Shown here: positions 1 to 64,000 of the stretch, one piece after another
Numbering within the stretch: the first letter of the stretch is position 1
Layout of the letters: every line of letters starts with the position of its first letter
DNA from: Methylocystis rosea SV97
GTDB lineage: Bacteria; Pseudomonadota; Alphaproteobacteria; Rhizobiales; Beijerinckiaceae
Reading direction: 5' to 3'
NCBI RefSeq assembly: GCF_000372845.1
Contig: NZ_KB889963.1
Span: 310,001-374,000, forward strand
Length of the DNA: 64,000 bases
Notes under the pieces: generated by a model
Databases searched by the model: none
Seen by the model: the letters and a program-made list of their open reading frames with translations, nothing else
Told to the model about the DNA's origin: nothing
Translations under genes and position numbers: made by a program

Positions 1-941
1 GCTTCGTCGGCGCGGCTGATATGCTGACTCTGAGCCGCACGATGCTCGCAAAGAAGGGCGCGCCCGAACCGTATCGCGTCATCGCCGTCAGTCACGACGG
101 GCTTCCCATTCGCGACGGCGCCGGCAGGCGCTACGAGGTCGAGGCGCGTTTCGACGAAGTCGACGGCTGCGCGGCGATCATCGTGCCAGGCTATGTCTGC
201 GATGGCGGCCACGCGCTGCCGCCGTTTCCAGCGATCGGCGCGGCGGCCGCATGGCTTCGTCGCCAGCATGCCTTAGGCGCGATCGTCGCGGGCTCCTGCA
301 ATGGCGTTTTCCTGCTCGGCGAAGCTGGTCTGCTGGACGGTCGCCGCTGCACGACCACCTGGTGGCGTCACAACGAACTCAAAACGCGCTACCCGCGCGC
401 GGACGCGGCCTGGGGCGCATCGCTCATCGAAGACGGCCGCATCGTTACGGCGGGCGGCCCTTTGTCCTGGATTGATCTGTCGCTGCATATCATCCGCGCC
501 CTGCTCGGACCCGAGGCGGCGAAAACGGCAGCGGATTTCACTGTCGTCGATACGGCTCCCTCGACTCAGGCGATCTATATTCCGCCGGGACATCTCTCGG
601 CCTCGAATCCGCTCCTGTTGGAAGCCGAACACATTGTCCGTCAAGCCGGCGACGCGCAACTGACGACGATTGAACTGGCGCGCGCGCTGGGCGTTTCCGA
701 GCGAACGCTTCACCGCCGGCTGAAAGAAGCCACCGGTGAACCGCCCAAGCATTTTCTCGATCGCCTTCGATTTGACACGGCGCGCACGCTGCTCGAGACG
801 ACGCGCAATTCGGTCAAGCAGCTCGCCGCCGCGTCGGGCTATGCCGACGAGACGAGCTTTCGCCGCGCCTTTCGGCGCTATTCGGGAATGACGCCGGGCG
901 CGTATCGCAGCTGGTCACAGGCCCGGCGCGGAATCAAATAA
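1..941 (+). CDS. GlxA-family transcriptional regulator (DJ-1/PfpI + AraC HTH), 5' truncated by window edge
   Basis: The reading frame is open leftward through the window edge (codons for FVGAAD precede the first ATG at 21), so the N-terminus lies outside. The first half resembles a class I glutamine amidotransferase-like (DJ-1/PfpI) domain with a nucleophile-elbow-like GSCNGVF around the 93rd residue after the ATG. The C-terminal ~100 residues form an AraC-type double helix-turn-helix (GVSERTLHRRLKE, then the GYADETSFRRAFRR signature). This is the GlxA architecture: a DNA-binding regulator whose N-terminal domain probably senses a small ligand. The ligand cannot be told from sequence. It is followed by ~180 bp without a gene. 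Confidence 0.85.
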   Translation, partial: FVGAADMLTLSRTMLAKKGAPEPYRVIAVSHDGLPIRDGAGRRYEVEARFDEVDGCAAIIVPGYVCDGGHALPPFPAIGAAAAWLRRQHALGAIVAGSCNGVFLLGEAGLLDGRRCTTTWWRHNELKTRYPRADAAWGASLIEDGRIVTAGGPLSWIDLSLHIIRALLGPEAAKTAADFTVVDTAPSTQAIYIPPGHLSASNPLLLEAEHIVRQAGDAQLTTIELARALGVSERTLHRRLKEATGEPPKHFLDRLRFDTARTLLETTRNSVKQLAAASGYADETSFRRAFRRYSGMTPGAYRSWSQARRGIK

Positions 942-1123
942 GTGCGGGGTGACGAGCTTTTAAATCGAACGGGTGCTGAGAAGCTGCGCGGGGCCGGTCC
1001 TTCGTAGACGACGCTCCCGGAACGTACGGTCACAAATTGCTGCAACCACCGGAACGAGCATGCCTGACTATTGCGCTTCGCCCGCCGACCTTCATCAACC
1101 CGCTCGCAGCCGCTCGGCTCCGC

Positions 1124-1285
1124 CTATCTGACCAGGGAATCGAGCGCGACATCCATGGCGCGGACCAAGGCCATATTGCCGAAGAGAATGACCGCAATGG
1201 CGATGACGACGTAAAACACGTCGGTCAACGCAAGGTTTCCGGCCGTGCGCGGGGCGACGTTCCGTTCAATCGGCTGCACGTCCAT
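1124..1285 (-). CDS. small single-pass membrane protein, unknown function
   Basis: A 53-residue open frame starts at the ATG at 1285, preceded by a GAAGGAAG-like ribosome binding site. A further in-frame start lies at 1336. The N-terminal ~20 residues are polar. They are followed by one hydrophobic helix ([20 protein letters not shown]) and a short tail. I recognise no family. The good ribosome binding site and clear membrane helix favour a real gene, but with only one such frame in a 670-bp gap the call is tentative. Confidence 0.4.
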
Positions 1286-1614
1286 TTCGTCTTCCTTCAG
1301 CGAAGAAATATACCGTCCTGTCCAGTCTACACGCAAAACGCTCGTTTGATGTGCGGAAACACACAGGCGATGCTCAACGCTTCATCAGCAGATTGGTTGC
1401 CTTAATAAACCCACAAAGATTGAAATTTTGTGACATTCGACCTCAAACTTCATGGCCAAGCGGTTCGCGTCCGCGACACGCTGCGACGCGGCTCGGCTTT
1501 CGTTTCGGCGGAAAGCTCTATAAGTTCAGGGCTCGAACCGGCTGCAGGCTTATGCTTAGAACGGCCGGGCAAGGGTGGACAGCGCCACAGAGCGAAAGAA
1601 GGGAAGGGCCACAC
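1286..1614. other. intergenic region upstream of mch
   Basis: About 330 bp between the divergent small membrane-protein gene and the GTG start of mch. It is locally less GC-rich (around 1380-1440) and presumably carries the promoter of the mch operon. I see no RNA gene or convincing operator. An open frame running through it into mch from 1351 is treated as an upstream extension, not as coding. Confidence 0.4.
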
Positions 1615-2595
1615 GTGAGCGGAAGCCTGAACATCAGCGGTCGTACGACCGAAAGCGTCAACGCTCTCGCGGGCGCGCTGGTCGACCGTCTCGTCGCCGG
1701 CGCGGCGAAATATCGGATCGCCGTCGAGCGCGGCAGTCTCGGCGAACTGCTGATCGACGCCGGCTCCAAGGTCCCGGGCGGCATTGAGGCCGGCCTGCTG
1801 CTCACCGAAATCTGCATGGGCGGACTTGGGCGCGTCACACTCTCCCACGCGCCCGCCGCGCCCAAATGGCCGTTCTGGCTGACCGTGACCAGCGCCGATC
1901 CGGTCGTTGCCTGCCTCGCCAGCCAATACGCCGGCTGGAGCCTGAGCCACGAGAAATTCTTCGCTCTCGGGTCGGGCCCAGGGCGCGCCCAGGCGCGGGC
2001 CGAAAAGCTGTTCGACGAGCTGACGTATCGCGATCTCGCCGACCGCGTCACCATCGTCCTCGAAAGCGCTTCGCCCCCGCCCAAGGAAGTCGTGGAAAAG
2101 GTCGCCGCGCGCTCAGGCGTGACGCCGGACAAAGTCGCCTTCATTTATGCGCCGACGCAGTCGCTCGCCGGCGGCGTTCAGGTGGTCGGCCGGGTGCTCG
2201 AAGTCGCGTTGCACAAGGCGCATGAGCTGCATTTTCCGCTCGACGACATTATCGACGGCGTCGCGACGGCGCCGCTCTCGCCGCCCCACCCCGACTTCGT
2301 GCAGGCGATGGGCCGCACCAATGACGCGATCATTTATGCGGGGCGCGCGCATCTTTTCGTGAAGGGCTCGGCCGCCGCCGCCAAGGAGCTCGCCGAAAAG
2401 CTGCCGAGCGACACCTCGCGCGACTACGGCCGGCCGTTCGCCGAAATCTTCAAGGCGTATAAGGGCGACTTCTATAAGATCGACGGCAGCCTGTTTTCGC
2501 CGGCCGAAGCGCTGGTGACGGCGGTCGAGACCGGCGAAACCTTCCGCGCCGGCGAGATCAATCTGGCGCTCTTGGATAAATCGTTTGGCGGGTGA
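1615..2595 (+). CDS. mch: methenyltetrahydromethanopterin cyclohydrolase
   Basis: Mch interconverts methenyl-H4MPT and formyl-H4MPT in the cytoplasm, a central step of the H4MPT-linked formaldehyde oxidation pathway of methylotrophs. From the GTG at 1615, preceded by a GAAGAAGGGAAG ribosome binding site, the protein is 326 residues, the usual Mch length. The frame stays open upstream to 1351, but that stretch does not look like Mch. Typical family segments are visible: [18 protein letters not shown] near residue 60, [11 protein letters not shown] near 120, and [19 protein letters not shown] near 220. It lies 15 bp before an orf5-type ligase gene and leads a C1 operon, the order seen in other methylotrophic alphaproteobacteria. 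Confidence 0.96.
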
Positions 2596-2610
2596 TCGCC
2601 GGGGCGTTTT

Positions 2611-3570
2611 GTGACTGCGTTCGACCTGCTCGATAGATCCGACCCCACCGCTCCTTTGAGTGAGGATAGAGGGCCGCCGCCGCGCGTGGCGGTCTTCACC
2701 GACAAGCTCGACTGGCATGTGATCCGCACGCTCCGCGCCTTGCGCAGGCAGGGCGCAACGGCCGTCGCCGCGCGGCTCTCCGCCTGCAAGATCGAGACGG
2801 GCCGCGCCCAGGGCCTCATCATCCCCGGATTTCGCGACCTGCCCGATCTCGCCATCGTTCGCGCCATCGGCGACGGGTCGCTGGAAGCGATCACCATGCG
2901 GCTTGGCGTCCTGCACGCCCTGGAGGCGCTCGGCGTTCCAGTGCTCAACAGCGCGCGCGCGATCGAACGCTGCACCGATAAATCCATGTCTAGCTTTCTT
3001 CTGGCGCAGGCCGGACTGCCGACGCCGCAGACTTTCGCGGCGCAGACTCTCGCGCAGGCGCGCGCCATCGCGCGGCGCGAATGCGCCAAGGGCCCCCTCG
3101 TGATGAAGCCGCTTTTCGGGGCGCAGGGCTGGGGTCTGCGATTGATCGAAGACGAAAGCGACCTGCCGTCGCTTCAGGACGCGCGCGGGGTGTTTTATCT
3201 CCAGCACTTCGTCGGCCCGGCGCGGCCGCCCTTCGAAGACATGCGCATTCTCGTCTCGGGCGGCGACATCATCGCCGCCATGCGCCGGCGCTCGAGCCAT
3301 TGGATCACCAATGTGCGGCAAGGGGCGAAACCAGTCGCCGTCGAGCCCTCAGTGCGGGAGGCGGAGATCGCGCTCGCCGCCGCCGCGGCGCTCGGCGTCG
3401 ACTTCGCCGGCGTCGACATCATCAATGATGACCGGGGCGCGCCGCTTATTCTTGAAGTCAACAGCATGGCGGGCTGGAGCGGACTGCAGCGGGTGACGCC
3501 CTTCTCGATCGCCGACAGAGTCACGGCCGACGCGCTTGCGCAAATGACGCGCATGCGACTTCGCGGCTGA
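2611..3570 (+). CDS. ATP-grasp (RimK-like) ligase, orf5 type of methylotroph C1 cluster
   Basis: A 319-residue ATP-grasp protein starting at a GTG 15 bp after mch. The ATP-grasp core is recognisable: KSMSSFLLAQAGLPTPQTF (domain entry), GPLVMKPLFGAQGWG (nucleotide-binding loop) and the metal-site segment DIINDDRGAPLILEVNS near the C-terminus. RimK-like ligases add amino acids, usually glutamate, to carboxylates. In methanogens a relative (MptN) glutamylates H4MPT. Its fixed position between mch and the CitG-like gene in methylotrophs supports a role in H4MPT cofactor biosynthesis, but the exact substrate is inferred. Confidence 0.85.
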   Translation: MTAFDLLDRSDPTAPLSEDRGPPPRVAVFTDKLDWHVIRTLRALRRQGATAVAARLSACKIETGRAQGLIIPGFRDLPDLAIVRAIGDGSLEAITMRLGVLHALEALGVPVLNSARAIERCTDKSMSSFLLAQAGLPTPQTFAAQTLAQARAIARRECAKGPLVMKPLFGAQGWGLRLIEDESDLPSLQDARGVFYLQHFVGPARPPFEDMRILVSGGDIIAAMRRRSSHWITNVRQGAKPVAVEPSVREAEIALAAAAALGVDFAGVDIINDDRGAPLILEVNSMAGWSGLQRVTPFSIADRVTADALAQMTRMRLRG

Positions 3571-3571
3571 C

Positions 3572-4447
3572 GTGGCGAATTTCGCGGCCGACCCGCAGGA
3601 GATCGCGACCGGCTTTATCGCCGCCTGCGAAGCGGAGCTGCAGGCGCCCAAACCCGGCAACGTCCATGTCTTCGCCGACGGCCATGGCATGACCACGGGG
3701 GATTTCCTCGCCAGCGCCAAAGCCGCCGCGCCCTTCATCGCAGCGGCGCAATCGACCGTTGGCGCGCGCATCGCCGGCGCGGTCGAGGCGACGCAGGCGC
3801 GAGTCGGGCAGAACACCAATCTCGGCATTATCTTGCTCTGCGCGCCGCTGGCCCAGGCCGCCGCGACCGCACAAAGCGCCGATCTGCGCCAGGAGACCGG
3901 GCGCGTGCTGCAGGCGCTCGACATCAGCGACGCCGACGACGCCTTTCACGCCATCGCCCACGCGCGGCCGGCGGGGCTTGGAGATGCGCCGCAGCATGAC
4001 GTCCATGCGCCGGCGCAAACGACTCTCCTTGAAGCGATGCGGGCCGCCGCCGACCGAGACCGCATCGCCTGGCAATACGCCAATGGCTTTGTTGATATTT
4101 TCGACCTTGGCCTTAATACCCTCGCGGAGGCGCGCGCGCAAAGCGCCGATGCGCCGCTCGGAACGCTCGCCGTCTATGCGGCTTTTCTCGCCGCTTTTCC
4201 GGATAGCCATATTACGCGCAAACATGGGCTCGCCGCCGCCGAGGCGGTCCGCGGCGAGGCGGCGCGTTTTGCAAAGAGTCTCAAGAGCGCCAACGGCCGC
4301 GCGGCGGCGTTCGAACTGGCGTTGGACTTCGATCGCGCGCTCAAACAGCGTGGGTTGAATCCCGGCACAAGCGCCGATCTGACCGTCGCGGTTCTTTTCG
4401 CCGATTATCTTGGGGCCATCTTGGCAAGGCCGCGCAAAAATGGTTGA
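3572..4447 (+). CDS. triphosphoribosyl-dephospho-CoA synthase-like protein, orf7 type
   Basis: A 291-residue protein of the CitG/MdcB superfamily. Visible signatures are CEAELQAPKPGNVHVFADGHGM at the N-terminus, VGQNTNLGIILLCAPLA around residue 85, and the C-terminal LNPGTSADLTVAVLFADYL. True CitG makes the citrate lyase prosthetic-group precursor. No citrate lyase genes are here, and this paralog is characteristic of methylotroph H4MPT clusters, so a phosphoribosyl-transfer-type role in H4MPT synthesis is the likely alternative (inference). The GTG start lies one base after the preceding stop codon, implying translational coupling. Confidence 0.85.
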   Translation: MANFAADPQEIATGFIAACEAELQAPKPGNVHVFADGHGMTTGDFLASAKAAAPFIAAAQSTVGARIAGAVEATQARVGQNTNLGIILLCAPLAQAAATAQSADLRQETGRVLQALDISDADDAFHAIAHARPAGLGDAPQHDVHAPAQTTLLEAMRAAADRDRIAWQYANGFVDIFDLGLNTLAEARAQSADAPLGTLAVYAAFLAAFPDSHITRKHGLAAAEAVRGEAARFAKSLKSANGRAAAFELALDFDRALKQRGLNPGTSADLTVAVLFADYLGAILARPRKNG

Positions 4448-4584
4448 GTCCGCCGCGCGCGGGATGGACTCGCGGCTATCTGACCACCGGTCGGATCGGG
4501 CTTTTTCGCTCGGCGCCGAAGAGGGGATAGAGTCGCTCGGGGCCGAATGGCGCGCGCGATCATGAGGAATTCTGGGAGGAACAC

Positions 4585-5094
4585 ATGGCTTTAATCAACA
4601 AAATGCTGGTCGGCGAGTCGCTGGTCGGCGACGGCAATGAAGTTGCGCATATCGACCTGATCATGGGTCCGCGCGGCTCGGCGGCCGAGCTCGCTTTCGC
4701 CAATGCGCTCGTCAACAACAAGGACGGCTTCACGACGCTGCTCGCGGTCGTCGCGCCGAACCTGCTGTGCAAGCCCAACACGATCCTCTTCAACAAGGTG
4801 ACGATCAAGGGCGCCAAGCAGGCCGTGCAGATGTTCGGCCCGGCGCAGCATGGCGTCGCCAAGGCGGTTGCGGATTCGGTCGCCGAGGGCGTGATCCCGG
4901 TCGACGAAGCCGACGACATCTTTATTGCGGTCGGCGTGTTCATTCACTGGGACGCTTCGGACGACAAGAAGATCCAGGACTACAATTATACCGCGACGAA
5001 GGAAGCGATCGCGCGCGCCGTCAAGGGCGAGCCGAAGGCTTCGGAAGTCGTCGCCAAGCGCAACGAAGCCAAGCACCCCTTCGCGCCGAACTGA
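4585..5094 (+). CDS. fae: formaldehyde-activating enzyme Fae
   Basis: Fae condenses formaldehyde with H4MPT to give methylene-H4MPT in the cytoplasm. The 169-residue protein has the canonical length and motifs: [19 protein letters not shown] near residue 17, [16 protein letters not shown] near 45, [18 protein letters not shown] near 85, and the C-terminal KHPFAPN. A strong GGGAGGA ribosome binding site precedes the ATG. It ends 261 bp before a second fae copy, with a perfect hairpin in between. As the most abundant enzyme of the pathway it is probably separately promoted from the 137-bp gap after the orf7-type gene. Confidence 0.97.
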
Positions 5095-5114
5095 TCCGCG
5101 TAGGAACATGCGCA

Positions 5115-5137
5115 GCGGGGAGCCGAACGCTCCCCGC
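5115..5137 (+). promoter_or_regulatory. stem-loop downstream of fae
   Basis: A perfect 9-bp inverted repeat (GCGGGGAGC, loop CGAAC, GCTCCCCGC) begins 20 bp after the fae stop codon. There is no T-run after it, so it more likely protects the fae mRNA 3' end or causes partial termination than acts as a classic terminator. Confidence 0.5.
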
Positions 5138-5354
5138 CGCCGCGCTCGCAGCCGACCGACGCCGCCGCTTAAGCGGCCAAGCATCGACGCTGCAAAACGA
5201 TGACGCCGCAGAGTTCTAAAGTCTGGCGCGCGGGGGCGGCCGCCAGCAGAAATTTCGTCTTCCCTGAGGGGAGACGCAACGAGCAATAGGGGCATTCCGC
5301 GCGCGCAAAGTCGAAGACGCCGCAGGGACGCGAACGCACCGGAAGGGATGGATT

Positions 5355-5924
5355 ATGGCTTCGTTCTTTGAGAAAATACTGGGCGCGCTTTTTCCGAAGC
5401 CGTCATCCGGCTTCACGTCGAGCACCGGCAAGACCAGCGTCGGCGAATCGCTCGTCGGCGACGGCAATGAGGTCGCGCACATCGACCTGATCATGGGTCC
5501 GCGCGGCTCCGCCGCCGAGAAGGCCTTCGCCAACGGCCTCGTCAACAACAAGGACGGCTTTACGACGCTGCTCGCGGTCGTCGCGCCGAACCTGTTGGTG
5601 AAGCCCTATACGATGATGTTCAACAAGGTGACCATCAAGAACGCCAAGCAGGCGGTTCAGATGTTCGGCCCGGCGCAATATGGCGTCGCCAAAGCGGTCG
5701 CCGACAGCCTGGCCGAGGGCGTCATTCCGATGAGCCAGGCGGATGATCTCTTCATCTGCGTCGGCGTGTTCATCCATTGGGACGCCAACGACGATCAGAA
5801 GATTCAGGACTTCAACTACACCGCGACGAAGGAAGCCATCGCCCGCGCGATGAAGGGCGATCCGAGCGCGCGCAGCGTGTTGTCGGCCCGCGTCACCGCG
5901 AAACATCCTTTCGCCGCCAACTGA
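5355..5924 (+). CDS. fae2: formaldehyde-activating enzyme paralog with N-terminal extension
   Basis: A 189-residue second Fae, closely similar to the upstream copy throughout the catalytic core ([52 protein letters not shown]). It carries an extra ~20-residue N-terminus ([20 protein letters not shown]) that replaces the short start of the first copy. A GGAAGGG ribosome binding site precedes the ATG. The core is conserved enough to expect the same reaction. The extension is amphipathic/hydrophobic and could affect localisation or assembly (inference). A strong terminator follows and the gene overlaps the convergent HisA-like gene by 32 bp. The symbol fae2 is only a label. Confidence 0.93.
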
Positions 5925-6663
5925 TCTTTGGCGGTTCGCTTGCCAAGGGAGCCTCAGGGCTCCCTTTTTTTTTGTGCGCCCACGCAAAACGATCGAGATC
6001 GGCGCGCGTCAGAGCGCCGTCGTGCAGCGCCGTCGCGACAAGCGCGCCAGCGGCGCCGATCGCCTCAAGCCGTTCAAGATCGTCCGCGTCGCGAACGCCG
6101 CCGGCGGCAAAGACGCGCCGATCGCCCGCACGCTCAATGATTTGCGAAACCCGCGCAAAATCGGGACCCGCGCCGACGCCGACGCGCGTAAGCGTCATGA
6201 CGATGATCTGACGCGGCCACAGCTTGGGGCATTCGTCCAGCGCATCGGGACCCAAAAAAAACTCGTCGCGAAAATCGAGCGACAGAACGACATTGGGGTC
6301 ATGCTTGGCGACATGCAGGGAGTCGCCGTCGCGCAGGCATTCGCTGCCGATCACACAATCGACGCGCGCTGCGCCGCGCCAGTCGCAGGACGCGGCGCCG
6401 GCGTCGACCATAAAGCGAAGCGATGGAAATCGCTCTGTCAACGCGGCGATCTCGCGGCGGTTGTCGCCGCGACCCTCGATCGCGTCGAGATCCGCGATAT
6501 AGATTTTCTCGAATGGATGAAGCGTCAGGAAAGCGGCGACAACATCGGCCGGCGCGCTTGTCGACGCAAGCGGCGTAGAGATTGGCTTGTAGCTGTCGCG
6601 GTCGCCGGCGCGCGCGCGCATGACCGCGCCGTTGCGAATATCGATGACGGGGATGATCTGCAT
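5893..6663 (-). CDS. HisA/HisF-like TIM-barrel protein of the H4MPT gene cluster
   Basis: A 256-residue protein with HisA-like architecture: the [15 protein letters not shown] start, [11 protein letters not shown] near residue 55, SLDFRDEF near 127, and the phosphate-site [12 protein letters not shown] near 190. Histidine biosynthesis genes are absent around it. HisA-like proteins are a recurring member of methylotroph H4MPT clusters, so a step in H4MPT or methanofuran-type cofactor synthesis is the likely role (inference from location). Its last ~27 codons run antisense through the fae2 terminator and into fae2. A shorter functional end cannot be excluded, because the barrel is complete by about residue 225. 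Confidence 0.75.
5947..5973 (+). terminator. Rho-independent terminator after fae2
   Basis: A perfect 7-bp stem (GGGAGCC, loop TCAG, GGCTCCC) is followed by nine T residues, starting 22 bp after the fae2 stop codon. It lies inside the 3' coding end of the convergent HisA-like gene. Confidence 0.92.
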
Positions 6664-6708
6664 GGGGCATTATAGCGCGTCGCGATCCCGCGACGTCCGG
6701 CGAGCCTC

Positions 6709-7329
6709 ATGATTCATCTTAGCCTGCGTCTTGCGCTTTTCTTGCTCGTTTTCGCCGACGCCGCTGCGGCGCAGGCGCCGCCCCAACAAAGCCAGCCAGA
6801 TTGGCCGTGCCGACAGGTGCGCGTGCCCGAGCTCGCGGTCGGGGGCGTCTGGGCCGGTCCGCCGCTCGACGCCGCTATGAAACATTGGCGCGATGATGCG
6901 ACGATCGCCGATCTCGTCACGCGCCTCGCGCAGCGACGCACGCAGATGGACGAAGCGGAGACGCTTATCGCGCAATTCGCCAAATCGGCGGGCGACAAGC
7001 GCAAGGAGCGCCTGACGACGCTTTTCGCCGGCGTCTATGAGCGCATGAATGACGAGCGGCGCGACCTGGTCAACGGTCTCGATCGTTTTGGCCGGCGGCT
7101 GAAAGCCATGGCGGAGACGGCGCGCCAGGAGACGCAGACGCTGCGCGAACTTCAGGATCAAAAGCCCCTGGACCCCGAAGCGATGAAAAAGGCGAGTGAA
7201 GCCGTGCAGTGGCGGCTGCGCCTCTTCGAGGAGCAGCGGCGCATGGTCGGCTATGTGTGCGAAAGCCCGGCGCTGATCGAGCAACGTTTTGGAACGCTCG
7301 CGCGCGCCATCCAGCAGGCGATGGAGTGA
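6709..7329 (+). CDS. exported protein of unknown function next to the xox genes
   Basis: A 206-residue protein with a clear signal peptide (LRLALFLLVFADAAAAQA) and a mature part dominated by charged amphipathic helices, likely coiled coil from about residue 65 to 160. Two cysteines (in DWPCRQ and GYVCES) bracket the helical region and may form a disulfide in the periplasm. I recognise no enzymatic family. It starts 45 bp from the divergent HisA-like gene. Its position between the H4MPT and xox blocks suggests a methylotrophy-associated periplasmic protein, without functional proof. Confidence 0.7.
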   Translation: MIHLSLRLALFLLVFADAAAAQAPPQQSQPDWPCRQVRVPELAVGGVWAGPPLDAAMKHWRDDATIADLVTRLAQRRTQMDEAETLIAQFAKSAGDKRKERLTTLFAGVYERMNDERRDLVNGLDRFGRRLKAMAETARQETQTLRELQDQKPLDPEAMKKASEAVQWRLRLFEEQRRMVGYVCESPALIEQRFGTLARAIQQAME

Positions 7330-7360
7330 GGGGCGGACCCCATTGATCCACTGGTTTGCG

Positions 7361-7471
7361 TGTCATTCCCGGCAGGCCCACGGCCTGACCGGGAATCCAG
7401 AAGTGTGAGTGAGCGCTGGCCTTGCTCTGGATTCCCGATCGCTTCGCTCACGCAAAGCGTCGGGAAAGACC
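7361..7471. repeat. intergenic palindromic repeat (GTCATTCCCGG...GGGAATCCAG family)
   Basis: The ~110 bp between convergent genes contain a left part GTCATTCCCGGCAGGCC facing GGCCTGACCGGGAATCCAG, then TCTGGATTCCCGATCGC and further short inverted repeats. The layout matches dispersed palindromic elements common in alphaproteobacterial intergenic DNA. It could also act as a bidirectional transcription end. Confidence 0.65.
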
Positions 7472-7494
7472 CCAGCCTAAATTGAAATCGCGCC

Positions 7495-8064
7495 CTACTC
7501 GCGCGGCTCGGGCTGGCGCTCCTCGAGCGGATGGCCCGCCTGCTCCCAGGCGTCGGCGCCGGGCGGATACCACAGCACATGCGTATAGCCGAGGGTGAGC
7601 GCGCGTTTCGCGGCGTTCCAGGACGCCCAGCAATTGGTGCGGCAATAAAAGACGAGCGGCTTCGATTTGTCGCCGCCGCTTGCGCGCGCCACGCCTTGCT
7701 CGAAATAGCGCGCCATCGGTTCGGAGAGTTCTCCAAACCCGGTGTCGGGAAGCCAGATGCTGCCGGGAATGTCGAAGCGCTTCGGATCGCGCCACACCGC
7801 ATTCTTCGGCAGGCCTTCCGGCTTTGGCGGCCGCGAAAGCGCGTCGATGAAAACCGCTTTCTTGCCGCTCCACAGTTCAAACGCCTGCGGGGTGTCGAGG
7901 ACGGTCGCGCCCTTGAGCGTCGCCGGCGTCGGCGCGTGATAATTGTCGAGGCGGTAGCCTTCCGGCTCCGGCGGCGCTTGGGCGAAAGCGGGCGCGGCGT
8001 AAAGCGCGACCGCCGCGCAGAGCGCGAGAAGGCCGCTCGCCAAATGTTTCGCCAGACTCATCAC
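7495..8064 (-). CDS. PQQ-dependent catabolism-associated CXXCW-motif, rhodanese-like exported protein
   Basis: A 189-residue protein with signal peptide (LLALCAAVALYAAPAFAQA). A rhodanese-like fold is suggested by VFIDALSRPP, GSIWLPDTGFG and the signature FYCRTNCWASWNAAKRAL, with Cys141 and Cys145 followed by Trp146. This family accompanies PQQ-dependent alcohol dehydrogenases and XoxJ-like binding proteins. The ATG at 8064 overlaps the xoxJ stop by 4 bp, so it is the last gene of the xoxFGJ operon. A redox or maturation role for the quinoprotein in the periplasm is likely but unproven. Confidence 0.87.
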   Translation of the reverse strand: MMSLAKHLASGLLALCAAVALYAAPAFAQAPPEPEGYRLDNYHAPTPATLKGATVLDTPQAFELWSGKKAVFIDALSRPPKPEGLPKNAVWRDPKRFDIPGSIWLPDTGFGELSEPMARYFEQGVARASGGDKSKPLVFYCRTNCWASWNAAKRALTLGYTHVLWYPPGADAWEQAGHPLEERQPEPRE

Positions 8065-8960
8065 GGAGCCGTGATCGCATGTCCCGACTCATCGAGCAAC
8101 GGGACTTCAAAATCGCGAAGGATGCGCTCCAGCTCGTTCTTGTTTTGGGCGATCAGCGTATTGAGTTCGCGCTTCCAGTTCTGATCGGAATGGCGAACCC
8201 CGAAACCGATCCGGAAGGCCATGCGGGCGCCGGGCGTCTCCGGCAGAGGGGTGACATTGAGCTTCACGCTCGATTGTTTGGCGTAGTAGCCGGCGATCGG
8301 ACCCCACAGCAGCGCGACGTCGATCTCGCCCTTTTCAAGATCATGCATCATCGCCGCGCCGGAGGATTCGACGCGCGTGTCGACCATCAGCGCATAGGGC
8401 TTCACCGACGCCATCAGACCATTCATCGCCAGCACATTGCCCGGGGGCGTGTTGGCGACAAGGCCGATGCGATGCGGCTTATCTTTCAGACGGGGATCGT
8501 CGAGCGTCTTGACGCCGTCAAGCTCCGAGCCCGCCCGGGTCACGATGGCGTAGGTCGTCCGGTAATAGGGATTGGTGGTCTGCACGAGGTCATTGCCCTG
8601 CGGCATGCCGAGGATGACGTCGCAAAGATGCGCGTTAAGCGTATTGCGCACAAAGCCCGTGGCGCCCGGATAATAGGTATAGGCGAGATCCTTGCCGAGC
8701 CTCTTCGCGAGGAATTCGGCGATCCTGTTCTCGAAGCCTTCGCCCTTTTCGTTTGAAAAGGGAAGATTGTTCGGATCGGCGCACACCCGCAGCGTCTTGG
8801 GATCGACGAGTTCGATCGAACCCTGATTATCGTCGCCCTTGGCGCCGGCGTCGGGCCCCATATGCTGCGCCGAGGCGGGGGCCGCCACAAAGAGGATTGC
8901 GGCGGCCCAGCCCGTCGAGAGCAGCGCGGAAAAACCGCGCCGATGCGTGAAGCGGATCAT
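8061..8960 (-). CDS. xoxJ: XoxJ, quinoprotein dehydrogenase-associated periplasmic binding protein
   Basis: A 299-residue type 2 periplasmic binding-protein fold with signal peptide. Family features are TLRVCADPNNLPFSNEKGEGFENRIAEF near residue 55 and PQGNDLVQTTNPYYRTTYAIV near 120. Members (MoxJ/XoxJ) sit beside methanol dehydrogenase genes and are thought to help activate or assemble the PQQ enzyme rather than feed an ABC transporter. No permease genes are nearby. The gene lies 18 bp after xoxG and overlaps the next gene by 4 bp, consistent with a single xoxF-G-J transcript. Confidence 0.92.
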   Translation of the reverse strand: MIRFTHRRGFSALLSTGWAAAILFVAAPASAQHMGPDAGAKGDDNQGSIELVDPKTLRVCADPNNLPFSNEKGEGFENRIAEFLAKRLGKDLAYTYYPGATGFVRNTLNAHLCDVILGMPQGNDLVQTTNPYYRTTYAIVTRAGSELDGVKTLDDPRLKDKPHRIGLVANTPPGNVLAMNGLMASVKPYALMVDTRVESSGAAMMHDLEKGEIDVALLWGPIAGYYAKQSSVKLNVTPLPETPGARMAFRIGFGVRHSDQNWKRELNTLIAQNKNELERILRDFEVPLLDESGHAITAP

Positions 8961-8978
8961 GCGATCGTATCGACGCTC

Positions 8979-9488
8979 TTACTTCTGATTCATGCACTCG
9001 GTCTCGGCCTTGGCGAAGGCCTCCGGGCGGTCTTCCTTCTTGCCCGGACGGCCGGGCTCGATGGCGCCGGTCGAGAGGGCGCGCAGATAGACATAGAGAT
9101 CGTCGATGTAGCAGGAGGCGTTCTTGTTTTCGGCGAAGGCCGGCATAACGCTGTTGCCGTTCTGGCGTCCGCCGATGACGATGCCGGCGAACTCGGCATA
9201 GTCGAACCGCTTCACCGAATCCTTGAGCGCCGGCGCGTAGGTTGAGCCGCCGCCATTGGGGCCGTGGCAGACGTGGCATTCCGCGTGATAGCGGCGATAG
9301 CCGGAGAAGGTGTACCAGTCCACCTTGCCGTCGGGACCGACGTTGTAGGTGGGGTCGCCTTTGGCGTCGAGATATTTGCCGTCGGTCGATTTGACGGCCT
9401 TGGGGTCTCCCGGCGCCTCGGCCATTGCGGAGGTCCCCACGCACATGATGACGCCCAGAGCTAACGCTCCGGCAAGCGACGATCTCAT
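8979..9488 (-). CDS. xoxG: XoxG, c-type cytochrome electron acceptor of XoxF
   Basis: From the ATG at 9488 (ribosome binding site AGGAGAGAGG) the protein is 169 residues with a signal peptide (LAGALALGVIMCVGTSAMAEA). It has a single haem c site CHVCHG at residues 71-75, a candidate Met ligand in NSVMPAF, and two further C-terminal cysteines (NASCYI, ETECMN). That four-cysteine layout is typical of methanol-metabolism cytochromes. It should accept electrons from XoxF in the periplasm. The first ATG of the open frame (9548) would lie in the strong hairpin between xoxF and xoxG, so the internal start is preferred. Confidence 0.93.
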   Translation of the reverse strand: MRSSLAGALALGVIMCVGTSAMAEAPGDPKAVKSTDGKYLDAKGDPTYNVGPDGKVDWYTFSGYRRYHAECHVCHGPNGGGSTYAPALKDSVKRFDYAEFAGIVIGGRQNGNSVMPAFAENKNASCYIDDLYVYLRALSTGAIEPGRPGKKEDRPEAFAKAETECMNQK

Positions 9489-9530
9489 TACCTCTCTCCT
9501 TGGTCTCTTTTCTTCCCACACAGTGTAAAC

Positions 9531-9572
9531 GCCGACGCTCGGCGGCACCTTGACGGTGCGCCGAGCGCCGGC
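9531..9572 (-). promoter_or_regulatory. long hairpin between xoxF and xoxG
   Basis: A GC-rich inverted repeat of about 18 bp per arm, with one mismatch and one bulge, around a TTGAC loop (GCCGACGCTCGGCGGCACC facing GGTGCGCCGAGCGCCGGC). It lies 22 bp after the xoxF stop and 42 bp before the xoxG start. On the xox strand no T-run follows directly, suggesting a partial terminator or mRNA stabiliser. Such an element could keep xoxF expression above xoxG. Confidence 0.7.
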
Positions 9573-9594
9573 TTTTAATTGCTTCGCGTCTCGC

Positions 9595-11403
9595 TTAGTT
9601 CGGCAGAGCGAAGACAGTCAAGACGCCGCCAAGAGCCGTATAGTTGGCCAGCGACGCGTAGTTGCCCACGGCGCCGAGTCCCTCGTTGCTCTTCGAGAGG
9701 CCAGCCGCCAAGCCGATGCCGGCCCAGCCGCCAACGCCAGAGAGCACCGCGACATACTGCTTGCCGCCGGACTCATAGGTGGTGACGTTGCCGATGATTC
9801 CCGACGGAGTCTTGTACTTATAGAGCTCCTTGCCGGTCTTCGTGTCGACGGCCTTCAGATAGCCCTCGAGCGTGCCATAGAAGGTGATGCCGCCGTCCGT
9901 CGACGTCGCGCCGCCCCAGACCGAGAACTGCTCCTTATTGGACCAGACGATCTTGCCGACCTTGGCGTCCCAGGCGATGAAGTTGCCGGTGTGGGTCTCG
10001 CCCTTGTCCTTGCCCGCCGGGAACATTTCCAGCGTCGCGCCGACGTAGGGCTGGCCCGCCGTATAGCTCACGCGGAACGGCTCATAGTCCATGCAGACAT
10101 GGTTGGTCGGAACCAGGAACAGTCCCGTCGTCGCGTCGTAGCTCGCCGGCTGCTGGTCCTTGGAGCCAAGCGCCGCCGGGCAGACATATTGCGTATTGAC
10201 GTCTTCGCCATTCTGCTCGGTCGAATATTTCGCCACGCCGAGCGGACGGCCATAGGTCTTGGACGACTTGTCCATGTCGACCTTGGTCGCCCAGTTCACC
10301 GCCGGATCAAATTTCTCGGCGACCAGCAGTTCGCCGGTGACGCGGTCAAGCGTATAGCCGAAGCCGTTGCGGTCGAAGTGGACGAGAGTCTTGCGCTTCT
10401 GGCCGCCCATGTCCTGGTCGGCGAGAATCATCTCGTTGATGCCGTCATAGTCCCACTCGTCGTGGGGCGTCATCTGGTAAACCCACTTCGCCTTGCCGGT
10501 GTCGAGGTCGCGCGCCCAGATCGTCATCGACCAGCGATTGTCGCCCGGACGCTGCTTGGGGTTCCAGGTCGAGGGATTGCCCGAGCCGTAGTAGACGAGA
10601 TTGAGGTCCGGATCGTAGCTGTACCAGCCCCAGGTGGTGCCGCCGCCGATCTTCCACTGCTCGCCTTCCCAGGTCGAGATGCCTGAGTCCTTCTCGACAG
10701 GCTTGCCGAGATGGGTGGTCTTGCCCGGCTCGATGAGCGTGTCGGCGTCGGGGCCCATCGAATAGCCGCGCCACACCTGCTGGCCGGTCTTCACGTCATA
10801 GGCCGTGATGTGGCCCCGCACGCCGAATTCGCCGCCGGCGATGCCCACGAACACCTTGTCCTTGAAGACATGCGGCGCCGCGGTCGAAGTCTGGCCCTTG
10901 GAGGGATCGCCGTTCTTGACCGACCAGAGGAGCTTGCCGGATTTGGCGTCGAGCGCGACGAGCGTGGTGTCGGCCTGCGCCAGGAAAATCTTGCCGTCGC
11001 CATAGGCGAGACCGCGGTTGACCGTGTCGCAGCACATCACCGGCACGACCGACGGATCTTGCTTGGGCTCATACTTCCAGAGGATCTTGTGGTCCGGATC
11101 CTTCAGGTCGAGCGCATAGACGTTGTTGGGGAACGGCGTATGCAGATACATGACGTCGCCGATGACGAGCGGCGCGCCTTCATGGCCGCGCAGAACGCCG
11201 GTGGAGAACTGCCACGCCGGCGCGAGCTTGCCGACGTTCTCGGTCGTGATCTGCTTAAGAGCGGAATGGCGCAGGTTGCCGTAGTCACCCGTCGGCATCA
11301 CCCACTGCTTGGGGTCTTTCTGCAGGGTCTGCAAATCGTCGGCCTTCGCCGCGCCGGCGAGCGCGAGTACGGCCACCGAAGTCGACAACAACAGTTTATG
11401 CAT
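9595..11403 (-). CDS. xoxF: lanthanide-dependent methanol dehydrogenase XoxF
   Basis: A periplasmic PQQ enzyme oxidising methanol (and possibly formaldehyde). From the ATG at 11403, with GGAGGAAA upstream, it is 602 residues with signal peptide [21 protein letters not shown]. Diagnostic features are the vicinal disulfide Cys-Cys in [11 protein letters not shown], tryptophan-docking repeats such as [14 protein letters not shown] and [10 protein letters not shown], and the motif [10 protein letters not shown] near residues 295-303. The second Asp two residues after the catalytic Asp is the hallmark of lanthanide-binding XoxF versus calcium MxaF. Overall it looks like the XoxF5 clade common in type II methanotrophs (clade inferred). 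It heads the xoxFGJ operon. Its promoter should lie in the ~290-bp divergent gap to the right. Confidence 0.97.
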
Positions 11404-11694
11404 GAGCTTTTCCTCCTGACGACGCCCGGGGCGCATTTTTATGCGCCGCCGCCGACGTCGTGCCTCCTAGGCGCCTCGACATTGGGAAGGCGATTTCCGT
11501 TTATGTCTCATGCCGGCGGGACAAAACGTCCGCCAGCGGCGAGAAGCTCCCGGTTCCCGTCCGGAAGACGTCTTTTAACTCGGAAACGGCGGGATAATAT
11601 GTCGCTAGCTCTTGAATCGCAATCGCAAAAAACAATGGCGCGGCCGTGCGATGCGGCGCATCGGCCTGCCCATGAAACAGTTAAGGCGAACAAC

Positions 11695-12618
11695 ATGTTG
11701 CGTCGCATGCTGGCGCTTGTCGCGGCGCTCGCGCCGCTCGTCGCCGGGTATCCCGCCCGCGCCTTCTCCTTAAGCGAAATCGCCCCCGGGGTTTATGCGC
11801 ATCAGGGCGAAACTTCCCTCATGACCCGGGAAAATATGGGCGACATCGCCAATCTCGGCGCCATCGTGGGGGACGAAGCGGTCGCGGTGATCGATACCGG
11901 CGGCAGCCTGATCGAAGGCCGCGCCTTCCTCGCGGCGCTGCGCGAAAAGACGCAAAAGCCCATTCGCTACGTCATCAACACCCACGCCCATCCCGACCAC
12001 ACATTCGGCAATGGCGCCTTCGTCGAGACCGGCGCGACCTTCGTCGGACACAAAAATCTGCCGCGCGCGCTCGCCGCCCGCGGCCCGCATTATCTTTCGG
12101 CCTTTCGCGCGCAGATGGGCGACGCGCTCGACGGCGTGACGATCGTGCCCCCTACGAAGACCGTCGACCAGACGCTGACGCTCGATCTCGGCCATCGCGA
12201 GATCGTGCTGCAAGCATGGCGCACGGCGCACAGCGAATGCGACCTCACCATTCTCGATCCGAAGAGCGGCGTGCTCTTTTCCGGCGATCTGCTCTTTCTC
12301 CAGCATGTGCCGGTCGTCGACGGGAGCCTGCTCGGCTTCCTCGACGTCGCCGACAGGCTCGCGGCGATCAAGGCGACGCAGGTCGTCGCCGGGCACGGGC
12401 CCGTCCCTGCGCCCTGGCCGAAGGCGCTGGAAGACCAGCGCGCTTATCTGATGCGGCTGACCACCGACCTCCGGGCCGCGATCAAGAAGGGCGAGGGGGT
12501 CGCCGCCGCCGCGAAAACCGCCGGGACCGAGGAGCGGGAGAAATGGCGGCTCTTCGACGATTACAATGCCCGCAACGCCACGGCGGGATTCGCCGAGCTG
12601 GAGTGGGAGGGGCCGTGA
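11695..12618 (+). CDS. quinoprotein relay system metallo-beta-lactamase-fold hydrolase
   Basis: A 307-residue protein with signal peptide (MLALVAALAPLVAGYPARAF) and a metallo-beta-lactamase fold: metal motif THAHPDHTFGN (His97, His99, Asp101, His102), LFSGDLLFLQHVPVVDGS with the bridging Asp, and VAGHGPVPAPWP with the last His. It belongs to the zinc hydrolases repeatedly found with PQQ dehydrogenases and SoxYZ-like carriers. Substrate unknown. The frame is open far upstream, but codons before 11695 lie antisense to xoxF and its promoter. The ATG at 11695 directly precedes the signal peptide. It is divergent from xoxF and followed by the SoxYZ-like gene. Confidence 0.88.
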   Translation: MLRRMLALVAALAPLVAGYPARAFSLSEIAPGVYAHQGETSLMTRENMGDIANLGAIVGDEAVAVIDTGGSLIEGRAFLAALREKTQKPIRYVINTHAHPDHTFGNGAFVETGATFVGHKNLPRALAARGPHYLSAFRAQMGDALDGVTIVPPTKTVDQTLTLDLGHREIVLQAWRTAHSECDLTILDPKSGVLFSGDLLFLQHVPVVDGSLLGFLDVADRLAAIKATQVVAGHGPVPAPWPKALEDQRAYLMRLTTDLRAAIKKGEGVAAAAKTAGTEEREKWRLFDDYNARNATAGFAELEWEGP

Positions 12619-12687
12619 GCATGACTTTGTCACGTGACGGCGAGCGGGGTTCGCGCTTATTCTTGCCAATAGATCAGCGCTCTTGCC

Positions 12688-12770
12688 GTCATTGCGAGGG
12701 GCGCGGCGACGCAGCAATCCAGAGCCGGGGGCGCCTTTCGATGAATTGCTTCGCTACGCTCGCAATCACG
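12688..12770. repeat. intergenic palindromic repeat (GTCATTGCGAG family)
   Basis: An imperfect palindrome: GTCATTGCGAGGGGCGCGGCG plus CAGCAATCCAG on the left, facing GAATTGCTTCGCTACGCTCGCAATCACG on the right. This sequence family is a widespread dispersed repeat of alphaproteobacterial genomes. It sits between two co-directional genes of the xox-associated block. Confidence 0.75.
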
Positions 12771-12793
12771 GATTTGTTTGGAGGATGCCGGAT

Positions 12794-13579
12794 ATGAACA
12801 CAGCAGCCCGTTCCGCCGCCGGCGCCCTCTTCGCTCTCCTTGCGACCGCGGCGCTCGCCCAAACCGCGCCCGACCCCTGGCCGGAACTCGTCGTCGATAT
12901 TTTCCACAGCCGCCCGATCGCGGCGGCTGACGGCGTCGTTACGCTCGACGCGCCGGCGCGGGCCGAGGACGCGGCGATCGTGCCGATGACCATGCGCTTC
13001 GCCGATCCGACGCAGATCAAGGTCGCTACGCTGGTCATCGACCAGAACCCGATGCCGATGGCCGCGGCCTTCACACTTGGCGACAAGTCGGCGGTCGGCT
13101 TCATCGAAACCCGCGTGCGGGTGAATTCCTACAGCAACGTCCATGCGGTGGCGGAGACGAGCGACGGCAAGCTTCGCGCCGACGCCAAATTCGTCAAAGC
13201 CTCGGGCGGCTGTTCGGCGCCCGCCGTCAAGGATCAGGACGAGGCGGTCGCCAATATCGGCAAGATGAAATATCGCGAGTTCAAGAGCGCCGATCCGGCA
13301 AAGCGCGAAGCGCAGATCATGATCCGCCATCCCAACGCCTCCGGCATGCAGATGGACCCGGTCTCGCGCGCCTATCTCCCCGCGCATTTCATCGACCAGG
13401 TCGAAGTCTTTCAGGGCGAGACGCCGATCTTCAAGATGGAAGGCGGCATTTCGCTCTCGGAAGACCCGACCTTCCGCTTCACCTATGCGCCGAATGGCGC
13501 GAAGACGATCCGCGTCGAAGCGCATGACAACAAGGGCGGCGTCTACAAGGGCCAATGGCCGATCGGCGAGGCGTCATAG
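12794..13579 (+). CDS. quinoprotein dehydrogenase-associated SoxYZ-like carrier
   Basis: A 261-residue exported protein (signal peptide SAAGALFALLATAALAQT) fusing a SoxY-like half and a SoxZ-like half. The SoxY-like domain ends in KASGGCSAP, whose Cys140 resembles the sulfur-carrying cysteine of SoxY. The SoxZ-like half (IMIRHPNASGMQMDP onward) follows. Fusions of this kind accompany PQQ dehydrogenases rather than thiosulfate oxidation. The ATG at 12794 has GGAGG nine bases upstream. The ATG at 12785 abuts the same site and is less likely. No other sox genes are present, though sorAB follows convergently. Confidence 0.88.
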   Translation: MNTAARSAAGALFALLATAALAQTAPDPWPELVVDIFHSRPIAAADGVVTLDAPARAEDAAIVPMTMRFADPTQIKVATLVIDQNPMPMAAAFTLGDKSAVGFIETRVRVNSYSNVHAVAETSDGKLRADAKFVKASGGCSAPAVKDQDEAVANIGKMKYREFKSADPAKREAQIMIRHPNASGMQMDPVSRAYLPAHFIDQVEVFQGETPIFKMEGGISLSEDPTFRFTYAPNGAKTIRVEAHDNKGGVYKGQWPIGEAS

Positions 13580-13684
13580 AGCGCTTCCCGATCACATCGA
13601 ACAATGTGATCGATAAGGAATTTCTCAAAATCATTGGAGCAGGTTCTCATCGAAAAAGTCTGTCAACTTTTTCGGAACCTGCTC
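13580..13684. repeat. palindromic repeat with bidirectional terminator-like hairpin
   Basis: Between convergent genes, the first part holds GATCACAT facing ATGTGATC. The second part (13637-13684) is a long hairpin with outer arms GAGCAGGTTC/GAACCTGCTC and inner arms CGAAAAAG/CTTTTTCG. Copies of this element are frequent in intergenic DNA of Rhizobiales-like genomes (recalled, not searched). It can stop transcription from both sides. Confidence 0.7.
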
Positions 13685-13694
13685 AAGGCCGCGC

Positions 13695-14006
13695 TCAATA
13701 GGTCGCGGCGAGATAATCGACGATCGCGGCTGCGTCGGGCTCGTCGATCTGCGCATGGTAGGACGCGATCATCTTCTTGACGACGCCTTCCCAGAAACCC
13801 CGGCCCATCTTGGGCGGCTGGCGCTCGATATAGTCGACGGAGTGACAGACGGCGCAATTGCTCTGGGCGGTTTCCTGTCCTGGTCCGGCGCGCAGCGCCG
13901 CCGTCTCTTCCGGCAGCGAATAGGTCAGTGTCTCGGCGGCGCCGAGCGCCGGCGCGAGTGACGCGGCCGTCGCCACCAGGATGAGCGTTTTGCGAAAGCG
14001 CGGCAT
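13695..14006 (-). CDS. sorB: sulfite dehydrogenase cytochrome c subunit SorB
   Basis: A 103-residue exported monohaem cytochrome: signal peptide ending ALGAAE, haem motif CAVCH at residues 51-55, and a possible Met ligand in PPKMGRGFW. It lies 7 bp after the sorA gene, the usual SorAB arrangement in which SorB receives electrons from the molybdenum subunit. Its length fits SorB. Confidence 0.88.
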   Translation of the reverse strand: MPRFRKTLILVATAASLAPALGAAETLTYSLPEETAALRAGPGQETAQSNCAVCHSVDYIERQPPKMGRGFWEGVVKKMIASYHAQIDEPDAAAIVDYLAATY

Positions 14007-14013
14007 GTTTTCG

Positions 14014-15234
14014 TTAGACCGCCTCTATCCGAACCGTCTCCACCACGTGCCGCATATAGCCGGCGTGATTCCATAAGGGCGCCAAGGGCTGCGACTGGCC
14101 GGCGCGATTGACGGCGCGGGATTTCAAATGATGCACGCCGGGCCGCAGCGACAATTCGGTCCGCCATTCGCGGAAGGAATAGCGGCCGAGATCCTCGCCG
14201 AGCCGAGCCGCGGTCCAGTTCGCGCCGTCGTCGGCTGAGAGCAGCACGGCTTCGATCCCATGGCCGCCGTCGAAGGCGATGCCCCTGACTTCGAAGGCGA
14301 CATGCGCCGCGACCTTCGCGTCTTCGGCCGGCCGCGTCACGAAGCTGCGGACATTGAGCCGCTTGATCGGCCGCGTCGCCCCCTTTGGCGCGCCCGGCGT
14401 GACGCAGACGCAGTCATTGTCGGGGATGCGATAGGCGCTCGACATCCAGAAGCCGCTAAAATCGCTGTCGAGCACTTCGATATCGTTGAGATGCTTCACC
14501 CAATAGGTGCCGTAACAGCCGGGAACCACCAGCCGCAATGGGAAGCCGTTGAGCCATGGCAGGTCTTCGCCATTCATGGCGTAAGCGAGCATCACTTCGC
14601 CGTCGCCGGCATGGCCGAGGTCGAGCGCCTTGACGAAATCCGGCGTCTCCGGCGCCACTGGCGCGTCGAGCCCGTTGAAGGCGACGGACAGGGCGCCCGG
14701 CTTCGGTGCGGCCTTTTCGAGCAGAGTTTTGAGCGACACCCCGCGCCAGCGGGCGTTGCCCATCGCGCCATGGCCAAATTGTCCGCCGCCGACGCGCGGC
14801 TCGACGAAGCCGCGGCTATTGCCGGAACATTGATTGACGGCGACGATCTCGATCGGGTCGAAGTCGCGCTTGAGCGCTGCAAGCGAGAGCGACAGCGGCG
14901 TCTCGACATGGCCCCGCACCTCCAGGCGAAACGCTTCCGGATCAATGCTGAGCGGGACGCCGGCGAGGTGGTAACGGACGAAAAAGGCGTCGTTGGGCGT
15001 CAGCACGCCTTCGTCGTAAACGGAGAAAGGAGTTTCGAGCTGAGGCGGCCTGACGGTCTGCTCTATCAGCGCCCGCTTTCCGGGGTAGCGCACGAGGGGC
15101 CGGTCGCCATTGGAGAACCCCAGTCTCGCGCCTTCCGCCGAGAACGCGCTCCGTCCATCAAACGAGGAGAGAGCTGCGAGGCCAAGGCTTGCGCCTCGCA
15201 GAAAGGATCGCCTGCTCGTGGCTCGGGGCATCAT
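14014..15234 (-). CDS. sorA: sulfite:cytochrome c oxidoreductase molybdenum subunit SorA
   Basis: A 406-residue periplasmic molybdopterin enzyme oxidising sulfite to sulfate. A twin-arginine signal (SRRSFLRGASLGLAAL) opens the protein. The sulfite-oxidase fold is shown by NDAFFVRYHLAGVP near residue 85, the molybdenum-ligand Cys in VNQCSGNSRGF near 135, and GCYGTYWVKHLNDIEV near 238, followed by the Mo-cofactor dimerisation domain. SorB is downstream in the same operon. Two adjacent ATGs (15234, 15231) are both possible starts. It could detoxify sulfite from sulfur metabolism and feed electrons to cytochrome c. Confidence 0.92.
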   Translation of the reverse strand: MMPRATSRRSFLRGASLGLAALSSFDGRSAFSAEGARLGFSNGDRPLVRYPGKRALIEQTVRPPQLETPFSVYDEGVLTPNDAFFVRYHLAGVPLSIDPEAFRLEVRGHVETPLSLSLAALKRDFDPIEIVAVNQCSGNSRGFVEPRVGGGQFGHGAMGNARWRGVSLKTLLEKAAPKPGALSVAFNGLDAPVAPETPDFVKALDLGHAGDGEVMLAYAMNGEDLPWLNGFPLRLVVPGCYGTYWVKHLNDIEVLDSDFSGFWMSSAYRIPDNDCVCVTPGAPKGATRPIKRLNVRSFVTRPAEDAKVAAHVAFEVRGIAFDGGHGIEAVLLSADDGANWTAARLGEDLGRYSFREWRTELSLRPGVHHLKSRAVNRAGQSQPLAPLWNHAGYMRHVVETVRIEAV

Positions 15235-15273
15235 ACGCGGCCGGCACCTTGCAGCGACTGCGTGGCTAGACCG

Positions 15274-15414
15274 TCAGGAGCCCCAAATCGTCAGCGCCGC
15301 GCATAGCGCGAACGGCAGCGTCGCAAGCGCGAGAACGCTCGTAACGCACAAAAAGCGCTGCGTTTCGCTCGGTTCTCTCGGAGCCGCCTTGTCCTGCCAG
15401 TTGATGAACGCCAT
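15274..15414 (-). CDS. small single-pass membrane protein, unknown
   Basis: A 46-residue frame starting at the ATG at 15414, with a polar N-terminus (AFINWQDKAAPREPSETQ) and one C-terminal hydrophobic helix (LCVTSVLALATLPFALCAAL). It lies 39 bp upstream of sorA on the same strand and could be co-transcribed with sorAB. No family recognised. An upstream in-frame start at 15477 is possible. Confidence 0.45.
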   Translation of the reverse strand: MAFINWQDKAAPREPSETQRFLCVTSVLALATLPFALCAALTIWGS

Positions 15415-15540
15415 CACGATCCCCTTACATTCCACACGGGGCCGCTGCCTTTGGCTCAGCAAAAGACGCGCCCGCATAGAAAACGCCCGAGACGGCGAAT
15501 CGTTGCAGTATCGTTAAAAAAAGCTGAAGCGCCGGCTCTG

Positions 15541-17466
15541 TCACCGACGCGCGGCGGCGACCGGCGCCCGGGTGCGGCGCTGGGTCGCTGGCGGCGCGGG
15601 CGCGGCGCTTTCGCTGAACAGTTCGGCGAGTTTTTCGGTCATGGCGCCGCCCAACTCCTCGGCGTCGACGATCGTCACCGCGCGCCTGTAGTAGCGGGTG
15701 ACGTCATGGCCGATGCCGATGGCGATGAGTTCGACCGGCGACATGCTCTCGATCTCGTGGATGATTTGGCGCAGGTGCCGTTCGAGATAGTTGCCGGCGT
15801 TAACCGAAAGCGTCGAATCGTCGACCGGCGCGCCGTCCGAGATCATCATCAGGATGCGCCTCTGCTCGGTGCGCGCGAGCAATCGGCGATGCGCCCAATC
15901 GAGGGCTTCGCCGTCGATATTCTCCTTCAACAGCCCTTCCCGCATCATCAGGCCGAGGTTGCGTCTGGCGCGGCGCCAGGGCGCGTCGGCGGCCTTATAG
16001 ATGATGTGGCGGATGTCGTTGAGGCGTCCGGGATTGGCCGACTTCCCTTCAGCGATCCAGGCCTCGCGAGACTGGCCGCCCTTCCAGGCGCGGGTGGTGA
16101 AGCCGAGGATCTCGACCTTGACGCCGCAGCGCTCCAGCGTGCGCGCCAGAATGTCGGCGCAGGTGGCGGCGACCGTGATCGGGCGCCCGCGCATCGAGCC
16201 GGAATTATCCAGAAGCAGCGTCACCACCGTGTCGCGAAAGTCCATGTCCTTTTCGCGCTTGAACGAGAGCGGCTGCTGGGGATCGATGATGATCCGCGGC
16301 AGTCGCGCGGGATCAAGCATGCCTTCCTCGAGGTCGAACTCCCAGGAACGGCTCTGTTGCGCCATCAGCCGGCGCTGCAGCCGATTGGCCAGCCGTCCCA
16401 CCACGGAGGAGAGATGCAGCAGCTGCTTGTCGAGATAGGCACGCAGCCGATCCAGCTCCTCGACGTCGCAGAGCTCCTCGGCGCGAATGATCTCGTCGAA
16501 GCGGGTGGTGTAAGCATGATAATCGGCGCCGGCGCGCTCGGCGGCGTTCGTCGCCGGGTGACGCGCCTCGGCGGCCTCTTCGGCGTCTCCGGCGTCGGCC
16601 TCTCGCTCGGTCTCGCCATAGGGCGCTTCCGCGGAGTCGCTTTCGCCTTCCTGCTCGGCGTCTTCCGCCGCGAGCGCCGTATCCATCTCGGCGGCGCTTT
16701 TCGACTCTTCGTCGTCCCGATCGTCGGTCTCGCTCTGATCGGGATTTTGCGGCGCGTCCTCGCTTTCCTCGTCGGACTGCGTCTCGTCCGGCGCTTCGCC
16801 GCTCGCCATATCGAGATGCGAAAGCAGCTCGCGCACGATCTGGGCGAAAAGCTTCTGGTCTTCCACCGCCCCGGTCAGCCGGTCGAGATCCGCGCCGGCG
16901 CGCTCTTCGAGAGTGTCGCGCCACAGCTCGACGATTTTCTGCGCGTGTTGCGGGGGATTGAGTCCCGTCAGGCGTTGGCGCGCGAGCAGCGCCAGCGCGT
17001 CTTCGAGCGGCGCATCGTCGCGGCCTTCGATTTGATCGGCGTGGCTGCGCTGATAGCGGTCGTCGAGCATCGCGCCGATATTCGCGGCGACGCCGGGCAT
17101 CCGCATCGCGCCGATCGATTCGCAGCGCGCCTGCTCCAAGGCGTCAAAGGCGGCGCGCGCGGCCACCGGCTCCGGCGCATAGCGCCGATGCAGCGCGTCA
17201 TCGTGACAGGCGAGGCGCAGCGCCAGGGAATCCGCCTGGCCGCGCAGAATCGCGGCGTCCTTTACGTTCAGCTTACGCGGCGGCTCCGTCAGCCGCGCCT
17301 TCGCCCCATCGGCCCCGGCAATGAGCGAAGGCCGCTCCGGGGCGAAATTCACCTCAAGCGCTGGCGAGCGCGCCATGGCGCGCATGGCGCCGGCGACGGC
17401 GCGCTTGAACGGCTCCTGCGGCGCCTCCTTGGGCGAGGCGGGCCGTCGGTTTGTCGGGGCTGACAT
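15541..17466 (-). CDS. cobT: aerobic cobaltochelatase subunit CobT
   Basis: CobT is part of the CobNST complex that inserts cobalt into hydrogenobyrinic acid diamide in aerobic cobalamin synthesis. The 641-residue protein has the family's N-terminal region, a strongly acidic linker (about residues 215-300), and a C-terminal von Willebrand A domain with a MIDAS-type [13 protein letters not shown] near residue 420 and [11 protein letters not shown] near 540. cobS lies upstream on the same strand, but here a small zinc-ribbon gene and a repeat intervene. cobN is not in the window. Confidence 0.95.
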
Positions 17467-17529
17467 GACGGAACTATATGCGCGCGGGCGCGCAAGGCCG
17501 CAAGTCGAAGGGTCCGATTGGCGGAAAGC

Positions 17530-17757
17530 TTACAATTTGCGTTCGGCCTTGCTGAAGTTCGACAGATCGCCTTCCGCCGCGGCGCGCCGGCGCCAGGATT
17601 TCGCGATCGCGGGATATTTGATTTCCTTGGAGATGCGGGAAACCTGCTGTTGCAATTTCTCGCTTCCACAGGCGGGACAGGCTGGCACGTCAGATCCGCG
17701 CACCAGCAGTTCGAATTCCGCCGCGCAGGCGTCGCAGACATAGGCGTAAAGCGGCAT
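17530..17757 (-). CDS. FmdB-family zinc-ribbon protein
   Basis: A 75-residue protein beginning MPLYAYVCDACAAEFE, with a second CPACG pair about 20 residues later: four cysteines forming a zinc ribbon, as in the FmdB/CxxC_CXXC_SSSS regulatory-protein family. The C-terminus is basic. Its function is not known. In some methylotrophs such proteins accompany amide or C1 genes. Here it lies between cobS and cobT. Confidence 0.8.
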   Translation of the reverse strand: MPLYAYVCDACAAEFELLVRGSDVPACPACGSEKLQQQVSRISKEIKYPAIAKSWRRRAAAEGDLSNFSKAERKL

Positions 17758-17910
17758 GAACCCCTCGCGTTACATAGATTCGTCCCTGACGCGAGCAATT
17801 TTCGTTCCGCATGCGGGGCTCATGCTTGCGCGCCCGCGACGTGTCGGTGAGCCTTTCGAGCTTGGCGTCGGCATTTCCAATCAAGCGGCTACTCGGTTGA
17901 GCGCCGTCAT

Positions 17911-18028
17911 GCCCCCACCCCCGGCCCTCCCCGCTTCGCGGGAGTGGAAAAGACTGCGCGTTTCACAAGAGATTGCGCGTAACGCCGCCGGCCCCCTCTC
18001 CCGCTTCAGCGGGGGAGGCAGGGAGCCA
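17911..18028. repeat. intergenic palindromic repeat (CCCTCCCCGCTTCGCGGGAG family)
   Basis: Two facing, related modules between cobS and the zinc-ribbon gene: GGCCCTCCCCGCTTCGCGGGAG and CCCCCTCTCCCGCTTCAGCGGGGGAGG. Each can fold as a hairpin. A similar CTCCCC-rich element occurs at 44018-44141. Confidence 0.6.
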
Positions 18029-18040
18029 AGCAACGCCTCT

Positions 18041-19039
18041 TTATGTCATCACCACATTCACGGCGCTTTCCGGCAGCTCCTTGCCGAAGCAGCGCTGATA
18101 GAATTCGGCGACGAGCGGACGCTCGAGTTCGTCGCATTTGTTCAAAAAGGTCATCCGGAAGGCGAAGCCGATGTCGCCGAAAATCTCGGCGTTCTCCGCC
18201 CAGGTGATCACGGTGCGGGGACTCATCACCGTCGAAAGGTCGCCAGCCATGAAGGCGTTGCGGGTGAGGTCGGCGACCCGCACCATTTTATTGGCGATGT
18301 CCCGGCCTTCCTTCGTGGCGCCATAGGATTTCGCCTTGGCGAGCACGATATTGGTCTCGGCGTCATGCGGCAGGTAATTCAGCGTCGCGACGATCGACCA
18401 GCGGTCCATCTGCGCCTGGTTGATCTGCTGCGTGCCGTGGTAGAGGCCCGACGTGTCGCCGAGCCCGACGGTATTGGCGGTCGCGAACAGACGGAATGCC
18501 GGATGCGGCCGGATGACGCGGTTCTGATCGAGCAGCGTCAGGCGGCCGGAGACTTCGAGCACGCGCTGGATCACGAACATCACGTCGGGCCGCCCGGCGT
18601 CATATTCGTCGAAACACAAAGCGACGCAGTGCTGCACCGCCCAAGGCAGGATGCCGTCGCGAAACTCGGTGACCTGCTTGCCGTCCTTCAGGACGATGGC
18701 GTCCTTGCCGACAAGGTCGATGCGCGAGATGTGGCTGTCGAGATTGACACGCACGAAGGGCCAGTTGAGCCGCGCCGCCACCTGCTCGATATGCGTCGAC
18801 TTTCCCGTGCCGTGATAGCCGGTCACCATCACGCGCCGATTCCTGGCGAAGCCGGCGAGAATGGCGAGCGTCGTCTGCCGATCGAAGAGGTAGTCCGGGT
18901 CGAGGTCCGGCACATGTTCGTTGCGCTCGGAAAAGGCGGGAACCTCCATATCGGAGTCGATTCCGAACACCTGGCGCACCGAGATCTTCATGTCCGGCGT
19001 GCCGTCGAGGCCCGTTGCGGCGTATTCTGCAGCGACCAA
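18041..19039 (-). CDS. cobS: aerobic cobaltochelatase subunit CobS
   Basis: A 332-residue AAA+ ATPase of the MoxR/CobS type. Walker A is [10 protein letters not shown] at residues 74-83 and Walker B is [14 protein letters not shown] near 145. The [20 protein letters not shown] segment is typical of CobS. The N-terminal [15 protein letters not shown] segment is also CobS-specific. It powers cobalt insertion together with CobT and CobN. It starts 94 bp from the end of the J-domain gene on the same strand. Confidence 0.96.
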
Positions 19040-19133
19040 AATGCGTCCTCCTTGCGCGGACCGTTTCGTCCCCGCATGATTGCGCCGAATATGTCTGCGC
19101 CGCCGCGGAAAGCTTTGCGCGCGCGACGAGCGC

Positions 19134-19733
19134 TCAGACCAGGCGAGCGGCCCTCAGCGTCTTATAGGCATGGATGATTTCCCGCAATTTTTCCTCGCGG
19201 GAGCGGTCGCCGCCATTCGCGTCGGGATGATGGCGCTTGACGAGCTCCTTGTAGCGCGCGCGGATCGCCACCGCGTCCGCCGTCTCCTCAAGCCCCATGG
19301 CGACGAACGCCCTGATCGTGACAGGCGAATGCTGCGGCGCGCGGCGGGCGGCGGCGGGGTGCGGACGGCGAAAGCGCTGGCGATAGACGCCAAGCGGATC
19401 GGCCGCCGTCATCGTGTCCTCGCGAAAGCCCGCCTGTCCGCGCTTCGTCCCCATGGACCAGGTCGGCCGGTGCCCGACCGTCGCGTCCTTCATGTAGCGG
19501 GCGACTGAAGCGTCATCCATGCCGTTGAAATAATTGTATGTGGCGTTGTATTCCCGGACATGTTCGAGGCAGAAGCAGAGATACTGCCCCTCACGCAGCC
19601 GGCCCATTGGCGCGCGGTGGACGCCCTCCGCCTCACAGCCGGGAGAATCGCACCGCGTCACGGTCTCGCGCCGAGTTTCGCGCGGCTGGCGCTTAGTTCG
19701 GATGCGGTCGAAGAGGGGCGAATTCAGGTCCAT
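19134..19733 (-). CDS. J-domain (DnaJ-like) protein
   Basis: A 199-residue protein with a C-terminal J domain: the HHPDANGGD signature around residue 172 within helices [12 protein letters not shown] and [15 protein letters not shown]. The N-terminal half contains [12 protein letters not shown] and a [17 protein letters not shown] segment, a pattern common to alphaproteobacterial J-domain proteins encoded beside bolA and cobS. It probably stimulates an Hsp70, client unknown. It is divergent from bolA with an 86-bp gap. Confidence 0.85.
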
Positions 19734-19819
19734 TTCATTCCATTATGATGGCGCCGCAGCGCGCCGCAAGCGCAACCAAGCGCCAATGTGCTAAATCGGC
19801 GATCGAACCGGAGATAAAC

Positions 19820-20116
19820 ATGACGGATCAGGGTAAAGGCGTCGTCAAGACGCGCATCGCACAGAAACTCACCCAAGCCCTTGCGCCGGCGGCGCTCAAC
19901 GTGATCGACGAATCGCACAGCCACGCGGGGCATGGGCATCACCATCCCGACGGCGAAACCCACTTCAGAGTGGAGGTGGTGAGCGCGGCTTTCGAGGGCA
20001 AGAGCTTGATCGAGCGGCACCGTCTCGTCAATGCGCTTCTCTCCGACGAGTTGGCCGACCGCGTCCACGCGCTGGCGATCAGCGCCAAAACGCCGCACGA
20101 AGCCGCGCCCGTCTAA
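19820..20116 (+). CDS. bolA: BolA-family protein
   Basis: From the ATG at 19820 (upstream GGAGATAAAC) the protein is 98 residues and shows the BolA class II-like fold: IAQKLTQALAPAALNVIDESHSHAGH, then THFRVEVVSAAFEGKSLIERHRLVNALLSDEL. The His-rich GHGHHHP loop can help ligate a [2Fe-2S] cluster with a monothiol glutaredoxin. Neighbouring cobS and J-domain genes are the usual alphaproteobacterial context. Confidence 0.93.
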   Translation: MTDQGKGVVKTRIAQKLTQALAPAALNVIDESHSHAGHGHHHPDGETHFRVEVVSAAFEGKSLIERHRLVNALLSDELADRVHALAISAKTPHEAAPV

Positions 20117-20121
20117 GGCCA

Positions 20122-20439
20122 TCAACTGCGCAGCGGGACGCCGTCAGCGCCGCAGTCGATCTCGGAGACGTCCTCGCCCATGGCGATGCGGGCGCGCGCC
20201 AGCGCGCCGCCGGCGTCATAGGCGTAATCGTGGCGCAGCTCCACCTCGCCATAAACGAGCTTCTCGCAACTGACGATCCTGCCCTCGGCGTCATAAGTCG
20301 CGCGAAAATACGTATTGCGGTTCTTAAGCTCGCTCGCCTCGAGCGGCCCAAGGAGCTTCAATGGCAACCGAACCCCGGAGTAGGAAAGAAAATACCGGCA
20401 TTCTTCTTCATTAGGCGCTTCATTAATCTCCGACATCAT
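20122..20439 (-). CDS. small conserved protein, DUF6156-like
   Basis: About 105 residues from the ATG at 20439 (a second ATG follows at 20436), with a GGGGAGAG ribosome binding site. The sequence (CRYFLSYSGVRLPLKLLGPLEASEL, then RNTYFRATYDAEGRIVSCEKLVYGEV) looks like the DUF6156 family of small soluble proteins seen in methylotrophs. This family assignment is from memory. Beta-rich, no signal peptide, function unknown. It converges with bolA, leaving 5 bp. Confidence 0.65.
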   Translation of the reverse strand: MMSEINEAPNEEECRYFLSYSGVRLPLKLLGPLEASELKNRNTYFRATYDAEGRIVSCEKLVYGEVELRHDYAYDAGGALARARIAMGEDVSEIDCGADGVPLRS

Positions 20440-20630
20440 CGCTCTCCCCGGTCCCCGGCGTTTCTTCAAGCGACGCCGCGCAAGCTGGTACGAGAAAATC
20501 GCGCCAACCTCATGGCTCCCCCACATGGCTCCCGCCGCGCGCGGCTGAAGCCAGCGGCTCTTGACGGTCGGCTGGGCAGCGCGTAGCGCGGACGGCGGCG
20601 GCGCCGCGCCGCAATGGAGAGGGCTGCATC

Positions 20631-21812
20631 ATGGCCGCCGCCGACAAAATGGCGAAACCCGCCGCCAAGCCGGCTAATCCCAGCTTTTCCTCCGGCCCCT
20701 GCGCCAAGCGCCCGGGATGGGCGCTTGCAAATCTCGCCGGCGCGGCGCTCGGCCGCTCCCATCGCTCGAAGGCCGGCAAGGAGAAGCTGGCGCAGGCCAT
20801 CGCGCTGACGCGGGAGATCCTGCGTGTTCCCGCCGATTACCGCATCGGCATCGTGCCAGCCTCCGACACCGGCGCCGTGGAAATCGCGCTCTGGTCGCTT
20901 CTCGGCCCCAGGGGGGTCGATGTCGTCGCTTGGGAGAGCTTCTCGAAAGACTGGGTCAATGATGTCTTGAACCAGTTGAAGATCGAAAAGGCGCGAAGCC
21001 TCGCCGCGCCCTATGGCGAATTGCCGGATCTGTCGCAAATCGACTTCGACAATGACGTCGTCTTCGCCTGGAACGGCACGACGTCGGGCGTGCGCGCGCC
21101 CAACGCCGACTTCATTGCGGCGGATCGCAAGGGCCTGACGATTTGCGACGCGACGTCGGCGGCCTTCGCGCAGCCGCTCGACTTCGCCAAGCTCGATGTG
21201 ACGACCTATAGCTGGCAAAAGGTTCTCGGCGGCGAGGCCGCGCATGGCATGCTGATTCTCTCGCCGCGCGCCGTCGAGCGTCTCGAGAGCTATGCGCCGC
21301 CCTGGCCGATGCCCAAAATTTTCCGGCTGACCAAAAAAGGCAAGCTGAACGAAGGGATTTTCCAGGGCGAGACGATCAACACGCCCTCGCTTCTCGCGGT
21401 CGAGGATTATCTCGACGCGCTGTCCTGGGCGCAATCGATCGGCGGGCTTGAGGCGCTGTTTGCGCGCTCGAACGCCAATGCGCAGGCGGTTGGCGACTGG
21501 GTTGGAAAGACGCCCTGGGTCGACTTCCTCGCCAAGGACCCCGCGACCCGCTCCAACACCAGCGTCTGCCTGATCTTCTCCGCGGAGAGCGCCGCAAAAG
21601 ACACAGACGCGCAAGCGATACTCGCCAAGAAGATGGCGGCGATGATTGAAAGCGAGGGCGCCGGCTATGATTTTGGCGCCTATCGCGACGCGCCGCCGGG
21701 CTTTCGCATCTGGTGCGGCGCGACGGTGGAAACCGCCGACGTGGCGCTGCTGACCAAATGGCTCGACTGGGCCTATGCGCAGGCTTGCGCCGACGCCGCG
21801 CAAGCGGGGTGA
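20631..21812 (+). CDS. serC: phosphoserine aminotransferase SerC
   Basis: A 393-residue PLP enzyme converting 3-phosphohydroxypyruvate to phosphoserine. Landmarks are [15 protein letters not shown] near the N-terminus, [16 protein letters not shown] near 80, and the lysine motif [20 protein letters not shown] near 195 carrying the PLP lysine. It is the alphaproteobacterial type. serA lies downstream but is separated by a two-gene insert of lower GC content. In serine-cycle methylotrophs these enzymes also connect C1 carbon to serine pools. Confidence 0.95.
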
Positions 21813-21851
21813 GATACCCGAAACGCTTTCGTGAAACAGCGGGAAGCAGGC

Positions 21852-22025
21852 ATGAATAAAAAATCAGACTCGCCACAGGATAAAGGTGCGCTAAAGAATT
21901 GGTCGTGGCTCGACGCCATTGCCGGAACTTTTTCCGACGACTTCTTAGCTGACGGACGCGAGCAACCATCAATGCAGGAACGTCCCGAACTCGACGAACC
22001 AGACTATGGCCGTTCGCCCAAATGA
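21852..22025 (+). CDS. short protein resembling the C-terminus of VapB-type antitoxins
   Basis: A 57-residue frame in noticeably AT-richer DNA. The segment SWLDAIAGTFSDDFLADGREQPSMQ resembles the C-terminal toxin-binding tail of AbrB/VapB antitoxins (D-D-F...REQP..QER). The N-terminal DNA-binding beta-hairpin is missing. Its stop codon overlaps the next ATG (ATGA), implying co-translation. It could be a minimal antitoxin or a degraded remnant. No PIN-domain toxin follows, which makes a classic VapBC pair unlikely. Confidence 0.5.
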   Translation: MNKKSDSPQDKGALKNWSWLDAIAGTFSDDFLADGREQPSMQERPELDEPDYGRSPK

Positions 22026-22474
22026 ACCTTTTGATCACGACGGTAGTATCAGCGGTGACCGCGCTCATCGCCGTTGTGGTAACAAACGTTCTGACGCGTA
22101 GACGCGAACACGAAGCAGATTGGCGCAGACTAAAACTTGCGCATTATCAGCAATTTGTGGCCACTCTGTCGGCCATAACAGAAGGTCGTTGTACCGCAGA
22201 CGCAATGCGTCCATATACTGACGCCGTGAATGCAATGTCTTTGATAGCTCCGATAAACGTTCTTAACGCACTGAGGACGTTTCAGGAGGAGATTTCATAC
22301 AAAAACGATAAGCGAAGCTCCGCCGAGCATGATCGGCTGTTTAATCTTCTCGTACGGGCGATCCGCGCCGACATCGAACCCTCGCATTCGCGAGACAATC
22401 CCGAATTCAAATTCATGCTTCTCGGACTGCCTCCTGAGATGCAACAAGCGGAAAAAACTCCGCCGGCAAGATAA
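22022..22474 (+). CDS. small membrane-anchored protein of unknown function
   Basis: A 150-residue protein with one N-terminal membrane helix (LLITTVVSAVTALIAVVVTNVL) followed by a basic stop-transfer (TRRREHEADWRRLK) and a helical cytoplasmic domain (LKLAHYQQFVATLSAITEG, NVLNALRTFQEEISYKND). It overlaps the preceding antitoxin-like gene by 4 bp and ends 14 bp before serA. Codon use is less GC-biased than in its neighbours, suggesting recent acquisition. Membrane-anchored helical partners are seen in some toxin-antitoxin or defence modules, but no function can be assigned. Confidence 0.65.
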   Translation: MNLLITTVVSAVTALIAVVVTNVLTRRREHEADWRRLKLAHYQQFVATLSAITEGRCTADAMRPYTDAVNAMSLIAPINVLNALRTFQEEISYKNDKRSSAEHDRLFNLLVRAIRADIEPSHSRDNPEFKFMLLGLPPEMQQAEKTPPAR

Positions 22475-22488
22475 CAAACGGACCCGCC

Positions 22489-24075
22489 ATGCCGCCGCGC
22501 GTTCTCATCTCAGATTCTCTTTCGCCGGCCGCCGCACAGATTTTCCGCCTGCGCGGACTGGATGTCGATTTCGAACCGACGCTGGGAAAAGACAAGGACA
22601 AGCTTGCCGCCGCGATCGCCGACTATGACGGACTCGCGATCCGTTCAGCGACGAAGGTGACCGCCGACATCTTTGCGCGGGCGCCACGGCTCAAGGTCGT
22701 CGGCCGCGCCGGCATCGGCGTCGACAATGTCGACGTCGCCGCCGCCACCGCGCGCGGCGTCATCGTCATGAACACGCCCTTCGGCAATTCCATCACCACC
22801 GCCGAACACGCGATCGCGCTGATGTTCGCCTTGGCCCGCGAAATTCCCGCCGCCGACGCCTCGACCCAGGCCGGCAAATGGGAAAAGAACCGCTTCATGG
22901 GCGTCGAGATCACCGGCAAGACGCTCGGCGTCGTCGGCTGCGGCAATGTCGGCGCGAATGTCGCCGAACGCGCGCTCGGCCTGAAGATGCGCGTGATCGC
23001 CTTCGACCCTTATCTCACCCAAGAGCGCGCCAGTGAGCTTGGCGTCGAAAAAGTGGACCTCGAAGAACTCTTGGCGAGAGCCGATTTCATCACGTTGCAT
23101 ACGCCGCTCACGCCGCAGACGAAGAATATCCTCTCGGCGGAAAACCTCGCCAAGACATGCAAGGGCGTGCGCATCATCAATTGCGCGCGCGGCGGGCTGG
23201 TCGACGAAGACGCGCTGCGCAAGGCCCTCGACGACGGCCATGTCGCCGGCGCCGCCTTCGACGTGTTCGCGCAGGAGCCGGCGACGGAAAACCCATTGTT
23301 CGGGCATCCGCACGTTGTCTGCACGCCGCATCTCGGCGCCTCGACGAGCGAGGCGCAAGAAAAGGTCGCGCTGCAGATCGCCGAGCAGATGGCGGATTAC
23401 CTCACCAGAGGCGCGATCGCCAACGCCGTGAATTTTCCCTCGATCAGCGCCGAAGAGGCGCCGCGGCTGAAGCCCTTCGTCGAACTCGCCGAAAAGCTCG
23501 GTCTCTTCGTGGGTCAGGTCGCCGTCGCCGGCGTCGACACATTGTCGATCGTCTACGAAGGCGCCGTCGCGTTGCAGAAGACCAGGCCGATCTCGGCGGC
23601 CGCGATCTCGGGGCTGCTTCGACCCATTCTCGAAGACGTCAATCCGGTGTCGGCGCCGATCCTCGCAAAAGAGCGCGGCTTGGCCATTGAGGAGATCACC
23701 CGCGAGGCGCAAGGCGACTATGAATCCCTAGTCACGCTCAGCGCGCATACCGCGCAGGGCGAAATTTGCGTTTCGGGTACGGTATTCCACGACGGCAAGC
23801 CGCGTATTGTCGGCATCGGCGACATTGGCGTCGACGCCGAATTCGCGCCGTCGATGATCTATCTGACAAATGAAGACAGGCCTGGATTCATTGGCAAATT
23901 CGCCGGCGTGCTCGGCGAAGCCGAGGTCAATATCGCCACGTTCGCGCTAGGCCGCGACAGGCCCGGCGGCGGCGCGGTCGCGCTCGTCGCCATCGACGGC
24001 GAACTGCCGCCGCAGGCGCTCGCCGCCCTGAAAAACCTGCCCGGCGTGAAGCAGGCGACGACGCTTAAATTCTGA
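22489..24075 (+). CDS. serA: D-3-phosphoglycerate dehydrogenase SerA
   Basis: A 528-residue long-form SerA, first enzyme of serine biosynthesis. The NAD-binding motif VVGCGNVGANVAERA lies near residue 147, the catalytic region NCARGGLVDEDALRKAL near 230, and the His of HPHVVCTPHLGASTSEAQ near 275-285. An intermediate (ASB) domain and a C-terminal ACT domain (MIYLTNEDRPGFIGKFAGVLGEAEVNIATF) follow, which usually senses serine. A GACCCGCC stretch precedes the ATG. Start at 22489. Confidence 0.97.
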   Translation: MPPRVLISDSLSPAAAQIFRLRGLDVDFEPTLGKDKDKLAAAIADYDGLAIRSATKVTADIFARAPRLKVVGRAGIGVDNVDVAAATARGVIVMNTPFGNSITTAEHAIALMFALAREIPAADASTQAGKWEKNRFMGVEITGKTLGVVGCGNVGANVAERALGLKMRVIAFDPYLTQERASELGVEKVDLEELLARADFITLHTPLTPQTKNILSAENLAKTCKGVRIINCARGGLVDEDALRKALDDGHVAGAAFDVFAQEPATENPLFGHPHVVCTPHLGASTSEAQEKVALQIAEQMADYLTRGAIANAVNFPSISAEEAPRLKPFVELAEKLGLFVGQVAVAGVDTLSIVYEGAVALQKTRPISAAAISGLLRPILEDVNPVSAPILAKERGLAIEEITREAQGDYESLVTLSAHTAQGEICVSGTVFHDGKPRIVGIGDIGVDAEFAPSMIYLTNEDRPGFIGKFAGVLGEAEVNIATFALGRDRPGGGAVALVAIDGELPPQALAALKNLPGVKQATTLKF

Positions 24076-24256
24076 GTCGGCGCGGCGGGCAGTGTTGCAA
24101 GTCTGCCACTATGCCGCAAGAAAACGCCGCTTGTCCTGCGTTTCGCGCGTCGGCGCGCTTGCTTGCGCAAGCGGCCTGCGGGACTAATCATCAGGGCGTC
24201 TGCGTCGCAATTTCGCGGCGGCGCGACGTCAGCCCACACTTGGACAAGGGAAAACC

Positions 24257-24886
24257 ATGCGGCGTCTTGCTTTTGCACTGATTTGCGCATTCGGCGCGCT
24301 CGGCGCCCTTTGGTCTCCAGCATCCGCGCGCAGCCCTGCCCCGCAGCCGGCCCCCGCGCCGGCGCCGGTCGTCGACCCTTTCAGCGCGCTCTTCGGCGGC
24401 GGCTCCTTCGCCCCGCAAACCAGCGACGGCCGCCCGCAGGCGGTCGCCGTTCCGCGCGAGACCGTCGCCTTCGACGCCAGATATGCGCCCGGCACGGTGA
24501 TCATCGCCACCAATGAGCGTCGACTTTATTATGTGCTCGGCAACGGCCAAGCGATTCGCTACGGCGTCGGCGTCGGCCGCCCCGGCTTCGAATGGGCCGG
24601 CACCCGTTTCGTCGCCCACAAGCGCGAGTGGCCCGATTGGACGCCGCCGGCGCAAATGCTGCGTCGCCGCCCCGACCTGCCGCGGCACATGGAGGGCGGC
24701 CTCAACAATCCGCTCGGCGCGCGCGCCATGTATCTCTCCGGCACGCTGTACCGCATCCACGGCTCCAACGAGCCCTGGACCATCGGCCAGGCCGTGTCGT
24801 CGGGCTGCATCCGGATGACCAATGACGACGTGGTCGACCTCTACAACCGGGTCAAGATCGGCACCCGAGTCGTCGTGACACGGTAA
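24257..24886 (+). CDS. L,D-transpeptidase (YkuD family), exported
   Basis: A 209-residue protein with signal peptide (LAFALICAFGALGALWSPASA), a Pro/Ala-rich linker to about residue 40, and a YkuD catalytic domain. The domain is shown by YRIHGSNEPWTIGQAVSSGCIRMTN, with the catalytic His in the IHGSN segment and Cys in SGCIRM near residue 183. Such enzymes form 3-3 peptidoglycan cross-links or attach proteins to peptidoglycan. It is monocistronic, with a terminator about 20 bp downstream. Confidence 0.92.
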   Translation: MRRLAFALICAFGALGALWSPASARSPAPQPAPAPAPVVDPFSALFGGGSFAPQTSDGRPQAVAVPRETVAFDARYAPGTVIIATNERRLYYVLGNGQAIRYGVGVGRPGFEWAGTRFVAHKREWPDWTPPAQMLRRRPDLPRHMEGGLNNPLGARAMYLSGTLYRIHGSNEPWTIGQAVSSGCIRMTNDDVVDLYNRVKIGTRVVVTR

Positions 24887-24906
24887 GTCTCTGCAGCAAG
24901 CATTTG

Positions 24907-24939
24907 AACGGCCGGCGCTCGCGTCGGCCGTTTCATTTT
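24907..24939 (+). terminator. Rho-independent terminator after the L,D-transpeptidase gene
   Basis: Stem AACGGCCG (24907-24914) pairs with CGGCCGTT (24925-24932), followed by TCATTTT. It begins 20 bp after the stop codon and also faces the end of the convergent DUF971 gene. Confidence 0.8.
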
Positions 24940-24960
24940 GCAGGACTATTTTTTGAAGGA

Positions 24961-25335
24961 CTATTTTTCTCCAGGCCGGTCGCGATCCAGCCCCTTTGCT
25001 GCAAGCTCTTCCAGATAGGACGAGAACCGCTCCGGCGCCGTCTCGCCAAGCTCGCGCAGATAGCGCCACGTGTAGATCCCAGTGCGGTGCATGTCGTCGA
25101 AGTCGAGCCGCACGGCGTAATTGCCGACCGGCGCGACCGCGATGATCGTGACATTGCGCTTGCCGCCGACGGTCTTGCGCTCCTTCGCAGAATGGCCCTG
25201 CACTTCGGCGCTCGGACTTTGCGTGCGCAACAGCTCGGCGCTGAGCGCGAATTGCGCGCCGTCGTCGAAGGAGACGTTCAGCATCCGTCCGCCTTCCGAG
25301 AGGCGCAGTTCGATCGGCCAGGGCTCCTGCCCCAT
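24961..25335 (-). CDS. DUF971-domain protein
   Basis: About 124 residues from the ATG at 25335. The frame is open to an upstream ATG at 25398, giving 145 residues. The DUF971 signature is clear: WPIELRLSEGGRMLNVSFDDGAQFALSAELLR at the start and VGNYAVRLDFDDMHRTGIYTWRYLREL toward the end. DUF971 proteins are small beta-rich domains often linked to iron-sulfur or redox metabolism. The role here is unknown. It is downstream of the mbnE-like gene on the same strand. Confidence 0.85.
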   Translation of the reverse strand: MGQEPWPIELRLSEGGRMLNVSFDDGAQFALSAELLRTQSPSAEVQGHSAKERKTVGGKRNVTIIAVAPVGNYAVRLDFDDMHRTGIYTWRYLRELGETAPERFSSYLEELAAKGLDRDRPGEK

Positions 25336-25439
25336 GTGCGTCTCCAGGACCTTTGTTGGTGCGAGGCGATTTGCGGGCCGAGCTCCGGCCGTCGCCAAAG
25401 ATTTCTATCGTCTTCGCGCGAAGAGCGCCAACATGATCC

Positions 25440-27305
25440 TCACTGAGGGCGATCTTTCTCGCTCCACCAGTTCTCCAAAGTGAAGCCGTAAGGGAACATC
25501 GGAAAAAGCGGCGTATGCGCAGGATGGCGAATCGCCGCGCTATGCGCGCACCAGATGGCGTTCACGTGCTGCAGAGGCACGAAATAGAATCCGGAGAGCA
25601 GGATGCGATCAAGCGCCCGCGCCGCCGAAATGCTGTCCGCCTTCGTCCGGGACGCGAGCAGAGTGTCGATCGCCGCGTCGAGCGCGGGCGAGGCCGCCCC
25701 TGCGAGATTGAGCGAATCTTCCCGGTCGAGGCTCGCGGCGCTCCACCGGTGCATCTGTTCCTGACCGGGAACGGCGTACGCCAGCCATTGCCCGATCATC
25801 ATGTCATATTCGAAGCGCTGACGCCGGCGCTGGTATTGGACTTCGTCGTAGACGCGCGGATTGGCTTCGATCCCGATGCGCTTCAGCGCGGCGGCGAAAT
25901 TGAGCGCAAGCCGCTCTTCGTCGCGGTCGCGGATCATGATCTCGAAGACGACGGGAACGCCGTTCTTCTCTAGACGCGCCTCGACGACGCCAAAGCCGGC
26001 TTCGGCGAGAAGCGCTTGCGCGCGCTTCGCGACCGTGCGATCGCGGCCCGAACCATCATGCTGAACAGGTCGCCAGCGGCCTTCAAGAACATCGTCGCGA
26101 ACGGCGCCGGGATACTTCGAAAGCAAAGCGCGCTCGGCCGCGCTTGCGGGACGCCCGACCGAAGAATAATCCGATTCGCCGAAGTAGCTTTCCGTGCGGA
26201 CGTATAGTCCGCTGTAGAAATTGGCGTTGATCCATTCGAAGTCATACATCATGGCGATCGCTTCGCGCAGCCGCACGTCGCGGAAAATGCCCTTGCGCAG
26301 ATTGAAGACGAAGCCTTCCATTCCCGTCGGGCGGCCGGGCCGCAGGGTTTCTTTCACAATGACGCCATTGCGAACGGCAGGGAAATCATAGCCCGTCGAC
26401 CAACGGGCGGCGCTCGTCTCCTCGCGATAGTCGAGGAGGCCCGCCTTCAGCGCCTCAAACAGCGCCGCGCCGTCGCGATAATAATCGACGTCGATCTCGT
26501 CGAAATTATAGAAACCCCGCTGGCTCGGTATGTCGCGGGCCCAGTAGTCGGGATCACGCCGCAGAACCAGACGCGCGCCGGCTTTCGCTTCCGAGATCAC
26601 ATAAGGGCCTGAGCCGAGAGGAATCGTCATATCGAGATCATCGAAGCGCTCAACTTTCGTGGTTCTCTTCGACAGAACCGGCATCGCGGCGAGAATGAGC
26701 GGCGCTTCGCGATCCTGCACGCCAGTCAGATCGAAACGCACGGTATGGTCGTCGAGCGCCACGGCGGACTTCACCAACGCAAAAATCGCACGATGGTTCG
26801 GTCGACCTTTCGACTTGAGTAATTCAAAGGAAAATAGAACGTCCGACGCGAGGATGGGCGTCGTGTCGGAAAAGCGCGCCCGAGGATCGATGTGAAATGT
26901 GACGCGTTGGCGCGCTTCGTCGAGTTCGACGGATTCGGCGATCAGCGGATAGAAGGAATAGGGTTCGTCCTGCGAACGCACCATTAGACTTTGCAGCACA
27001 TTGCCGATGATGAGTTGCGGCGCGTCTCCAAATCTCGCGTTGAATGGATTGAGACTCGCAAATCCGCCGCGCTGGCCGAGCCGAAGCCTCCCGCCTTTCG
27101 GCGCCTCGGGATTGGCATAGGGAAGATGATCGAAATCCTTGCGCAGCGCCGGGTCGCCATAAAGCGCAAGGCCATGCGTGGCGAAAGCTTGCAGAGGATT
27201 ATCGGCAAGCGACGGAATCGGCGGCAGGACCGCGATGACATGGATCAACGCCGCGAGCCTCGCGGCGCCGATCATGCGTCCGACTGCGTGGCCAGCGCGA
27301 AGCAT
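25440..27305 (-). CDS. mbnE: family 5 periplasmic peptide-binding protein, MbnE-like
   Basis: From the ATG at 27305 (GGAGG ribosome binding site six bases upstream) a 621-residue solute-binding protein with signal peptide ending in PSLADN. The family 5 (oligopeptide/YejA-type) signature is visible: DFDHLPYANPEAPKGGRLRLG near residue 50 and GMEGFVFNLRKGIFRDVRLREAIAMMYDFEW near 310. In methanotrophs MbnE proteins of this family bind copper-methanobactin in the periplasm after TonB-dependent uptake. This gene lies 147 bp after the TonB-receptor gene in the same orientation, beside the mbn cluster, which is why MbnE is proposed. By sequence alone a YejA-like peptide-binding protein is the alternative. 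No ABC permease genes are adjacent. Confidence 0.8.
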   Translation of the reverse strand: MLRAGHAVGRMIGAARLAALIHVIAVLPPIPSLADNPLQAFATHGLALYGDPALRKDFDHLPYANPEAPKGGRLRLGQRGGFASLNPFNARFGDAPQLIIGNVLQSLMVRSQDEPYSFYPLIAESVELDEARQRVTFHIDPRARFSDTTPILASDVLFSFELLKSKGRPNHRAIFALVKSAVALDDHTVRFDLTGVQDREAPLILAAMPVLSKRTTKVERFDDLDMTIPLGSGPYVISEAKAGARLVLRRDPDYWARDIPSQRGFYNFDEIDVDYYRDGAALFEALKAGLLDYREETSAARWSTGYDFPAVRNGVIVKETLRPGRPTGMEGFVFNLRKGIFRDVRLREAIAMMYDFEWINANFYSGLYVRTESYFGESDYSSVGRPASAAERALLSKYPGAVRDDVLEGRWRPVQHDGSGRDRTVAKRAQALLAEAGFGVVEARLEKNGVPVVFEIMIRDRDEERLALNFAAALKRIGIEANPRVYDEVQYQRRRQRFEYDMMIGQWLAYAVPGQEQMHRWSAASLDREDSLNLAGAASPALDAAIDTLLASRTKADSISAARALDRILLSGFYFVPLQHVNAIWCAHSAAIRHPAHTPLFPMFPYGFTLENWWSEKDRPQ

Positions 27306-27452
27306 TGATCGCCTCCTTCGCCAGATCGGCGGATCTGAAACTATTCGGCCCGGGCAATGTCCCATTCGAAAAAATTGCTGATCGCGCTTCGCCGATGGCG
27401 CGCGCCTGGCGGGCGGCGTCGCCCCAAATGAACGGGGCGACGCCTGATCACC

Positions 27453-29867
27453 TCAGAACTTGAGTTTGATGCCTCCGGCGAAGGCGCGCGGCTGGCCGGC
27501 GAGGATGCCGGCGCCTTGCGCCGTCACCAGGCCGCCTGTCGGCCAGACCAGCGGCGTTTGTATCGGGCCGGCAAGGAGCGTGTTGGCCACCACGAATGCG
27601 CCGGCGACATAGGTTCGATTGAAGACGTTCGAGACCTCGAAAAAGAGCTCGATATTCTTGACATAGAAGTTGTCTATGTCGTGGTTATAGTGCGCGTTAA
27701 GATTGATCAGACTGTAGCTCGGCAGAGTGGTGAAATTGGCGTTGTCGATCGTATAATTGCTTTTGAAAACATATTCCGCGTAAGCGCCGAGACCCGAAAG
27801 GTCGCCGTAGGGCTGATCATACCCAAGACGCATCGTCACAGTATGCGGCGCCACGTTGGGAATTCGGTTGCCGGCGCGATTATATAAGACGGCTCGCCCC
27901 GCGACGGTCCCGAGATCGTCCCAGTAATTGGTGAAGAACTGATTGTTGAACGTATAGGCCGCGATCAGCCGCCATCCGTCGAAGGGCCGCCAATCGGCGT
28001 TGAGTTCGACGCCGCGGTGAAGAGAGGAAGGAATATTTTGCGAATAGCTGACGAGCGCGTTGTTCAATGTCAGAATTTCATTGCGATGCCATTCGTTGAA
28101 ACCGGTCACGCTGAAATTGAGCTCAGGGCTCGGGGTCCAATCAATGCCGAGATCGACGCCCATATTGGTCTGAGCCTTCAAAGGATTTTGTCCGATTCCG
28201 TTTCGCGTGCTGGTGAGGAACACGAATGTCGGGGTGCTGTAGCCCGTCGCATAGCGCGCCCGCACCTGCCACTCGGGGTTATAGCGATAGGTGAGCGACG
28301 CTTCCGGCGCCGTGTTCCAATAATCATTGTCAACGGCGACCTGGGTCGGAAATCTGGGCGCCAGATTGGCGGGATAGTTATAGGCGGTGCTGACGCCCCA
28401 AACGCGATTCCAATTGGCGCTGAACCCGATGACGCCAGTCAGGCCCGGCGCGAGCGCAATCTCTTCACGCGCGCGCAGACCGATGTTTGACGTATAGTAA
28501 TCCAGCTTGCCGACCTGCGCGCCGATTGCGCCGCTGTACCAGGTATTGGCGATCTGATTAAAGAGCGGATTGGTGGTTTTGGCGTTGCTATAGAAGAACT
28601 GCAGAAAATGCGTCGCCGGGAAGCCAAACAGATCGGTGTGGCTGGTCACGTCGGTCTGTGCGGTGATGCCCACCGTTGGGCCCCTTAGGGCGACCGGGCC
28701 GCCTTGGCCGCCCGGTCCGACGATCGGCGGCGGCCAGGTTCCACTGATGTTATCGAGATAGTCGTACGTAAATTGCGATCGCCAAGTGGTGGCGTTGTCG
28801 AAGTCATGCTCGAACTGAACGCCGGCGATCTGTCTGAGAGAGTTTTGATGAGTGCCAAGCTGCCAAACGCTTTGGCGAGTAAGCGCCCCGGATATGCCAT
28901 TCGCCGGCACATTCAGATTGTTGCACAAGTTGAGATTCAGAGGGACTGCGATGGAGCAGCCATAGTTTTGTTGAAATGGATTGAGATTGAAGACATTGAT
29001 ATTTTCTCGGTTGATGAACTCCGATCTCAAATTGTTGGCGATATATTTCACGATCACACGATCGGTAGGGGTCACGTCCCATCTGCCGAGGAGCTTGGCT
29101 TGTTTGCCTGAGAAAGAATTGCGGGCATAGCCGCTGCTGTTGGCGTCGGAGGCGAAAAACGACAGATCGAAAGCGCCGAGCGTGCTGTCGACCACCGCCT
29201 TTCCGACCCGAACGTAATTGTTGACATAGCCGAAGCTGCCAAATTCCGAACCTGTGTGCACGCCGTCGATTTCGGCGCCGGAAAAGGTGCGGAAATTGAG
29301 CGCGCCGCCATAGGCGTAATTGCCGAAGAGCGCCGACGAAGGTCCGCGATAGACGTCGATGGCGGTATAAGAGTGCGGATCGAGCAGGTCGGTGCGGCCA
29401 TTGCCGTCGGCTGTCGTGATTGGGAACCCGTCTTCGTACAGCATGATGTTGCGGATGCCGGTCGGGAACCCGGGGCCGAGACGGTTTCCGGAGCCGCGAA
29501 TCGAAATCAACAGATCGCGCGGATTGTTGCCTTGCTGTACGGAGACGCCGGGGCTGTATTCCAACACCCTACGGACATCCGCCAGGGGTGTCGGCTTGAG
29601 GAATTTCGTGTTGACGATCGTCACCGTCTGCCCCGGCGGGTCCCGGTAGATCGGCAGTTTCGCGCGAACGGGATTAAAGCCGGGCGCGATTCCCGCTTCG
29701 CCCGCCGTCGACTCTCTCACAGCCGGAGTCGCGACCGGCGGTGGCCGCCGTGCGGCGCCGATCGTGATCTGCGGAAGCGCCTGCTGCGCGTGCGCGACGG
29801 AGGCAGAGGAGAAAAGCGCGAGGGCGCTGAGCGCGACTCCGTGCATCAATTTCGACCGGGAGCTCAT
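27453..29867 (-). CDS. mbnT: TonB-dependent outer-membrane receptor, candidate methanobactin receptor (MbnT-like)
   Basis: 804 residues from the ATG at 29867, signal peptide MHGVALSALALFSSASVAHAQ. The plug domain (PLADVRRVLEYSPGVSVQQGNNPRDLLISIRGSG and the VYRGPSSALFGNYAYGGALNF segment) is followed by a ~600-residue beta-barrel ending in the typical aromatic KLKF. There is no N-terminal signalling (STN) domain of the kind that talks to anti-sigma factors. It lies 28 bp after mbnH. Given mbnP, mbnH and the MbnE-like gene on the same strand, uptake of copper-loaded methanobactin is likely. Another copper or siderophore ligand is possible. Confidence 0.85.
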   Translation of the reverse strand: MSSRSKLMHGVALSALALFSSASVAHAQQALPQITIGAARRPPPVATPAVRESTAGEAGIAPGFNPVRAKLPIYRDPPGQTVTIVNTKFLKPTPLADVRRVLEYSPGVSVQQGNNPRDLLISIRGSGNRLGPGFPTGIRNIMLYEDGFPITTADGNGRTDLLDPHSYTAIDVYRGPSSALFGNYAYGGALNFRTFSGAEIDGVHTGSEFGSFGYVNNYVRVGKAVVDSTLGAFDLSFFASDANSSGYARNSFSGKQAKLLGRWDVTPTDRVIVKYIANNLRSEFINRENINVFNLNPFQQNYGCSIAVPLNLNLCNNLNVPANGISGALTRQSVWQLGTHQNSLRQIAGVQFEHDFDNATTWRSQFTYDYLDNISGTWPPPIVGPGGQGGPVALRGPTVGITAQTDVTSHTDLFGFPATHFLQFFYSNAKTTNPLFNQIANTWYSGAIGAQVGKLDYYTSNIGLRAREEIALAPGLTGVIGFSANWNRVWGVSTAYNYPANLAPRFPTQVAVDNDYWNTAPEASLTYRYNPEWQVRARYATGYSTPTFVFLTSTRNGIGQNPLKAQTNMGVDLGIDWTPSPELNFSVTGFNEWHRNEILTLNNALVSYSQNIPSSLHRGVELNADWRPFDGWRLIAAYTFNNQFFTNYWDDLGTVAGRAVLYNRAGNRIPNVAPHTVTMRLGYDQPYGDLSGLGAYAEYVFKSNYTIDNANFTTLPSYSLINLNAHYNHDIDNFYVKNIELFFEVSNVFNRTYVAGAFVVANTLLAGPIQTPLVWPTGGLVTAQGAGILAGQPRAFAGGIKLKF

Positions 29868-29895
29868 TTTCTTTGCTTTCCTGATGGGGTGAAAC

Positions 29896-31074
29896 TCAAT
29901 GGGAGGACGCACGCGATGGCCCGCTTGCCGTCGACGCCGGTTTCCAGGGGTCGGCGAAACGTGGAGATGTCAGCAACGACTCGTCGGTCAGCGTTTTCAG
30001 AAAGGCGATCAGATCGCTCTTTTCCTGAGGCGACAGATCGATGGGAACGATCAACGCGCTTTTGTTTGCGTTGTAGCGACCGTCGCCCTTGAGTGGACCG
30101 CTCGTGACATTGCGTCCGCCGGCCGCGTAAATGTCGATCACGTCATCGAGCGTCGCGACGCTGCCGTCATGCATGTAAGGCGCGGTGACAGCGATATTGC
30201 GCAGGCTTGGCGCGCGAAACGCGCCCATCTCGGCGGGATTATGCGTGTTCTCGAAAACGCCGCGATTGGGCTCGGGATAGGCGCCCTTTCCGTCGAGATC
30301 ATAGAGGCCGGTGTTGTGAAACGGCGTCTCGATCTCGCGCGTTTTGGCGTGATAGAACTGATCGTCGAAATTCACGCTGCCGTGGCAGTGATGGCACTCG
30401 GCCTTCTCGCCAAAGAAGAGATCCTTGCCGCGCGTCTCTTCTGGAGAGAGCGTCGCTTTGCCTTCAAGATAGAGATCATATTTCGAGGACGCCGAGACGA
30501 CGCCGCGCTCGAAGGCCGAGATCGCCTTGATGACGTTGCCGAAGCTGATCGAGTCCGCCTCGCCGGGAAAGGCGGCCGCGAAGTCGCGGCGATACTCTGC
30601 GTCACTGTCGAAACGCGCGAGGATCTCTTTGCGGTTCTTGTCATTGACGCCCATCTCGATCGGCTCTTCGCCAAAGAGCGGGCCTTCCATCTGCCTTTCC
30701 AGGGTCACCATCGCCGGATTCGCCCAGGTGAGCGTGGCGCGCCAGGCGGCGTTGGCGATGCTGGGCGAATTGCGCGGCGTATGCTGGCCTGTCGCTCCGA
30801 CGGCGACCGGGCGGCCATCGGTAAACGCCAGATGTTGCTCATGGCAGGAGGCGCAGCTCTCCTTGCCGTTTCCGGACAGACGCGGGTCGTAGAAGAGTTT
30901 GCGCCCAAGCTGAAAGCGCGCCTCCGACATTGCGTTGTCGGCGGGAACCCGTGGCGGCGGCATGAAGTCGGGCAAAGTCCAGCGCCAGGACTCCGCGCTC
31001 GGGATGGGGTCGCCTTGCGCCCCGCCTGCGATCAGACTCGCAGCGAAGAGGAGAATGAGAGCTTCGCGCTTCAT
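29896..31074 (-). CDS. mbnH: di-haem enzyme MbnH (MauG/cytochrome c peroxidase family)
   Basis: A 392-residue periplasmic di-haem protein: signal peptide LILLFAASLIAGGAQG, first haem site CASCHEQHLAF near residue 72-76, second CHHCHGSVNF near 223-227, and MHDGSVATLDDVIDIY toward the C-terminus. MbnH family members use a high-valent di-haem state to oxidise a tryptophan of the partner MbnP to kynurenine, creating a copper-binding site. The start overlaps the mbnP stop by 4 bp. The adjacent MbnP gene separates it from ordinary bacterial cytochrome c peroxidases. Confidence 0.9.
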   Translation of the reverse strand: MKREALILLFAASLIAGGAQGDPIPSAESWRWTLPDFMPPPRVPADNAMSEARFQLGRKLFYDPRLSGNGKESCASCHEQHLAFTDGRPVAVGATGQHTPRNSPSIANAAWRATLTWANPAMVTLERQMEGPLFGEEPIEMGVNDKNRKEILARFDSDAEYRRDFAAAFPGEADSISFGNVIKAISAFERGVVSASSKYDLYLEGKATLSPEETRGKDLFFGEKAECHHCHGSVNFDDQFYHAKTREIETPFHNTGLYDLDGKGAYPEPNRGVFENTHNPAEMGAFRAPSLRNIAVTAPYMHDGSVATLDDVIDIYAAGGRNVTSGPLKGDGRYNANKSALIVPIDLSPQEKSDLIAFLKTLTDESLLTSPRFADPWKPASTASGPSRASSH

Positions 31075-32138
31075 TTCGTGACCTCCGCGCGGAAAATCTT
31101 CGTCGACGCGCCGGAGGACTGGCCGGCGTCATTGGCGTCGGGTGCGGTTTCCTTGAGCCGAAGCCCGAGATTTTCGAACATCGGCGTGCATTCCGGATCG
31201 GCCGGACCGCTCATGCAGCCGGTCGAAAACCCCTGGTCTTTGCCAAGATCGATGCCGGCGAACAGCGGCTTCAAATCGAGCACGACGCGCTGCCGCGCGG
31301 GATCGAAGGACGCGAGTTTCACGGGAACGCGATTTGGATTGGCGCAGGAGGTGATTTCGCCTTTCGTCGCGTCGCCGCGACAGCCCGTCGAACCGAGGTG
31401 CAGCATCCAGGTCGAGACGGTGATCGTCCCATCCGAGTTGACGCGCAGCGGCGCCGTCTTCGGCGCGTCCGCCATCGGCGGCGGGCCGTCAGTCTTGTCG
31501 CCGGCGGGCGCGCCGGGGCCATTGGCGGCTAGGGCGGGGTTTTTCGCTGGGGGCGGCGGTCGGGTCACGCCGCCATCGGGATCAACTTCGATTTTTATGA
31601 ATTTGCGGCCGGCCTGCCAGTTCCACGTCATCGACTGAAGATCGAGCGGCGCGGGAGCGGTGGCGAAATTCGAGTGGTTGAGAATAACGTCCTTGCCGTC
31701 CTTGTCCTGAATGACGCTCGGGACGCCGATGACGAAGCTGAACCCTTTGTATCGGCCGCGCGGCGCCGATCCCTTGATCGTGTCGTTGATGTCGGCGCTG
31801 CCGACGCATTTGCCGGTCTTGTTTTCGAAATCGAGCAGAGCGAGGTTGGCGTATTGCCAGTCGTTCTGTTCCAGTTCGATGGGGACTTCGTGGCCGGCGG
31901 CGTCGATCAGCGCCGGCGCGGCGATGTAGAACCTGGCGTCGTGGAGCTGCGCCGGCTGCCCGCCGGTTCCGAGCCCGGCGATGTCGCGGCCGCATTCGAC
32001 CGGCTGATCGCCCGCCGCAAGCGCAAAGCGTATCGCGATCTGCTGCCTGTCGCCGCCATCGACCTTACCCGCCGCCTGCGCGCCGCCAACGGCTGCGACA
32101 CCGGCGATAACGGCCGTAAAACGAGTGAATGCGCGCAT
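31071..32138 (-). CDS. mbnP: MbnP-family copper-associated periplasmic protein
   Basis: A 355-residue exported protein (signal peptide TAVIAGVAAVGGAQA). Family hallmarks are the start of the mature domain (IAIRFALAAGDQPVECGRDI), QLHDARFYIAAPALID, YKGFSFVIGVPSV, the STWMLHLGSTGCRG segment and the C-terminal GFSTGCMSGPADPECTPMF. MbnP is the MbnH substrate and binds copper after Trp oxidation. This copy has a Pro/Ala-rich insert of about 50 residues in the middle (around 180-230, containing PPPPAKNPALAANGPG), likely a surface loop. GGAGAGGA precedes the ATG. The 160 bp upstream separate it from the DUF2946-like gene. Confidence 0.9.
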   Translation of the reverse strand: MRAFTRFTAVIAGVAAVGGAQAAGKVDGGDRQQIAIRFALAAGDQPVECGRDIAGLGTGGQPAQLHDARFYIAAPALIDAAGHEVPIELEQNDWQYANLALLDFENKTGKCVGSADINDTIKGSAPRGRYKGFSFVIGVPSVIQDKDGKDVILNHSNFATAPAPLDLQSMTWNWQAGRKFIKIEVDPDGGVTRPPPPAKNPALAANGPGAPAGDKTDGPPPMADAPKTAPLRVNSDGTITVSTWMLHLGSTGCRGDATKGEITSCANPNRVPVKLASFDPARQRVVLDLKPLFAGIDLGKDQGFSTGCMSGPADPECTPMFENLGLRLKETAPDANDAGQSSGASTKIFRAEVTK

Positions 32139-32298
32139 GATTCCTCTCCTGTCAGCACGATTTTTGAGATGTTTGTTGGCTGCACGCGTTCGCGACGCGT
32201 GTCGGCGGCGGCGCGTCAGAGGCGCGCGCGGAAATCCAACGCGAGGGAAATGGCGATGAGGGGTCGAAGACCCGGCAGCCGACCGCTAACGCGCTCTC

Positions 32299-32712
32299 TT
32301 AGGAGAGAAGCGACGGGGGTGCGCGAGAGAGCCTGTTTCTGGGCCACTGGGTGGTCGGCGGCGCGAGATCGCGCTCTTCCGGCCAAAGAGGACGAGCCTC
32401 AGACAAGGGCGCCAGCACGAGGACGACGGCGGACAGGAGAACCTTTGCTCCGAGGTCGTCGCTTCGGTCGCTTAGAAAGCAAGCCATGCAATGCATGTGC
32501 TGAACATGCGGGGCCTTGCCGTCGCCATTGGCTTGATCGGCGCAAAGCTCGTTCGCCATCGCTAAGGGAGAGCTTAGGAACGCGCCGAAATCGCCGCCAA
32601 GGCGTCCGTGAGAAACAATAAGACCCAAAGTTTGCTGAAACAGCAGACAAGCGACAGCGGCCGCCACAATCGGACGCATGAACCGCAGTAGTTTTCGCTT
32701 GTCTTGCCGCAT
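32299..32712 (-). CDS. DUF2946-like small exported protein with Cys/His motif
   Basis: About 137 residues from the ATG at 32712. An N-terminal hydrophobic segment (IVAAAVACLLFQQTLGLIV) is followed by KAPHVQHMHCMACFLS, a His/Met/Cys motif plausible for copper binding, and a second hydrophobic stretch (AKVLLSAVVLVLAPL). The layout resembles DUF2946 proteins, which often accompany TonB receptors and metal genes. It is the first gene of the leftward mbnP-mbnH-mbnT-mbnE arm. Family assignment rests on pattern only. Confidence 0.65.
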   Translation of the reverse strand: MRQDKRKLLRFMRPIVAAAVACLLFQQTLGLIVSHGRLGGDFGAFLSSPLAMANELCADQANGDGKAPHVQHMHCMACFLSDRSDDLGAKVLLSAVVLVLAPLSEARPLWPEERDLAPPTTQWPRNRLSRAPPSLLS

Positions 32713-33111
32713 GGCGAATTCTGAGTGCACGAGGATTAACTTGTCAACGACGGTAAGCGCCAAAATTTTGCAATAATTTAAACTGTTGCGCTGTAGCCAC
32801 ACTTAGTCTTTGCAATTTCGCTTTGTCTTTCAATTGACGGGCGCGAAGAAGCCGTTCGCCCCGACATCAATCCAAATGGCGCGCGCGACGGCGGGCGGAG
32901 CGCGCAGAGTCTTTAGCCCGCAATGAGGATCCAGTGTCGGCTTGAAAAACAGTGAATCAGGCTCGCCGACCCTTGCGTTTGTCAACGCGTCTTCGCCTCA
33001 CGGACCCTCGTCGTTCCGCCATGCGCGTGCCGTATAACGAGTTTTCGTATTGCCGCAAGATTGTTTCGCGCCTATGATCCGCGCACCGTAGGCAATGGTT
33101 GGCGGCAATCC
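32713..33111. promoter_or_regulatory. divergent regulatory region between the two methanobactin arms
   Basis: About 400 bp between the starts of two divergent DUF2946-like genes, markedly AT-richer at 32740-32840. It must contain promoters for both arms. A perfect palindrome CAAAATTTTG lies at 32761-32770, 50-60 bp upstream of the leftward gene. A sigma-70-like promoter faces right at 33050-33078. No gene seen here. Confidence 0.55.
33050..33078 (+). promoter_or_regulatory. putative sigma-70-type promoter for the rightward arm
   Basis: TTGCCG and TATGAT are separated by exactly 17 bp. The -10 box ends 33 bp before the ATG of the DUF2946-like gene at 33112. Predicted from sequence match only. 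Confidence 0.4.
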
Positions 33112-33447
33112 ATGCTCGTTCGGGTCATTCTTTTCGTTGCGATCTTGCTGCAAGTCGCTGGCGTTTCGTCTGTCGCCGCGCGCGCTCAATCTCATTCTTT
33201 GGCGTTCCGGGCCGTCGTCTGCAAAAGCGATGCGATTCCCGCGGCGCCTCACGCGCCGGGCGAACACGGCGGCTCTTGCGTTGACTGTATCGCGTGCTGC
33301 GACGCTCAGCCGCAGATCTTATGCGTCTATGATCAGGTTGCGCGCCTGTCCTTTCCAACGGCGCGACTCAGCGTTCTCGCTCTTCCCATCCATCCCGTTT
33401 CCCGAACGCGATCGGCGACCCCGCCGGCGCGCGCCTCCCCCGTCTAA
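33112..33447 (+). CDS. second DUF2946-like small exported protein, Cys-rich
   Basis: 111 residues from the ATG at 33112. An N-terminal hydrophobic segment (MLVRVILFVAILLQVAGVSSVAA) is followed by a mature part with a dense cysteine cluster (HGGSCVDCIACCDAQPQILC) and His residues. It has the same overall design as the divergent gene at 32299-32712: a hydrophobic N-terminus plus a CxxC metal-type motif. It precedes the sigma-factor gene by 138 bp. A periplasmic copper-binding or sensing role is plausible but inferred. Upstream in-frame start at 33061. Confidence 0.6.
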   Translation: MLVRVILFVAILLQVAGVSSVAARAQSHSLAFRAVVCKSDAIPAAPHAPGEHGGSCVDCIACCDAQPQILCVYDQVARLSFPTARLSVLALPIHPVSRTRSATPPARASPV

Positions 33448-33585
33448 AGACACGGCCGTACATCCGCGCGTTCGAAAGCAATGACGTTTGCGGATCGAAA
33501 CCACGCATCGCCGGTGCCCCTGGGGCCGCTCGGCGTGATGCGTTTTGGATAATCGGCGCGCTTGGAGACAAGCGGGGAGGCGCTG

Positions 33586-34419
33586 ATGCAGAAGCACCAT
33601 GAGACGATCGACCGACTATTTAGAAGCCATCATCGCGATCTGATAACGCGGGCGCGCCGCGTGATCGGCTCGGGAGACGCCGAAGACCTGGTCCAGGAAG
33701 CCTATCTAAAAATGCTGGAGAGCGACCGCGGCGAGCTGATTTCGAATGCGCGCGGTTATGTGTCGAAGATGACGTGCACGCTCGCGATCGACAATCTTCG
33801 AAGGCAAAAAACGCATGCCAGAGCGCTGGCCGAAGACGGCGCATGGTTCCAGTCGCCCGCCACGGACACGCGTATCACGTCGGCCCTCGACGCATTCGGC
33901 CTGGCGTCTGACGTTCAAGCGGCCTTGATGCAATTGCCGCGATGTTGTCGTCAGATATTCTTGATGAGCCGAATCCTGGGCTTCAGCCATTCCGAGATCG
34001 CGCAGGAAATCGGCGTTTCCTTGAGAACGGTCCACCGCAGCCTGGGTCGAGCGCTCGAGCATTTCGATCGCGCCTTCGAGGTCGCGCCTTCGAGCGTTGA
34101 GATTGAGGCGCAACGCACCAGGGGAAAGAACGCTCCGCGCGAGTTCTCGGTCGAAGCGCCCGCGCCGCGCCTTCGAAACGCGCCAAACATCAAAATCTCG
34201 ACGGCTCGAAAAAATTCTCGTCCCAAGCTGTCCGATTTTTGCGGCCTCGCTCGTCATACCATTCGGGTCCCGCGTTCTGCGGAGCCCGTCTGGTCTCTCC
34301 AGACGAAATCAAAACAGGAGGCCTTCATGACCATCCGTATCGCCAAGCGCATCACCCTCAATGTCATTGGCCGCGCCAGCGCCCGCTGCGCGTCGACCTG
34401 CGCCGCCACCAACGGCTAA
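33586..34419 (+). CDS. ECF-type sigma factor (MbnI/FecI-like) whose frame runs on through mbnA
   Basis: The ATG at 33586 follows a GGGGAGG ribosome binding site. The first ~170 residues are an ECF sigma factor: region 2 (IDRLFRSHHRDLITRARRVIG, DAEDLVQEAYLKML, YVSKMTCTLAIDNLRRQK) and region 4 (QLPRCCRQIFLMSRILGFSHSEIAQEIGVSL, with RTVHRSLGRAL). FecI-like sigma factors (MbnI) control methanobactin genes in other methanotrophs. ECF factors normally end near residue 170-180, but here no stop occurs for another ~77 codons, and the frame enters mbnA in register, ending at the mbnA stop. The extension is polar and unstructured-looking. Whether a 277-residue fusion is made or the frame is open by chance or stop loss cannot be decided. 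No FecR-like anti-sigma gene is adjacent. Confidence 0.8.
   Translation: MQKHHETIDRLFRSHHRDLITRARRVIGSGDAEDLVQEAYLKMLESDRGELISNARGYVSKMTCTLAIDNLRRQKTHARALAEDGAWFQSPATDTRITSALDAFGLASDVQAALMQLPRCCRQIFLMSRILGFSHSEIAQEIGVSLRTVHRSLGRALEHFDRAFEVAPSSVEIEAQRTRGKNAPREFSVEAPAPRLRNAPNIKISTARKNSRPKLSDFCGLARHTIRVPRSAEPVWSLQTKSKQEAFMTIRIAKRITLNVIGRASARCASTCAATNG
34287..34305 (+). promoter_or_regulatory. hairpin just upstream of the mbnA ribosome binding site
   Basis: A perfect 7-bp stem CGTCTGG/CCAGACG with loop TCTCT, ending 10 bp before the AGGAGG at 34316-34321. It may stabilise the mbnA mRNA 5' end or affect ribosome access. Confidence 0.5.
34327..34419 (+). CDS. mbnA: methanobactin precursor peptide MbnA
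   Basis: A 30-residue precursor preceded by a consensus AGGAGG five bases before the ATG. The leader (residues 1-19, MTIRIAKRITLNVIGRASA) is the typical lysine/arginine-containing MbnA leader. The core is RCASTCAATNG, with two Cys each preceded by the residue whose backbone joins the heterocycle (Arg20-Cys21 and Thr24-Cys25). In Methylocystis methanobactins such cores become an N-terminal pyrazinedione-type ring plus an oxazolone, each with a neighbouring thioamide, together binding Cu(I), and Thr is sulfated. mbnB and mbnC follow. It is too short for routine gene finders and lies in frame with the sigma-factor gene. Confidence 0.96.
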   Translation: MTIRIAKRITLNVIGRASARCASTCAATNG

Positions 34420-34429
34420 GGACGGTTTG

Positions 34430-34463
34430 TTTGCGCCGTTGGCCCCCCGGCCAGCGGCGCAAA
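34430..34463 (+). promoter_or_regulatory. strong hairpin between mbnA and mbnB
   Basis: A 15-bp stem, TTTGCGCCGTTGGCC facing GGCCAGCGGCGCAAA with one G-T pair and a CCCC loop, begins 11 bp after the mbnA stop. No T-run follows (TAACG), so partial termination or 3'-end protection of a short mbnA transcript is more likely than full termination. That would allow excess precursor over the biosynthetic enzymes. Confidence 0.8.
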
Positions 34464-34499
34464 TAACGTTCGGCGCGTCAAGACGAAGGCGACAAAGAG

Positions 34500-35327
34500 A
34501 TGCGACTTGGCTTCAATTTCACGCTCGGCGACACCTATGACATGGCTCAGAGGCTGATCGGCGAAGGGCACATCGATTATTGCGAATTTCTTATCGACAA
34601 TTTTTTCTGCGTCGATCCAGACGAATTAGCCAAGGCGTTCGATTGTCCAGTCGGGTTGCACATTATGTATTCGAAGTTTCTCGAAGCCGATCGGCCGACG
34701 CTCGTCGATTTCGCCGCTCGGCTTCGAGATTACATCGACGCGCTGAACCCGATTTACGTCTCCGACCATATTCTGCGCTTTTCTCACGAGGGGCGCGCCT
34801 TCTTTCACTTAGGCGAAATCGATTATTCCGCCGAATATGAATCCGTGCGCGACAAGGTCGTGCAATGGCAGGAGATGGTCGGACAGCGCATTCATTTCGA
34901 GAATTACCCGTCCATCATGGACGGCGGGTTGGAAGCGCCCGCTTTCTTCGAGCGCCTCATGAAGGAAACAGGCGCGGGCGTGCTGTTCGACGCCTCCAAC
35001 GCCGTCTGCGCCAATCGCAATTGCGGGACGCCGTTCGAGGCCTGGCGCAACGTGATCGCGAAAGCCCAGCATTTCCACGTCGCCGGCTATAGGCAGTCCT
35101 TGATCGAGCCCTTCATTTCGCTCGACACCCATGCCGAGGCGCTGGCGCCGGACACGCTGGCCTTCCTCCAGAATTTTCGATCGGTCTTCGACAAGTCGGG
35201 CGCGACGATGACCTATGAGCGCGACGATCAGATCGAGTTCGACGATATCGTCGTCGATCTGAAGGCGTTGCGCGATCTGTTCGGCCAACCAGAAGAAACG
35301 CGTCATGACCTTGCTCTCACTGCCTAG
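34500..35327 (+). CDS. mbnB: methanobactin biosynthesis iron oxidase MbnB (DUF692)
   Basis: A 275-residue TIM-barrel protein of the DUF692 family. Metal-ligand segments are visible: VGLHIMYS near residue 52, YVSDHILRFS near 90, RIHFENYPSIMD near 132, GVLFDASNAV near 162, and HFHVAGYRQ near 195. With MbnC it uses iron and O2 to convert precursor cysteines into oxazolone-thioamide pairs. ATG at 34500, 80 bp after mbnA, across the intervening hairpin. mbnC overlaps its 3' end by 23 bp, indicating tight coupling of the two subunits. Confidence 0.96.
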   Translation: MRLGFNFTLGDTYDMAQRLIGEGHIDYCEFLIDNFFCVDPDELAKAFDCPVGLHIMYSKFLEADRPTLVDFAARLRDYIDALNPIYVSDHILRFSHEGRAFFHLGEIDYSAEYESVRDKVVQWQEMVGQRIHFENYPSIMDGGLEAPAFFERLMKETGAGVLFDASNAVCANRNCGTPFEAWRNVIAKAQHFHVAGYRQSLIEPFISLDTHAEALAPDTLAFLQNFRSVFDKSGATMTYERDDQIEFDDIVVDLKALRDLFGQPEETRHDLALTA

Positions 35328-35886
35328 TCGGACTGATCGCGACCTCTACCCTGCGCTGATGTCGCCGCAGCTGAACGCAAAATATCCTGCGGACCACAAG
35401 GCGTTCGTGCGGATCGACGTGAGCCTGCGCATCTATTGGCACACCCTCTTCGACATCTGCCCAGAACTGCTGGAGCTTTCCGGTCCGGACGGCATGTCGA
35501 TTTTCCGGCCTTTCATGGCCTGGGCTGAAGAAAAGAAGCTCGCCTTCGACTGGTCCTATTATCTTTGGGTCTATGTTTGGCTGCGCCAATCGCCGTTCAA
35601 GGAACGGCTGTTGGCGGACGACAAATATCTCCGGTCGATCATGGCGGCCTCCGCCGCGCGGTGGGCGATCCTCGATCGCGGTCGAAGCCGCGGGATCGTG
35701 ATCGGATGCGCTGATACGACGGATCTCGTCATCGGCTGGAAATGCCGCAACGTTCGCCTCGGACGAGAGATCGAGCTTATCGAACCCGAGGAGCCGTTGC
35801 CGGCGCCGCCAGACCTCTTCGGCTACTTTACGCTGCCGAGCTTTGAACTCGACATATTTCCGGGGTGGCAGAGCCTCGCGCGATGA
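35305..35886 (+). CDS. mbnC: MbnC, partner of MbnB
   Basis: A 193-residue protein that forms the heterodimer with MbnB and helps bind the MbnA leader. Recognisable segments are LMSPQLNAKYPADHKAFVRIDVSLRIYWHTLFDICP near residue 20 and FDWSYYLWVYVWLRQSPF near 90. The length fits other MbnC proteins. It starts inside mbnB and its TGA overlaps the mbnM ATG, so the B-C-M genes are translationally coupled. Confidence 0.94.
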   Translation: MTLLSLPSRTDRDLYPALMSPQLNAKYPADHKAFVRIDVSLRIYWHTLFDICPELLELSGPDGMSIFRPFMAWAEEKKLAFDWSYYLWVYVWLRQSPFKERLLADDKYLRSIMAASAARWAILDRGRSRGIVIGCADTTDLVIGWKCRNVRLGREIELIEPEEPLPAPPDLFGYFTLPSFELDIFPGWQSLAR

Positions 35887-37184
35887 CAAGCGCGCCGCTG
35901 TGGCGCGGATACTGGTTCCTGTTCGCCAGCACGTCCGCAGCCGCCTTCATCATGCAGATCGATCTCGCCATGGTTGCGCGATTGGGCGGCCGCGCGTCGG
36001 GCGCCTACGCGATTCTGATGCGCATCACGCTGCTCGATGTCGCGGTCACCATCGCTTCCGCGGCCGTCGCCGCCGTCGCGCTCGGCCATGCGCAAAAGAA
36101 GGGCGAGACGGCCGACGCGATCGAAAAGACCTGCGCGCTTTCCCTCGCGCTTGGCGTCGCGACAGCGATTTTCGGCTTCGTCGCCTATCCGATCTTCCTT
36201 GACGCCCTGATGGGCGACGCCGCCGCCGCTCCCTATATCGGCGCCCCGATCCTTTGGCTCGTCGCCGGCGCGCCCTTCCGCGTTCTATCGAACACGCAAG
36301 GATTCCTATTGCACGCCCTCGGACGCGGCGGCTCGGTTCTCACATGGAAGCTCGCGGAAATTCCAGCGAAAGCCGGCGCCAACGTCCTCTTCATGCAGAC
36401 CCTCGGATTGGGTTTTACCGGCTGTTTTCTCGCGGGCTGCGTCGTCGCCGCCGCCTCGTCCTTTTGGTTATGGAGTCGGCTGCACGCGCATGGCGCGCGC
36501 AAATTGCGCCTTCCCGAACTCGCCTTTGCGCGCTCCTTTCTGAGCGGAACCTTCTGGGAAGCGTTGCGGGTGCTGTCGCCGCAGGCGGCGATGCTCTTCT
36601 CGCTGACGCTCTTTTCGCTCCCCTGGCATTACGCCGCGAACGGCCAACGCCTCGACTCCTACGCGGCCGCGCAAACCTTCATGCTGTTCGTTCTTGGTCC
36701 ACTCATTACGCTGATGCGCTATCTCGCCATTTACCTTCCCAAGCAATCTCCCGAGGATTGGACGCCAGCGCTTGCACCGGTGATGCGCGTCGGCGCGCCA
36801 ATCGCGCTGACGGCCGCCGTCTTGCTGCTATTGGGGCGCGATTGGATCGGGGACGCTCTCTACCGCCAACACGGACCCTGGTGGTCCGTTTTCGTCGCCT
36901 GCTTGGCGCTTTCCATACCCATCCGATTCATCGGAAGCATCGTCCGAGGACTAACGCTCGCTCGGAGCGCCTTCGCAGAGCTGACCTCCGTCGATGTGCT
37001 TGCGCAGTGGCTCATCGCGCCGCTGTTCATTCTGTTCGGTCTCTCCGTCAACCGTCCCGAGATCGCCTATCAATCGCTGATCTGGCCTGAAATCGTCGCT
37101 GTTTTCTTGCTCTGGCGCGGACTTCGATCAGCTCCCGAAGAGCCTCTTGGCGTCTCGTGGCCCTCCAAAGGACATGTGCAATGA
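35883..37184 (+). CDS. mbnM: MATE-family efflux transporter MbnM
   Basis: 433 residues from the ATG at 35883, which overlaps the mbnC stop (ATGA). A GTG at 35865 is an alternative. Roughly twelve hydrophobic helices in two related halves, starting with YWFLFASTSAAAFIMQIDLAMVARLGG, mark a MATE/MVF-type exporter. Methanobactin operons carry this gene for export of mature apo-methanobactin across the inner membrane. Its stop overlaps the mbnF start, again by ATGA. Confidence 0.92.
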   Translation: MTSAPLWRGYWFLFASTSAAAFIMQIDLAMVARLGGRASGAYAILMRITLLDVAVTIASAAVAAVALGHAQKKGETADAIEKTCALSLALGVATAIFGFVAYPIFLDALMGDAAAAPYIGAPILWLVAGAPFRVLSNTQGFLLHALGRGGSVLTWKLAEIPAKAGANVLFMQTLGLGFTGCFLAGCVVAAASSFWLWSRLHAHGARKLRLPELAFARSFLSGTFWEALRVLSPQAAMLFSLTLFSLPWHYAANGQRLDSYAAAQTFMLFVLGPLITLMRYLAIYLPKQSPEDWTPALAPVMRVGAPIALTAAVLLLLGRDWIGDALYRQHGPWWSVFVACLALSIPIRFIGSIVRGLTLARSAFAELTSVDVLAQWLIAPLFILFGLSVNRPEIAYQSLIWPEIVAVFLLWRGLRSAPEEPLGVSWPSKGHVQ

Positions 37185-38827
37185 GCGTGGAGCGAGTCCC
37201 GGTTCTGATCGTCGGCGCCGGCTATGCCGGTCTGTCTGCGGCGACGCTGCTTGCATGGCGCGGCGTCCCCTGCCGTCTCGTCGAGCGACGCGCGTCAACG
37301 TCGCGACTGCCGAAAGCGCATGGGATCAACCGCCGCAGCATGGAAGTTCTGCGCGTCGTCCCCGGCTTGGAGGATGCGCTGTTCGCGGCAAGTCGCGCCG
37401 GCGCCAATGAGTCCACGCTCATCATCGCGGAGTCGGTCACGAGCCCGCCGATCGAAACGCTCGTCACTAAGATCTCGCTCGACGCAACGCCCGTGTCTCC
37501 CAGCAGAATATGCACCGCCGGCCAGGATCGCGTCGAACCCGTGCTGCTGCGCTTCGCCCGCGAGAACGGCGCCGATATCAGATTTTCGACGACGCTAGAG
37601 CGCTTCTCGCAGCGGGACGACGGCGTCGAAGCGATCCTGTGCGATGAAGCGTCGGGACAAGAGACGACGGTTTTTGCCGACTACCTGATCGCCGCCGACG
37701 GCGCCGGCGGTACGATCCGCGATATGGGCGGCGTCAGAATGGAAGGCCCCGGCGTTCTCGCCGATACGATTTCTGTGCTGTTCGAGGCCGATCTCGACGC
37801 GATCCTGCCAGGCAGGGGATTTGCGCTCTATTATCTTCGCAATCCGGCGTTCAGCGGCGCCTTCGTCACCTGCGACGAGCCCAATCACGGCCAGATCAAC
37901 ATCGAATATGATTCCACGCGCGATCAGGCGTCCGATTTCGATGAAGAACGATGCGAAGAGCTCGTTCGCCAATCGCTTGGCGTCGCCGATCTTGCAGTAA
38001 AGATTCTCGACATTCGACCCTGGCAGATGGCCGCTCTCCTCGCCGATCGCATGTCTTTTGGCCGCGTATTCCTTGCGGGCGACTGCGCGCACATCACGCC
38101 GCCCGTCGGCGGGCTCGGCGGACAGACCGCGATCCAGGACGCCGCCGACCTGGCGTGGAAACTTGCGCTCGTCGTTAAGGGCGAGGCTGCGCCCACGCTG
38201 CTCGACAGCTATGCGATCGAGCGCAAGCCCGTGGCGCGGATCGCGATCGCGCGGTCGATCGCCAATTACGTCGAGCGCCTCCTGCCCGATCGTCAGGACA
38301 TCCGCATTCGGAAAGACGAATACGGCCTTCTCGAAACATCTATGGGTTATCGCTACCGCTCCGACGCAATCGTCGCTGATGAGTTCGACGACGGCGCATG
38401 CGTCGAAGATCCGCTTCGCCCGAGCGGCGCGCCGGGAACGCGTCTGGCGCATGTCTGGTTGCGGCGCGGCGAGGAGACGATCTCCTCTCACGATCTGATC
38501 GGACGCGATTTCATGCTTTTTACCGGCCCCGATGGCGGCGACTGGATCGAGGCGGCGCGGCGCATCGCCCTGCGCTCGAAAGCGCCGCTTGGCGTCTGCC
38601 GCCTCGGCTTCGACGTCGATGATCCCGAAGGGCTGTTTCTGCCGCGCCTGCGCATTTCGCCTGAAGGCGCGCTTCTCGTGCGTCCCGACGGCTACATCGC
38701 CTGGCGCTCGCGCGGCCGAAGTCCCGATCCGCTCGCAACGCTCGAAGCGAGTTTTGCACGCGTGCGCGGTTTCGACACGCGCCAATCCAGCGGCAGTCAC
38801 GCGGCTGCGTTCGCCGACGCAAGCTAG
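37181..38827 (+). CDS. mbnF: FAD-dependent monooxygenase MbnF
   Basis: A 548-residue flavoprotein of the p-hydroxybenzoate-hydroxylase type. The N-terminal dinucleotide motif is VLIVGAGYAGLSAATLL (residues 8-24). The second FAD motif VFLAGDCAHITPPVGGLGGQ lies near 300 and is followed by DAADLAWKLALV. MbnF is found in Methylocystis-type clusters and is thought to convert the first oxazolone to a pyrazinedione-type ring. The start overlaps mbnM by 4 bp. An upstream in-frame start at 37157 would overlap mbnM more. Confidence 0.93.
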   Translation: MSVERVPVLIVGAGYAGLSAATLLAWRGVPCRLVERRASTSRLPKAHGINRRSMEVLRVVPGLEDALFAASRAGANESTLIIAESVTSPPIETLVTKISLDATPVSPSRICTAGQDRVEPVLLRFARENGADIRFSTTLERFSQRDDGVEAILCDEASGQETTVFADYLIAADGAGGTIRDMGGVRMEGPGVLADTISVLFEADLDAILPGRGFALYYLRNPAFSGAFVTCDEPNHGQINIEYDSTRDQASDFDEERCEELVRQSLGVADLAVKILDIRPWQMAALLADRMSFGRVFLAGDCAHITPPVGGLGGQTAIQDAADLAWKLALVVKGEAAPTLLDSYAIERKPVARIAIARSIANYVERLLPDRQDIRIRKDEYGLLETSMGYRYRSDAIVADEFDDGACVEDPLRPSGAPGTRLAHVWLRRGEETISSHDLIGRDFMLFTGPDGGDWIEAARRIALRSKAPLGVCRLGFDVDDPEGLFLPRLRISPEGALLVRPDGYIAWRSRGRSPDPLATLEASFARVRGFDTRQSSGSHAAAFADAS

Positions 38828-38880
38828 GCGCACCGCCTCATCCTGCATCAAGAAAAGTCTTCGCAAAGGAGAGTGGTCGA

Positions 38881-39891
38881 ATGTCCATGCTTTCGCCGGA
38901 ACTCCACGCGCCTTTCCGGTCAGAACCGATCCTGGCGGTTGATCCGAAGCGGCTCGAAACGATCCAGGCCCCCTACCAAGACTTCAACCGCCTCTCGCGG
39001 GCCAGCGGGATTTTGGATGCCCTGCCCCTTCGGGCCAAGCGTCAATTCCGCTCCTATTATTTTTTCAATCCGCCAAAATGGCGGGTCTGGGCGCGTTCGC
39101 TCGGCTCCGGCGAACGCATGGCGCCGTCCTTCGCATCGATCGGCGCGGTGCGCTCCGGGACGTCTTTCCTCTCCTCCTATATTTTCCAGCATCCGCACGT
39201 CGTGCTGCCGCTGTCGAAGGAAATCTCCTTCACGGAGACGATGCGCGAACTCATGGCGCATTTCCCGACCCTCGCGGCGCAAAGGGCGGCGGAGCGGCGC
39301 AACGGCGGCGCGATCACCGGCTACTGCACGCCGGTGATGCCCAATCCACTTTGGATATTTCTGGCGCAGTCGATGTTTCCAGACATGCGGATCATCTGCG
39401 TTCTGCGCGATCCGGTTGAACGGACGTTTTCGCATTGGCGGTGGGATCAGAAGCGGTTCATCAGCCGCAAGTCGCAGGACCCGCATTGGAAGGGCTTTCC
39501 GGACCTTCAAACCTTGATCGAAGCTGAAAAGGCGATGATACGCGGCGGCGGCATGGAGCCGCACGCGTTTTCCGGCGCGCGCGCCGGCTATCTGCGCCAC
39601 AGCATCTACGCGCCCTTTCTGCGCCTGCTGTTCGAGAAATTCGGCAGAGACCGCGTTTTCATCGTCGATGCGGCGGAATTTTTTCGCGACCCGCGATCGA
39701 CCGCGAAGGAGATTTACGCGTTTCTCGGCCTTCCCAACGTCGAGCCGCTGGTGATCGAGGAGCAAAATCCGGGTCCCCCCGGAACGCTCGAGGACGGACT
39801 TCGGGAGAATTTGGCCGAGTTCTTCCGGCCCTACAATGAAGAGCTCTATGCTTTGCTGGGCAGGGATTTCGGCTGGGGCGCCGGCCGCTAA
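38881..39891 (+). CDS. mbnS: sulfotransferase MbnS
   Basis: A 336-residue PAPS-dependent sulfotransferase. The phosphosulfate-binding loop IGAVRSGTSFLSSYIFQHP lies near residues 87-105, and the 3'-phosphate site in IICVLRDPVERTFSHW near 170. The C-terminal FIVDAAEFFRDPRSTAKEIYAFLGL is typical. In Methylocystis methanobactins a threonine of the core is O-sulfated, and this enzyme is the candidate. Ribosome binding site AAAGGAGAG. It closes the mbn operon, 53 bp after mbnF. Confidence 0.92.
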   Translation: MSMLSPELHAPFRSEPILAVDPKRLETIQAPYQDFNRLSRASGILDALPLRAKRQFRSYYFFNPPKWRVWARSLGSGERMAPSFASIGAVRSGTSFLSSYIFQHPHVVLPLSKEISFTETMRELMAHFPTLAAQRAAERRNGGAITGYCTPVMPNPLWIFLAQSMFPDMRIICVLRDPVERTFSHWRWDQKRFISRKSQDPHWKGFPDLQTLIEAEKAMIRGGGMEPHAFSGARAGYLRHSIYAPFLRLLFEKFGRDRVFIVDAAEFFRDPRSTAKEIYAFLGLPNVEPLVIEEQNPGPPGTLEDGLRENLAEFFRPYNEELYALLGRDFGWGAGR

Positions 39892-40035
39892 GAGGCGACA
39901 TTCCGCTGCAGACCTCTCCTTGCTCCTGGCCCGGCCTCGGCGTCCCGGCCCTCGGCGACCCGACGGGTGGGCTTCACGCGACCGCGTTCCGGCAATATAT
40001 GGAGGACGCCGAATTTCCGCCGGTTCGAGGTAAGG

Positions 40036-41088
40036 ATGAACGCCCACGCCAGAGGGCCTGCAATTGCGACGCCCGCGGCCGCCGCGCCGGCGCCGCTTGT
40101 CGACCCATACGGCCGGACGATCTCCTATCTGCGCGTCTCCGTCACCGATCGATGCGATTTCCGCTGCGTCTATTGCATGTCGGAACATATGCAATTCCTG
40201 CCGCGGCGCGACCTGCTGACGCTCGAGGAGCTCGACAGGCTGTGCTCCGCCTTTGTCGCGCGCGGAACCAAGAGGCTGCGCATCACCGGCGGCGAGCCGC
40301 TGGTGCGTCACGACGTGATGAAGCTGTTTCGCGCTCTGTCGCGCCACCTTGTCTCGGGCGCGCTGGAGGAGCTGACGCTCACCACCAACGGCTCGCAGCT
40401 TGCGCGCTTCGCGGCCGAACTCGCCGATTGCGGCGTCCGGCGCGTCAATGTCTCTCTCGACACGCTCGACCCCGATCGTTTCAAGGCGCTGACCCGCACC
40501 GGCGCGCATGCGCAGGTTCTGGCGGGCATCGCCGCCGCCCGCGCCGCCGGCCTCAAGGTGAAGCTCAACGCGGTGGCGCTGAAAGGCGTCAACGAGGACG
40601 AGGTCACACAGCTCGTGCGCTTCGCCCACGACAGCGGGATGGACATGACCTTCATCGAAGTGATGCCGCTCGGCGAGCTCGATGGGCCGGAACGCGCCGA
40701 TCAATATCTGCCGATGCAGGAGGTGCGCGATCGATTGAGCGAATCCTTCACGCTCGACGAGATCGACTATCGCACCGGCGGCCCCGCGCGTTACATGCGT
40801 GCGCGCGAAACCGGCGGGCGCATCGGCTTCATCACGCCGCTCACCCATAATTTCTGCGAGAGCTGCAATCGCGTGCGCGTCACCTGCACCGGGACGCTTT
40901 ATATGTGCCTCGGCCAGGAGGACGCGGCGGACCTTCGCGCGCCGCTGCGCGAAAGCGCCGACGACGCGCTGCTGCATCAGGCGATCGAGGCTGCGATCCT
41001 GCGCAAGCCCAAGGGCCACGACTTCATCATCGACCGAACCGCGCCGGCGCCCGCCGTCTCCCGCCACATGAGCATGACAGGCGGCTGA
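40036..41088 (+). CDS. moaA: GTP 3',8-cyclase MoaA
   Basis: A radical-SAM enzyme performing the first step of molybdenum cofactor synthesis. From the ATG at 40036 (GGTAAGG upstream) it has 350 residues. The N-terminal cluster motif CDFRCVYC is at Cys40, Cys44 and Cys47. The C-terminal cluster is in [20 protein letters not shown], and the essential terminal Gly-Gly is present (SMTGG). The cofactor is needed by SorA in this window. The stop codon is immediately followed by the next gene's start region. Confidence 0.97.
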
Positions 41089-41091
41089 GTG

Positions 41092-41967
41092 ATGGAGCCC
41101 ACATCCGTCGCTTTCATCGGCCTTGGCGTCATGGGCTACCCCATGGCCGGCCATCTTCATCGCGCCGGCCACAAGGTGCGCGTCTATAATCGCACCGTGG
41201 CGAAGGCGGAGAAGTTCGTGGCCGAGTTCCCCGGCGCCGAAAGATTCTCGACTCCAGCCGAAACGGCGAACGGCGCGGAATTTGTCTTTTCCTGCGTCGG
41301 CAATGACGACGATTTGCGCGCGGTGACGATCGGCGACGGCGGCGCCTTCGCGGGCATGTCGGCGGGCGCAATCTTCGTCGACCATACGACGGCGTCGGCG
41401 GAGGTCGCACGGGAGCTCCACGCCGCGGCGGCCGAGCGCGGATTCGGCTTCATCGATGCGCCCATTTCCGGCGGGCAGGCCGGGGCGGAAAAGGGCGCGC
41501 TGACCGTCATGTGCGGCGGCTATCCCTCCAGCTTCGCCAAAGCGGAGCCGGTGATCGCCTGCTACGCGCGGGCCTGCCGGCTGATGGGGCCGCCGGGCGC
41601 GGGGCAGCTCACCAAAATGGTCAACCAGATCGCCATCGCCGGCCTGATCCAGAGTTTGGCGGAGGCGCTGCATTTCGCCAAGGCGGCGGGCCTCGAACCC
41701 GAGAGCGTCGTCGATCTGCTCAAGAACGGCGCGGCGCAATCGTGGCAGATGGAAAATCGCACGAAAACAATGGCGGCTAATAAATTCGACTTCGGCTTCG
41801 CCGTCGAATGGATGCGCAAGGACCTTGCGATCTGCCTTGGCGAGGCGCGGCGCAACGGCGCCCGGCTGCCTGTCGCGGCGCTCGTCGACCAGTTCTACGC
41901 CGAGGTGGAGAGAATGGGCGGGCGGCGCTGGGACACGTCGAGCCTCATCGCCCGGCTAGAGCGATAG
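41092..41967 (+). CDS. NAD-binding beta-hydroxyacid dehydrogenase family protein
   Basis: A 291-residue protein of the 3-hydroxyisobutyrate / tartronate semialdehyde reductase family: Rossmann motif VAFIGLGVMGYPMAGHLHRAGH at the N-terminus, substrate signature FIDAPISGGQAGAEKGALTVMCGG near 120, and catalytic-lysine region GAGQLTKMVNQIAIAG near 165. The exact substrate is uncertain. In serine-cycle methylotrophs a glyoxylate- or hydroxypyruvate-linked role is conceivable. ATG at 41092, with a GTG three bases earlier, 3 bp after moaA. Confidence 0.85.
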   Translation: MEPTSVAFIGLGVMGYPMAGHLHRAGHKVRVYNRTVAKAEKFVAEFPGAERFSTPAETANGAEFVFSCVGNDDDLRAVTIGDGGAFAGMSAGAIFVDHTTASAEVARELHAAAAERGFGFIDAPISGGQAGAEKGALTVMCGGYPSSFAKAEPVIACYARACRLMGPPGAGQLTKMVNQIAIAGLIQSLAEALHFAKAAGLEPESVVDLLKNGAAQSWQMENRTKTMAANKFDFGFAVEWMRKDLAICLGEARRNGARLPVAALVDQFYAEVERMGGRRWDTSSLIARLER

Positions 41968-42125
41968 GGCGGATTTAAGGCGAAGTCTTAAAATTTTATG
42001 ACTGCGGCGGAACCATTAGCGGGGCCGCTGCGTTTCTCCCCGGCAAAAGAGGAAGCGTCCAGGTTCGCATCGTTCGAGTAGCGAGCCAGGGAAGAATTCC
42101 CGATCACCCTGTGGGAGCCCTATTA

Positions 42126-42443
42126 ATGGCCGTTTCGCGCGAAAGCCCTTTCGCAAGCCGCACGTCCCGGATCGTCCTCGGATTCACAGTCGCCATCTGC
42201 GCGGTTGCTGCTGTCGCAGCTGCGCCCTCAGCGTCTGATCCGAAGATTCAGTCCGCAGCCACTGGCGTCCAAGCCGCCGTGAGCCTTAGTGACGTCGGCA
42301 TGCGTCCGCTGGCGCACGGACCGGCAATCCGAGTGGGGCGCGCTTACGGCGCCGAGGATGAAGATTGCACGCTCGTCATCACGCCGAAAGCTGACGAGCG
42401 GGGTCGCGTCCGTTACATGCGTAGCGTCTCCTGCGCCAATTGA
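42126..42443 (+). CDS. small exported protein, unknown
   Basis: About 105 residues from the ATG at 42126 with GTGGGAG upstream. A signal-like segment (IVLGFTVAICAVAAVAAAPSA) is followed by a short mature part ending in DEDCTLVITPKADERGRVRYMRSVSC, with two cysteines that could pair. I recognise no family. A terminator follows 45 bp downstream. Confidence 0.6.
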   Translation: MAVSRESPFASRTSRIVLGFTVAICAVAAVAAAPSASDPKIQSAATGVQAAVSLSDVGMRPLAHGPAIRVGRAYGAEDEDCTLVITPKADERGRVRYMRSVSCAN

Positions 42444-42487
42444 CGCCGAGAGTCGCGCACCCGGATTAGGCCAAGGGGCTGGCCTGA

Positions 42488-42531
42488 GGCGAGGATCGTT
42501 CGGAAACGGACGTCTTCGCCTTTTTCTTTTT
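42488..42531 (+). terminator. Rho-independent terminator between convergent genes
   Basis: Stem GGCGAGGA (42488-42495) pairs with TCTTCGCC (42513-42520) with one G-T pair, followed by TTTTTCTTTTT. It ends the small exported gene and abuts the end of the porin gene. Confidence 0.85.
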
Positions 42532-42545
42532 GAGACGCTTTTTTC

Positions 42546-43904
42546 CTAAAATATCGTCTGCAAACGCAGGCCGAGATAGCTCGCCCGCGCCCGCAGTGGA
42601 TTCCACGGATCAATGATCTGAACGTCGCCCGAGAGCCGCAGCCATCGGGTCACTGCGAAATTATAGAAGGCCTCGACGCCGCCTTCGCTGCGGCGATTGA
42701 TCCGCCGCGCCGCCAGGCCGGAGATCAGCGGCTGGGTCAGTCCGTAATGGTAATAGCCGACGCCCCAGCGATCGTCCTCACGACCCGTCATGAGATTGTA
42801 GCCGGCGAGACCGACGAGCATGCTCCATCTGACCGGATTGGGATTGCCGTCCGACAGCGTCGCGAGCGTGAACAGACCCCAGCCGAGTTTGGGGTCCGTC
42901 GCGCTCTGCACGAAATATTGCTGGACGGCGTAGGAGGCGAACCAGAAGCCCTTTTTCGTCAATCCCCGGAGCCGGGCGATCGACGCTCGGGTTTCGCCGA
43001 TGTCGTCGAGGTCGAAACCGCGCGCATTGCTGTAGGCGAAGCGCAACGTATGGAATCCGTTGAGGCCGCCGATCTCGACGGGGACGGTCGCCATCAGACC
43101 GGCGCCGACGCCGCGCTCGAACGGCCGCGTGATGACCCGCGCCTGCTGAGCGTTGCGCGGATCGGCGACCATGACCCTAAGGTCGAAATATTTGGTCTTG
43201 AGCGCGGCGACGCCGCCCAAGAGATAGGGCGGCGCGATAATCAGACGGTCGGCGACGCTTTCCGGCGAGCTGACGCCGATGCCGGTCGAGGGCAGCGCGA
43301 AGGCGCGGTTCATGAAGGTGTCGATGCCGCCGCCGCCGACGAGCGGCGTCTGCGCGGCGAGCGTCAGCATGTTGAACTTGCCGATCGTCACCGAAAGTTC
43401 TTCGCTGAGCTCCTGCGTGAGCGTCATCGACAGCGCCGAGTGATAGCCGTCGCGCTCGATGAACGCCTGGGCGACATTGACCGGCAGCAGCGCGAGATCC
43501 TGCCGGTTCAAATTGCGGCCGAAGTAGTGCTCATATTGCGCGTTGAACTTGAGCCCTTTCCAAAAGCCGAGCTTTTCGCCGTCGACGCGCAGAAACATGT
43601 CCATCTTGCCGCCGTAGCGCGCCGTCCGGTCGATCGCGCCCGCGGGAATGCCCTGGAAGAACTGGGTGACCCAAACGTTGACGTCGACGCCGAGCCGGCG
43701 CAGCTCATCCTTGGGGCCGCCCGGCGTATCGGTCAGCGATTTCTGCTTGGCGAGCGAGACGAGACTGTCTTCGGCGGAAGCCGGCGCGCCCATCGTCGCG
43801 ACCAGGGCTGCGATGCTGGCGACCGCCGCGGCGATTAGGCTGCGCGCTCGCGCGCGTCGCCTTTTCGGGGAGGCCGGCCCGCTCCATTCCCTCCGCCGCC
43901 ACAT
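42546..43904 (-). CDS. OprB-like carbohydrate-selective porin
   Basis: About 452 residues from the ATG at 43904 (GAAGAGAG upstream). The frame is open to 43967. After a basic N-terminus and signal segment (LIAAAVASIAALVATMGAPASA) comes a ~400-residue beta-barrel with OprB-type features: GVDVNVWVTQFFQGIPAG, KMDMFLRVDGEKLGFWKGL, and the C-terminal ASYLGLRLQTIF ending in Phe. It forms an outer-membrane channel for small solutes, substrate unknown. Confidence 0.82.
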   Translation of the reverse strand: MWRRREWSGPASPKRRRARARSLIAAAVASIAALVATMGAPASAEDSLVSLAKQKSLTDTPGGPKDELRRLGVDVNVWVTQFFQGIPAGAIDRTARYGGKMDMFLRVDGEKLGFWKGLKFNAQYEHYFGRNLNRQDLALLPVNVAQAFIERDGYHSALSMTLTQELSEELSVTIGKFNMLTLAAQTPLVGGGGIDTFMNRAFALPSTGIGVSSPESVADRLIIAPPYLLGGVAALKTKYFDLRVMVADPRNAQQARVITRPFERGVGAGLMATVPVEIGGLNGFHTLRFAYSNARGFDLDDIGETRASIARLRGLTKKGFWFASYAVQQYFVQSATDPKLGWGLFTLATLSDGNPNPVRWSMLVGLAGYNLMTGREDDRWGVGYYHYGLTQPLISGLAARRINRRSEGGVEAFYNFAVTRWLRLSGDVQIIDPWNPLRARASYLGLRLQTIF

Positions 43905-44017
43905 CTCTCTTCGGCCTTCCCGCCAGCCAGATCGGTGAATCACATGCGCTGTCGAGCTTAGCGCCATGACCGCGCTTGTCCATCCAAGCCAAAGCCCCTT
44001 CGAAAGAAGGGCGCAAA

Positions 44018-44141
44018 TACCTCCCCCTTGCGGGGAGGTCGCTCGCCGAAGGCGAGCGGGTGGGGGATACCTGCTGCGCGCTTCGAGAAATCACCCCACC
44101 CGGTTCGCTTCGCGAACCCCCTCCCCGTCAAGGGGAGGGAG
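44018..44141. repeat. intergenic palindromic repeat (CTCCCCCTTGCGGGGAGG family)
   Basis: In the 355-bp gap between the divergent porin and lysyl-tRNA synthetase genes, ACCTCCCCCTTGCGGGGAGGT and GCTCGCCGAAGGCGAGC hairpins face GGTTCGCTTCGCGAACC and CCTCCCCGTCAAGGGGAGG. The whole forms one large inverted repeat. It is related in style to the element at 17911-18028. Nothing else is visible in this gap apart from presumed promoters. Confidence 0.75.
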
Positions 44142-44259
44142 TCGCGCCTCTTCTTGCTTCAATCGGATTGTTTTGACACTGCTCCTTCTTCGTTGACGCC
44201 CCGAGCCCCTCTCCCTACTGTGCCGCGCTTCCCGCTACAGATTGGCCAGTTCGCACCCC

Positions 44260-45945
44260 ATGTCCGCACCGCTCCTCTTGTCGCCCGAACTCGTCGAAGC
44301 CGCGCGCGTCTCGCCCGCCTGGCCGTTCGAAGAGGCGCGAAAGCTGGTCAAACGGGTCGAGGCGAGCGGTCAGAAGAGCGTGCTGTTCGAGACCGGCTAC
44401 GGCCCGTCCGGCCTGCCGCATATCGGCACCTTCGGCGAGGTCGCGCGCACCAGCATGGTGCGCCGCGCGTTCGAAGTCATGACCGAGGGCAGGATCGCGA
44501 CGCGCCTCCTCGCCTTCTCCGACGACTTGGACGGGCTGCGCAAGGTCCCCGACAACATCCCGAATAAGGAACTCGTCGCCGCCAATCTCGGCAAGCCTTT
44601 GACGCAGGTGCCCGACCCTTTCGGCACGCATTCGAGCTTCGGCGCGCATAATAATGCGCGGCTGCGCGCCTTCCTCGACGCCTTCGGCTTCGAATATGAA
44701 TTCGCGTCGTCGACGGAATATTATCAGAGCGGCCGCTTCGACGCCGCCTTGAAGCATATGCTCACGCGCTACGACGCGGTGATGAAGATCATGCTGCCGA
44801 GCTTTCGCGAGGAGCGCGCGGCGACCTATTCGCCCTTCCTGCCGATCCATCCGAAGACCGGCATCGTCATGCAGGTCGCGCTGACGGGCTATGATGCGCA
44901 AGCCGGCACGATCTCCTGGACCGACCCCGATACGGGCGAGGCCTTCACCACGCCAGTCACCGGCGGCCATTGCAAGCTGCAGTGGAAGCCCGATTGGGCG
45001 ATGCGCTGGTATGCGCTCGACGTCGATTACGAGATGGCCGGCAAAGACCTCATCGATTCGGTGAAGCTGTCCGGCGCGATCGTGCGCGCGCTTGGCGGGC
45101 GCCCGCCGGAAGGCTTCAACTACGAACTCTTCCTCGACGAGAAGGGCCAGAAGATTTCGAAGTCGAAGGGCAATGGCCTGACGATCGAGGAATGGCTGAC
45201 CTACGCCAGCCCCGAGAGCCTCGCGCAATTCATGTTTCAAAAGCCCACGGCGGCGAAGCGGCTCTATTTCGACGTGATCCCGCGCGCGGTCGACGACTAT
45301 CTGAATTTTCTCGACGCCTATCCGCGCCAGGACTGGAAGAACCGCCTCGGCAATCCCGTCTGGCACATCCACGCCGGAGACCCGCCGCAGGCCGAGACGC
45401 TGGCGCATGAGGGCGACGCCAAGGGCGTGAGCGTCTCCTTCTCGATGCTGCTCAATCTCGCCGCCGTCGCCAACGCCGAAGATCCGGCCGTGCTTTGGGG
45501 CTTTCTGCGCCACTATGCGCGATCCGCGACGCCCGAAAATCATCCGCGGCTCGACAAGCTCGTGGGCTACGCCGTCGCCTATTTCCGCGATTTCGTGAAG
45601 CCCGCGAAAACCTATCGCCCCGCCGACGAGGTCGAGCGCGAGGTGCTGCAAAAGATCGACGAGACGCTGCGTGGCATGGACGGCGCCAGCGCGGAAGAGA
45701 TTCAGTCGGCGCTTTACGATGTCGGCCGCGCCGCGCCGCGCTACCAGGATTTTGCCGCCAAGGGCGCAACGCCCGAGCGTCCCGGCGTCTCCAACGACTT
45801 CTTCAACATGCTGTATGAAGTGCTGCTCGGCGAGAAGAAGGGCCCGCGCTTTGGCTCCTTCATCGCGCTCTACGGCGTCGCCGAGACGCGCAAGCTGATC
45901 GAGGACGCGCTCAACGGCGCCTTTGTGGCGCGTGAAACCGCCTGA
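44260..45945 (+). CDS. lysK: class I lysyl-tRNA synthetase
   Basis: A 561-residue archaeal-type (class I) LysRS charging tRNA-Lys. The HIGH-type motif is [10 protein letters not shown] near residues 52-60 and KMSKS appears as KISKSKGNG near 300. [22 protein letters not shown] is a family-specific segment. Class I LysRS is usual in alphaproteobacteria. ATG at 44260. A TTG at 44242 would add six residues. The stop shares one base with the next start. Confidence 0.95.
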
Positions 45946-46493
45946 TGCGCGTCGCCGAAGCCGACATTCTCATCGTGCCGGGGTGGAGCGACTCCGGCCC
46001 CGAACATTGGCAGACGCGCTGGCAGGCGAAACTGTCGACAGCGCGACGCGTAACTCAGCGCGACTTCGAGAAGCCGATCCGCGCCGAATGGGAAGAGACG
46101 ATCGCGCAAGAGGTTCTCGCGAGCGCGCGGCCCGCGGTGATCGTCGCGCATTCGCTCGGCGTCATCGCCGCTCTGCATGCGGCGCAGCGCGTCGGCGATA
46201 AGATCGCCGGCGCCTTTCTTGTCGCGCCGCCCTCGGAGGCGGTGATCCGCGAATTGCCGTCGGTCGATTCCGCCTTTCTGCCGATACCGCGCGCGAAGCT
46301 CCCGTTCCCTGCGGCGCTGGTCGGCAGCAGCGACGATCCCTACGCCGATCTGCTCTTCGCGCGCCAACTCGCGCAGGATATCGGCGCGCGCTTCATCGAC
46401 GCCGGCGCCGCCGGACATATCAATGTCGACAGCGGCCACGGGCCATGGCCGGAGGGGTCGCTCGCCTTCGCCAATTTCATGGCGAAACTCTAA
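45945..46493 (+). CDS. RBBP9/YdeN-family serine hydrolase
   Basis: A 182-residue alpha/beta-hydrolase of the RBBP9/YdeN type. The start (LIVPGWSDSGPEHWQTRWQAKL) and the nucleophile elbow VIVAHSLGVIAAL near residue 67 (Ser in HSLG) are diagnostic. Catalytic His lies in AGHINVDSGHGPWPEG at the C-terminus and an Asp in SSDDPYA. Substrate unknown. It is translationally coupled to lysyl-tRNA synthetase by a TGATG overlap. Confidence 0.9.
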   Translation: MRVAEADILIVPGWSDSGPEHWQTRWQAKLSTARRVTQRDFEKPIRAEWEETIAQEVLASARPAVIVAHSLGVIAALHAAQRVGDKIAGAFLVAPPSEAVIRELPSVDSAFLPIPRAKLPFPAALVGSSDDPYADLLFARQLAQDIGARFIDAGAAGHINVDSGHGPWPEGSLAFANFMAKL

Positions 46494-46625
46494 CGCGCGT
46501 CATCAGTTCGGAGTATTGACACGCTATTGGCGATCGTCGACTCTAACGCAATGCGCTGTTCCCAGGCGTTTTTGCATCGGCGTTGACGCGAATTTGTAAC
46601 GGCCGTTCATTGAGAAGATTGCAAG

Positions 46626-48383
46626 ATGAGCATCACCAAGACATTCCGCTCCGCGGCGCTTACTGTCGCCATTCTGTTCGCAAGCGCGCCGGCTTCCATG
46701 GCCTTGGAACGCGTCGAACAGCCCTCTTCCATTCCGGGAGCCGGCCCTTGGGACGAAAAGGCCTGGAACGACTTTTACCGTACGAGCCAAGGCTCTCGCC
46801 TCATCCCCTGGGATTGGATCAGAGCGCTCAAGCAGGCTGACGGCCAACCCTTTCTTGCGGATGGACTCGCCCGCTACGGCTATCTGGCAAACCCCGCGAG
46901 TCCGACGCCGGGGCTCCCGGTCGGCTTCGTCGTCGCCGATGGCGTCTTGGGACCGAGCTGCGCCGCCTGCCATACGCGGCAGATCGAGGTCGAGGGCAAG
47001 GCCTATCGGATCGACGGCGGGCCGGCGCTCGCCGACATGGGCGCGCTTTGGGCCGATCTCGATACGGCCGTAGGCAAAGTACTCTCGGATGCGACGGGCT
47101 TTTCGGAATTCGCCAAGGCCCTTCTCGGAAGCGGCTACGATCCGCAAAAAGAGACAAAGCTGCGCGCCGAAGTCGATCTCTGGTATGCGCGCCACCACGC
47201 CATCACCGAGGCGGGCTTGCCCAAAGACAGGCCCTGGGGCGCCGGACGCATCGACGCCGTCGGCATGATCCTCAACCGCGTCACCGGCCTCGATATCGGC
47301 CCCGGCCCGACGCATATCATTTTGGGAAATATGCGGAAGGCGGACGCGCCGGTGCGCCCGCCGTTCCTGTGGAACGCGCCGCGGCAGGATCATACGCAGT
47401 GGCCGGGCTTCGCCGACAATGGCGACCGCATTCTGGCCATGGCCAGAAACGTCGGACAGGTCTATGGCGTCTTCGGCGAATTCTTCCCGGAGAAAGACGC
47501 CAGCCATCTTCTGGGCTTCAATTACGTCAAGTCCAATTCGGTCGACTTCAAAGGGCTGATCGAGTTGGAGCGTCTCGTCGAGCGGATCGGCCCGCCGAAA
47601 TGGCCCTGGCCCGTGGACACGATGCTCGTCGCCCAGGGACGGCTCATCTACGAGCGTCCCTATGAAGAGGGCGGTTGCGCCGATTGCCATGGGATCGATC
47701 GAGGACAGCCGCGTCTGCTCAATCCGGACACCTGGTGCACGCCCGTTCAGGACGTCGGCACCGACGCGCGCGAATATCAATATTTCGCGCCGGAGTGGAA
47801 GGTCGACACCGGCGCGCTGACGGGCGCCTTCATTCCTTTCGTATCTGAGCCGCTTGGCAGAACAGACGCGCCCGTCTCTGTGCTGGCGACCGCGGCGCGC
47901 GGCGCAATCCTGCAGCACTTCATTCCTGTCACGGTGAATTCGGTCGAGCGTCAAAGGGCCGACGTGGCGCTGGCGCTTCTGCGGCCCTTGGTCGAAGAAC
48001 TAAAGGGCGTCTACAAGATGCCGGGCACGCCGGGCGCAGGACGATGGGCTTGCCGCCGCGCGCCCGAGACGCCGGGCAAACTCAAATTTGAATCGCGCGT
48101 CCTCGAAGGCATATGGGCGGCGGCGCCCTATCTGCACAACGCCTCGGTTCCGTCGCTCGCCGAACTCTTGAAGCCGCCACAGGATCGCGTCACGGATTTC
48201 AAAGTCGGGCCGGCCTATGACATTGCTTCTGTCGGCTTGGCCGCGGAGCAGCCGAAGTCGACCTTCCTGATGAAAACGGATTGCAACAGAGGCTCAGGCG
48301 TCAGCCATTGCGGCCACGACTTCGGAACGGCGTTGAGCGAGACGGACAAGCGCGCGCTGCTTGAATATCTGAAGACGCTGTGA
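46626..48383 (+). CDS. exported di-haem cytochrome c peroxidase-like protein (RoxA-like)
   Basis: A 585-residue protein with signal peptide (ALTVAILFASAPASMA), a haem c site CAACH near residue 112-116 and a second CADCH near 348-352. The size and the WDWIRALKQADGQPFLADG region fit the large di-haem family that includes rubber oxygenase RoxA, larger than classic cytochrome c peroxidase or MbnH. A C-terminal AAPYLHNASVPSLAELL segment is typical of the superfamily. Substrate unknown. It stands alone, 132 bp after the hydrolase gene. Confidence 0.82.
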   Translation: MSITKTFRSAALTVAILFASAPASMALERVEQPSSIPGAGPWDEKAWNDFYRTSQGSRLIPWDWIRALKQADGQPFLADGLARYGYLANPASPTPGLPVGFVVADGVLGPSCAACHTRQIEVEGKAYRIDGGPALADMGALWADLDTAVGKVLSDATGFSEFAKALLGSGYDPQKETKLRAEVDLWYARHHAITEAGLPKDRPWGAGRIDAVGMILNRVTGLDIGPGPTHIILGNMRKADAPVRPPFLWNAPRQDHTQWPGFADNGDRILAMARNVGQVYGVFGEFFPEKDASHLLGFNYVKSNSVDFKGLIELERLVERIGPPKWPWPVDTMLVAQGRLIYERPYEEGGCADCHGIDRGQPRLLNPDTWCTPVQDVGTDAREYQYFAPEWKVDTGALTGAFIPFVSEPLGRTDAPVSVLATAARGAILQHFIPVTVNSVERQRADVALALLRPLVEELKGVYKMPGTPGAGRWACRRAPETPGKLKFESRVLEGIWAAAPYLHNASVPSLAELLKPPQDRVTDFKVGPAYDIASVGLAAEQPKSTFLMKTDCNRGSGVSHCGHDFGTALSETDKRALLEYLKTL

Positions 48384-48518
48384 TCGGGGCAGCTCGGGAC
48401 GCAATGTCCCGAGACGCTTCCTAGCGACGCGGCGCCCTTTTTCCTAGTCTGCTTTTCCGCGCGGCGGGGTCGCCTATATCGACCTTCTTGGCGTCGCTCG
48501 ACGCGGAGGAAGGGACAG

Positions 48519-49190
48519 GTGGAGAAATCCGAATTCGTTCTCCGAGCGAAGTCTCCGCCTGCAGTCGGCCTGTTCGCCGAAGCCACTTCGCTTTCGGCGC
48601 TCGCTGCGCAAGAAGCCGTCTGCACGCGCTGCCCGCTTTACAAAAACGCCACGCAGGTGGTTCCCGGAGAAGGACCGCCGCGCGCCCGCGTGCTGCTGAT
48701 CGGCGAGCAGCCGGGTGACGTGGAAGATGTGTCGGGACGACCGTTCGTGGGACCTTCCGGCAAGCTCCTCGACATCGCGCTGGAGCGCGCCGGTGTCGCC
48801 CGCGACAAATGTTTCGTCACCAACGCCGTCAAACATTTCAAATTCGAGCTGCGGGGCAAGCGCCGTCTGCATAAGAAGCCCGACGCCGGCGAGATCGACG
48901 CCTGCCGCTGGTGGCTCGATCGCGAACGCGCGCTGCTCCGCCCAGGACTGGTCGTGGCGCTCGGCGCGACCGCGATCCGCGGCGCGCTCGGCCGCTCGGA
49001 GGCGGTGTCGCGTCTGCGTGGCGACATCATTGACCTTGGGGACGGCGTGCAATTCCTGGCGACCGTTCACCCCTCCTCTCTGCTACGCTTGAAGGATGAA
49101 TCGGATAAGCGCGAGGCATGGCGAGGATTCCTCGCCGATCTTCGAAAGATCGCCCGCTGGATCGAAAAGGACGCGCGCGCTTTGGACTAG
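48519..49190 (+). CDS. udgX: UdgX-type uracil-DNA glycosylase family protein
   Basis: A 223-residue family 4-like uracil-DNA glycosylase. Cysteines for the [4Fe-4S] cluster begin with CTRCP at residues 35-39. The active-site motif is GEQPGDVED (62-70), where UdgX has GEQPG rather than GEAPG. The UdgX-specific loop KRRLHKKP is at 114-121, whose His118 corresponds to the residue forming the covalent bond to uracil-DNA. VHPSSLLRL gives the second motif. It begins at a GTG with GGAGGAAGG upstream. The 3' end overlaps the next frame by 95 bp. Confidence 0.92.
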   Translation: MEKSEFVLRAKSPPAVGLFAEATSLSALAAQEAVCTRCPLYKNATQVVPGEGPPRARVLLIGEQPGDVEDVSGRPFVGPSGKLLDIALERAGVARDKCFVTNAVKHFKFELRGKRRLHKKPDAGEIDACRWWLDRERALLRPGLVVALGATAIRGALGRSEAVSRLRGDIIDLGDGVQFLATVHPSSLLRLKDESDKREAWRGFLADLRKIARWIEKDARALD

Positions 49191-50301
49191 GAGCCTGGCG
49201 CTGGTCGCGTCGCTGGCGCTGGTCGGCGCGGCGCATGCCGAACTGCTGAAATTTGAGACGCGTCCCGACGGCGCGAACGAGGCGGTTCACGCGACGGTGA
49301 AGCTCGACGGAACGTCTTACGACATCAAAGGAATGCTCTCGAAGCCGGCGAAGCCGCCAAGCGGCGCAAAGGCGCTTCTGCTCCAGACGCAACCGAGCGA
49401 CGATTTGAAGCCGCTGGCGCTCGAGCGCGGGCTCGCCGTGCTGTCGCTCGATCTTGGCAAGCTCCCCGACAAAGCTCGAGCGCCGGCCCTGCGCGATGTT
49501 CTCGGCCATCTTCGCGGCGCGCTCAAGATGAAGCGCGTGCTCGGCCGCGCGCAGGGCTCGGACGCCGATGCGATGTCGGACGCCTCGTCCGCATTCGACG
49601 GATTGTTGCTCCACGACGCAAGCCGCGAGCCCGCCGCGCCGACGCGCTTTATCGCGAGTTGGGGCGCCGACGCCTATTGGCGCGAGAAGCCGCGCGTCGA
49701 GTTCACCAAAGCCGCGCCGCCGAACGGCCGTCGCTTCTATCTTGCCGGAATCGCCGCGTTGACCGCGACGACAAATTGCGCCGCGCCCGTGAACGCGCGC
49801 CCCTCGGCCCCCGCGCTGCGCGCGCTGTTCGCCGCCCTCGACGAGTGGACGGCCAAGGGCGTCGCGCCGCCAGCCTCGCGCGCGCCGCTCGACGTCGATC
49901 TGACGCCCTCGCAGGATCTGAAATGGCCGAAAATTCCCGCCCTGCCGGCGCCGCCCGAGGGCGCGCGCCGCGTCCCGAAAATCGACGCGGATGGCAATGA
50001 GGTTCCGGGCCTGCGGCTGCCCGATCTGGCGCTGCCGATCGCCACCTTCACCGGCTTCAATACGCAAAAGGACAAGAAAGGACCGCTCTGCGTCGCGGGC
50101 GCGGCGATTCCCTTCGCGGCGACGAAGGTTGATCGCGAGAAGAACGCCGACTCTCGTTCCGCGCTCGTCGAGCGCTACGGGTCGCGCGCCTATTTCGTCG
50201 CGACGATGCGCGTCATCGCCGACAAGCTCGTCAAGGAGCGGCTGCTGCTGCAGCAGGACGCCGACGCCTATGTCAGCGCGGCGCGATCAGCGCCATTCTA
50301 G
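49096..50301 (+). CDS. exported alpha/beta-hydrolase domain-like protein
   Basis: A 401-residue frame whose likely signal peptide (RSLALVASLALVGAAHA) lies about 35 residues in. The true start may therefore be a non-ATG codon near 49180-49205 rather than the ATG at 49096 inside udgX. The C-terminal part (IPALPAPPEGARRVPKIDADGNEVPGLRLPDLALPIATFTGFN, and DSRSALVERYGSRAYFVATMRVIADKLVKERLL) is characteristic of a bacterial alpha/beta-hydrolase-domain esterase family. The middle looks shortened and an obvious G-x-S-x-G elbow is not seen, so catalysis is doubtful. Confidence 0.7.
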   Translation: MNRISARHGEDSSPIFERSPAGSKRTRALWTRSLALVASLALVGAAHAELLKFETRPDGANEAVHATVKLDGTSYDIKGMLSKPAKPPSGAKALLLQTQPSDDLKPLALERGLAVLSLDLGKLPDKARAPALRDVLGHLRGALKMKRVLGRAQGSDADAMSDASSAFDGLLLHDASREPAAPTRFIASWGADAYWREKPRVEFTKAAPPNGRRFYLAGIAALTATTNCAAPVNARPSAPALRALFAALDEWTAKGVAPPASRAPLDVDLTPSQDLKWPKIPALPAPPEGARRVPKIDADGNEVPGLRLPDLALPIATFTGFNTQKDKKGPLCVAGAAIPFAATKVDREKNADSRSALVERYGSRAYFVATMRVIADKLVKERLLLQQDADAYVSAARSAPF

Positions 50302-50801
50302 GAATTGAGGACGAAAATCCCGGCGTTGAGATAGGTGGCGAAGGCCACCCAGAAGGCGGTGGGCGCCAGCGCGTATCCCGCGACACGGTCCAGCCGCCAG
50401 AACAAGACGATCGTGGCGACGAGGAGCGCCGCCATCGGCAAGATGACGAGGAGGCCGAGCTGTGGGCTTCGCGCATAGAAAAAGGCGAAGGACCAAGCCG
50501 CGTTCAGAACCAGCTGCGCAAAGAACACGATGATCGCCGCGCGCCGGCCTGGCGTCGCCGGCTCGAGCCGTAGAATGCGGTAAAAGGCGTAGGCCATTAA
50601 AACATAGAGGGTGGTCCACGCAGGACCAAACACCCAATTTGGCGGATTCAGCGGCGGCTTGGCGAGCGTATCGTACCAAGGGATGTTCGGCGTCGTCGCG
50701 AAACTGCCGAGCACCGCGGCGGCGAGCACAGGCGCCGCGGCGGCGACTCCTAAGACGAGCCGCGACGGCCGCCGATCCGAAAAAGACGTCGAGCTGCTCA
50801 T
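50298..50801 (-). CDS. tspO: TspO/MBR-family membrane protein
   Basis: A 167-residue protein with five membrane helices and the TspO signature WYDTLAKPPLNPPNWVFGPAWTTLYVLMAYA near residue 42, plus NAAWSFAFFYARSPQLGLLVILPMAALLV. TspO proteins bind porphyrins and act in tetrapyrrole or stress signalling. It converges with the preceding gene, overlapping by 4 bp. Confidence 0.94.
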   Translation of the reverse strand: MSSSTSFSDRRPSRLVLGVAAAAPVLAAAVLGSFATTPNIPWYDTLAKPPLNPPNWVFGPAWTTLYVLMAYAFYRILRLEPATPGRRAAIIVFFAQLVLNAAWSFAFFYARSPQLGLLVILPMAALLVATIVLFWRLDRVAGYALAPTAFWVAFATYLNAGIFVLNS

Positions 50802-50859
50802 AGCGCCTCCTCGCGCCTGCTCACGCTGCGTCCCGCATATCGGGCGCAGCGCGGCGGCT

Positions 50860-51756
50860 TCAAGGCTGCTGCAGGGTCGGGAAAAAGACGGGCGTCGCGC
50901 CGACGCGAACGCTGTTCTGAGATGCGAACATGTCGTCCTTCAGCCAATTGGGCAGGTCGTCTTCGCGGTGTCGGCTGATGAGAGTCTTGTCGCTCTCGCC
51001 GAGATAGATGCGAATGCCGCCCCAGACCGCCTTATAATCATTCTCGCCCACGCGGCTTTCGATGAAGCCGGTGATCGCGGAATGGCCGAGATTCCAGATG
51101 AGCGCCTCGCCGCTGAGCGCGGCCGCATGCCGCCCGCCGACGTAACGATGGCCGACCGATATTTTGACGTTGTAGGTCGGATAGACGCTGATATCGAACA
51201 TGTCGAAGAAGCGCCCGCGCCGCGGCTGCCACTGATAGGCGAGATATCCGGGTCCATAGCCCAGCGGCGTGAAGAAATGGCCCGCGCTCTCCTCATAGCC
51301 GGCGATGCTGGAGAGCGAGAACGGTCCATAGTAATAGGCGCTTTCAGCGCCGACGCGGAAACGCGTGTCGTCGAGACGCTTGTCGTGAGCGATCGCGCCA
51401 TAGCCGCCGAGGAGGCCCACGCTCGGATCGCGCCAGAAGGCGTGTCCGGCGCCGCCGCTCACGAAGAAGCCGCGATGCGCCGCCGCGATCGCGTCGACCT
51501 GAAGGCCGAAACGGTCGCCGACGGGGGCCGTGATCGCCCCCATCCCGCCGGCCGAGGCGTTGTTCAAACGCGCGAAGCCCACCCAGTCAGAGCCGCCGCC
51601 AAAACCTTCAAGCTTGCCGTTGACGCCGTCGACGGCGCGCTTGGATCCGGGGTTTTCCGAGAGCGGAGCCTTCCACCAGGTCGGACCCTCGGCGCGCGCT
51701 GAAGACGCAGCGAGGGCGACCGCCAGAACGGCGAGAAGCTGACGCTTGTATGACAT
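50860..51756 (-). CDS. outer-membrane beta-barrel protein, BcsS-like
   Basis: A 298-residue exported protein (signal peptide RQLLAVLAVALAASSARA) with alternating aromatic/hydrophobic strands (RFRVGAESAYYYGPFSLSSIAGYEE, AVWGGIRIYLG). It resembles proteins annotated as cellulose biosynthesis protein BcsS in alphaproteobacteria. No cellulose genes are nearby, so only the beta-barrel character is firm. Confidence 0.6.
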   Translation of the reverse strand: MSYKRQLLAVLAVALAASSARAEGPTWWKAPLSENPGSKRAVDGVNGKLEGFGGGSDWVGFARLNNASAGGMGAITAPVGDRFGLQVDAIAAAHRGFFVSGGAGHAFWRDPSVGLLGGYGAIAHDKRLDDTRFRVGAESAYYYGPFSLSSIAGYEESAGHFFTPLGYGPGYLAYQWQPRRGRFFDMFDISVYPTYNVKISVGHRYVGGRHAAALSGEALIWNLGHSAITGFIESRVGENDYKAVWGGIRIYLGESDKTLISRHREDDLPNWLKDDMFASQNSVRVGATPVFFPTLQQP

Positions 51757-51890
51757 TGCTATTGTAGTCCCGTGGGTGATCGTCGCGAGCTGTCGACCCT
51801 AAAGGGCTTCAGCCTCGCTGGCTGTGACATTGCGGCAACAGCCCTCCAAAATAGGACCACCAGACGCATCGAATTCACAGCTGTGTTAAA

Positions 51891-53111
51891 TTAATATTGC
51901 AGATCAAGCTTTTGACCAGCGGCGCCCAGATGTTCGCTCAAATTCTCGCGCGTCGCCGGATCGACAATGGCGAAGGGCGCAGCGACCGCCGCCCCGGCCA
52001 CGCCGCCGACCGCCGAAACCGCCCCCGCGGTCGCGATTCCAAGGTGATCGCCGATGCCCGCCTGTCCGTCTCTTAGCGGCTGACCCTGCGCCAGCCTGGC
52101 GCCGATGGAGCGCACGACCTGGGGAGAAGACGCGAACTTGCTATGCTCCAAAGGATCGCTGGTGGCGATGCCCGTCAGATCGACGACCTTCACCCGATCC
52201 CGGTCGAGGACCTCCTGATAGGGGGACGCCTTCGGATCGACGGCGCCCAGACGCGTATTGCCCCAGAAGCGGCGGGACGCCGCGAGCGCGTCGTCGTCGC
52301 GCGAGGCGAACAGCGTAAAGATCGAAGGTCGAACGCCGCCGATCTCGGCGATCTGACGCCGGAAGACGTCGAAATCGACGTCCGGCGAGGCGAGCATGAC
52401 GTTCTGGATTTTCGATCCGATCTGACCGTTGCGGATCGCCATCTGGCGCAGCGCTTCCAGCGTCACCCAATTGCCCATGGAATGCGCGAGGATCGAGATC
52501 TCGCCGACGTCCCGGTCACGCTGCAGCGCCTGCAGCACGAGCTCCAGGGCGTCGCGCGAATAGCTGGCGCTCTCATGGTCGTAGCCATATTGCAGCAGCC
52601 GGCCGCGCGACGGCCAGGTGAACAGCACCGGCGTGACGTCCGCGCGCGAGTCGTGGACGATCTGCGCGAAGCGGTAGACCGCCTCCTCGAAACGCGTGTT
52701 GAAGCCGTGGACGAAGAGAAGCACCTGCCGCTTGGGCGTCTTGCGGATGCGGGCGTTGAAGTCCGCGAGCGCCGCCTCCCTGCTCAGTACCTCGGCGCGC
52801 ACGGTGGCGAATTGGATGGCCGGGTTGGGAGTCGGCCCATCCGGCCACTGCACTTCCCCGACCGCGCGCGAGGCGTCTGGCGGGATCGAGACGGCGATAT
52901 CGGCGAAATGAACGCCGTGTCCGCGTTCGCCCGAAAACATGACGCCGGGCTCGGAGTCATTCGGCTGTCTGGTGGTGACGACCAAAAGATCGACGACGCT
53001 GGCGCCAGGCGCAACCTGATGCGTCGCGACAAGCGTGCCGTGCGGCCGGCTCGAACAAGCGCTGAACGCGAGCGCCAGAAGCGCCGCCAAGATAATCCGC
53101 CCGCGCCCCAT
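51891..53111 (-). CDS. alpha/beta-hydrolase lipoprotein (DUF900 family)
   Basis: A 406-residue protein with a lipobox signal (LLALAFSACSS), so probably membrane-anchored. The DUF900 hydrolase domain shows VLLFVHGFNTRFEEAVYRFAQI near residue 130, TWPSRGRLLQYGYDHESA near 165 and the nucleophile elbow ISILAHSMGNWVTLEAL near 205. A hydrophobic Gly/Ala-rich stretch lies near the C-terminus. Substrate unknown. Monocistronic by spacing. Confidence 0.88.
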   Translation of the reverse strand: MGRGRIILAALLALAFSACSSRPHGTLVATHQVAPGASVVDLLVVTTRQPNDSEPGVMFSGERGHGVHFADIAVSIPPDASRAVGEVQWPDGPTPNPAIQFATVRAEVLSREAALADFNARIRKTPKRQVLLFVHGFNTRFEEAVYRFAQIVHDSRADVTPVLFTWPSRGRLLQYGYDHESASYSRDALELVLQALQRDRDVGEISILAHSMGNWVTLEALRQMAIRNGQIGSKIQNVMLASPDVDFDVFRRQIAEIGGVRPSIFTLFASRDDDALAASRRFWGNTRLGAVDPKASPYQEVLDRDRVKVVDLTGIATSDPLEHSKFASSPQVVRSIGARLAQGQPLRDGQAGIGDHLGIATAGAVSAVGGVAGAAVAAPFAIVDPATRENLSEHLGAAGQKLDLQY

Positions 53112-53321
53112 ACGCCGCCTGTACTCAAGTGTTCATCCGCAGCGTCGCCGCTCAGGCGAAGCCAAACACGCTCCGTCCCTCATCTTTGCGGCTCAATTGC
53201 GACAGTTTCGCGCGTTGTGCGCAGCCGCACTGATTTCTTGAGAGGAATGCGCCATTATGGCCACGCTCGCTGAAGAGGCGAGCGTCGGAGGCGGGGCTGG
53301 GACGAATCGCCTCCGACTGCG

Positions 53322-53350
53322 CAGGGGAAAGCCTCAAAAACTTTCCCCTG
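53322..53350 (-). terminator. terminator-like hairpin after the host-attachment-family gene
   Basis: A perfect 10-bp stem CAGGGGAAAG/CTTTCCCCTG with a 9-base loop, 4 bp after the end of the leftward gene. A second hairpin CGGAGGCG/CGCCTCCG lies at 53286-53315. No clear T-run on the leftward strand. Confidence 0.5.
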
Positions 53351-53354
53351 CCTC

Positions 53355-53804
53355 TCAACCGCGGGTCAGCGCCTTTTCGATATCCTTGAGCGGATGGCGG
53401 GTCAGGTCCTTGGCGAGTTCGCCGACGACCTTGCTCTGCGCCTTGACGGACAGCTCCTTGCGGATTTCGCCGAGCGCCTTTGGCGGCGCGACAATGGCGA
53501 TGGCGTCCAATTCTCCTGATTCCGCCGCCTGATTGATGCGGTCCGCCATGGCGCGGGCGAAGCGCTCCTCCTCCAGCTCATGCCAGTCGGTATTTTGCAT
53601 GGCGCTTCGGCCCGGCGAGAAGGACGCGAAGCTGCGGCCGGGACGATCCGTTCCCTGCTCATGCGTCGGCGGATTGTCGTCGACCCGCGTCTCGACGACG
53701 CGAAGGTCGAGGAGCTCGGCGTCGCCATGGTTTTGAAAAAAGAGCGCCCGGCGGCCGTCTCCGACCAATACCCAGGCGCCGTTGCCGACGGAAAATTCGC
53801 TCAT
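53355..53804 (-). CDS. host attachment family protein (PF10116-like)
   Basis: A 149-residue protein from the ATG at 53804. The segments NGAWVLVGDGRRALFFQNHGD, EEERFARAMADRINQAAESGELDAIAIVAPPKALGEIRKEL and VVGELAKDLTRHPLKDIEKAL match the family first described in Agrobacterium as required for host attachment, related to the eRF1-like/baeRF fold. Soluble, function unresolved. The frame is open upstream to 53921. Confidence 0.88.
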   Translation of the reverse strand: MSEFSVGNGAWVLVGDGRRALFFQNHGDAELLDLRVVETRVDDNPPTHEQGTDRPGRSFASFSPGRSAMQNTDWHELEEERFARAMADRINQAAESGELDAIAIVAPPKALGEIRKELSVKAQSKVVGELAKDLTRHPLKDIEKALTRG

Positions 53805-54013
53805 GATGCTCCCTCGCCTTCCAACGTCGTTCTCATCAATTCTGGACGTCAGGCGAGGCCGCTCGGCTGCGGCGCGCAGCCGCGTCATGCGGGCGTCATA
53901 TCCTCGCGGGAGTTGGGTCACAAGCCCGACAGCCGTTACGCGCCCCTTTACGAAGAGCGCTCTAACGCAAGGATAGCGCGCGGCTGGGCGCGTTCAATGC
54001 GCGCTTCGCCGCA

Positions 54014-54319
54014 TCACGCCGCGAGCTTTTCTTTCTTGTCGTCTTCGACGGGCGCCCGCGTCATATCCCGCAGCGCGGCGTCGCGCGACTCCGCGCAGCT
54101 TTCCGCCTTTACGGCCCTTGCCCGCAGGAGTGCGGCTTTGCGCTTGATCGCGCGCTCATTGAGCGCCCAGACCAGCCAGCAGACGCCGGCGATGCTGAAG
54201 AGCGCCGTATAGGGTTCGCCAAAGGCGAAAGACGACAGGAAGGAAAAGTCGGGGGCGCATTCCTTGGCGTATTCACACGCGTCCGACCAGTCCTGAAACC
54301 ACTGTTTGACCGATTCCAT
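54014..54319 (-). CDS. small membrane protein, unknown
   Basis: A 101-residue frame with a polar start containing two Cys (CEYAKECAPDF), one hydrophobic segment (PYTALFSIAGVCWLVWALNE) and a basic, charged C-terminal helix. GAGGAGGTCAC precedes the ATG. No family recognised, but the ribosome binding site and topology support a real gene. Confidence 0.6.
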   Translation of the reverse strand: MESVKQWFQDWSDACEYAKECAPDFSFLSSFAFGEPYTALFSIAGVCWLVWALNERAIKRKAALLRARAVKAESCAESRDAALRDMTRAPVEDDKKEKLAA

Positions 54320-54654
54320 TGTGACCTCCTCGCCGCGCGGACAATTCGACGGGCGCGCGCCCCGCCGGTCGAATCGTGTAGCGCAGCCATATGGCGAACA
54401 TTGTGCGCTGCAGCATATCGCGCGTCAATTGGGCGCGGCTCGGTCAAATTGGCGCACCGCCTTGAAATGAGGCAGAAAACTCGGGCGAGCCGGGCTCGCT
54501 GACGTCCTGCGTTCTTCTCCCTGCACGCGCGCGTGTCGCTCGCCGCGAGAAGCAAAACACGCGCCATTGTCACAAGCCGAAAACGCAGCGATTCAAAGGG
54601 CGCGTGTGGGGTTTTTCTGACAAAAACGGAACGTCAATGGCGCAGGAGAGGAAG
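54320..54654. other. intergenic region without recognised features
   Basis: About 335 bp between divergent small genes. I see no open frame with a convincing start, no repeat of the families seen elsewhere and no RNA gene. It presumably holds two promoters. Confidence 0.4.
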
Positions 54655-54786
54655 ATGCGAACAACGCTTGTCAAATTGATATTGCTTGCCGTGATCGCCT
54701 CGGCGCTTTCGGGCTGCGGCGTGAACTATCATGTCAATCCGGGCCCCCGCACATGGCCCGCCGCCGCCAACCCTCCCAACAAATGA
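54655..54786 (+). CDS. small lipoprotein
   Basis: A 43-residue peptide with AGGAGAGGA upstream of the ATG at 54655. The sequence LVKLILLAVIASALSGCGVN is a lipoprotein signal with Cys at the lipobox. The remaining ~23 residues are Pro/Asn-rich (NPGPRTWPAAANPPNK). Function unknown. It lies 33 bp before the AhpD-like gene. Confidence 0.6.
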   Translation: MRTTLVKLILLAVIASALSGCGVNYHVNPGPRTWPAAANPPNK

Positions 54787-54819
54787 CGCGTGCTGTCTTC
54801 GCATCAAACGGAAAAAATC

Positions 54820-55218
54820 ATGGCCACGGTTCGACTGCTCACCGACGAAGACCTCTCGCCCGAAGCGAACGCCGTCTTCGCCGACATTCGCGCGACGCGC
54901 AAAAGCGATTTCATCAATAACTTCTGGCGCGCGCTCGCGCATGATCCCGTGACGCTGAAGCGCACCTGGGAGAGCGTGAAAGAGGTGATGGGGCCGGGCG
55001 TGTTGGAGCCGAAGGTCAAGGAGATGATCTACATCGCCGTCTCCATCGCCCATGCCTGTCCCTATTGCATCCATTCGCACACGGCGAACGCCCGCGCGAA
55101 GGGCATGAGCGAAGAGGAATATCGCGAAGTGGTGGCGATCGTCGGCATGGCGTCGGAAACGAACCGACTCGTCACCGCGCTCGGCGTGCCGATCGATGAG
55201 GAATATGAGGTGAGGTGA
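54820..55218 (+). CDS. carboxymuconolactone decarboxylase / AhpD-like protein
   Basis: A 132-residue CMD-family protein. The redox motif ACPYCIHSHTANARAKGMSEEEYREVVAIVGMAS shows Cys80-x2-Cys83 with the downstream His of AhpD-like peroxidase-associated proteins. It is likely a small thiol-based oxidoreductase. No ahpC is adjacent. ATG at 54820. An upstream in-frame start at 54790 is less likely. Confidence 0.9.
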   Translation: MATVRLLTDEDLSPEANAVFADIRATRKSDFINNFWRALAHDPVTLKRTWESVKEVMGPGVLEPKVKEMIYIAVSIAHACPYCIHSHTANARAKGMSEEEYREVVAIVGMASETNRLVTALGVPIDEEYEVR

Positions 55219-55284
55219 GGTAGGTGTAGTGAGTTGGGGTGAGGTGAGCGCTGTTGGAAAGGCCCTCTTTGTTGCTCTACTTAT

Positions 55285-55406
55285 CGCATCCTCTCCGCGT
55301 CATGCCCGGCCTTGTGCCGGGCATCCACGCGGCGCCGTCCGCACGAGCCTCGCAGCATTCGCGTAACCTCTAGACGTGGATGGCCGGGACAAGCCCGGCC
55401 ATGACG
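55285..55406. repeat. ~120-bp palindromic element, copy 1
   Basis: It begins CGCATCCTCTCCGCGTCATG and ends CCCGGCCATGACG. Two hairpin modules (GCCCGGCCTTGTGCCGGGC and GGCCGGGACAAGCCCGGCC) face each other across a conserved ~45-bp centre containing GCAGCATTCGCG. The outer ends are inverted repeats (CGTCATG.../...CATGACG). Confidence 0.85.
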
Positions 55407-55485
55407 AACTGAACGGTTGCGCCGATCACGACCAACTTCTCGCGTTAAAGCCCACTTACCGCATCGAGTCTCGATCGGCGCGAGG

Positions 55486-55606
55486 CGCATCCTCTCCGCG
55501 TCATGCCCGCGCTTGTCGCGGGCATCCACGCGGCGCCGCTGCGCGAACCCCGCAGCATTTGCGCAGCCTCACGGCGTGGATGGCCGGGACAAGCCCGGCC
55601 ATGACG
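55486..55606. repeat. ~120-bp palindromic element, copy 2
   Basis: The same element as copy 1, including the centre (GCAGCATTTGCGCAGCC). The left module is altered to GCCCGCGCTTGTCGCGGGC with compensating changes on both arms, so the hairpin is preserved. It ends 40 bp before the GIY-YIG gene. Confidence 0.85.
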
Positions 55607-55646
55607 GTGGGTTGTTTCTCTAACGCGATGCCGTCACCATCCCCTG

Positions 55647-55937
55647 ATGCGGGGCGGCTGGGTTTACATCATGACCAATCAGCCCAATGGGACGCTCTAC
55701 CTCGGCGTCACCAACGATCTCGCGCGCCGCGCCTTCGAGCACCGCGAGGGCCGCAGTCGAGGCTTCACACAATTCTATGGCCTCAAGCGCCTCGTCTGGT
55801 ACGAACCGCACGACGATATCCGCACGGCGATCCAGCGCGAGAAGACGATGAAGCATTGGCCGCGCACGTGGAAGGTCCGGCTCATTCTCGAGATGAATCC
55901 CGAGTGGCGCGACTTATATGAGGACTTGGCGAACTGA
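55647..55937 (+). CDS. GIY-YIG nuclease family protein flanked by palindromic elements
   Basis: A 96-residue single-domain GIY-YIG protein: GGWVYIMTNQPNGTLYLGVTNDLARRAFEHREG carries the VYI...LGV core and the catalytic Arg (in DLARRAFEHR). AIQREKTMKHWPRTWKVRLI holds the conserved Glu region. This is the YhbQ/UPF0213-like solo domain. Copies of one ~120-bp repeat lie 40 bp upstream and 33 bp downstream. A link between the nuclease and the repeats is suggested by position only. Confidence 0.9.
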   Translation: MRGGWVYIMTNQPNGTLYLGVTNDLARRAFEHREGRSRGFTQFYGLKRLVWYEPHDDIRTAIQREKTMKHWPRTWKVRLILEMNPEWRDLYEDLAN

Positions 55938-55969
55938 TCGGCGCAACAATCGCGGCGCATTTCGAGAGG

Positions 55970-56090
55970 CGCATTCTCTCCGCGTCATGCCCGGCCTTGT
56001 GCCGGGCATCCACGTGGCGCCGTTGCGCGAGCCTTGCAGCATTCACGAATCGTCCCAACGTGGATGGCCGGGACAAGCCCGGCCATGACG
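55970..56090. repeat. ~120-bp palindromic element, copy 3
   Basis: The same orientation and structure as copies 1 and 2 (GCGCATTCTCTCCGCGTCATG to CCCGGCCATGACG), with the left hairpin as in copy 1. It lies between the GIY-YIG gene and the end of pyrG. Confidence 0.85.
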
Positions 56091-56127
56091 GGGCTGAAAC
56101 GCATTCCGGCCGAATGGAACTGCTATG

Positions 56128-57768
<1,641 letters not shown>

Positions 57769-57861
57769 CTAACGCCTTTCCAGCGATTCTAATAGCGGAT
57801 TCTATCGGGCCGGGGGCGGTTGCCCCCAGCCAAGATCATCGGATGGCGGATTTGACGCCCG

Positions 57862-58839
57862 CTACTGGGTCGGCGCTTTCCAGATCGTCGAAGGCGCGGG
57901 CTTGGTTTCCGGCGCTGCGGGCTTCGGGGCTTCCGCGGCCGGAGCCTGCGGAGCCGGCGCGGCTGGAGCCTCCGTCTTCGGCGCTTCCCACTTCAAGCCG
58001 TCACTCTTCGAGGCGTCAGGCTTCGGCGCTTCGGCGGCGGGCGCAACCTTGGGAGTTTCCGCCTTGGGGGCTTCGACAGGCGGCGCGACGGGCTTGGGGG
58101 CTTCCGCGGCCGGGGCCTGCGGAGCCGTCGTCGCCGGGGCCTCCGTCTTCGGCGCTTCCCACTTCAAGCCGTCAGTCTTCGAGGCGTCAGGCTTCGAGGC
58201 TTCAGGCTTGGGCGCTTCGGCGGCCGGCGGCGCTGCGGGAGCAATCGCTTCCGGCTTGGGAACATCCGCCTTGGGAGCTTCGGCAGGCGGCGCGACAGGC
58301 TTCGGCGCTTCAGCGGCCGGAGCCTGCGGAGCGGGCTCCTGCGACGGGCGCAGCGCCGGCGCCTCGGCGGCGGGCGGAGTCGTCGCTGGCGGGGTTGCGG
58401 CCGGTGGCGGCGCGACGGCGGGCGGCGCCTCTACGGGCGCGCTCTGCTGGCGCTTCTGCTGGGCGCGCTGGAGCTGCTCGAAAATGCTGTCCTTGCCGGG
58501 TTCGGGCGCCGTTTCAGGCGCGGCCTGCCCGCCCTTGCCTTCGGTCTTGGGAAGCTCCTTGATCTGGATCGATCCTGGATCAAGCGCCTTGGTCCAGTCG
58601 TCGCCGCCCTCGCTGCGCCGTTCCCAGGCCGGCAGCACGGTCAACGCGATGCTGGTGATAAAGAAGATCGTCGCGAGGATGCCCGTGGCGCGGGTGAGCG
58701 CATTGGCCTGGCCGCGGCCGGTGAAAACGCCGCTGCCGCCGCCCATGCCGAGCGCGCCGCCCTCCGACTTTTGATAAAGCACCAGAATGACGAGCGCCGT
58801 CACCACCATCAGGTGGATCGCGATAATGACCTGCTGCAT
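57862..58839 (-). CDS. secG: SecG preprotein translocase subunit with long Ala/Pro-rich tail
   Basis: 325 residues from the ATG at 58839. The first ~75 residues are SecG: two membrane helices (VIIAIHLMVVTALVILVLYQ and ATGILATIFFITSIALTVLP) joined by the SEGGALGMGGGSGVFTGRG loop. About 240 further residues are an Ala/Pro/Glu/Lys-rich tail with internal near-duplications (GLKWEAPKTEAPA... occurs twice). Short tails are common in alphaproteobacterial SecG. This one is unusually long and probably disordered. SecG assists SecYEG export. Confidence 0.9.
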   Translation of the reverse strand: MQQVIIAIHLMVVTALVILVLYQKSEGGALGMGGGSGVFTGRGQANALTRATGILATIFFITSIALTVLPAWERRSEGGDDWTKALDPGSIQIKELPKTEGKGGQAAPETAPEPGKDSIFEQLQRAQQKRQQSAPVEAPPAVAPPPAATPPATTPPAAEAPALRPSQEPAPQAPAAEAPKPVAPPAEAPKADVPKPEAIAPAAPPAAEAPKPEASKPDASKTDGLKWEAPKTEAPATTAPQAPAAEAPKPVAPPVEAPKAETPKVAPAAEAPKPDASKSDGLKWEAPKTEAPAAPAPQAPAAEAPKPAAPETKPAPSTIWKAPTQ

Positions 58840-59005
58840 GTGCACCCTTCCAGCCGCGCCTGAGCCGAACTCGACGCGCAATCGTTGGGCGGCCTTTTAC
58901 ACCAAGCGCCGCGCGCGCGGAAGGGGATAAGACCGTGCGATCAGCCGCCTAAACGAAGAATCGCGAGCCGGGCGGCTCGCGATCAATGAGAGCCTCGGAC
59001 GCCGC

Positions 59006-59482
59006 TCAATAAAAATTGCCGTCCTGGCCCTTCCACTTCGAGCCTTCTTCGTCGAATCGCGTCTCGTCACTGAAGTCGATGACCCTGCCCGGCTCGATAT
59101 ATTGCTTGTCCTTGATCATCTGGTTCTGGATCGTCGTCGAATAATAGCTCGTGTTATCGGAGCAGCCGGGTTTCGCGCCGCCCTCCGGCTTGCACTCGAG
59201 ATTGGCGCCCTTCGGGAAGCGCACTTTCGCCGTGTAGTAGAACTCGTAACCGGCGTGACCGGCCCCTTCGACATCGAGCGGCCAGAAGCGCGTAACCTTG
59301 AAGTCCTCGATCACGACGTCCTTGTCGAATTTCTTCTTGATGAGATTTTCAAAGACCTGCTTCGCGTGCTCGGGCTTGGGCTCGCAATTGACGAGGCAGA
59401 AAGCCTTGGCGGGCGCCGCGCCGGCGAGGGCGCCGAACAGGCTAAGCGCCATGATATGCACGATGGTTGTGTAGCTCTTCAT
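59006..59482 (-). CDS. exported protein, unknown
   Basis: A 158-residue protein with signal peptide (IMALSLFGALAGAAPAKAFC) and four cysteines in the mature part (FCLVNCE, LECKPE, PGCSDN) that may form two disulfides. The remainder is mixed alpha/beta. TGGGAGACGC precedes the ATG. No family recognised. Confidence 0.7.
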   Translation of the reverse strand: MKSYTTIVHIMALSLFGALAGAAPAKAFCLVNCEPKPEHAKQVFENLIKKKFDKDVVIEDFKVTRFWPLDVEGAGHAGYEFYYTAKVRFPKGANLECKPEGGAKPGCSDNTSYYSTTIQNQMIKDKQYIEPGRVIDFSDETRFDEEGSKWKGQDGNFY

Positions 59483-59728
59483 CTCAAGCGTCTCCCAACT
59501 GCGCAGAGCCTGCGCATCGCTTCCCGCGGACGTCGCTCATTGATTGACGCGTCTCGCGCGAAGCCCCCTTGCGTTTGACATTTTTCAAGCTGCACGGCTT
59601 AACGCGCTGCGGCAAGGGCGGCGCGGCAGGCGAATTGTCGCACGACAAAATGAAATTTCGTGCGGTTGCGTCGCCTTGTCGCGCGCTCTATTCACGACGC
59701 GAGTTTCAAAGCCGACGACGAGGTATTC

Positions 59729-60838
59729 ATGGCCGCTTACAAGCTTCTGCTCCTGCCGGGCGACGGCATCGGACCGGAAATTTCCGCCGAGGCCGAGAAG
59801 GTTCTCGCCGTTCTGAACGAAGCGGGCGTCGCCAGCTTCGAGGTCGAGCGGGGGCTCGTCGGCGGCGCCGCCTATGACGCGCATAAGCAAGCGATCAGCG
59901 AAGCCGACATGAAACGCGCGCATGAGGCCGACGCCGTGCTGCTCGCCGCCGTCGGCGGGCCGAAATGGGACGGCGTGCCTTATGACGTGCGGCCCGAAGC
60001 CGGCCTCCTGCGACTGCGCAAGGACTTGGGGCTTTTCGCCAATCTGCGTCCGGCGATCTGCTATCCGGCGCTGGCCGACGCCTCTTCCTTGAAGCGCGAG
60101 ATCGTCGACGGTCTCGACATCATGATCGTGCGCGAATTGACGGGCGGCGTCTATTTCGGCGAGCCGAAGGAGATCACCGATCTCGGCAATGGCCAGAAGC
60201 GCGCCGTCGATACGCAGGTCTACGAGACCTACGAGATCGAGCGCATCGGCCGGGTCGCCTTCGAACTGGCGCGCAAGCGCGGCAACAAGGTGACCTCCTC
60301 CGAGAAGTCGAACGTGATGAAATCGGGCTATCTGTGGCGCGAAGTCATCACCGCGCTGCATAAGCGCGAATATGCCGACGTGACGCTCGAACATATGCTC
60401 GCCGACGCGCTTGGCATGCAGCTCGTGCGCTGGCCCAAACAGTTCGACGTGATCGTCACCGACAATCTCTTCGGCGACATGCTGTCGGATGAAGCCGCGA
60501 TGCTCACCGGCTCGCTCGGCATGTTGCCGTCGGCCTCGCTTGGAGCCGCGAATGAAGCGGGCAAGCGTCACGCGATGTATGAGCCGTGCCATGGTTCGGC
60601 GCCCGACATCGCCGGCAAGGGCATCGCCAATCCGATCGCCATGATCGGTTCGCTCGGCATGGCCCTGCGTTACAGCTTCGATCTGCCAAAGGCGGCCGAC
60701 GCGATCGACGCGGCGATCGCCAATGTGCTGGCGAAGGGTCTGCGCACGGCCGACATCAAGGGCGACGCGCCCTCGACCGTCTCAACGAAAGAGATGGGCG
60801 ACGCGATTGTGGCGGAGCTGAAGACGGCGCTGTCCTAG
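59729..60838 (+). CDS. leuB: 3-isopropylmalate dehydrogenase
   Basis: A 369-residue leucine-biosynthesis enzyme. The start [23 protein letters not shown], the substrate Arg region [16 protein letters not shown] near residue 95, and the metal/NAD segments [17 protein letters not shown] near 247 and [19 protein letters not shown] near 288 are all canonical. ATG at 59729. The open frame extends upstream to 59660 without similarity. Confidence 0.98.
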
Positions 60839-60855
60839 AACAGGCTCCGCGCGAT

Positions 60856-61428
60856 TTACTTCCCGTGCACCATGCCGAGGAATTCCTCGCGGGTGCGCGG
60901 GTCGTCGCGGATGACGCCGAGCAGGCGGCTCGTCGTTAAGAGCGAGCCGGTTGTGTTGACGCCGCGCAGCGTCATGCAGCTGTGCTCCGCCTCGATGACG
61001 ACGCCGACGCCCTGCGGCTCCAGAATATCCTGGATCGCTTCGGCGATCTCGGCGGTGAGCTTTTCCTGAATCTGCAGCCTTCGCGCGAAGCCATGCACGA
61101 CGCGCGCGAGCTTGGAGATGCCGACCACGCGATTGTTCGGCAGATAGCCGACATGCGCGCGCCCGGTCACTGGCAACATGTGGTGCTCGCAGAAGCTGAC
61201 GACGCGAATGTCCTTGAGGACCACGAGCTCGTCATAGCCGCCGACCTCGTCGAAGGTGCGCTTGAGGTAGTCGCGCGGATCGACTCCATAGCCCGCGAAA
61301 AGCTCGCGGTAGGAGCGCGCCACACGCTCCGGCGTGTCGATCAGACCCTCGCGACTAGGATCGTCTCCCGCCCATTCGATGAGAACCCGCACGGCCGCCT
61401 CTGCGTCAGCTTGAGTGGGTTTGGCCAT
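60856..61428 (-). CDS. folE: GTP cyclohydrolase I
   Basis: A 190-residue enzyme making dihydroneopterin triphosphate for folate and, in methylotrophs, probably also for methanopterin-type pterins. Zinc ligands are in [22 protein letters not shown] near residue 78 and [11 protein letters not shown] near 150. [20 protein letters not shown] is conserved. It converges with leuB, leaving 17 bp. ATG at 61428. The frame is open to 61488. Confidence 0.97.
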
Positions 61429-61530
61429 GCCTTCAGCTCTCCAGGATCTTCGAGGCGGACGCGCCCGCCCAGCCCTGGATAAAGTCACAGGCTATGGCGT
61501 TTGGCAAAGGCCACTGCTGATCCATTCGCC

Positions 61531-61566
61531 AAAAGAAAAACGCCGACGCGCTGGCGCCGGCGTTTC
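61531..61566 (-). terminator. Rho-independent terminator (leftward) after the Ala/Pro-rich membrane-protein gene
   Basis: On the minus strand AAACGCCGG...CGGCGTTTTTCTTTT forms a GC stem followed by T residues, 20 bp after the stop of the leftward gene. Confidence 0.8.
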
Positions 61567-61585
61567 GAATGGAGCCGTTCTCAGG

Positions 61586-62680
61586 TCAGCGTACGAGGCC
61601 GCCGATGGCCGATCCGACCGAGTTCACCGAGCGCTTGACGAAGCCGAAAGGTCCGTCGCTCGCGGGCGGTGGAGGCGGCGCGACCGGCGCCGGCTCAGGC
61701 GCCGCCACGGCCACCGGCGCCTCGGCGGCTGGTTTGGGTCGGCTGGCCACCGGCTTCGCCGGCTTCTTCTGCTTCACGACCTTTGCGCGCGGCGCGGGCT
61801 TTGGCGTTTCAACCGTTTGGTCAGCGGCGGCCGGCGGCGTTGAAACCGGCGCGGCGGGCGCAGCCGCTTGCGGCGGCGTCAGCGCCGCGGCTTTGGGCGG
61901 AACCGCCGCCGGCGGCGATGACGGCGCAGGAGCCGCCGGCGCTGTCGCCGTCATTGGCGTCGTCGCCCTCATGGGCGTTGGCGCCGTCGCCGTCGTGGGC
62001 AGCGGCGCCGTGGGCAGTGGCGCGAGTTGCGGCGCAGCGGCGGCGCCGGTGGGAACAGGAATGGTCGCGCCAAGCGGCGCAGCCGCCGGATTGGTCGGCA
62101 TCATCGCCGCGCCTGCCGACGGCGCTGGCTCCGACTGGAGGTCCGCGCCAGACGCGGGCTCCGCGGCCGCCGCAGGCTCGGCCGGCGCCGTGGCGCTTTC
62201 CTCAAGCGCGGGCGCTTTGGCGGTCTCATCCGTCGGCGCGGCGTCCTGCGGTTGCGGCGCGGCGCTACCGAGAACGGGTTCAGCGGCTTCCGGAGCGGCC
62301 AAAGGCGGCGCCGTGGCCAGCGCCGGATCCTCGCTCGGCCCGACCGCGCTCCACGGCCCCAAGACCCAGGTCAGGGCGGCCAGTCCGGCGATAACCACCG
62401 CGGCCGCCGCGAAGAACAAGGCCCGACGGCCGCCTTCGCGTTCGTCCTCCGGCTCGTCGTAGAATTCTTCGTCGGTCGCATGGACCGCGCTCCAAGCTTC
62501 CTCTGCGCGCGGCGCTTGAGGAGAAGGACCCGGATTGATCGCTGCATTCGTTGGCGGGCGCTCGAAGCCCTGAGCCGGCGCAGCAGTTGGCTCGGGGGCG
62601 TGGCCGAGGTCGCGGCGCAGCAGCTCCTTAAACTCGGCAAATTCAGCCATCAGCTCCTTATCGTCGCCGATATCCATCAT
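61586..62680 (-). CDS. Ala/Pro-rich single-pass membrane protein, unknown
   Basis: A 364-residue protein with a charged cytoplasmic N-terminus (MMDIGDDKELMAEFAEFKELLRRDLG and a Glu/Asp-rich stretch), one membrane helix near residues 86-108 (ALFFAAAAVVIAGLAALTWVLG), a ~200-residue Ala/Pro low-complexity region and a short basic C-terminus (AKVVKQKKPAKPVASRPKP then GFVKRSVNSVGSAIGGL). Overall it resembles linker-type periplasmic-spanning proteins. No domain recognised. Composition may overstate similarity to other Ala/Pro-rich proteins. Confidence 0.65.
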   Translation of the reverse strand: MMDIGDDKELMAEFAEFKELLRRDLGHAPEPTAAPAQGFERPPTNAAINPGPSPQAPRAEEAWSAVHATDEEFYDEPEDEREGGRRALFFAAAAVVIAGLAALTWVLGPWSAVGPSEDPALATAPPLAAPEAAEPVLGSAAPQPQDAAPTDETAKAPALEESATAPAEPAAAAEPASGADLQSEPAPSAGAAMMPTNPAAAPLGATIPVPTGAAAAPQLAPLPTAPLPTTATAPTPMRATTPMTATAPAAPAPSSPPAAVPPKAAALTPPQAAAPAAPVSTPPAAADQTVETPKPAPRAKVVKQKKPAKPVASRPKPAAEAPVAVAAPEPAPVAPPPPPASDGPFGFVKRSVNSVGSAIGGLVR

Positions 62681-62996
62681 GCCTGAACCCTTTCATTGGC
62701 GCGCGCCAAAAAACTCCGCGATGAGTCGCGCGCGGTCGCACCATCCGCGCCCAGACAAACGTTAAAATGTGGCTGTACTGCGCCGGGTTGCTTTGAGGAC
62801 ATTAAAACTGGTTAATTTCAGTCTGTTGGATGTGAGTTGACGGCGCAGCTTGCTGCTGGCGCGCGCGGCATGCGGCGTAAATTCGCAGCCTTGCTGGAAG
62901 ATATCCAAATTAACGAAATTGACCTTTGCGCCGCGCGATTCCTAAAGTTTCGGAAGGCGCGGAGAAACGCGCTTTCTTCTCCAACGGGCTGCTCAA
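62681..62996. other. intergenic region, promoter area without recognised features
   Basis: About 315 bp between divergent genes, with AT-richer stretches at 62755-62835. No convincing gene or RNA found. A small open frame near 62837 overlaps the following gene in another frame and looks spurious. Confidence 0.4.
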
Positions 62997-64000
62997 GTGA
63001 CCCTTTCCTGTCTACGCAAGGCGCGCCAAGCCGCGCTTTGCGCCGTCTTCGCAGTGCTCGGCTCCCCGCTCCACGCGCAGCCTGCGCCACCTCGCGCCGG
63101 CGCGGCGGACGAACGCGGCCTGACGGCGCTGGAACTCCTCGGCAAGCGGGTGTTCGAGGACGCGAGCCTGTCGCGACCGGCGGGCGTCTCCTGCGCCTCC
63201 TGCCATGACGCTGCGACGGCCTTTCAAGGCAATAATGGTTCGAACGTCGCTGCCGTGGCGCGGGGCTCGCTGCCGACGTCTCTGGGCAAGCGCAACACGC
63301 CGTCGATCATGTATGCGTCCTTCGCGCCGCCTTTCGAATTCATCGACGATAAGGACGAAGAAACCGGCAAGATCGAAAAAATTCCGGCTGGCGGACAGTT
63401 TTTCGATGGCCGCGCACACGATCTCCTCGCCCAGGTCGAAGGTCCGATGCTCGATCCGCTCGAAATGAACGCGCCTTCGAAGCGCTTCGTCGTCGACACG
63501 GTGCAGGGCGGCGCCTACGCCGACCTTGTCCGCCAGGTCTATGGCGACAAAGTTTTCGCCGATCCGGACGCCGCTTTCGTGAAGCTCGCGCAAGCGGTCG
63601 TCGCCTTCGAGGCGAGCGCACGCTTTCATCCCTTCGCGTCCAAATTCGACGATTATCTGCGCGGGCAAGCGCAGTTGACGGCGCTGGAGAAGAAGGGCTT
63701 CGAACTCTTCAAGGACCCCAAGAAGGGCAATTGCCTCGCCTGCCACGCCGGCAAGGAGGATTCGCGCAATCCGCAGGACTGGCTCTTCACCGATTTCACC
63801 TATGACGCGCTCGGCGGTCCAAGAAACAGAGCGATTCCGAGCGCGGCGAAGGCTGATTCAGCTCCCGATCTCGGCCTGTGTGCGCTACCGGGACTCGCTG
63901 AAGTCGCTCCCGCGGGCTTCAAGGTCGAGAGCGTCTGCGGCGCCTTCAAAGTGCCGACCTTGCGCAACATCGCCGTCACCGGCCCCTATCTGCACAATGG
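62997..64000 (+). CDS. cytochrome c peroxidase-family di-haem protein, 3' truncated by window edge
   Basis: The frame opens at a GTG at 62997 and continues without a stop to the window end (at least 334 residues). A signal-like N-terminus (ALCAVFAVLGSPLHAQ) is followed by a haem site SCASCHD near residues 66-70 and a second CLACHAG near 243-247, then LRNIAVTGPYLHNG, the usual C-terminal signature region. It belongs to the MauG/CcpA superfamily. Electron donor and substrate unknown. An alternative internal start is possible. Confidence 0.82.
   Translation, partial: MTLSCLRKARQAALCAVFAVLGSPLHAQPAPPRAGAADERGLTALELLGKRVFEDASLSRPAGVSCASCHDAATAFQGNNGSNVAAVARGSLPTSLGKRNTPSIMYASFAPPFEFIDDKDEETGKIEKIPAGGQFFDGRAHDLLAQVEGPMLDPLEMNAPSKRFVVDTVQGGAYADLVRQVYGDKVFADPDAAFVKLAQAVVAFEASARFHPFASKFDDYLRGQAQLTALEKKGFELFKDPKKGNCLACHAGKEDSRNPQDWLFTDFTYDALGGPRNRAIPSAAKADSAPDLGLCALPGLAEVAPAGFKVESVCGAFKVPTLRNIAVTGPYLHN

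Follow-up and report, generated by a model that had tools for sequence, protein, structure and literature searches.

We know of no settled account of how copper is sensed by producers of group-II methanobactins. The locus studied here raises a question that bears on the control of the precursor gene itself, given that an ECF sigma-factor open reading frame (ORF) ends in mbnA, which makes up its final 30 codons. Is this merged frame kept on purpose, and if so, what could a methanobactin precursor at the end of a sigma factor do?

Gene content of the locus

Positions 25440-39891 of the window (the whole stretch of DNA analysed, 64,000 nucleotides long) are a group-II (Methylocystis SB2-type) methanobactin locus, and loci of this group are an already known kind. 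The initial annotation had described mbnA-B-C-M-F-S running rightward, with the MbnA core RCASTCAATNG, and mbnP, mbnH, a TonB receptor and an SBP_bac_5 binding protein running leftward. The ORF coordinates and the family matches (Table 1) bear out this order, the positions and the core, and the ATGA overlaps were found in the sequence at mbnC/mbnM (35883), mbnM/mbnF (37181) and mbnP/mbnH. The synthesis and export arm and the uptake arm of an SB2-type locus are both supported. The precursor has a leader and a Cys-containing core, MbnB and MbnC match their equivalogue models, and MbnM and MbnF are joined by MbnS, for which no NCBIfam match was obtained and which was recognized by the Pfam sulfotransferase family only. 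The locus had also been called complete, which goes too far: the proteins scanned around the locus, which are part of the ORFs of the window, included neither an ABC permease nor ExbB/ExbD/TonB nor a leader peptidase. In a thin, even sample of the order and phylum with few members of the genus, MbnC was found at E 1e-40 in one of 397 genomes and MbnB at E 1e-60 in one of 398, in both cases the genome of the window.

Each arm is headed by a DUF2946-like gene. The initial annotation included neither these genes nor the sigma ORF, which continues into mbnA without leaving its frame. Two sigma-70-like sites were found in 32100-34520 (0.7 expected), one before each DUF2946-like gene. The promoter-like sites differ between the arms, sigma-70-like at both DUF2946-like genes and ECF-like at mbnA only.

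Table 1. Genes and candidate regulatory elements of the methanobactin locus
Feature	Position	Strand	Evidence
SBP_bac_5 periplasmic binding protein, MbnE-like	25440..27365	-	Pfam 210 bits; in the tree, sister clade to characterised MbnE
MbnT, TonB-dependent receptor without N-terminal STN domain	27453..29912	-	Plug and barrel only
mbnH, di-haem enzyme	29896..31074	-	TIGR04039 480 bits, cut-off 363; PDB 6e1c 576 bits
mbnP, copper-binding partner of MbnH	31071..32138	-	TIGR04052 266 bits, cut-off 140; PDB 7l6g 262 bits
DUF2946-like small Cys-containing protein, head of left arm	32299..32802, likely start 32712	-	PF11162 24.3 bits, cut-off 23.7; conserved in sister loci
Sigma-70-like promoter TTGACA-18-CAGAAT, left arm	32718..32747	-	Within conserved block
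Sigma-70-like promoter TTGCCG-17-TATGAT, right arm	33050..33078	+	Within conserved block
DUF2946-like small Cys-rich protein, head of right arm	33061..33447, likely start 33112	+	PF11162 17.1 bits, below cut-off 23.7; ORF conserved
Merged ORF: residues 1-165 ECF sigma factor, 166-247 disordered linker, 248-277 MbnA	33586..34419	+	NF040705
mbnA promoter candidate of ECF type (TGTCCGA-N16-CGTCAT), within sigma ORF	34229..34257	+	DNA-level conservation
Possible hairpin GTCTGG-5-CCAGAC, presumed mbnA leader RNA	34288..34304	+	Lowest-energy fold in 17/20 80-nt leaders
Ribosome-binding site AGGAGG of mbnA	34316..34321	+	Similar in compared loci, weaker in L065 and L076
mbnA, methanobactin precursor, leader MTIRIAKRITLNVIGRASA	34327..34419; core RCASTCAATNG 34384-34416	+	TIGR04071 55 bits, cut-off 24
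Strong stem-loop between mbnA and mbnB	34420..34471	+	-42 kcal/mol, z -4.13; strong stem in folded sister loci
mbnB	34500..35327	+	TIGR04159 455 bits, cut-off 325; PDB 7fc0
mbnC	35305..35886	+	TIGR04160 297 bits, cut-off 185; PDB 7tcr
mbnM, MATE exporter	35883..37184	+	NF045578 523 bits, cut-off 285
mbnF, FAD monooxygenase	37181..38827	+	NF045577 906 bits, cut-off 800; PDB 8fhj
mbnS, sulfotransferase	38881..39891	+	PF13469 46.5 bits; PDB 3rnl 50 bits

A sigma factor and the precursor in one reading frame

The merged ORF matched NF040705 (sigma_mbnA) over its full length (residues 7-277 on model positions 1-272, 493 bits, cut-off 350) and contains sigma regions 2 and 4 (PF04542, PF08281). In 18 of the 19 loci read, mbnA was in frame with the upstream sigma gene, and by open-frame length 18 of the 23 mbnA genes of the genus are fused. 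An accident of sequencing or annotation was ruled out on these two grounds. A divergent plasmid-borne lineage also has sigma factor and MbnA fused, with a different linker. In Methylocystis sp. H62 (L076), sigma region 4 is frameshifted and mbnA is retained. Among 99 genomes of the family, the only match to NF040705 above the cut-off was that of the window, with none outside the genus.

The three parts of the ORF evolve at different rates, with dN/dS values over 14 loci of 0.16 in the sigma domain, 0.11 in the MbnA leader and 0.60-0.72 in the fast-evolving linker. In the fold prediction, residues 166-277 stayed below pLDDT 50, so that no structured sensor is seen; a structured tail was looked for and not found, this part being predicted as disordered. 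All seven gap runs in the linker (16 loci) have lengths divisible by three, whereas in the flanking spacers only 6 of 26 do (1/9 + 5/17; Fisher p = 4e-4). The mbnA-mbnB spacer was counted in 14 loci and the spacer upstream of the sigma gene in 11. In a neutral simulation of 3000 runs, all 16 linkers were stop-free in 0.33% of the runs when the variable part was considered and in 0/3000 for the whole linker. L076, L065 and L068 were excluded from the dN/dS estimates, the simulation and the gap count, and L086 and L088 are also absent from the dN/dS set. The comparison of these loci shows that a FecI-type ECF sigma factor, a flexible linker and MbnA form one ORF whose open frame is preserved throughout the clade.

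A promoter-like element inside the sigma gene

The last ~40 codons of the linker also hold conserved DNA, comprising the ECF-like promoter and the ribosome-binding site. The promoter block falls within DNA of low dS (0.20 vs 0.47, 14 loci) in which change is similar at all codon positions. Since the divergent lineage carries the block with its codon phase shifted, it is a DNA element. Conservation of the linker end at the protein level only was ruled out by the low dS and by this other codon phase.

The exact 13-letter motif has nine copies in 13 genomes, eight of them at mbnA. With one mismatch allowed, there were 73 matches in the same number of genomes against 17 for a reversed-pattern control; they were most numerous in G004 and G011 (12 each), both without mbnA, and the extra matches thus do not follow this sigma factor. 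In the window, matches with up to two mismatches (28) were as many as expected by chance (29), the sole exact one being at mbnA, and none was found in the left arm between 28216 and 34228. In genome G001, where mbnA is unfused, the site at this gene departs from the motif at a single position, and an adjoining sigma gene was not seen. As for the leader RNA, the possible hairpin is missing from the lowest-energy folds of the 80-nt leaders of L067, L069 and L076; in the window it is not part of the lowest-energy fold of a 74-nt stretch, whose z of -1.84 is not significant alone.

Receptor and binding protein of the uptake arm

The proposal that the TonB receptor is MbnT gained support from relatives with 79-99% identity in 9 of 21 sister regions (of the other 12, six end at a contig end and six long ones show no MbnT relative) and from the absence of a signalling domain, as in SB2; the receptor is probably MbnT. 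In the sister genus g42, its best relatives reach 57-62% identity per genome, and one relative from this genus (L189) gave an STN match of 27.0 bits (cut-off 28.4).

The binding protein had been proposed as MbnE. It is indeed homologous to the characterised SBP_bac_5 protein MbnE of M. parvus OBBP (5icq, 800 bits), but the phylogeny places 5icq with stand-alone proteins and not with the in-locus one. A stand-alone paralogue of the same genome, located outside the window at C1:451270-453117, is the closer relative (1098 bits). In the tree, from which L071 was omitted (stop near the start of the matched stretch), 5icq joins three stand-alone proteins, that of this genome included (97/97), and the window protein falls in an eight-row fork without 5icq (98/96), that is, outside the clade of MbnE as characterised. 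The name MbnE may therefore cover two clades. The clade of the in-locus protein consists of proteins encoded beside MbnT-like receptors, in the mbn loci, in G008, in G011 and, less surely, in G001; genome G011 encodes its member beside such a receptor without mbnA or MbnB above the cut-off. A general role in oligopeptide transport, with no connection to methanobactin, would agree with the position of the in-locus protein outside the characterised clade and with the lack of an identified ABC permease among the scanned neighbours, but the tie of its clade to MbnT-like receptors makes this unlikely.

A proposed mechanism and its alternatives

A search for the partners of a FecI-type signalling system gave a single PF04773 (FecR domain) match genome-wide, which is distant and in a protein that, judged by eye, is not an anti-sigma factor. 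This search of the FecR family showed no anti-sigma gene adjacent to the sigma ORF, and the window MbnT contains no STN signalling domain. We consider it fairly probable that the sigma gene harbours mbnA at its 3' end and that the precursor is expressed both as a sigma-MbnA fusion and, from the internal promoter, as free MbnA. The fusion would be a scarce product of the upstream transcript, and free MbnA an abundant one from the internal promoter and start. At scarce copper, the sigma factor, without a FecR partner, would drive the internal mbnA promoter. Free MbnA would then be modified by MbnB/MbnC, finished by MbnF and MbnS and exported by MbnM; Cu-methanobactin would be re-imported via MbnT and handled in the periplasm by the in-locus binding protein and MbnP/MbnH.

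From these comparisons we infer a function for the tail. Feedback through it is plausible because MbnC binds the MbnA leader (PMC8888699). It is also conceivable, though doubtful, that the C-terminal MbnA is a built-in sensor of the sigma factor that replaces an anti-sigma factor: MbnB/MbnC would bind and perhaps modify the tail, and free precursor or bound copper would be read out, setting the nested mbnA promoter. If true, a transcription factor would have as its regulatory domain the very ribosomal-peptide precursor that it controls.

Two other explanations of the fusion must be considered. If it were the production route, MbnA being translated only as the sigma tail and then cut off by a protease, the kept frame and an ORF ending in an intact leader and core would be expected; against this, mbnA has its own ribosome-binding site, its own ATG and promoter-like DNA conservation, the frameshifted strain keeps the gene, and a secreted chalkophore would presumably require a stoichiometric amount of sigma factor, all of which leaves this route very improbable. 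Alternatively, the ORF could be continuous by coincidence: the mbnA promoter and leader would simply occupy the end of the sigma gene, with stops avoided only against polarity or rare in GC-rich DNA. The fast evolution and disorder of the linker would fit, as would its shifted frames, which are also stop-free in 7/14 and 8/14 linkers. This explanation is nevertheless hard to reconcile with the gap runs, with the neutral simulation or with the fusion of the divergent plasmid-borne lineage through a different linker, and avoiding polarity needs no frame specific to mbnA; we regard it as rather unlikely. With respect to the merged ORF, the evidence says that the fusion is real and, as judged from sequence comparison, kept by selection, with a promoter-like element of its own.

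Comparison with known systems

The locus is close to that of Methylocystis sp. SB2. The 28 MbnA residues printed in PMC10167746 are identical and, by a count made by eye, 18 of the 548 MbnF residues differ from those of SB2 (PDB 8fhj). As described for SB2 in PMC9601215, mbnT is grouped with mbnP and mbnH, and its product lacks a signalling domain. In the portions of both papers at hand, which deal with a different strain, mbnA is listed as a separate gene, and neither the fusion nor the DUF2946-like genes are mentioned. The same fusion is the subject of NF040705 (methanobactin precursor domain-containing sigma factor), and Kenney and Rosenzweig (2013; PMC3621798) had remarked it from annotation for strains SC2 and SV97, leaving its cleavage and the sigma activity open. 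No other printed account was found in the available parts of the open-licence literature. Relative to that paper, frame conservation, the internal promoter-like element and the divergent plasmid lineage are added here. Like FecI/FecR/FecA and the MbnI/MbnR/MbnT system of Methylosinus (PMC3621798, PMC9601215), the locus combines a TonB receptor with an ECF sigma factor that resembles theirs in type. Unlike in those systems, no FecR anti-sigma factor was found in the genome, MbnT lacks an STN domain and the precursor is the tail of the sigma factor. The merged sigma-MbnA reading, not settled in 2013 (PMC3621798), now has comparative evidence.

Fusion of mbnA to a Sigma Factor Gene

In the methanobactin locus of the window, mbnA is the 3′ end of a 277-codon ORF whose beginning encodes an ECF sigma factor, a feature absent from the initial annotation. 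A survey of 22 loci (21 fetched regions and the window) revealed a sigma gene directly 5′ of mbnA in 17; of the other five, L073 ends early, and L074, L077, L079, and L082 carry no sigma gene directly 5′ of mbnA. Sigma and mbnA were in frame in 16 of the 17 loci having the sigma gene upstream, and in 18/19 with the addition of L086 and L088, both from a named collection. By a second route, open-frame length, a frame of at least 280 codons was found for 18 of the 23 mbnA genes of the genus, which are mostly the same genes as the 18 in-frame loci (the L088 protein is that of genome G038, and L086 may be G033). The shorter frames measured 131 (genome G024), 62 (G001), 76 and 39 (G008), and 38 codons (G022), and the eight of sister genus g42 ranged from 33 to 172 codons.

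In the sole out-of-frame locus, L076 (G024; Methylocystis sp. H62), sigma region 4 is interrupted by a frameshift, which may be either a genuine loss or a sequencing error. This locus keeps mbnA, with an altered core, and the promoter-like block. A divergent fusion (approximately 41% identical) was observed in Methylocystis iwaonis, in locus L065 and in NZ_CP143315.1; this lineage sits on plasmids, where database records annotate the gene as a methanobactin-precursor-domain sigma factor.

Constraint on the Frame and on the DNA

Gap runs in the linker between the sigma domain and MbnA were all multiples of three (7/7; nucleotide alignment of 16 loci), against 1/9 in the mbnA-mbnB spacer (14 loci) and 5/17 in the one that precedes the sigma gene (11 loci; Fisher p = 4e-4 for linker vs. 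spacers, the runs not being fully independent events). Neutral simulation with the observed rate left every one of the 16 linkers free of stops in 0.33% of 3000 runs when the variable part was considered and in 0/3000 when the whole linker was. The two shifted frames contained stops in 7/14 and 6/14 linkers. The dN/dS ratios (14 loci) were 0.16 for the sigma domain, 0.72 for the variable linker, 0.60 for the linker end, 0.11 for the MbnA leader, and 0.68 for the MbnA core.

At the level of sequence, the linker end is a DNA element, with a dS of 0.20 vs. 0.47 in the sigma domain. It contains a block (see table) laid out like an ECF promoter; after this come possible hairpins and then a ribosome-binding site. 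In the divergent lineage (L065 and L068, whose sigma factors show 43-45% identity within the aligned portion), GTCCGATTT and CGTC lie at the same distance in another codon phase. The exact motif has 9 copies in 13 genomes, 8 of them at mbnA. Allowing one mismatch, there were 73 matches in these genomes vs. 17 for the reversed control, the highest counts being those of G004 and G011, both without mbnA. The unfused mbnA of G001 has a one-mismatch site 5′ of the gene; by eye, no sigma gene was evident among the ORFs listed beside it, and a sigma-like gene with 31% identity is located at a distance of about 17 kb. A GTCTGG-CCAGAC hairpin or its equivalent was in the lowest-energy fold of 17/20 leaders; given that it was missing in L067, L069, and L076 and from the fold of a shorter stretch of the window (z −1.84), little weight is placed on it.

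Features in the window and in related regions
Feature	Position	Strand	Remarks
DUF2946-like Cys-containing small protein	32299-32802	-	Head of left arm
DUF2946-like Cys-containing small protein	33061-33447	+	Head of right arm
Promoter-like TGTCCGA-N16-CGTCAT	34229-34257		Basis: layout and DNA conservation
Stem-loop	34420-34471		Between mbnA and mbnB
moaA-like gene	39967-41088		Directly 3′ of mbnS
Divergent sigma-MbnA fusion	L065, plasmid NZ_AP027143.1, 39071-39838		M. iwaonis
Second binding protein of the genome	C1:451270-453117
Same second binding protein (stand-alone; paralogous to the in-locus one)	L187 (G000:C1:444000-460000), ~7217-9121		Adjoins Band-7 gene
MbnT-like receptor near MbnE-like protein	L188 (G011:C6:674000-690000)

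Synthesis and Uptake Genes

The mbn genes claimed by the initial annotation were all recovered in position and pass curated family thresholds wherever models exist, with one mbnA match in the genome (3.9 Mb, 2 contigs). The locus is, on sequence grounds, an ordinary example of its kind, since 21 of the 39 Methylocystis genomes had MbnB above cut-off. The window MbnA includes the 28 residues of that of Methylocystis sp. SB2 (as printed in the part of PMC10167746 consulted) and MbnF differs from PDB 8fhj at 18/548 residues (counted by eye); therefore, the source organism is close to SB2.

The gene order is rearranged in L080, where mbnM follows mbnS instead of lying between mbnC and mbnF. The stem-loop is very stable (z −4.13), a strong stem was also present in the folded sister loci, and it may tune mbnA transcript levels relative to those of mbnB. 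The moaA-like gene, present in 14/17 loci having the sigma gene, has to our knowledge no link to methanobactin.

Assignment of the in-locus binding protein to MbnE stood as regards its best solved relative, the M. parvus MbnE (5icq; 800 bits, vs. 305 for YejA), but not in the phylogeny. The second binding protein scored higher against that chain (1098 bits), and in the maximum-likelihood tree 5icq joined stand-alone proteins of G000 (the window's genome), G007, and G011 (97/97) and of G114 (86/87). The window protein grouped with in-locus proteins and with those adjoining MbnT-like receptors in G008 and G011 (98/96); the G001 protein fell on this side on a long branch with weaker support (85/87). 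No MbnT-like match was found within the 16 kb of L187, and a relative of its binding protein occurs in G011. In this genome, genes for a heavy-metal-domain methyltransferase and for a two-component system also lie in region L188. As G011 has neither MbnB above cut-off nor mbnA, and has an MbnT-like receptor and an MbnE-like protein, uptake without synthesis seems, from gene content, to occur; mbnT of Methylocystis sp. Rockwell is likewise a case, according to the part of PMC12997803 consulted.

Regulation and Comparison with Known Systems

The TonB receptor of the window lacks an STN domain, and the only FecR-domain match in the genome is in a protein adjoining, by eye, an apparent adenylate-cyclase gene. 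Therefore, a FecIRA-type circuit seems unavailable in this genome, FecR being the anti-sigma domain searched. In addition, SB2 mbnT is reported not to be induced by SB2 methanobactin (PMC9601215). DUF2946-like genes and sigma-70-like sites stand at the head of both arms; PMC3621798 does not mention DUF2946.

The MbnA leader is reported to be bound by MbnC, which recruits the enzyme (PMC8888699), so these enzymes could also bind the leader that terminates the sigma factor. In the predicted model, the sigma domain is helical (moderate confidence) and the tail is disordered, which is compatible with a tether; the tail makes no contact in the model. The consulted parts of two later SB2 papers (PMC9601215; PMC10167746) do not mention the fusion; it was remarked on by Kenney and Rosenzweig (2013; PMC3621798), and a family model for it, NF040705, already exists in NCBIfam.
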